From IMG/VR virus record IMGVR_UViG_3300045996_002772, positions 1 to 24,263 of that record: 24,263 nucleotides of DNA; one strand, 5' to 3'. A program made the position numbers and the translations under genes. This DNA is from a virus. The notes under the pieces are model-generated. The model had not been told where the DNA came from. It worked only from the letters and a program-made list of their open reading frames with translations, and did no database searches. Position 1 is the stretch's first letter, and each line of letters begins with the position of its first letter. Positions 1 through 24,263 of the stretch are shown here, one piece after another.

Positions 1-1630
1 GGTCCTGATCGACCAGTGGCTCATGGTCGGCGCTCTCGTTGCTTCCGTGCCTTCCATTCTGCTGATCTACCGGATCATCAGCGACGGCAATATCCGGTTC
101 GGCCGGGACCCGGAGTCCCTGTACGGAGATGCGCGCTTCGCAACCGTGAAGGATGGCAAGAAGAACAAGCTGCGCTATGCCTTCAAGCCCGATCCGACCT
201 GCCTGCTGCTCGGCAAGACGATGGGCTTCTTCGGCTGGTTCTGCCGGTACGTCATGCTTCCCGGCATCGAGCATGTCATGCTCTACGCCAAGACCGGCAC
301 CGGCAAGGGCATCTCGTACGTTCTGAGCAACTGCTTCAACTATATCTACAGCCTCGTCGTTCTCGACATCAAGCACGAGAACGAGGACGCGACGGCCCAT
401 CACCGTGAGGTCAACCTGGAACAGAAGGTGTTCAGCTTCTCTCCGCTGGCGGAAGACGGCTGTTCTCACTGCTGGAACCCTGTCGGCAACATTCAAGAGG
501 GCATGCCGGACTACATCTCTAAGCTCCAGAGCAAAGCCTTCAGCTTCTTCCCCGAGGTCGATGGCCGTGAGAAATTCTGGCAGAACGGCGCACGCTCGGC
601 GTGGCTCGGCAGTGCTGTCCTGCTGTGCGAGACCGCGTCCGATCCCAAGTACCGGAACGATCCTGACATGCAGCTCAACCCTGGCAATATCTTCCGCCTG
701 TTCACGCGCAGCGATGCCATCGAGGTGATCAGCGGCATGGTGGAGGAACGCCGCGCCAGCAGCCGCCCCTACTCCCAGACCTGCATCGACCTTTTGTCCG
801 ACTATGTCAACGGCACTGAGGAAGTGGTGAGCGGCGTGCGCCGTCACGTCACCAGCACGATGGGCCTGTGGTTCAATCCCCGCATCGTCGCCGTCACCAG
901 CCGCAGCGATTTCGATCTCCGTCAACTGCGCCGGGAGAAGATGACCATCTACGTCGGGGTCATGCCGTCCGATCTGGAAAAGCTCGGCGTCCTGCTCCGG
1001 ATGTTCTTTCTCCAGCTTTACGAGGACAACACCGACACCCTGCCGGAAAAGGACGAGACGATCAAGCATCCGGTCCACGTCATGATGGACGAGGCGACCA
1101 GCATCTCCGCGATGCGCGCGATTGCCAAGGCTGTCGGCTTTGCGCGCGGCTTCTGGCTGCACTTCTCCTTCGTCGTCCAGTCCAAGCATCAGGTCGAGGA
1201 GGAATACAAGGACAACGGCGCTGCCTCCCTCCTGGAGAACCTGGGTGCCGAGATCGTCTACGCCACGGACAATCTCCAGCTTATGGAAGAGGTCAGCAAG
1301 CGCGCCGGAGACAAGACCGTTGAGAGCGTCAGTCGCTCCATGCCGCGCTTCCTGAGCTTCTGGAGGGTCAAGGAACAGTCTGAGACCTTGGGCGTGATCC
1401 GCCGCCCCCTGATCCTGCCGCAGGACGTCAAGGAGCTTCCGAAGGATGAGGAATACATGTTCCGCGCCAGTTCCCCGGTGTTCCACCTCAAGCGGACGGA
1501 ATGGTTCACGGATCGGAACTTTAAGAACCTGAAAGGCAACTGGGTACGTCCGCCGCTGGTCCGCGCCACCCTCAAGCGGGACGACGGATCGATCAGCTTC
1601 GAGAAAAAAGGCAACAAAGAAGCCGCCTGA
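1..1630 (+). CDS. Type IV coupling protein, VirD4/TraG family (5' partial)
   Basis: An inner-membrane ATPase that, in this family, docks the relaxase-DNA complex onto a type IV secretion channel. The reading frame is open to the window edge, so the true start is probably outside; the first internal ATG is at 23. Numbering from that ATG, a hydrophobic segment (VGALVASVPSILLIYRII) forms an N-terminal membrane anchor. The Walker A motif is AKTGTGKG (Lys95), followed by LDIKHEN, the counterpart of the family's DIKGE. The Walker B motif is HVMMDEATS (Asp356/Glu357), followed by the conserved VVQSKHQVEEEY region. The C-terminal strand (RTEWFTDRNFKNL) matches the usual end of TraG proteins. The length of about 540 residues is normal. 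The gene ends before a probable terminator. It is the only conjugation gene visible; no relaxase or mating-pore gene lies in the window. The family call is firm; whether it serves the neighbouring phage genes is unknown. Confidence 0.9.
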   Translation, partial: VLIDQWLMVGALVASVPSILLIYRIISDGNIRFGRDPESLYGDARFATVKDGKKNKLRYAFKPDPTCLLLGKTMGFFGWFCRYVMLPGIEHVMLYAKTGTGKGISYVLSNCFNYIYSLVVLDIKHENEDATAHHREVNLEQKVFSFSPLAEDGCSHCWNPVGNIQEGMPDYISKLQSKAFSFFPEVDGREKFWQNGARSAWLGSAVLLCETASDPKYRNDPDMQLNPGNIFRLFTRSDAIEVISGMVEERRASSRPYSQTCIDLLSDYVNGTEEVVSGVRRHVTSTMGLWFNPRIVAVTSRSDFDLRQLRREKMTIYVGVMPSDLEKLGVLLRMFFLQLYEDNTDTLPEKDETIKHPVHVMMDEATSISAMRAIAKAVGFARGFWLHFSFVVQSKHQVEEEYKDNGAASLLENLGAEIVYATDNLQLMEEVSKRAGDKTVESVSRSMPRFLSFWRVKEQSETLGVIRRPLILPQDVKELPKDEEYMFRASSPVFHLKRTEWFTDRNFKNLKGNWVRPPLVRATLKRDDGSISFEKKGNKEAA

Positions 1631-1769
1631 TCCCGAATGCCACATGCCGGAGATGCGGGATGAACGAGATGATCGCCAGCACGAAGATGATGCCCAGAAT
1701 CAGCAGCTTGATCGTCACCCGGCAGAGCCAGCGGGCAAACAGAAACAAGTCAGCAGCGGCAACCAGCGG

Positions 1770-1795
1770 GGGCACCCTTTCCGGGGCGCCCTTTT
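1770..1795 (+). terminator. Probable rho-independent terminator after the coupling protein
   Basis: Arms GGGCACCC (1770-1777) and GGGCGCCC (1784-1791) pair with one A.C mismatch around the six-base loop TTTCCG and are followed by TTTT. The hairpin lies 139 bases after the coupling-protein stop and just before the next gene's ribosome site. The 1631-1814 gap otherwise holds no supported plus-strand gene. The complement has a G.U pair in place of the mismatch, but no T-run follows it on that strand. Confidence 0.6.
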
Positions 1796-1814
1796 GCCAT
1801 ACAGGATAGGACAG

Positions 1815-2519
1815 ATGACCACGGAACAACTCGTTACGATTTTTTTGACATTCTGTGTCGTGGTATGGTTGTGGCGTCAGGTCTGGCGCGTGGTGCGGCG
1901 GTACAGGCCGCGCATCAGACTCGGGGACTGGATGACGGGGACGGTTTATATTTTCTGGGACAGAAGCATGCCGAACGAGTCCCGGATCGTGAAGGTCGGG
2001 GTCACCCAGAGGCGGGACATCAACAAGAGGTTGACAGAGGTTCGGGACACCATGGGCGGCGACCCGGTCTGCATCTGGAAGATGGACCATGTGCCGTATC
2101 CCTATGCAGTGGAATTCTCCGCGCACCAGTTTCTCGACAGGTACCGGGTTCTGTGGCTCAAGGGATCGACGCGCGGAACGGAGTGGTTCTACGCAGTTGG
2201 GGACAAAGGGATGGCGCGGGTGATCGGGGCGGTAGAAAAGGCGGCGCGGCGGGTGCGCAAGATCGCCAAAGCGAAAAAGCGCTGGTCAGACAAGGCGGAT
2301 ATGTGGATTTCGGTATGGAAACTAACCGAATGGGGAGTGTCCAGAAGCTATCCGTTTCGCCAAGTTTCTGTGCGGGTGGAGCGGGAGCCGTCTAGGGGAG
2401 GCAGCGTTCCGAACAAGAATAAGCAGGTCAGAGGCAGCAAACCGACTCCCCCCACATCTCGGACCAGCCAAAGGGTCAGTCGGGCTTCCCAGCCAAGTTC
2501 TCGTCCGCGCGGCGTCTGA
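1815..2519 (+). CDS. Membrane-anchored T5orf172/MUG113 (GIY-YIG-like) domain protein
   Basis: The protein has 234 residues from the ATG at 1815, which follows an AGGATAGGACAG ribosome-site-like stretch. The frame stays open upstream to an ATG at 1644, but that start lacks a ribosome site and the extra residues look non-coding. Residues about 5-20 (QLVTIFLTFCVVVWLW) form one membrane segment, followed by a basic stretch. From about residue 42 comes a T5orf172/MUG113 domain: GTVYIFWD, then VKVGVTQRRDINKRL, VEFSAHQFLDRYR and GTEWFYAV. These correspond to the family's VY, KIG, lE..lH..f and EWF blocks. The C-terminal 60 or so residues are basic and Ser/Pro-rich. Known relatives are linked to GIY-YIG nucleases and are common in phages; the exact activity is not established. 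The stop lies 44 bp inside the convergent gene ending at 2476. Anchoring such a domain in the membrane is unusual. Confidence 0.75.
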   Translation: MTTEQLVTIFLTFCVVVWLWRQVWRVVRRYRPRIRLGDWMTGTVYIFWDRSMPNESRIVKVGVTQRRDINKRLTEVRDTMGGDPVCIWKMDHVPYPYAVEFSAHQFLDRYRVLWLKGSTRGTEWFYAVGDKGMARVIGAVEKAARRVRKIAKAKKRWSDKADMWISVWKLTEWGVSRSYPFRQVSVRVEREPSRGGSVPNKNKQVRGSKPTPPTSRTSQRVSRASQPSSRPRGV

Positions 2520-2748
2520 GTTCCTTCCTGTCCGCATTGACGCGGTTGAACCAGAACTGAATTTCGTCCTCCGCCATGTTGCGGTTTTCCCTGACCGCAC
2601 TCGCCAGAAGCTGACGAAACTGCTCGACCGTGCGGGCGGCGCTCTCCGCCTCCCGCGACGGCCTCTCTCCCGGACGGTGACGGTTGCGTTCCACCTGAAT
2701 CGCAAGGTCCAGGCCGGTCAGAATCAGGCTGGCTACCAGCGGGATCAT
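2476..2748 (-). CDS. Small membrane-anchored coiled-coil protein, candidate inner-membrane spanin
   Basis: The protein has 90 residues. Residues 2-19 (IPLVASLILTGLDLAIQV) are a short hydrophobic anchor. The rest is charged and likely helical (AARTVEQFRQLLASAVRENR, then FNRVNADRKELRRRADENL), as expected for an Rz-like i-spanin that spans the periplasm. The start codon overlaps the stop of the upstream lipoprotein gene (ATGA), so the two are translationally coupled. It is the last gene of the minus-strand block and overlaps the convergent T5orf172 gene by 44 bp. Spanin function is inferred from position, topology and partner; no diagnostic motif is seen. Confidence 0.6.
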   Translation of the reverse strand: MIPLVASLILTGLDLAIQVERNRHRPGERPSREAESAARTVEQFRQLLASAVRENRNMAEDEIQFWFNRVNADRKELRRRADENLAGKPD

Positions 2749-3119
2749 TGTGTACCTCTCATTGCAACGACCATCTCATCTCCGACCGCGTCGAGATCCT
2801 TGATGGCCTGATTGAGCCGGGGCAAGTCCTGCCGAAGCAGAGCCTGTTCCCCATCCTTCTGAACGGCGGCGGCGAGATCATCGATCTCAGCCATCTCATC
2901 CACCACCACATCGCACGATTTCACTTCAGCGGAGAAAGCTGCGTCGCACGTCTTGGCGTATTCCAGGGCGGCGTGCTGGCGCTCGCTGTAGCGGGCCATA
3001 GCGCGCCCCCAGAGGGTTTCAGGCTGCGTGCTGGCACCCGTGGAGTGGGGGAAGTCTGGCGGCAGGTTGACGCATCCAGAGAGCACCAGAACGAGCGCTA
3101 CGGTGACAAGGGTTTTCAT
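2745..3119 (-). CDS. Lipoprotein, candidate outer-membrane spanin
   Basis: The protein has 124 residues and begins MKTLVTVALVLVLSGC, a classical type II signal peptide with the lipobox LSGC and acylated Cys16. The mature start is proline-containing (CVNLPPDFPHS), and the remainder is acidic and predicted helical. Two further cysteines lie in the middle (KTCDAAF and KSCDVVV). The gene overlaps both neighbours by ATGA: the hydrolase upstream (stop at 3116) and the small coiled-coil protein downstream. A lipoprotein next to a small anchored coiled-coil protein behind a hydrolase fits an Rz1/Rz-like pair, although it is longer than typical Rz1 and the order is reversed relative to lambda. Confidence 0.65.
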   Translation of the reverse strand: MKTLVTVALVLVLSGCVNLPPDFPHSTGASTQPETLWGRAMARYSERQHAALEYAKTCDAAFSAEVKSCDVVVDEMAEIDDLAAAVQKDGEQALLRQDLPRLNQAIKDLDAVGDEMVVAMRGTQ

Positions 3120-3853
3120 TCTCCTTCACTCTCCTTGCTGGTTTGCTCAACCTCTCCCGGAGGAATATCGGTCGCCCGGTTGCGCACGAAATACTGGGTG
3201 ATCAGGGTCACCGCCAGAACGAGGACGCTGGCGATTTCCGTGGCGTACTCGGTGGTCAGCGGGCTTTCCGGGAAGATCCGGTTCCAGACCACCATCAGCA
3301 TGAAGGCGCATGCACCCACAATTCCGCCGACCACCAGTTTGCGGGTCGGCATGGCGCTTGGCTGATCGACCAGCGGTGGGGTTTTGGCAGTGGGAGATTT
3401 CGGACGGGGTCTCTGGGACGGCACCGGCTGCGCCTGATGCGTGACGTAGGCCGCATCGATGGCGGAGTCCAGTTCTGCATCACTGTACGGCTGAGAGCCG
3501 CACTCGACGCGGATCATGACGTCCATCAGGCGACGCAGGGTGAGCTTGTCGTTGAGATCGATCTTGCCGTCCGGATTGACGCCCATGGCTTTCGCCACAG
3601 TGCTGATATAGGCGTCTGTCGGATTATTGTCAGAGGGCGGTGCCCAGGAGGAAATAATGGCGGAGACGGTATCCCGCTTGTGGACCCGGTAGTAGGTCAG
3701 TAGGTTTTTCGCGCCTGCCCTGAGTCCGTGGAAAGAGGTCTGGAACTGGACGAAACCGGGGTCAGTCTGCTCCACCCGCATGCCGATCCACTTGTCCCCG
3801 GATGGGCGCAGGTTGAGGGGATTGTCGTTAGAAATCCCGCGCGGAATTGTCAT
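3116..3853 (-). CDS. Phage peptidoglycan hydrolase-like protein with a C-terminal two-helix holin-like region
   Basis: The protein has 245 residues. The N-terminal part (1-137) has the RGISNDNPLNLR opening, FQTSFHGLRAGAKNLLTYY, and SSWAPPSDNNPTDAYI. These are hallmarks of a phage family often annotated as structural protein P5 or lysozyme-like, thought to cleave peptidoglycan. A conserved Glu near residue 117 (RVECG) is a candidate functional residue. A Pro/Lys/Gln-rich linker (about 138-167) follows. Two hydrophobic helices then appear (LVVGGIVGACAFMLMVVW and IASVLVLAVTLITQYFV), ending in a charged tail like that of small holins. The start follows CAGGTAAAATAAC. The gene sits 24 bases after the third CNPLQE paralog and overlaps the lipoprotein gene. 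Its role as endolysin is inferred; the helices could instead be a membrane anchor. Confidence 0.75.
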   Translation of the reverse strand: MTIPRGISNDNPLNLRPSGDKWIGMRVEQTDPGFVQFQTSFHGLRAGAKNLLTYYRVHKRDTVSAIISSWAPPSDNNPTDAYISTVAKAMGVNPDGKIDLNDKLTLRRLMDVMIRVECGSQPYSDAELDSAIDAAYVTHQAQPVPSQRPRPKSPTAKTPPLVDQPSAMPTRKLVVGGIVGACAFMLMVVWNRIFPESPLTTEYATEIASVLVLAVTLITQYFVRNRATDIPPGEVEQTSKESEGE

Positions 3854-3877
3854 GTTATTTTACCTGTGGGAAAGTGG

Positions 3878-4354
3878 TTATTTCATGCTGTCCGGAATGG
3901 GCAGAGTGATCGGTGGCGCATCGGTTTCGAGCGGCCAGTATTCCTGAAGCGGGTTGCAGTACCACGTGAAGCGGACATTGAGCGTCATGTTGCCTTCACG
4001 GTTGCCGAACGCCTCATCCGGGATCGGGATGGACTCCATCCACTTGACCGGCCCCTTACCGTCATTGGTAACCGCATCCTTGTGGGGGAGTGCCGTAGCC
4101 GGCAGGTTGATCGGAGCGTCCGAGAAAACCCAGCTTGCCGTCTGGCCGAGGCACAGTCTGTTGCGCTCTCCAGACCATTGGATGCGGGCGATGGGCGGAT
4201 TGAGGCTTTCCCACGCCACGAAGCGCCCCGTGATATGCCGGATCGGCATTTTCCTATCCACAGCCCAGTATCCCATCAGTGCTGCCGGAATCAGCGTCAG
4301 CAGGGCCAGGATCGCGGCGGCAATGGTAAAAGAAGCAGAGATCAGGTCTCTCAT
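3878..4354 (-). CDS. Membrane-anchored CNPLQE-motif protein, paralog 3
   Basis: The protein has 158 residues. An N-terminal hydrophobic segment (SASFTIAAAILALLTLIPAA) is followed by a periplasm-facing domain containing RIQWSGERNRLCLGQTASWV, a set of prolines, and VRFTWYCNPLQEYWPL near the C-terminus. It is the most divergent of three adjacent paralogs but keeps the same two cysteines and the CNPLQE box. It lacks the PSYxVSTGH block of the other two. The ribosome site GGAGGA lies about ten bases before the ATG, and the gap to the upstream paralog is 25 bases. I do not recognise a characterised family. Its place just before the hydrolase suggests a lysis, membrane or host-exclusion role, which is inference only. 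Confidence 0.75.
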   Translation of the reverse strand: MRDLISASFTIAAAILALLTLIPAALMGYWAVDRKMPIRHITGRFVAWESLNPPIARIQWSGERNRLCLGQTASWVFSDAPINLPATALPHKDAVTNDGKGPVKWMESIPIPDEAFGNREGNMTLNVRFTWYCNPLQEYWPLETDAPPITLPIPDSMK

Positions 4355-4379
4355 GAAAAACGCTCCTCCGGGGTCCTGG

Positions 4380-4937
4380 TCATTTCTTCGTGGGAGGCGT
4401 CAGGTTATGCCCAGGACCGCTCGCCGGTTGATTTTTGACCGGCAACTCGAAGCGGACAGGTGGTGGGTTGTCCACGATGGGGAACATCCGCTCCTGGAGG
4501 GGATTGCAGCCGTACAGGAAGCGGGCGCGGTACTGGCCCGAGTGGTGGCCGGTCGAGACGAAGTAGGACGGCACATGGACCGGGACTTCCCAGGTAAAGA
4601 TCTCGTTCAACTGGGTCGGCTCCGACTCGGCCGGGTACGGTATATCGGTCAGCGGCAGCCGGAACCCATCCACGATCCAGCGGTTGGAGACGCCGCCGCA
4701 GCGCCGCCGCAGGATTCCGGTCCAGCGCACGACGAACACCCAGGAGTCATCCATCTGCTTCTGGTAGAGGATGACTTCGCCTTTGTGGACCTCTATCGGC
4801 AACCGTCTGTCCAGGAGAACCCAGTAAACGCACACGGACATTCCGGCCAGAATGATGGCGGTGAACAGGGTGAGGCCCCACTTGACCAAGGAATCACGCC
4901 TCGGAATGTGGAGAAGCCCTTTGAGATGGGATGTCAT
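4380..4937 (-). CDS. Membrane-anchored CNPLQE-motif protein, paralog 2
   Basis: The protein has 185 residues. It begins with a short cytoplasmic stretch and DSLVKWGL, followed by a transmembrane segment (LFTAIILAGMSVCVYWVLL). The extracytoplasmic domain carries EVHKGEVILYQ, VVRWTGILRRRCGGVSNRWI, the block PSYFVSTGHHSGQY and YGCNPLQERMFP. A Pro/Lys-rich tail ends the protein. The start overlaps the stop of paralog 1 (ATGA). The two cysteines are at the same places as in the neighbours and may form a disulfide in the periplasm. The function is not recognised. Confidence 0.8.
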   Translation of the reverse strand: MTSHLKGLLHIPRRDSLVKWGLTLFTAIILAGMSVCVYWVLLDRRLPIEVHKGEVILYQKQMDDSWVFVVRWTGILRRRCGGVSNRWIVDGFRLPLTDIPYPAESEPTQLNEIFTWEVPVHVPSYFVSTGHHSGQYRARFLYGCNPLQERMFPIVDNPPPVRFELPVKNQPASGPGHNLTPPTKK

Positions 4938-5509
4938 TTTCCCACGTCCCCTGGAAGAAAATTCTCGATCTGACTGGCATCGAGATTGACTTTCTTCATC
5001 GGCATGTCTGTTGGGATCTCAAACTCGACCGGTTTGGGAGTGACGATGACGGGAAAGAGGTATTCTTGCAGGGGATTGCAGGCGTAGGCGATCCGGATGC
5101 TATACTGCCCGGTGGTGTGGCCGGTGCTGACGTAGTAGGACGGGATCTCGATCGGCACCTCCCAGGTAAAGCGGCCGATTTCCTGGTCAGGTCGATCTGG
5201 AGGATAGGGGATATCGGGCAACGGCAACACGAAGTCTCCGGATATCCAGCGCTTCGAATTGCCCCAGCATTTCCGGTGGCGGTCTCCGTGCCACCTGATG
5301 ATCATTACCCAGGAGTCGTTTGCCTGATGCTCGAAGCGCACAACTTCGCCGTAGTGGACCGTTACCGGAGCGCTCCTGTCTATCAGGAGCCAGTACACGC
5401 AGAGCATCAATCCACTGAGGATCGTGCTGGTGCAGGCGATCAGGCCCCACTTGACGACACTGTCCCAGTTTAGTCTCAGACTCGAGATCTTGTAACCTAG
5501 TTTCATCAT
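4934..5509 (-). CDS. Membrane-anchored CNPLQE-motif protein, paralog 1
   Basis: The protein has 191 residues from the ATG at 5509, chosen because it forms a TGATG stop-start coupling with the coiled-coil gene upstream. The frame is open to an ATG at 5584, but that would lie inside the coding region of its neighbour. The protein has DSVVKWGL, a transmembrane segment (ACTSTILSGLMLCVYWLLI), then VTVHYGEVVRFEH, IIRWHGDRHRKCWGNSKRWI, PSYYVSTGHTTGQY and YACNPLQEYLFP. It matches paralog 2 closely along its whole length, which indicates tandem duplication. Topology is predicted as N-in with a beta-rich periplasmic domain. The function is unknown. Confidence 0.75.
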   Translation of the reverse strand: MMKLGYKISSLRLNWDSVVKWGLIACTSTILSGLMLCVYWLLIDRSAPVTVHYGEVVRFEHQANDSWVMIIRWHGDRHRKCWGNSKRWISGDFVLPLPDIPYPPDRPDQEIGRFTWEVPIEIPSYYVSTGHTTGQYSIRIAYACNPLQEYLFPVIVTPKPVEFEIPTDMPMKKVNLDASQIENFLPGDVGK

Positions 5510-5949
5510 CAGCCCGATGTTCCCGGAAGTTTGCCATTCGTGATCGCGAAGAGAGCTCCGATGAACAGCGTTGCGACGAGACACAGACCACCGAGCAGGA
5601 AGGATTCTATCCGTGATGTTCTTTTGTCGAAGTCTTCTTCAACTTCTTTGAGTTTTTTCTCGTGGGCGTCCGTTATCTCCTTGTCCTTCTTCTCAACCCT
5701 GTCGGCGATATCTCTAGTCTTCTTCTCAAGGTTATCCGCCACCTCCTTGGTGAGACGCTGTGTGTCGTTTGCCAGTTCGTGAAAGCGTTTCTGGATGGCG
5801 TCGTCCAGTTCCCGGTTCTTGCGATCCGCTTGATTGCGAAAGGATCGTATCTCCCTCTCCATTGCCTCTATCCGGTACTCCAGGAGATCAGCATTGCTCG
5901 ACATTTTTATTTTTCTGGGAGGGAGGTCCTCTTCATATCCGTCTGTCAT
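5509..5949 (-). CDS. Coiled-coil protein with C-terminal membrane anchor (XhlA-like layout)
   Basis: The protein has 146 residues. Residues about 20-112 are a long, highly charged coiled coil (runs such as EAMEREIRSFRNQADRKNRE and ADRVEKKDKEITDAHEKK). Residues about 115-137 (FLLGGLCLVATLFIGALFAI) form one transmembrane helix with a very short tail. Small phage proteins of this layout (for example hemolysin XhlA) sit in lysis cassettes beside holins, but no specific XhlA motif is visible. The ribosome site GGGAGAA lies about nine bases before the ATG. A second Met at residue 17 lacks a ribosome site. The stop overlaps the start of paralog 1. Confidence 0.7.
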   Translation of the reverse strand: MTDGYEEDLPPRKIKMSSNADLLEYRIEAMEREIRSFRNQADRKNRELDDAIQKRFHELANDTQRLTKEVADNLEKKTRDIADRVEKKDKEITDAHEKKLKEVEEDFDKRTSRIESFLLGGLCLVATLFIGALFAITNGKLPGTSG

Positions 5950-5982
5950 TCAAGATGTTCTCCCGCCGTCGAGGCGCAATCG

Positions 5983-8085
5983 TCAGTCGTAACTCACCAG
6001 GCTTGTGAAGATGTCGAGCCACTTTTGGACGGCATTCGCATCGCCCTGCTTTGGAAGTGGGATCTTGGTGCCGTCAGGCAGGGCTGCGTCTTCCAGCTTC
6101 CGGCTGACGCTGGGGTAGCTGGAAAATCCACCGACCTGGGACTGGTGATCGACCCAGCCGGAGGATTTGGTGGCGAGCTTCTTGGCAATCCGCGCCACTG
6201 AGGCGGGGCGCTTGGCGATCTTCGGCATCGGCCCAGAGTTGTTGACGATGCGGTCGAAGATTTCACTGGAGGTCAGCGCCTTGACAGTGTGTCCGGGCGG
6301 CTGGATCGGTGGCTTGGAAGTGAGGACCTTGACACCCTTGGAGCCTTGGGTCGGCTGCGCCTTCGAGAAGGTCACCTTAGTGCCTGGGGTGATGGCACCG
6401 TTCGAGCCTTTCCACCCGTACAAGTTCGAGACAAAGACGGCGGAGCCGGACGGCCACTTGTCGGGATAGGCGTGGAACCGGAACCCCGTGGCATCGCTGC
6501 TTTGCGGGCCGGAGATGACCAGGATACCCTGACAGTTGACCAGACACGCGGCGGACGGAGCCGGGGTGCGGTTCTGCTGGATCGTGACACCCTGACGCAC
6601 ATTCATCAGGATGTTGTTGGCGATCACGGTGGTGGTTCCGTGGTCGATGAAGGGGCAGCGCATATACATGTCGCTGAAGAGGGAATACTGAACATCGACC
6701 TTCTTGGTGTTGAAGCCGATCAGCATGCCGTAATTGTGCTCACCCTGCTTCTTGGCCTTGACCTTCTCGTGAGCGCCGTAGCCCAGCTTCTGCGGACGCC
6801 ACAGCGGCTCCGCGAAGATGCAGTTGGTGAAGGAGACGTTGCTGAGCTTTCCAGCGTTGGGCCAAATCTCGACCGTCTCGTCCAGTCCCCACATGAAAGA
6901 GCAGTGGTTGAAGTGGATGTTGGAGCGGGACCAGCGGCTGCTGTCGGCTCCGGGAGACACCTTCAGGCAGTCCGCGTTGCCGAGATTGCTGGCATCGTGG
7001 CCGCGCTCGAAATTGATGTGCTCGACCCGGATGAAGGACGCCTTGACCTGCAATTCCTTGACCTGGACCGTGATGCCGCTACCCGGTGCGGTCTGTCCGG
7101 CGATGGTGATGTTATCCGCCTCAATCAGCAGCGTGCTCTTGAGCTTGATGCAGCCGCCAACCTCGAACACGATCATGCGATTGCCGCCCTTGATCGCCTC
7201 CCGCAGGGAACCGGCACCGCTGTCGTTCAAGTTGGTGACGCGGTAGAACGGCTTTCCGGCACCGCCCGACATGGCCGTGGCGAAGCCGACTGCGCGCGGG
7301 TACTTGCCAGTCGGGGGTATCGGGAGTTCTCCGCCCTGACCGGGGTCTTCGGCCGGAGTTTCCGGAGGCTCCTCCGGCGTCGGATCTGGAGCCGAGTTCT
7401 TGCTGGCATCTTCGATGATGGTCACTTCCGCCTTGCCCAGGCCGACCGTGCAGTTGACCGGGTTCTTGACGTAGATGTGCAGAATCTCGTCCGTTTCGGC
7501 TTCCGTGTCTGCCAGCAGCGGCAGCGTCGCTATGGCCTGCATCTGGTCTTCCGAGAAGCTGACCGTCACGTTGCTGTAGCCGCTGTAGTCTTCCAGGGTG
7601 CGGGCGGTGTCCCCCGCCGTCACGAGACTGACCTGACAGGCACCGGTGCCGATCTTGGTCAGGGGAATGGCAAGGTCGGTTCCCTCCAGGCCGCTGACCT
7701 TTTCCGCGATGCTAACGACCGGCAGTTCCGGAGGGGACGGCGGAGCCGGAGGGGTCGTGACGTCGGTGATCGTGACGTCGCAGCGGGCCTGCATGATGAC
7801 GCAGTTGTCCGGGTTGACCGCCCAGACCGTCATCGTCTCCTCTCCCTCTACCAGATCATCCGGGAGCGTGACCAGCAGGCCGACATTCTCTGTCTGGCCT
7901 TCCGTGAAGGTGACGAGGTGGCCTTCCCCGATATCCGTGTAGTCCGGGGGCGTGGTGGCGGTTATCCCGGAGGTTCGCAGTTGGACGGAGCAGGCACCGA
8001 TACCGGTCTTGGTCAGCGGGATCTGGATGGACTCTCCTTCCTTGACGGAGAGAACCTGCGGCAGACTGACGGTGATAAGAGACAC
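5983..8085 (-). CDS. Tail spike with two Calx-beta domains and a pectate-lyase-like beta-helix (smaller paralog)
   Basis: The protein has 700 residues and starts at a GTG with AAGGAA nine bases upstream. Residues about 5-108 and 122-228 are two Calx-beta domains, each with LxxKxGxGACxV followed by an acidic loop and an NPxNC strand. A Pro/Glu linker (about 230-262) follows. From about 265 comes a right-handed beta-helix like the pectate lyase family that carries ITIAGQTAPGSGIT: AVGFATAMSGGAGKPFYRVT, then FNHCSFMWGLDETVEIWP, FAEPLW and EHNYGMLIG. In cellular relatives the third block reads DHCS..W..DE; here the Asp is Asn. The protein probably cleaves host surface polysaccharide during adsorption. 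Substrate and catalytic residues cannot be read from sequence. It closely resembles the next gene upstream. Confidence 0.85.
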   Translation of the reverse strand: MSLITVSLPQVLSVKEGESIQIPLTKTGIGACSVQLRTSGITATTPPDYTDIGEGHLVTFTEGQTENVGLLVTLPDDLVEGEETMTVWAVNPDNCVIMQARCDVTITDVTTPPAPPSPPELPVVSIAEKVSGLEGTDLAIPLTKIGTGACQVSLVTAGDTARTLEDYSGYSNVTVSFSEDQMQAIATLPLLADTEAETDEILHIYVKNPVNCTVGLGKAEVTIIEDASKNSAPDPTPEEPPETPAEDPGQGGELPIPPTGKYPRAVGFATAMSGGAGKPFYRVTNLNDSGAGSLREAIKGGNRMIVFEVGGCIKLKSTLLIEADNITIAGQTAPGSGITVQVKELQVKASFIRVEHINFERGHDASNLGNADCLKVSPGADSSRWSRSNIHFNHCSFMWGLDETVEIWPNAGKLSNVSFTNCIFAEPLWRPQKLGYGAHEKVKAKKQGEHNYGMLIGFNTKKVDVQYSLFSDMYMRCPFIDHGTTTVIANNILMNVRQGVTIQQNRTPAPSAACLVNCQGILVISGPQSSDATGFRFHAYPDKWPSGSAVFVSNLYGWKGSNGAITPGTKVTFSKAQPTQGSKGVKVLTSKPPIQPPGHTVKALTSSEIFDRIVNNSGPMPKIAKRPASVARIAKKLATKSSGWVDHQSQVGGFSSYPSVSRKLEDAALPDGTKIPLPKQGDANAVQKWLDIFTSLVSYD
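7981..8052 (-). repeat. Calx-beta direct repeat, copy in the smaller spike
   Basis: About four in five bases match 10228-10299. The segment encodes the opening of the first Calx-beta domain (VKEGESIQIPLTKTG.GACSVQL). It marks shared ancestry and possible recombination between the two spike genes. Confidence 0.6.
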
Positions 8086-8116
8086 GAGGTTGCGTTCCTT
8101 TCGGGCATGGGAAGGG

Positions 8117-8142
8117 ACCCGCTCCCCGACTGGAGAGCGGGT
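8117..8142 (-). other. Strong hairpin between the two spike genes
   Basis: On the minus-strand transcript, ACCCGCTCTCC and GGGGAGCGGGT pair over 11 positions (one U.G) around the loop AGTC, 18 bases after the larger spike's stop. The complement would have a C.A mismatch at the same place, so the fold is best on the transcribed strand. No U-run follows, so it may stabilise or process mRNA or attenuate transcription rather than act as a classical terminator. Confidence 0.5.
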
Positions 8143-8160
8143 TCGCCTCTTGGCCGTTTC

Positions 8161-10626
8161 CTAGTCGTTCTGGATCTGGTCCAGGTGCTTTCGCAGCCAC
8201 GCTTTCATGCTGGCCTTGCTGGTGGCTGTGGCGGGCTGCGGCTGGGCCGGAATTTCACCGATCAGGGTGCCATCGGGGAACTTGGCCGTAGCATTGAGGG
8301 TGCGGTCAACCTTGGTTGCCTTGTAGTATCCGCCGTATTCGTCCTGATGGTTGACCCACGCGCCGGTTTTGTCCTTCAGCCGCTGGACCGTGCGTCTGAC
8401 ATCCTTGTTTCCGATCGTCATGGTTCCGGCCATCAGGGCGCGGATTTCCTTCGGCCTGGGACCGACGTTGAGAAGGGCGCGGTCGTAGATCTCCTGACCG
8501 GTCAGACCTACGGTCGCCGTTGGCGTGTCTATCGGCGGGGTGGAGACCTCGACCGCTTTCTTGACTGTGCCGTCGAGCCAGTACGGCTTCCCGACCACGC
8601 CGTCATAGCCGGTGGAACTGCTGCCATAGGTCACCACCTCTTTGGGGGTCTGGTAGGTGCTGTTGGCGGGTCCGCCCTTCATCCCGTACAGGCCGGAAAC
8701 ATGGACGGCAGAATACTTCGGTTGCTTAACGCGGTAGGAGTTAAACCGAAACCCGCCGTAGATGCTGGTTCCGGTGTTCGGACCGCTGATGCAGAGATAG
8801 CCCTTGCACGTGATTTTGTAGACAGAGGAGTCCAATAGGTCAATGTTGTAGATAAGCTTTCCGCTAGAGTCATATTGATCCGGATTTTGCTGGATCGTGG
8901 CACCTTTCGTGCAGTTGTTGGCTATGTTATTGGCTAAAACCACTTCAGTAGAGCGATCAATGAAGGGTTCCCTCATATCCATGTCTGCAAACAGACAGTA
9001 TTGAAGGTCTACTTTTCTTGTTTCGTGACCGACAAGCAGCCCATAGTTGTGCTGAGACTGATAGGGTGGCCCGTCCACCTTTGGGTGATTTGATAAGGTG
9101 CTGTCGTAGGTGCTCGGCTTCCAGAGCGGTTCCGCGATGATACAGTCGTGGAAGGAAATATTTCTACAGATCCAGTAATTCCCAGGATAAAGTGAAATTG
9201 TTTCGTCCATCGACCAGTAGAAAGCACAGTGAGAGAAGTGGATGTTCTCAACGACTGGCTGTGGACTCGGAGGCGTTCCTTGATCTGGCGCTATCATGAC
9301 GACATCGGAATTTCCGAGACTGAGATTGGCGTGATAGCCTTTCTCAAAGGTGATATGAGAAATGCGGATGTTGGATTTGACGATATGGATAGTGTCCTGA
9401 GTATGTGTGGTGACGGTATCTCCTTTTATGAGCGTGATGCCGGGAGCGGGGGCCGTTTCCCCCGCGATGGTGCAGTTCGCACCAACATTCAAACGGGTTA
9501 ACAACTCGATGGTCCCGCCGACTTCGAACACGATCATGCAGTTGCCCGCCGCTGCCCCCTGCCTGAAGCTGCCAGCCCCGCTATCGTTCAGATTGGTGAC
9601 CTTGTAGACTGGCAGGCCGAGACCGCAGTCGGCGGCACTGGCGAACCCGACTGCTTGCGTTAGGGCCGTTTGGACCGGCGTTTCCGGGGAATTGGCGTCG
9701 AGCAGAGCCACCTTGCACGTCGCCGTGGTGATGGTGCAGCCGGTGGGGTTCTCCAGGAGGATGTTGAAGTATTCCGTTCCCTCGACCAGCGCATCCGTCA
9801 GGGTGGTGACGGTGATCGTCTTCTGTGTCTCATTGGCACCGAAGGAGAGGGTGGTAACGTCTTGACCAAGGTAATCGCTGAGATGAACGAAAGCGGTGTC
9901 GGCGGATGTTCTCCAGGTGACGGAGCACGCCCCGGCTCCGACCTTACTGACGATCAGGCTGAGAATGCCCCCTTCCTTGACGCTCGCGGTCGTGGGCACC
10001 GATATTCTGGGAGGCTCTGTAATGGTGATCTCTCCTGACGAATTTCCGAGGGTGCAGTTGGTTGGAAGGCTCAGCTCGATCTTGAGTTTGTGATCACCCT
10101 CCGGTTCCGCGTCAAGGATGGTGACCAGTGGCACGTTGATGATTGTGTCGTTGGCCCCGAAACTGAAGACCTGCAAAAAGCCGGTGTAGTCGGCTGGAGT
10201 TAGCGCCGTTCCGCCGATGGTTCTGAGTTGGACGGAGCAGGCCCCGACGCCGTTCTTGGTGATCGGAATCTGGAGCGTGTCGCCTTCCTTGACGGACAGG
10301 CTGGACGGAATGCTGACAACCGGTTTCGGCACCTCCGCCACGGGCGGGACGTAGTTGAGATCGGATGAGACCAGCAGGGCGTTGTTCTCCACCAGCGGCG
10401 CTATCCAGCCGGAGACCTGCTCGATCAGAAAGCTTCCGGGCGTATAGCCGTTCGGCTCGGTGGCTCCGAAGCGCAGGGCCGCGACCGTCAGCGGGATCGA
10501 GGGCGTGTTGTTACCGACCGCCTGTTCCGAGATCTTGGTGCCGCCACTGTAGAGCGCTATCCTGGAGGTACTGTCAACGGTCATCAGGACGGTAACTGAC
10601 TCGCCACGTGGTGCGGTGTTTGGCAT
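8161..10626 (-). CDS. Tail spike with Calx-beta domains and a pectate-lyase-like beta-helix (larger paralog)
   Basis: The protein has 821 residues. The first 110 or so are a beta-rich region (VTVLMTVDSTSRIALYSGGT) absent from the smaller paralog, possibly the attachment part. Two Calx-beta domains follow (about 113-210 and 213-310), each with GACSV and a second Cys near the last strands. From about 322 the beta-helix begins (AVGFASAADCGLGLPVYKVT), with CTIAGETAPAPGIT, FSHCAFYWSMDETISLYP, AEPLWKP and QHNYGLLVG. The C-terminal part contains KTGAWVNHQDEYGGY and ends in a basic tail. Putative depolymerase or adsorption spike. The stretch encoding about residues 420-600 is clearly more A/T-rich than its flanks, which suggests module exchange. 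Start ATG with AGGG about nine bases upstream. Confidence 0.85.
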   Translation of the reverse strand: MPNTAPRGESVTVLMTVDSTSRIALYSGGTKISEQAVGNNTPSIPLTVAALRFGATEPNGYTPGSFLIEQVSGWIAPLVENNALLVSSDLNYVPPVAEVPKPVVSIPSSLSVKEGDTLQIPITKNGVGACSVQLRTIGGTALTPADYTGFLQVFSFGANDTIINVPLVTILDAEPEGDHKLKIELSLPTNCTLGNSSGEITITEPPRISVPTTASVKEGGILSLIVSKVGAGACSVTWRTSADTAFVHLSDYLGQDVTTLSFGANETQKTITVTTLTDALVEGTEYFNILLENPTGCTITTATCKVALLDANSPETPVQTALTQAVGFASAADCGLGLPVYKVTNLNDSGAGSFRQGAAAGNCMIVFEVGGTIELLTRLNVGANCTIAGETAPAPGITLIKGDTVTTHTQDTIHIVKSNIRISHITFEKGYHANLSLGNSDVVMIAPDQGTPPSPQPVVENIHFSHCAFYWSMDETISLYPGNYWICRNISFHDCIIAEPLWKPSTYDSTLSNHPKVDGPPYQSQHNYGLLVGHETRKVDLQYCLFADMDMREPFIDRSTEVVLANNIANNCTKGATIQQNPDQYDSSGKLIYNIDLLDSSVYKITCKGYLCISGPNTGTSIYGGFRFNSYRVKQPKYSAVHVSGLYGMKGGPANSTYQTPKEVVTYGSSSTGYDGVVGKPYWLDGTVKKAVEVSTPPIDTPTATVGLTGQEIYDRALLNVGPRPKEIRALMAGTMTIGNKDVRRTVQRLKDKTGAWVNHQDEYGGYYKATKVDRTLNATAKFPDGTLIGEIPAQPQPATATSKASMKAWLRKHLDQIQND
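10228..10299 (-). repeat. Calx-beta direct repeat, copy in the larger spike
   Basis: This is the partner of 7981-8052; both begin ttggacggagcagg on the plus strand. It encodes the first Calx-beta opening (VKEGDTLQIPITKNGVGACS). Confidence 0.6.
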
Positions 10627-10655
10627 TTCGGATACCCTATAGTCTCTGGATGAGG

Positions 10656-13600
10656 CTAGGAGGAGAGGAAGCGTATATCGATCACCGCGCCGACAGGCGG
10701 CGCTTCCGTGAAGCTCAACTGGGTCACACCCGTGCTGGTGTTGTAGGAACCGGGGAGCTGAAGCACCCCATCAATCATCACCAGGATAGACGTTGGTCCA
10801 GGTACCGAGATCGGCATGCTCAGAGTCGTTGACGTTCCCGTGGAGACCGTTTCGTGACGCAACGTGTTGGGACCGATGCCGCGCAGGGAAACGATGGCGT
10901 CCAGAGGCGGAGCCTGACTGAAGGCCAACTGCCCCGCAGAGACGGTATACGATGACGATGGCTGAATGACGCCGTCGATCATTGCCAGAACGGTCGCCAC
11001 GCCATTCGAATATCCTCCTGGCAGGGTCCAGATCGTCCGGGTTCCGGTGCCCAGGCTCTCGACCAGGACGGAGGCGTGCGAGAGACCCCTGACATCGATC
11101 ACGGCACCCGGCGGCGGCGCTTCGCTCAGCGTCAAGGTGTTGCCACTCAAGCTGTAGGCGTGGCTTGACTGCAAGGCACCGTCTATCGCGACAATCAGGG
11201 TATAGGGAGCGCCATCGGTCCCGCTGTCCGGCAGTTCCCACACCGTCTGGGAACCGTTCGCCACAATTTCCGTGAACAAAAGAGGGACTGCCCCGGCCAA
11301 GTCATAGGACATTTCGCCATTTTTTACAACAACTCCGTTGATGGCCTGTGCCACATCCTTCGCCATCCACAGCCGCTGGACGGATGGCGCGTCTCTTAGC
11401 CGCCGGAAGCGGACACCGAGAGAGTACGACTGGCGCTGGTGCCATGTCCCGGCAGCCTTGAGCACATCCGCCGCCCTGACGGTTTTAGCACTGGCTCCGG
11501 TGACGATGATCGGCGAGGACTGACCGATGCCCGGTTCGATCTGGACATGCGCGATATCAAATCCATTGCCACCGGTTCCGGAAATGTTGGTGGTCCCATC
11601 CAGCGCGGACTTGGCTATCTCAAGGAGAACGGAGATTCCCGAGGAGGTTCCCTGCGGCCTGCCGAGAGACACGCTGTACCAGGAGTTTCGGAACGGGTCT
11701 CTCTCCAGCGTGGCGACAATATCAGGCGCTACCAGTTTTACGGAACCGGGACCGGTCAGATCAAGGGTGATGGATTTATAGATGTTGTCCACTCCGCGAA
11801 CGGTGATCGTGTAATACTGCCACCCCACCGGACGGATCAGCAGAGAGGTCGTGAACGGACCATCGGACAACTGGCTGTTAGAGGATGTCAGAACAAGGGA
11901 AAGCTTGTGCTGCCCGACTTCCGTTGTTTCCCTGAATTGGACTTGTTTGGTGCCTGTCGGGGTGACTTCACCAAGAGAAACCGTTTTGGACCCGCCCGTC
12001 GCGGTGAAGCCGGGATCAACACTGTCGAACAGTTGTTGTTCCGTCCCGGCAGCCTCTATCAGAAGACCGGAACTTCCGGGAGAAACGAAGTGGGCACGGT
12101 AACCATTGACGCCGAATTGCGTCCACACCCCGCCGTTGTCTCTCGCCCACGCCGGAGACGTCCTTGTGAGAGAGAATGTTCCGGGCAGGGTTGCGCCGAA
12201 CTCCGCCTTTGTGGTTGCGGCGGCGTTTTCCGGCATCTTGCGCAGCAGGAGGATTTCGCACACGCCGTTGTCGATGGTGGCTCCGGTGGCGCTGCCGAGA
12301 ATGATTTTGAAGGTCTTGTCCGAGACCTCTCCGCGCGGCATCAGGCTAACCGTGATGATACCGGACGTCTGACCGACCGGAATAACCAACTGGCCGCCGC
12401 CCCCAACATAGTCGGTTCCGGAAAGTCCCGTGCCGTCCACCGTGTTGTAGCTGATCGTGGTTCCAATCGGCTCTCCGGTCATCAGAACCAGCAGGGAGAC
12501 GACACTGGCGGAGGATATCACCGCCATGGTCGGCTGGACGCTGATGACCGGCTTGCCGTCATCCTCGAACTCCTGGGTAAGATCTCCGGAGTAGGAGATC
12601 GCGGCATCCTGCGGCAGCGCCTCCGACCAGAATTTCATCTGCTTCAGCAGAACCGGCCCGCCATTGGTTCCGGTGACGTTGTCTCCGAAGCGGATCGAGG
12701 AGAGGTTGCTGGCAACGGTTGTTCCGGTGTTGTCACTGCCGATCAGGATGCCATCCTGAGTCATCAGGGCGCTTCCTGCGGCCACCGTGAAGACGACCGT
12801 CCGCTCCACCCCGGCAGCGGGAGCTGTCGCGTTGATCAGGGCTGACTGCTGTCCGTTGGCGAGTGCGGAAAACACGACGGTCCCCGGACCATTCCGAAGC
12901 TCCATCAGGTCAGTCCCGGAGACGCTTAGGACGGTTGAGACGGCTTTGCCCAAGGGAGTGTAGGTCAGGCCGATTGTCTTGGCACCGCCAGAGATCCAGT
13001 CCGCCGTTGATGTCAGAACATCGGCCGGTCTGACGACCACGGACGTCCCCGGATTGATAATGGGCGAGGTTGCTTCTGGACCGATCTCCGCACCGATGTA
13101 AGCCAGATGGTAACCGGACGCGCCATCTCCGGCGAAGGTTCTGGTCCCCGCGCTGTTGACGAAACCGCCGTTGAAACTGGGCATGGTCGCTCCGGCCTGG
13201 AAGTTGTTGACGACCGTCATCAGATAGAAATCGTCCGTGTCCCTGGTGATCTCGGCGCTGGTGACACCGGTTGTCTCGACAACGGAGCCGTCACCTTCGA
13301 GCAGGAAGCGGGCGGAGGAGTAAACGTTGTTCTTGTTCAGTAAGAAGAATGTGATGCCCTTGTAGATGCCGCTTGGCCGAACCACCGCCGTCAGCGCCGC
13401 CGTCGTGTTGTCCGGGATGGTCGTGGCATGACTGCTGATGCCGAAGTAGAGGTTCCACCCGTGATGGGCGCTGACGGCGTTCGGAACGAAGTGGACGGCC
13501 CCCAGGCCGAAAGGCGTCTGCACGCTGGCGTCGAAGTCCGCGCTGGACTGGACGGCGGTTGGAGTCGGCTGACGTGTGCGGTAGACAAGTTGCGTCCTCT

Positions 13601-13823
13601 CCGGCTCGACCAGAGTGTAGCGGGCAGCAAGGGTTCTGGGGTCGTACCAGGAGCGCGGCGTGTTGGGGGGGAACTGCACCCAGCGCCCGCTGTTGTCCCG
13701 GCCCAGCGCGGTTCCCGTTGTCCGCGTCAGGCTCAGGGGAACGGCGAGAGAAACGGCACTCAGGTCCAAGTTGACATCCGCCGAGGCCAGCGTCTCCTCC
13801 TCATCCTCATCGAAAAACCACAT
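10656..13823 (-). CDS. Large multi-domain tail adhesin with duplicated binding modules and three C-terminal repeats
   Basis: The protein has 1055 residues. Two modules open with the phage motif of the form SLTRTTGTALGRDNSGRWVQ (about residue 31) and SLTRTSPAWARDNGGVWTQ (about 551). Such openings usually precede lectin-like beta-sandwich domains in tail proteins. Each module continues with an RPSGIYKGIT or RPVGWQYYTIT block and an AADVL segment. Between them (about 430-525) is a Calx-beta-like domain (GTTISYNTVDGTGLSGTDYV). The last 200 or so residues are three repeats of about 68 residues (MIDGVLQ, then SFTEAPPVGAVIDIR). No catalytic domain is seen, so binding or scaffolding of the spikes is the likely role. 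The start lies three bases after the tail-fibre stop. Confidence 0.75.
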   Translation of the reverse strand: MWFFDEDEEETLASADVNLDLSAVSLAVPLSLTRTTGTALGRDNSGRWVQFPPNTPRSWYDPRTLAARYTLVEPERTQLVYRTRQPTPTAVQSSADFDASVQTPFGLGAVHFVPNAVSAHHGWNLYFGISSHATTIPDNTTAALTAVVRPSGIYKGITFFLLNKNNVYSSARFLLEGDGSVVETTGVTSAEITRDTDDFYLMTVVNNFQAGATMPSFNGGFVNSAGTRTFAGDGASGYHLAYIGAEIGPEATSPIINPGTSVVVRPADVLTSTADWISGGAKTIGLTYTPLGKAVSTVLSVSGTDLMELRNGPGTVVFSALANGQQSALINATAPAAGVERTVVFTVAAGSALMTQDGILIGSDNTGTTVASNLSSIRFGDNVTGTNGGPVLLKQMKFWSEALPQDAAISYSGDLTQEFEDDGKPVISVQPTMAVISSASVVSLLVLMTGEPIGTTISYNTVDGTGLSGTDYVGGGGQLVIPVGQTSGIITVSLMPRGEVSDKTFKIILGSATGATIDNGVCEILLLRKMPENAAATTKAEFGATLPGTFSLTRTSPAWARDNGGVWTQFGVNGYRAHFVSPGSSGLLIEAAGTEQQLFDSVDPGFTATGGSKTVSLGEVTPTGTKQVQFRETTEVGQHKLSLVLTSSNSQLSDGPFTTSLLIRPVGWQYYTITVRGVDNIYKSITLDLTGPGSVKLVAPDIVATLERDPFRNSWYSVSLGRPQGTSSGISVLLEIAKSALDGTTNISGTGGNGFDIAHVQIEPGIGQSSPIIVTGASAKTVRAADVLKAAGTWHQRQSYSLGVRFRRLRDAPSVQRLWMAKDVAQAINGVVVKNGEMSYDLAGAVPLLFTEIVANGSQTVWELPDSGTDGAPYTLIVAIDGALQSSHAYSLSGNTLTLSEAPPPGAVIDVRGLSHASVLVESLGTGTRTIWTLPGGYSNGVATVLAMIDGVIQPSSSYTVSAGQLAFSQAPPLDAIVSLRGIGPNTLRHETVSTGTSTTLSMPISVPGPTSILVMIDGVLQLPGSYNTSTGVTQLSFTEAPPVGAVIDIRFLSS
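10659..11280 (-). repeat. Three tandem repeats of about 68 residues
   Basis: The units share an I/MIDGxxQ block, a Ser-Tyr turn and an SxAPPxxAxxxxRG close. They read AIDGALQ/LSEAPPPGAVIDVRG, MIDGVIQ/FSQAPPLDAIVSLRG and MIDGVLQ/FTEAPPVGAVIDIRF. They form the C-terminus of the large adhesin. Similar repeats are known in phage tail fibres, where they probably form small beta domains. Confidence 0.7.
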
Positions 13824-13826
13824 GGA

Positions 13827-15329
13827 TCAGGTGCTCGCGTGAGTGATGGAGAAAACGAAATCCGCCGTCGATGTGCCCTGTGGAGACAGACTCAGGCTCA
13901 GGCGAGAACCGGCGGGAACCTGCAAAGCTTCTCCGGGAATGATTTCCGTGACGCCGGTTGTTCCGGCTGTTCCGGAGATGATGGTCGTGTTATCCGAATT
14001 ATCCCCTGGTTCCATGCCGAGAAAAACGCTGAAGTTCACGGTGCCGGTGCCGCACTGCGCGGCGACGCTACTGATCGAGATCGGGTTGGCCGATTTGAGC
14101 ATCAGCGTGTAGGTCTTTTGCTTCGGCTTCTCGATCATGCCGCTCAGGGTTCCGGCGATGCCGATGATCCGGCGTCCGGCCGTTGCGAGATGTCCTCCCA
14201 GACTTGGGTTGGCATCCGCCTGAACGTTCGGTATTCCCGAAACCGGCATCGGCTGGCCGCGCCAGACCTTGTCCGCCTCAAGCCGCAGGATCTGTCCGGG
14301 AGAGGCGTTGAGAAGGTCCGTATCCGGACTGTCGGACAGCTTCTGCCTTCTGACGGTGATCGTGTACTGGCCTGTGGTTTCGCCGGATACCGTGAAGTGG
14401 TCGGCATTGAACAGGAGGCTGCGGAAGCGGAGTGACGTGTTCAGCTTGTCGGAGAAGACCCGGACCACGTTGGTGCCAGTCGCCCCAAGGTTCTCTCCGG
14501 TATTGGCCTCTCCAGTCGGGGTGGTGGTGCCGCCGCCCGTGCCGCTGCCGCTGATCACGATGTCGTTCTGATCGCGGACGACGCTGACACCGTTGACGCC
14601 ACGCAGGCCGTAGGTGTTGAGCGTGGCGCTGGTCTTGGGAGCCACGATGGAAACGGACTCGGCGCTTCCCAGACTAGCCAGGGTGTTGATTTCCCCCACG
14701 GCGGGCACCGTGATGGTCAGCCGGTCTGTATTCTGGGTCAGGGTGCCGCCGACAACCTGGATAGCGCGGAACTGGTGCGCGCCGGAAGCATTGACCCCGG
14801 CGTAAACCTGCCCGATCCCGGCTCCGGCATTGGTCAGGTTGATTAGGGAGACGTTGAGCGAGGCTGGTGAGGCAAAGCCGTAACTCCCGTCCGCCATCTT
14901 GGTCATGACCTGCCCGGTGAGCGCGGTCGATGAGTTCAGATCCTTGATGCTGGCAATCGTGATATCCGCGCTGGAGCCGCCGCCGCTGGAGCCGAGATTG
15001 CGGGTCAGGTCGGCGTCGATGTCGTAGATCGCGCGCCTGACAATCATGGTCGCTTCGACGTCGTTCGGTCCTGGAACCGCGAAGCCTCTCGGGGTGAAGT
15101 CCGTGTGCAGCAGATAGAAGACGCTGTTCTTGGAGTTTCCCTGGTAGGCGGCACTCAGGACGATCTGATCCTCCGCCAGAACGGCGGCAACCGTGTAGGT
15201 GATCCCCTCGTCCCGGACGGTAAACCAGTGCCCCGGCTCGATGCCCGAGCTTTTCCACGTGGTTCCCAGACCGAACACGGTTGCGGAGTTGGTCGTGACC
15301 GTGACGGTCCCGGTGCGGTATTGTGCCAT
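13827..15329 (-). CDS. Tail fibre protein
   Basis: The protein has 500 residues. The N-terminus (MAQYRTGTVTVTTNSATVFG, then GTTWKSSGIEPGHWF) is a widespread phage tail-fibre opening, probably the part that attaches to the virion. The centre carries IYDIDADLTRNLG and a Ser/Gly linker, then repetitive beta-rich sequence (VFSDKLNTSLRFRSLLFN). The last 95 residues (KTYTLMLKSANPISISSVAA to FVFSITHAST) are a compact beta domain found at the ends of other tail proteins. The gene lies between a small tail protein and the large adhesin, with gaps of 33 and 3 bases. GGAG lies about 11 bases before the ATG. The receptor is unknown. Confidence 0.8.
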   Translation of the reverse strand: MAQYRTGTVTVTTNSATVFGLGTTWKSSGIEPGHWFTVRDEGITYTVAAVLAEDQIVLSAAYQGNSKNSVFYLLHTDFTPRGFAVPGPNDVEATMIVRRAIYDIDADLTRNLGSSGGGSSADITIASIKDLNSSTALTGQVMTKMADGSYGFASPASLNVSLINLTNAGAGIGQVYAGVNASGAHQFRAIQVVGGTLTQNTDRLTITVPAVGEINTLASLGSAESVSIVAPKTSATLNTYGLRGVNGVSVVRDQNDIVISGSGTGGGTTTPTGEANTGENLGATGTNVVRVFSDKLNTSLRFRSLLFNADHFTVSGETTGQYTITVRRQKLSDSPDTDLLNASPGQILRLEADKVWRGQPMPVSGIPNVQADANPSLGGHLATAGRRIIGIAGTLSGMIEKPKQKTYTLMLKSANPISISSVAAQCGTGTVNFSVFLGMEPGDNSDNTTIISGTAGTTGVTEIIPGEALQVPAGSRLSLSLSPQGTSTADFVFSITHAST

Positions 15330-15362
15330 GAACTCAAGGCTCCAGAAGGTGGGGAGTCCGCG

Positions 15363-15830
15363 TCAGCGCGCGATCAGGGGAGGAGATGGCGGGTCAGCCT
15401 TGGGCGGCTCTGGCGGCTTGGTTCCGAGCGCGGTCAGGACAGCTTCCGTCTGCACGGCGATCTTGGTGATCTCCGCCTCGTTTCTGGCCTGCCTGATCCG
15501 GATTTTGGCATCGATGGAGATCTTCTCGATCAGGGCCGCGACACTCTTCCAGGCGGCATCCATCGACAGCCACATGTAGGCGAGGTCGAGCATGGTCGCG
15601 GCGCTGACACCGGTCTCTGCGGACAGGTAGGGGTATTGCTCTGTGTCCGGCTCCTCACCGCTGTCGATGGCGCTCAGGAAGCGTTCTGCCTCCTGCCGTT
15701 TGTCCGAATAGATCTGGTGCTTGCTCGGGGTTGCGAAGCGGGCGCGGACCTGACTGGCGACCTGATCAACCGCATCCTCTCCCCGGTATCTGAGAAGAGG
15801 CATGTTCTTGGTCGCGGTGATTCTGATCAT
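15363..15830 (-). CDS. Small phage protein of the tail-fibre region
   Basis: The protein has 155 residues, mostly helical and soluble. It contains YSDKRQEAERFLSAIDSGEE, then AATMLDLAYMWLSMDAAWKS, and ends in a Pro-rich tail. The YSDKRQEAERFL helix resembles the helical tail-fibre-associated region annotated as DUF4376 in other phages, which is a weak comparison. The start overlaps the stop of the upstream gene (ATGA). It could be a fibre assembly helper or a virion component; the evidence does not decide. Confidence 0.65.
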   Translation of the reverse strand: MIRITATKNMPLLRYRGEDAVDQVASQVRARFATPSKHQIYSDKRQEAERFLSAIDSGEEPDTEQYPYLSAETGVSAATMLDLAYMWLSMDAAWKSVAALIEKISIDAKIRIRQARNEAEITKIAVQTEAVLTALGTKPPEPPKADPPSPPLIAR

Positions 15831-16345
15831 AGACCGAACTCGTAGGAGAAGTCGGACGAATAGCTTGCCGTTTCCAGAGCCTCCGGATTGACCGCGATGA
15901 TCTCAAGGCTCATCGGCAGAAAGGGAAATTTCTCGATCTCAATTGTGTAAACACCCACCGTGGCAGCGGAGAACTCGAAGCTTCCCCCGGTGACGGTCTC
16001 TGTCACGGTTTCAACCAGCGGGTCCGGATCATCGATTACGATCTCGCACGGATCATGAAGGCCGGAGATCGTGATGAAGTCCTCCCCGCCAGAGACAACC
16101 ACCGTCCTGTCTACGCTGTAGGGTATGGGCGGCTTCTCTATCACTATCCTCTGATCATCAAGGACGGCAACGTAGTGAATGGTCCGATCCGCTGAAGCTT
16201 CGATAAAATCGTATTCCTCGTCACCGAACTGGCTGACGCGGGCGGAAAAATTAAGATCGACGGAACCTTCATCACAGGAAAACGCCCCGATATGGACGAT
16301 CTCCCCGGTGGACTTTTTGTAGACGGCGACATAGTGAAAGCTCAC
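15827..16345 (-). CDS. Small beta-rich phage protein downstream of J
   Basis: The protein has 172 residues and starts at GTG, whose GTGA overlaps the J stop. It begins FHYVAVYKKSTGEIVHIGAF, a pattern common in small proteins beside phage fibre genes. The second half (TVTGGSFEFSAATVGVYTIE) looks like a small beta-sandwich. It ends in Tyr/Ser/Phe-rich sequence. Function is unknown; position suggests a tail-tip or fibre-linker protein. Confidence 0.7.
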   Translation of the reverse strand: MSFHYVAVYKKSTGEIVHIGAFSCDEGSVDLNFSARVSQFGDEEYDFIEASADRTIHYVAVLDDQRIVIEKPPIPYSVDRTVVVSGGEDFITISGLHDPCEIVIDDPDPLVETVTETVTGGSFEFSAATVGVYTIEIEKFPFLPMSLEIIAVNPEALETASYSSDFSYEFGL

Positions 16346-19300
16346 CGCTTGACCTCCAAAACCGTGATTTTGTAAGGGTTCTCTCTAGGGAACGGATAAG
16401 CAGACGCTTTATACCAAGTGCCTGCGGGAATGCCGCCGAACGTGACGTTGCTTATTTCTTCCACCCAGGCTTGATGGTATAGTGACCCAGAAAGGGCGAT
16501 CGGCATATTAATAATATCATGAGCTGTTAAGCCTACTGATCCATAATATCTTCCGACTGGAATATAAATAGTCCCACCGGCACTCGTTATGACAAGTCTC
16601 GCCCATGGCTGATATTCTCTGGCAACTCTTACCGTCCACAGAGAGATGTTCTGGATGCCGTTTGTGGATGGAGCCGTCCAGAACGCGATGTTTGAATCCT
16701 CTGACCAGTGCGCGACGGAAACCGAATTTCCGAGAAGCTGTTCCTGTCCCGCTATCTGAACACCGAGGCCGGTGGCGGTCAGGATATCTTTACCGTTGTG
16801 GTCCCGGACGTAGAGGCCATCTCTTAGGATGTCCGCCGTCTGCCACGGACGGCCGATCAGAACGCGCTGAATGTTGCGTTGGTCGTAGTAGGCCAAGTGC
16901 CGGTAGCCGTCACGCGACTCGATTGTGATGAAGCCGCCGCCGTCATAACGGTTACCAACATCGATCCATTTGGAATTGATCATGCCGCTGTTGATGCGGT
17001 CGGCTTCCAGGTTGGTGATGAAGGCGTTCAGGATCGTGCCGTTGGCGATATGGGCGGAGTTTATGACCCCGCTGTCGATCTGGGCGTTTGACGTGATGAG
17101 CTTCTGGGTGCTGAGCTGGTTCGCCGTTATCGAGTTGGCCTGGATACGATCCGCCGCGACCGTTCCCGTTCTGATCGCGTTTCCATCTATGATTGTCCTT
17201 CCATTGTGTATGTGCAACTGTTCTGCGCCGATATAGGTGCCGAGGACAACGACGTTCGGGTTTCCGACGATGTTGTGATCCGTGGTTCCCTGAATCGTTC
17301 CGGAACCGATAACCCAGTGCAGGTAAACGATCTGACCGGCGGACCAGGAGGCGCTACCGGCCGAGATGACTTCTGAAGTGAACTCTCCGGGAACATTGCT
17401 GGCGTGGCTGATGTACCCGGTGGTCCAGGTGACCCGGTGCTCCTCCTTGATGGGAGTGAAGACGATGCCAACAACCTCGATTCCGCGCAAGCCGACGACG
17501 AGCTTATTAGCGGACACTGTTCCGGTGCCAATATTACCACCATCGATCTTGGTTGTGTCCTGACCCCACAAAAGATTTTGCAGGGTGGTGCCGCCGGAGA
17601 TCTCGATCTTGCCGGGCAGCAGTCGAGTGGTGCCCTTGTTGATGACGGCTGCCGGATCGGTGACTCCCTGTGTGGCGGTCGCCAGCGTCTGGTTCGTTCC
17701 GCCGATGATGACCTCTCCGGACATCACAGTTCCGGCGAGTATTTTCTTGGCGTCGAGAGTCAGGATTTTAGCATCATCTATGGCACCGTTGGCGATGACG
17801 GCGTTGGTGATGCTGAGTTCCTGGTAGTCCGCCTCCTCTACCCTTTTCGTTCTGCCGCCGATACCCTCGGTCAGCAAGTCTGGGAAAAAGGCGCTTTTGT
17901 TGCGCGAGCGGTCCACCGCGCGTATCCAGTACCAGACATCCTTGCCGCCCTCCAGACCCTCCCGGATGAACGTGGTTCCCGGCGCGTTGCCGATATAGAT
18001 GGCCTGGGATCTATCGTTCACGGGTGCTTCGTGGATCTCCATGTGGCTGAAGTCTGGATCGGGGTGCTGCGGCCACTTCAGCCAGATGCTCTTGAAGGTC
18101 GGCGTGAGGGTAAGCTGGGTCGGCGCGGTTGGCGGTGTGTCGTCTGCGGCGACGGTGTGGCTGATCTCCTCACTGTAGGTCGAGTTGTTGGCTTCCTTGT
18201 CGTAGGCGGAGAGCCTTACCCGGTAGGTCTCTCCAGCCTGGACGATCCAGGTGTAGCGGTTGACGTTTGTCTCGTAGTGCAGGAAGTTTCCGTCTCCCTC
18301 CGCGATTTCGACGGCATACTCCCGGAAGTCCTCTTCCGTGTTGGCCGTCCAGGTCGCTTCAAGCTCGTAGAACTTGGTGCCATCCTCTGCCGTCTTGACG
18401 CTGTCGCTGAGCGCCAGTCCGGTCGGCACGGCGGGGGGAAGGAAGTCGGAGGGGACCACGCCCACGGACGTGACCTTGATTTCTGCGGAGTTGTTGAGTC
18501 CGGTTTTACCGAAGCTGTCGTAGGCCGCAACCTGTATGAACCGGGTCGCGTTGGGCGGCACCTGGAGGACCACAAACCGGTTGGGACCATCGTACGAGAC
18601 GGTCTCTGGTCCGGCGGGCGTTCCGGTCTGCTCGCTCATCCAGACCAGGGTTCCGGCCCAGTCGAGGTCCTTGGGGGCGTCGAATTTAATGAAGATGGAG
18701 CCGTAGCCGCCGATCACTTCCAGTCCGGTGACGGCGGCTGGAGCCGGATTCTGCACCTCGATAGCGGCAGGAAGGCTGTAATTGCCCCACCTGTCACGCA
18801 TAAACACTTCGAACTTGAAGGCTCTGTGCGGCCCTCCAGGAATCTGGCTGTTGACTTCAAAACCGAACTGGTACCGGTTGATCGGCGTATGATCCACGAA
18901 TACGAGAGCATTCTTGACGTCGTAGACGCGAATTTCGTAGTCGCGAAAGATGCTATCCAGGAAGCCAGCGCCGACTGCGGGTTCCGCACCGATGTCGTAC
19001 GCACCGCTGAGGCCGGTTCCCCGCCAGACGAAGACGGGGTCTCTCCCGTTAAAGTTATGATTGTTGCCCTGCCCTTCTATTTCAAGGCCGGTCGGCCGGA
19101 TCAGCGTGATCGGGCTGTTGTCCGGGATGAAGATATCGAGGATGGCCGGACGGCTCTCGACGCCGCCAATGTTGACGGCCTGAACATGAAAGGTGAAATT
19201 GCCGGAGGTTTCCCCGTAGATCGTGTGGGTCGCGCCGGAGATCTCCGTCTGGCTCTGGAAGTTGCCGTTGTCCCGCCGCCAGCGGATCGTGTAGCCCTTG

Positions 19301-21369
19301 ACATAGGCGTCCGGGCTGGGGTCCCAGGACAGTTGCAGGGCGGTCGTGAAGCCGCTCGATGTGCTGATGTACTGGCGGTCCACCCGGACGTTGCTCGGTG
19401 GCTGGACGATGCCGGGATTGGGCAGCTTGGAGACGGGCGGCAGCTTGATGTTGATGCCACGCTCGACGCGAGCATAGATAGTCGGATCGTAGGGCACCGC
19501 CGCGATGCTGTACTCTTTGTCCCCGTCATCAGAGACGCCCATAATCCTGAACTGGCGCGGACGCAGGTCGCTGACTTCCAGCACCCAGGTTGCTTCGGGG
19601 TTGGGTGCCATGGGCAGGGCGCTGTTGTAACTCAGATTCCGGTGGGTGCCCGGACCCGTGACAATCTTGCGCTGCGCGACCGTGCCGTCCGGCAGGGTGA
19701 TGTGCAGGGTGTACCCCTTTCCGGGTTCGATCTTGACGTCCCGGTCCAGGCTGACGTTCGTGGTGCCGCCGCCGACGACGCGCCCACCCAGGTCCGCCCC
19801 GACGATGGACCTTTCCGTCATGACCATGACGTCGCCGGGCTGGGCGTGCAGGTGGTCCACGCTCGCCTTATACGAAAGAGTATCCCCTAATTTGCCAACT
19901 TCAATAAACCATTTGCCGAGTCTTTTCGCCTGCCCCCGGCTCTTGCATGCGAAAGCGGTAATACTTTCAGGATTCCAGCCGTACTTCTTGATGAGATCGA
20001 AATCCTCGTAGACTTCCATGTCCGGCTTGTCGAGGTCATCCGGATTGAGGAAGCTGACCAGCGCCACGGTCTTGATTGCGCGGACGGCGGGGCCGCTGAA
20101 GGAGAAGCCGCCGATGGTCTGGCTGGCATTGACCGCGAACAGGGGATCTCTGGGAGCGTCGGCCACCACGGTCACGGCTCCGGCTGCCCAGTAGGCCATG
20201 GCCCGGAACGCGGAAGCCAGCGCGTTGATGATCGCGTAGGCTTCCTGGCGAGTATTGTGCACGAAATGCGCTTCGAAGCGCGGCTCCATGATGTCCTGAC
20301 CAGCGGAATTCTTCAGGCCGCTGGGGACAAACTCATCGCAGTACCGGCCGCAGGCGTAGATCGCGCCGCTATCAACGGCGCTCTCCGGCAGGTCGCAGCC
20401 TGCGCGGTGGGTCAGGAGGGCGCGGAACAGGTAGGCCGGGTTCGAGGTGTAGGCCATCTTCCAGGCCCCGTTCCACACCCCGTTATACATCCGGCTGACC
20501 GGATCGTAGTTTGACGGCACCTTGACGACCCAGGTATCCCACCGGCTGGTGACGGTCGGCATGCTGCTGCCGAACAGCTTGGCGTCGAAGGTGAGCGCCA
20601 GCAGGGCGGTGTTGGGGTACCGGAGCTTGCGGTCGATGATCTCCGTGTAGGATGCCCAAGACAGGTTGTTGGCGAGGCTGGAGCGGTCGCTGTCCGGCGT
20701 TATGCGCTCGACCATGACGTCCCACGGCCCGTCTCCGGGAAGGCCGAGCCTGTACTGCTCCTCGTAGGGACTGACCGTCTTGCCGATGATGGCGATCGGA
20801 TACTGGGCTTCCCAGCCAGACCGCCCTTGTCTCCGGATGCGGATCACGAAGTCGATCCGGGTGCCCTTGGCGTCACCGGTCTTGACGTTCTGGTCCACCA
20901 TGCCGCCCGTTGCAACGACGACCCGGATCGCGTTGGCGTTGGTGTTGGTGACCGACCGGATGGCCGGAGTGGAGCGCTTGATCTCGACCGGCAGGCCAAC
21001 GTCACCGGAGTGGGTGTTCTCGACGGCGGGAAAGCCGGGAATCCAGGACTGGTCCGGGGTACCGACCCGGTAATCCCACGTCACACCCTGAAAGTTCAAG
21101 GTGCCGTCCGCGTTCATGAGCGGCGTGTCATTCAGGAAGATGTTCTTGGCACCTTCCGCATAGCCGCCAACAATGCCCTGAAATGGCCCCTCACCCAGCG
21201 CGTAGAGCACCCGGCCCGTGGCGCGAGATTGAAGCGTGTTCGGATCTTCAACTGGAGGTGGCGGAGACTTCGGGGCGTCCCCACCCTTGGCACCGTGGAC
21301 CACCGTCTTCGGCTCGGGAAGTTTGGTGACGTAGAGTTGTCCGGGCTTCGGCTCGTTCGCGTCCGTCAT
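16342..21369 (-). CDS. J: Host-specificity (tip attachment) protein J
   Basis: The protein has 1675 residues from the ATG at 21369, which overlaps the stop of I (ATGA); an upstream start at 21438 would run inside I. The N-terminal part is typical gpJ: GRVLYALGEGPFQGIVGG, then NIFLNDTPLMNADGTLNFQG and PGFPAVENTHSGDVGLPV. Fibronectin-III-like domains follow at about 660-755 (ALQLSWDPSPDAYVKGYTIR), 873-970, 976-1075 (LEATWTANTEEDFREYAVEI) and 1080-1170. The C-terminal third has short recurring IxxGTVxAxxI units, such as GTVAADRIQANSITANQL, typical of a trimeric fibre stalk, broken by a folded insertion. At 1675 residues it is clearly longer than lambda J (about 1130). The tip contacts the host receptor and the C-terminus usually sets specificity; the last 300 or so bases are more A/T-rich. 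Confidence 0.93.
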   Translation of the reverse strand: MTDANEPKPGQLYVTKLPEPKTVVHGAKGGDAPKSPPPPVEDPNTLQSRATGRVLYALGEGPFQGIVGGYAEGAKNIFLNDTPLMNADGTLNFQGVTWDYRVGTPDQSWIPGFPAVENTHSGDVGLPVEIKRSTPAIRSVTNTNANAIRVVVATGGMVDQNVKTGDAKGTRIDFVIRIRRQGRSGWEAQYPIAIIGKTVSPYEEQYRLGLPGDGPWDVMVERITPDSDRSSLANNLSWASYTEIIDRKLRYPNTALLALTFDAKLFGSSMPTVTSRWDTWVVKVPSNYDPVSRMYNGVWNGAWKMAYTSNPAYLFRALLTHRAGCDLPESAVDSGAIYACGRYCDEFVPSGLKNSAGQDIMEPRFEAHFVHNTRQEAYAIINALASAFRAMAYWAAGAVTVVADAPRDPLFAVNASQTIGGFSFSGPAVRAIKTVALVSFLNPDDLDKPDMEVYEDFDLIKKYGWNPESITAFACKSRGQAKRLGKWFIEVGKLGDTLSYKASVDHLHAQPGDVMVMTERSIVGADLGGRVVGGGTTNVSLDRDVKIEPGKGYTLHITLPDGTVAQRKIVTGPGTHRNLSYNSALPMAPNPEATWVLEVSDLRPRQFRIMGVSDDGDKEYSIAAVPYDPTIYARVERGINIKLPPVSKLPNPGIVQPPSNVRVDRQYISTSSGFTTALQLSWDPSPDAYVKGYTIRWRRDNGNFQSQTEISGATHTIYGETSGNFTFHVQAVNIGGVESRPAILDIFIPDNSPITLIRPTGLEIEGQGNNHNFNGRDPVFVWRGTGLSGAYDIGAEPAVGAGFLDSIFRDYEIRVYDVKNALVFVDHTPINRYQFGFEVNSQIPGGPHRAFKFEVFMRDRWGNYSLPAAIEVQNPAPAAVTGLEVIGGYGSIFIKFDAPKDLDWAGTLVWMSEQTGTPAGPETVSYDGPNRFVVLQVPPNATRFIQVAAYDSFGKTGLNNSAEIKVTSVGVVPSDFLPPAVPTGLALSDSVKTAEDGTKFYELEATWTANTEEDFREYAVEIAEGDGNFLHYETNVNRYTWIVQAGETYRVRLSAYDKEANNSTYSEEISHTVAADDTPPTAPTQLTLTPTFKSIWLKWPQHPDPDFSHMEIHEAPVNDRSQAIYIGNAPGTTFIREGLEGGKDVWYWIRAVDRSRNKSAFFPDLLTEGIGGRTKRVEEADYQELSITNAVIANGAIDDAKILTLDAKKILAGTVMSGEVIIGGTNQTLATATQGVTDPAAVINKGTTRLLPGKIEISGGTTLQNLLWGQDTTKIDGGNIGTGTVSANKLVVGLRGIEVVGIVFTPIKEEHRVTWTTGYISHASNVPGEFTSEVISAGSASWSAGQIVYLHWVIGSGTIQGTTDHNIVGNPNVVVLGTYIGAEQLHIHNGRTIIDGNAIRTGTVAADRIQANSITANQLSTQKLITSNAQIDSGVINSAHIANGTILNAFITNLEADRINSGMINSKWIDVGNRYDGGGFITIESRDGYRHLAYYDQRNIQRVLIGRPWQTADILRDGLYVRDHNGKDILTATGLGVQIAGQEQLLGNSVSVAHWSEDSNIAFWTAPSTNGIQNISLWTVRVAREYQPWARLVITSAGGTIYIPVGRYYGSVGLTAHDIINMPIALSGSLYHQAWVEEISNVTFGGIPAGTWYKASAYPFPRENPYKITVLEVKR
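16353..16357 (-). promoter_or_regulatory. GGAGG ribosome site that fixes the GTG start at 16345
   Basis: A perfect GGAGG lies seven bases before the GTG inside the J coding end. It supports the non-ATG start of the 172-residue protein. Confidence 0.7.
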
Positions 21370-21986
21370 ACCGGCATCTTCTCGATGGAGATACCGGCGC
21401 TGATCACAATGCCGCCAAGTATGTTCCGGCCACCGCACAGGGGAACCGGATGCCCTTGTTCGACCACGTTGACGGCACCACCCAACAGGAAGCTCGGGCG
21501 GTCCTCCGGCCTCTCGTTCTGGGAGAGGTTGGGGGTCTTGGGCGTGGGCGTCAGCAGCATGGCAACGCCGCTGAGGGCTATGGAGGCACCGATCATGGCA
21601 ACGGACCCCCAGCCGCTTGCACCCATCCCCAGGGCCGTCCCAGTGGCCCCCAGCGCGAAGCCACCGGTTGCGATTGCCGCCACGGCCAGCAGGGCAACGC
21701 CGATGATGATCTTCCCCCCGCCGCTCTTGGACCCGCTGATGGTCGGGACAATGTGGATGGAGTCCTTCTCCGGGAAGATCATGGGCAGCTCCGTCGCATC
21801 GAGATGCCGCCCCTTCTTCCTGGAGCCGACAATCACGCGGTAGCTGCCGCTGGCGACGAAGGAGGGAAACTCCGGAAAATTCGCAATGATCAGGCGCACG
21901 GCTTCAGAGGTGTTGGCGCAATGGAACTCGAAGGGACCTCCGAATTTTTCCCTAAGATTGCCGTGGAGATATATTTTTCTCGGCAT
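21366..21986 (-). CDS. I: Tail assembly protein I (TipI-like)
   Basis: The protein has 206 residues. It opens with KIYLHGNLREKFGGPFEF, then NTSEAVRLIIANFPEF, and continues with SYRVIVGSRKKGRHLDATEL. A glycine/alanine-rich hydrophobic stretch (IIIGVALLAVAAIATGGFAL and AMIGASIALSGVAMLL) lies in the middle. The end, VVEQGHPVPLCGGRNILGG, matches the conserved close of lambda gpI. The product helps assemble the tail tip with K and J. GAGG lies about nine bases before the ATG. The gene follows K by ten bases and overlaps J. Confidence 0.9.
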   Translation of the reverse strand: MPRKIYLHGNLREKFGGPFEFHCANTSEAVRLIIANFPEFPSFVASGSYRVIVGSRKKGRHLDATELPMIFPEKDSIHIVPTISGSKSGGGKIIIGVALLAVAAIATGGFALGATGTALGMGASGWGSVAMIGASIALSGVAMLLTPTPKTPNLSQNERPEDRPSFLLGGAVNVVEQGHPVPLCGGRNILGGIVISAGISIEKMPV

Positions 21987-21996
21987 AGTTGTCGCC

Positions 21997-22791
21997 TCAG
22001 AAATAGCTGGACAGTTCGACAGGCGGGAGCGGCGGCACGCCGTTGAAGCTGGAGTGCCGGAGTGCCTGGACGGCGTAGGATCTCCAGCGGCCGATGGGTT
22101 CCCGGACGCTGAGCATCTGCTGCGGGTGGTGGTACATCAGGCCAGCATCGAGAATGACGACGGCGTGGTTTGGCACGGGAGAACGCAACTGCGCCAGCAC
22201 CACATCTCCAGGTGCCACCTCGTCCATCTCGATCTTGACGAAACCCGCCTTGGCGAAATTATCCTCGTAGAGGTTTCCGCCCTCCCTCCACCAGTTCCAG
22301 TCCCTCGGGCAGTCCGGTAACTTGATACCGTAAACCTGCCAGAAGAAACTGAGGATCGCGTTGCAGCAGTCTGTGACCTGCGGCACGAAGGTGCGGCCGA
22401 GCAGCGGAGTGTCGAGGATAAAGTCCCCCCAGTAGATCGGCTGCTCCGCGACCCGGTTGATCACGCCGGTCAGACCCCAGGTGCATTTGGTGGCGATCTG
22501 CTGCTCCATGTCGGTCTTGGACGGGCCGATCAGGGATGCCTCGATCTCCCCCTTGCCGTAGCACTCGGAATGGAGGATGGCGGCGACCTTGGGATTGCCG
22601 TCGTCGTCCAGCGTTGCGTATTCCAGGTCATCCTCTTCGGAGAGGCAGAAGGTCTCCGTGGGCGTGTCGGAAACGTTCTTGAGCGGGACGTATTCGCCCT
22701 CAAGCGTGATGACGCCTACACACTCATTAGGATACTCGGACTCGGCATGCGCCATGGCCGCAGCGGAGGCTGCGGGGAACATTTCGGGCAT
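21997..22791 (-). CDS. K: Tail assembly protein K: JAB/MPN domain plus NlpC/P60 peptidase
   Basis: The protein has 264 residues from the ATG at 22791. GGGAAG lies seven bases upstream, and the predicted start AASAAAMAHAESEYPNECVG matches the family. Upstream TTG codons at 22845 and 22836 are open alternatives; the second has AGAGGA about ten bases before it. The N-terminal JAB-like domain has ILHSECYG and GPSKTDM, where the family has HSHP and S..D, so one zinc ligand His is replaced by Glu. The NlpC/P60 domain has TDCCNAI (Cys142 likely catalytic), LPDCPRDWNWW, and SPVPNHAVVILD (His209), and closes with IGRWRSYAVQALRH. The product is part of the tail-tip complex and probably cleaves peptide cross-links during entry. 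Confidence 0.92.
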   Translation of the reverse strand: MPEMFPAASAAAMAHAESEYPNECVGVITLEGEYVPLKNVSDTPTETFCLSEEDDLEYATLDDDGNPKVAAILHSECYGKGEIEASLIGPSKTDMEQQIATKCTWGLTGVINRVAEQPIYWGDFILDTPLLGRTFVPQVTDCCNAILSFFWQVYGIKLPDCPRDWNWWREGGNLYEDNFAKAGFVKIEMDEVAPGDVVLAQLRSPVPNHAVVILDAGLMYHHPQQMLSVREPIGRWRSYAVQALRHSSFNGVPPLPPVELSSYF

Positions 22792-22950
22792 CAGGGGGCT
22801 TCCCGGCTTGGGGGTGGCGGCACAAAACGCGGCCAAGTTTGGCAAATCCTCTGAAGCTTTTTCTCCAGAAGATTTGCGAAACCTGAAACGCTAAGTGATT
22901 GAAATTTAACGGATCAGCAAAAGCTGTAGGTTTGCTCTAGGTTCGGTTTA

Positions 22951-22982
22951 GCTTAAGCACTTAAACTTAAACTTAGACTTAA
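22951..22982. repeat. Palindrome GCTTAAGC followed by four tandem ACTTAA-type hexamers
   Basis: GCTTAAGC (22951-22958) is followed directly by ACTTAA, ACTTAA, ACTTAG and ACTTAA (22959-22982). The spacing is exactly six bases. It could be a protein-binding array or a simple slippage repeat. Confidence 0.7.
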
Positions 22983-22987
22983 GAAAG

Positions 22988-23025
22988 ATCCCCCTATATC
23001 CCCCACGGGGGGAACGGGGTGGGAT
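22988..23025. other. G/C-rich stem-loop, possible bidirectional terminator
   Basis: ATCCCCC occurs twice (22988-22994 and 22998-23004). The inner CCCC pairs with GGGG around CACG, and the outer ATCCC pairs with GGGAT at 23021-23025. Downstream is TTTT on the plus side, and TCTTTCTT on the minus side. It may block read-through between the HNH gene and K. Confidence 0.45.
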
Positions 23026-23071
23026 TTTAGCGGCTCGCGCCAAACGAGTGAAAAGGTAGTCAAATTAGCTA

Positions 23072-23100
23072 TTGACGAGAGCTTGGCGGTTTGGCACTCT
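23072..23100 (+). promoter_or_regulatory. Weak candidate promoter for the HNH gene
   Basis: TTGACG (23072-23077) matches the -35 consensus at five of six bases. It is followed after 17 bases by CACTCT, a poor -10 that keeps only the A at position 2 and the final T. This is the best match seen upstream of the gene. Confidence 0.2.
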
Positions 23101-23191
23101 TGGCCCATCAAGCCCTCCAGGACGGCTGAACGCTCCGTTTTCAGGTCTCCGGCACCCTGAGACAGCGTTGGCAATCCGCTCCCAGTGCGCC

Positions 23192-23214
23192 TGATCCGGT
23201 TGGCCCCCGGATCA
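23192..23214. repeat. Inverted repeat TGATCCGG/CCGGATCA
   Basis: Perfect 8-bp arms flank the seven-base loop TTGGCCC. It lies in the leader of the HNH gene and would form a stable hairpin. Confidence 0.6.
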
Positions 23215-23263
23215 AGGAAGGCCGGTGAGGTTGGGTTTGAGCCGGAAGATGCTGGAAGAAAAC

Positions 23264-23295
23264 GACCTGTCACAGGCGGCATCCCGTGACAGGTC
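23264..23295. repeat. Inverted repeat GACCTGTCAC/GTGACAGGTC before the HNH gene
   Basis: Perfect 10-bp arms (23264-23273 and 23286-23295) flank a 12-base spacer and end 32 bases before the start codon. It could be an operator for a dimeric regulator or a leader hairpin. Confidence 0.65.
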
Positions 23296-23327
23296 TGACC
23301 GAAACCGCACTGAACAGGAGTCGCGGA

Positions 23328-23891
23328 ATGGCTGCATATATTTCCCTCACTTGTGCATGGTGTGGCAAGAGCTTTGAGCGTCTTGCCAAGATAGTTCGCG
23401 CCAAGAAAGCGAAGAAGACGACTTGCAGCCAAGAGTGCCGCATGAACGAGAAGCGTCGCGCCCAACTCGATTTTTGGAGCCTTGTTGACATTCTCTCTCC
23501 CGGAGAATGCTGGCCTTGGAAGGGGGGAATTGACACCAACGGATACGGCTTTTTCGAAGAAGAGAACCGTCACGTCATTGCTCACCGTCGCGCTTATGAG
23601 AAGCATCACGGAGCAATACCTGAAGGCGATGGCTATCACGGCACCGTCATCAGACATACCTGCGACAATCCACCATGCTGCAACCCAGGACACCTTGTTC
23701 CGGGAACTCAGGCAGACAACAACCTCGACACCAAGTCCAGAAAGAGGCTGAAAGTCAAACTCACAGAAGACGACGTCAGAGCTATACGAGCAGATATCAG
23801 GCCCTACGCTGAAATTTGCGCTCAATACGGCATCTCCAGACCGACCATCTCGAACATAAAGTACAGAACTACATGGAGTGACGTTGAGTAG
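23328..23891 (+). CDS. Free-standing HNH homing-type endonuclease
   Basis: The protein has 187 residues from the ATG at 23328, with AGGAG eight bases before it; a GTG at 23286 is a weaker alternative. An N-terminal zinc-finger-like part has Cys9-X2-Cys12 and Cys33-X3-Cys37. The HNH domain runs about 61-130: CWPWKGGIDTNGYGFF, HRRAYEKHHG, then His110-x-Cys, PPCCNPGHLVPGT and DNNLD. The C-terminus is a helix-turn-helix with the family pattern LTEDDVRAIRADI, YGISRPTISNI and TTW. Such enzymes cut intron- or gene-free alleles and spread by repair. The gene is antisense to the tail genes and ends five bases from the L stop. Confidence 0.9.
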   Translation: MAAYISLTCAWCGKSFERLAKIVRAKKAKKTTCSQECRMNEKRRAQLDFWSLVDILSPGECWPWKGGIDTNGYGFFEEENRHVIAHRRAYEKHHGAIPEGDGYHGTVIRHTCDNPPCCNPGHLVPGTQADNNLDTKSRKRLKVKLTEDDVRAIRADIRPYAEICAQYGISRPTISNIKYRTTWSDVE

Positions 23892-23896
23892 CATGA

Positions 23897-24263
23897 CTAT
23901 CCGCCCCTACTACTGCCGATACCAGGAAAACCTCCAAAAGGTAATGGGGCGTTAACTCCGAACCGGAGTTCACAATCATCGAGGGATTTTCCACACTTAT
24001 CCTGTGCAGGATTGGCAACTCTTACACCATCCTCGTTGAAGTAATTGTTGCCCGAGAATGGGCAAGTTGCACGTTCGTACGAAAATTTCCCGCCGTCGAA
24101 CACACGATATCGCCACATGCAGACCTTCTGGGTGGCTGGCCGTCTCGGCACGAGATCTCCCCAGAGGTCCAGGCCGGTGGAAAGCTGCCACTCGATGATC
24201 CCGGTCAGCGTGTTGTGCCGGGTCTTCTGCTGGACCATGTAGATTTCGGGAGGAAAGTATGAG
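23897..24263 (-). CDS. L: Minor tail protein L (5' partial)
   Basis: This is the C-terminal part of lambda gpL; the frame stays open to the window end, upstream of the internal ATG at 24238. It has YMVQQKTRHNTLTGIIEWQL, the region after the beta domain, and then the four-cysteine C-terminal domain: KVCMWRYRVF, ATCPFSGNNYF, DKCGKSLDDCELRFG, and the close PFGGFPG. In lambda these four cysteines bind an iron-sulfur cluster. L normally precedes K directly in the tail operon; here the HNH gene and its leader lie between them. Confidence 0.9.
   Translation of the reverse strand, partial: SYFPPEIYMVQQKTRHNTLTGIIEWQLSTGLDLWGDLVPRRPATQKVCMWRYRVFDGGKFSYERATCPFSGNNYFNEDGVRVANPAQDKCGKSLDDCELRFGVNAPLPFGGFPGIGSSRGG

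Follow-up and report, generated by a model that had tools for sequence, protein, structure and literature searches.

A VirD4/TraG-type coupling protein gene beside phage lysis genes: a possible fragment of an alphaproteobacterial conjugative phage-plasmid

Closest described systems

Phage-plasmids have been treated as elements that move as virions and are passed on vertically as plasmids, and relatives of P1 that gained a relaxase or an oriT have been described as having lost the phage route (PMC10879196, PMC12977533). Conjugation functions (relaxase, oriT) are reported mainly in P1-like plasmids whose phage genes were lost, the exceptions being two P1-like phage-plasmids (PMC10879196, PMC12977533). 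A literature search with the exact phrase "conjugative phage-plasmid" gave no match; because that search did not include the main 2021 catalogue (Pfeifer et al. 2021), absence from the literature is not established and we claim no priority.

The described element most pertinent to this study is pSR-4 of Skermanella rosea (NZ_CP086115), a complete circular plasmid of 100,864 bp. Its virion side comprises a siphovirus-type head and tail set, with TerL, portal, capsid and tape measure, as well as a lysozyme. Its transfer and partition side carries VirB1-VirB11, VirD4, a MobF relaxase, ParB and a ParA-type ATPase, with virB11 directly preceding virD4. Because pSR-4 has no tyrosine integrase, and no direct repeat above 22 bp was found around its phage genes, a phage-plasmid that carries a conjugation operon is a likelier interpretation than an ordinary prophage within a plasmid. 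PLSDB types pSR-4 as non-mobilizable, and the text of the S. rosea genome paper does not mention phage or conjugation (PMC11767975). Some 2 kb from its phage lysozyme gene, the plasmid has a further mobilisation module (NZ_CP086115 75652-76557 and 81305-82837; L003 25652-26557 and 31305-32837), which consists of a MobA/MobL relaxase gene and a divergent gene for a TraG-like ATPase. Relatives of this second TraG-like ATPase occur mainly on small plasmids of 11-31 kb.

Two other groups are useful for comparison. P-type conjugative plasmids of the Acetobacteraceae and Methylobacteriaceae (here Roseomonas p5-HV1, Lichenicola unnamed7 and Methylorubrum pMPPM04, of 30-41 kb) have no phage genes in the stretches read. 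Rhizobial phages and phage-plasmids of the RHEph10/pLM21S1 type measure about 110-120 kb, and the plasmids compared were Shinella unnamed3 and Sinorhizobium pLM21S1. In the stretch of Shinella unnamed3 that was read, RepC is present and conjugation genes are absent; this plasmid, too, is typed non-mobilizable.

A coupling protein gene next to lysis genes

The DNA analyzed here ("the window") is an entire linear IMG/VR virus record of 24,263 bp (IMGVR_UViG_3300045996_002772), and nothing can be read beyond either end. The G+C content is even across the window (53-64%) and continuous over the junction between VirD4 and the phage genes, and the window has no tRNA gene. Two independent virus contigs, G001 (IMGVR_UViG_3300034069_002149; 143,333 bp) and G002 (IMGVR_UViG_3300004463_000541; 29,119 bp), are its main relatives; like the window, both are fragments. 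The features of the window are:

2..1630, plus strand: VirD4/TraG-type coupling ATPase, 542 aa, 5' end open at the contig edge
1593..1775, minus strand: possible small membrane peptide ORF, from translations and alignment; GTG start probably near 1775
1815..2519, plus strand: T5orf172-domain protein (GIY-YIG-type nuclease fold by family), convergent with the lysis cassette; PF10544, E 8.5e-10
2476..2748, minus strand: Rz-like inner spanin candidate; weak PHROG 5151 match, E 0.037; 85% identity in G001
2745..3119, minus strand: small lipoprotein, outer spanin candidate from its lipobox-like N-terminus (LSGCVN) and position; 76% identity in G001
3116..3853, minus strand: phage endolysin/structural lysozyme with C-terminal hydrophobic segments; PHROG 873, E 1.4e-49
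3878..5584, minus strand: three tandem paralogous membrane proteins (158, 185 and 216 aa); cross-matches among the three in G001
5509..5949, minus strand: coiled-coil protein with a C-terminal membrane segment, 146 aa; 79% identity in G001
5983..10626, minus strand: two paralogous pectate-lyase-like tail-fibre/hydrolase genes; PHROG 27797, E 1e-29 and 6e-29
10656..23894, minus strand: tail-fibre and tail-tip genes, including tip protein J, tail assembly protein and NlpC-type minor tail protein; PHROG 31 (E 5e-243), PHROG 32 (E 6e-48) and PHROG 30 (E 4e-64)
23286..23891, plus strand: HNH gene, among the tail genes at 10656-23894

The original prediction recognized a complete-looking VirD4/TraG ATPase domain at the left end, and by sequence homology the assignment of 2-1630 to this family is confirmed, far beyond chance. 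The ORF matches PF02534 (T4SS-DNA_transf) with E 3.2e-76 and 257.5 bits (cut-off 20.1), PF12696 with E 2.7e-18, the Pfam family TraG-D_C with 66.5 bits (cut-off 22) and PF10412 with E 4.9e-10. Walker A (AKTGTGKG), Walker B (VMMDE) and the QS..Q box (QSKHQ) are all present, and no PHROG phage family matches the ORF. The ATPase domain is complete and the gene is incomplete, because virD4 runs off the contig start. In an alignment with the pSR-4 protein, residue 2 of the fragment is opposite residue 58, which puts about 56 N-terminal residues beyond the contig start; a single transmembrane segment is left at the N-terminus, and the first transmembrane helix was probably lost along with the missing residues.

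The small membrane-peptide reading frame at 1593-1775 overlaps the 3' end of virD4, and its membrane segment is similar in G002. The first bases of G002 (GCCTGA) were considered as the end of a VirD4 gene, an interpretation that was dropped since the minus-strand small ORF aligns without that gap.

The T5orf172 gene probably starts at 1815 instead of 1644, because homology with G001 begins there, and this start leaves about 185 bp between the VirD4 stop and the T5orf172 gene. The encoded protein is 82% identical in G001 and about 52-56% identical in G002, and the gene occupies the same position in both. The distance from the VirD4 stop to the first ORF of the lysis cassette (2476-3853, minus strand) is 845 bp, in good agreement with the value of about 850 bp predicted for the separation of the ATPase gene from a hydrolase/lipoprotein cassette. 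The PF10544 match likewise bears out the prediction of a T5orf172 gene between the two, and the "coiled-coil" member assigned to the phage cassette corresponds to the 146-aa ORF at 5509-5949. Plasmid relatives of the window lysozyme are mostly found on Klebsiella plasmids of about 110 kb. The three membrane-protein paralogues adjoin the lysis cassette and are kept in both G001 and G002; none of them has a Pfam or PHROG match above threshold.

The remainder of the window had been described as virion genes, and the PHROG matches agree: the lysis side is followed by siphovirus-type tail and tail-fibre genes. The pectate-lyase-like pair likely encodes tail-associated polysaccharide-degrading enzymes, and it arose by a duplication older than the divergence of the window from G001 and G002. 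Two guest types occupy one site, the slot that separates the minor tail L gene from the NlpC-type gene: the window, L015 and L016 have an HNH gene there, and G002 and another related contig, G005, have an IS605 OrfB-type gene (L014 6464-7597) 69% identical to one in pSR-4.

The phage side in related virus contigs

Sequence comparison indicates that the phage side of the window is a real, replicated lineage. Over the stretch that runs from the minor tail protein gene to the T5orf172 gene, G001 and the window are colinear, with 57-90% protein identity, the variable HNH gene excepted. For G001 and G002 together, the tail, fibre, lysis and T5orf172 genes are colinear with those of the window at about 50-90% protein identity, and the order from lysis genes to T5orf172 in G002 is identical to that in the window. 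Five virus contigs, G001 included, have a tail tip 71-82% identical to that of the window. G001 also encodes a terminase large subunit, a portal protein and a major head protein. The terminase large subunit gene of G001 is interrupted by an intein (L008 11825-14935), and a DpdA-like protein in the same contig (L005 11096-12184) suggests 7-deazaguanine modification of the phage DNA.

The ends of the related contigs are of particular interest. G005 terminates within the lysozyme gene. The left end of G001 lies within a gene, and its other end is the first base of the T5orf172 start codon (window 1815). G002 can be aligned beyond this start as far as approximately window 1667, leaving some 40 bp to the VirD4 stop. 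The ends of G001 and G002 therefore differ, corresponding to window 1815 and about 1667 respectively, and both fall within about 190 bp of the VirD4 stop; the two contigs neither confirm nor refute the junction itself. Virus pipelines cut proviruses at gene boundaries, so it is plausible that the parent contig of G001 runs on into genes, such as those for conjugation, that would be scored as non-viral. A true phage boundary at this point would also account for the end of G001.

No VirD4/T4SS coupling protein was found in the related contigs, including the 143 kb of G001, nor was VirB4; the contigs end before the VirD4-equivalent region. ParA, RepC and tyrosine integrases were not found in G001, G002 or G005, all of them partial records. 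A single sub-threshold ParB_N match (n=1) falls within a methyltransferase of the partial G001 record, and the sole recombinase among the G001 ORFs scanned is a resolvase-type protein of 305 aa. Searches of viral contigs for VirD4 relatives with the single protein, an alignment and two degenerate DNA patterns gave no hits, and a scan with a T5orf172-motif pattern returned just the two known relatives, which served as positive controls. No relative spanning the VirD4/phage junction was found, and megablast with the whole window as query found no match among phages or plasmids. Two scans of bacterial genomes (for VirD4 and for the tail tip), based on a few weak peptide patterns, also gave no match, which does not argue for absence. 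VirB4-type matches in 50,697 phage records were confined to three unannotated gut-metagenome contigs.

Kinship with plasmids

Of the VirD4 proteins encoded in 72,556 plasmid records, that of pSR-4 is much the closest to the window protein, with 59% identity; the next plasmids reached at most about 38%. The window and pSR-4 proteins are sisters in a tree of 12 VirD4 proteins (support 100/100), and in neither does the C-terminus extend as far as in most others (583 aa in pSR-4 versus 603-732). The Acetobacteraceae and Methylobacteriaceae plasmids introduced above have the same VirD4 family with virB11 directly upstream, but their proteins are 35-38% identical with a longer C-terminus, and their relaxase neighbours are different. 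In 10/10 plasmids examined other than pSR-4, virB11 or a related T4SS ATPase gene lies directly upstream of virD4.

The likeness to pSR-4, another alphaproteobacterial element in which virion genes and a VirB/D4 operon share one circle, does not extend to the phage genes. The virion, lysis and tail genes of pSR-4 have no detectable similarity to those of the window. None of the other 19 window proteins had a match in 100,000 bases of pSR-4, and so what the two elements have in common is limited to the conjugation part. Downstream of virD4, pSR-4 has other genes and MobF whereas the window has T5orf172 and the lysis genes, and pSR-4 is smaller than the IMG/VR phage lineage of the window (143 kb, partial). 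Tail tip J is about 32-34% identical, over most of its length, to that of RHEph10/pLM21S1-type elements, and its best plasmid matches include pLM21S1 and others of about 117 kb. Shinella unnamed3 has the same gene order (minor tail L - NlpC/P60 - tail tip) as the window. The relationship to this group is distant only.

Interpreting the junction

The window directly displays a VirD4 gene with its nearest kin in pSR-4, and phage genes conserved up to the junction. The best supported of the explanations considered, to which we give an even chance, is that the window represents part of a conjugative phage-plasmid of alphaproteobacteria, in which VirB11 would lie immediately beyond the left end of the contig. 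The original prediction had proposed either a phage-plasmid or a mosaic junction; the pSR-4 kinship and the colinear phage side speak for the former, and the latter keeps some probability (see below). Virion genes, as a phage-plasmid should have, are present as the tail and lysis genes of the window and the head and packaging genes of G001. Also in favour are the colinearity of G002 to within about 40 bp of the VirD4 stop, the end of G001 at the T5orf172 start codon (as expected if a pipeline trimmed a non-viral neighbour), a VirD4 codon usage that is not foreign to the phage genes, the lack of integrase in the relatives and pSR-4, and the matches of the tail tip to pLM21S1 and other plasmids of about 117 kb. 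No relaxase is encoded among the window ORFs, and the expected place of a relaxase and oriT is off the contig; nor is a VirB or replication gene visible in the lineage of the window. Evidence against this explanation includes the lack of VirD4 and VirB4 in related contigs even though G001 is 143 kb, the lack of ParA and RepC in the three contigs and of any junction-spanning relative, and a kinship with pSR-4 restricted to conjugation genes.

Perhaps the phage instead inserted into, or formed a cointegrate with, a conjugative plasmid or ICE next to virD4, in which case the two parts adjoin by chance and the phage makes no use of the conjugation genes. We consider this doubtful, if credible. A true phage boundary would also account for the ends of both G001 and G002, about 190 bp or less from the VirD4 stop; neither contig has T4SS genes, and in pSR-4 related T4SS genes are paired with an unrelated virion module. 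However, the two relatives stop at different points, tyrosine integrases are lacking in G001, G002, G005 and pSR-4, and the only recombinase seen in G001 is of the resolvase type. An att site between VirD4 and the phage genes, which the original prediction named as a sign of unrelated neighbours, finds no more of a counterpart than one 13-nt repeat pair around the junction, at chance level. Moreover, the codon usage of VirD4 is at the edge of, yet compatible with, the range of equal-sized pieces of phage genes. It is improbable that virD4 is a captured gene, on its own or in the company of a few mobilisation genes but with no full VirB operon, through which the phage is mobilised by a resident conjugative plasmid or interferes with it. 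VirD4 is indeed the sole conjugation gene in view, and the MobA and divergent TraG-like pair near the pSR-4 lysozyme gene demonstrates that mobilisation modules beside lysis genes exist, but virD4 ends the VirB operon in pSR-4 and the 10/10 other plasmids, with virB11 or a related ATPase gene directly upstream. A metagenomic chimera between the end of a phage contig and a plasmid contig is unlikely, and we assign it a low probability. The contig start lies inside virD4, such phage contigs end beside the same point in two other samples, and the junction is unreplicated, all as a chimera would have it. Nevertheless, the conservation of G002 up to some 40 bp short of the VirD4 stop would confine the join to those roughly 40 bp or to the interior of VirD4; the G+C content is continuous, the codon usage compatible, and no repeat able to drive such a join was found at 1500-2800.

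If the window does derive from a conjugative phage-plasmid, the element would be large, alphaproteobacterial and siphovirus-type, and the end of its lysis genes would adjoin a P-type (VirB/VirD4) conjugation operon at its 3' end. This virB1-virB11-virD4 operon would finish with virD4, and virB11 would lie immediately before virD4, beyond the contig edge. While the element persisted as a plasmid, in a lysogen-like state, VirD4 would hand its relaxase-bound single DNA strand over to the VirB channel, so that the element could move between cells without lysis. After induction, particles would be set free through the action of the virion genes and of the lysis genes (endolysin, spanins). The T5orf172 gene may be an accessory nuclease-fold gene between the conjugation and phage modules. 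For the element in the window, we infer the VirB operon, relaxase, oriT, plasmid replicon and both modes of transfer.

Implications

A conjugation motor gene beside phage genes would be a variant of the known phage-plasmids. The broader proposal, a lineage of large alphaproteobacterial phages with a complete VirB/VirD4 apparatus beside the lysis genes, spreading both as virions and by conjugation, is tentative and falls a little short of an even chance. If it is true, the window and pSR-4 together would imply that conjugation operons related to each other have become combined with two or more unrelated virion modules. The firmest by-product of this analysis is pSR-4 itself, a complete and culturable case with both modules that is open to direct test. 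If both modules work, such elements would transmit themselves by two routes that differ in host range and cost, and plasmid cargo would be moved into phages.
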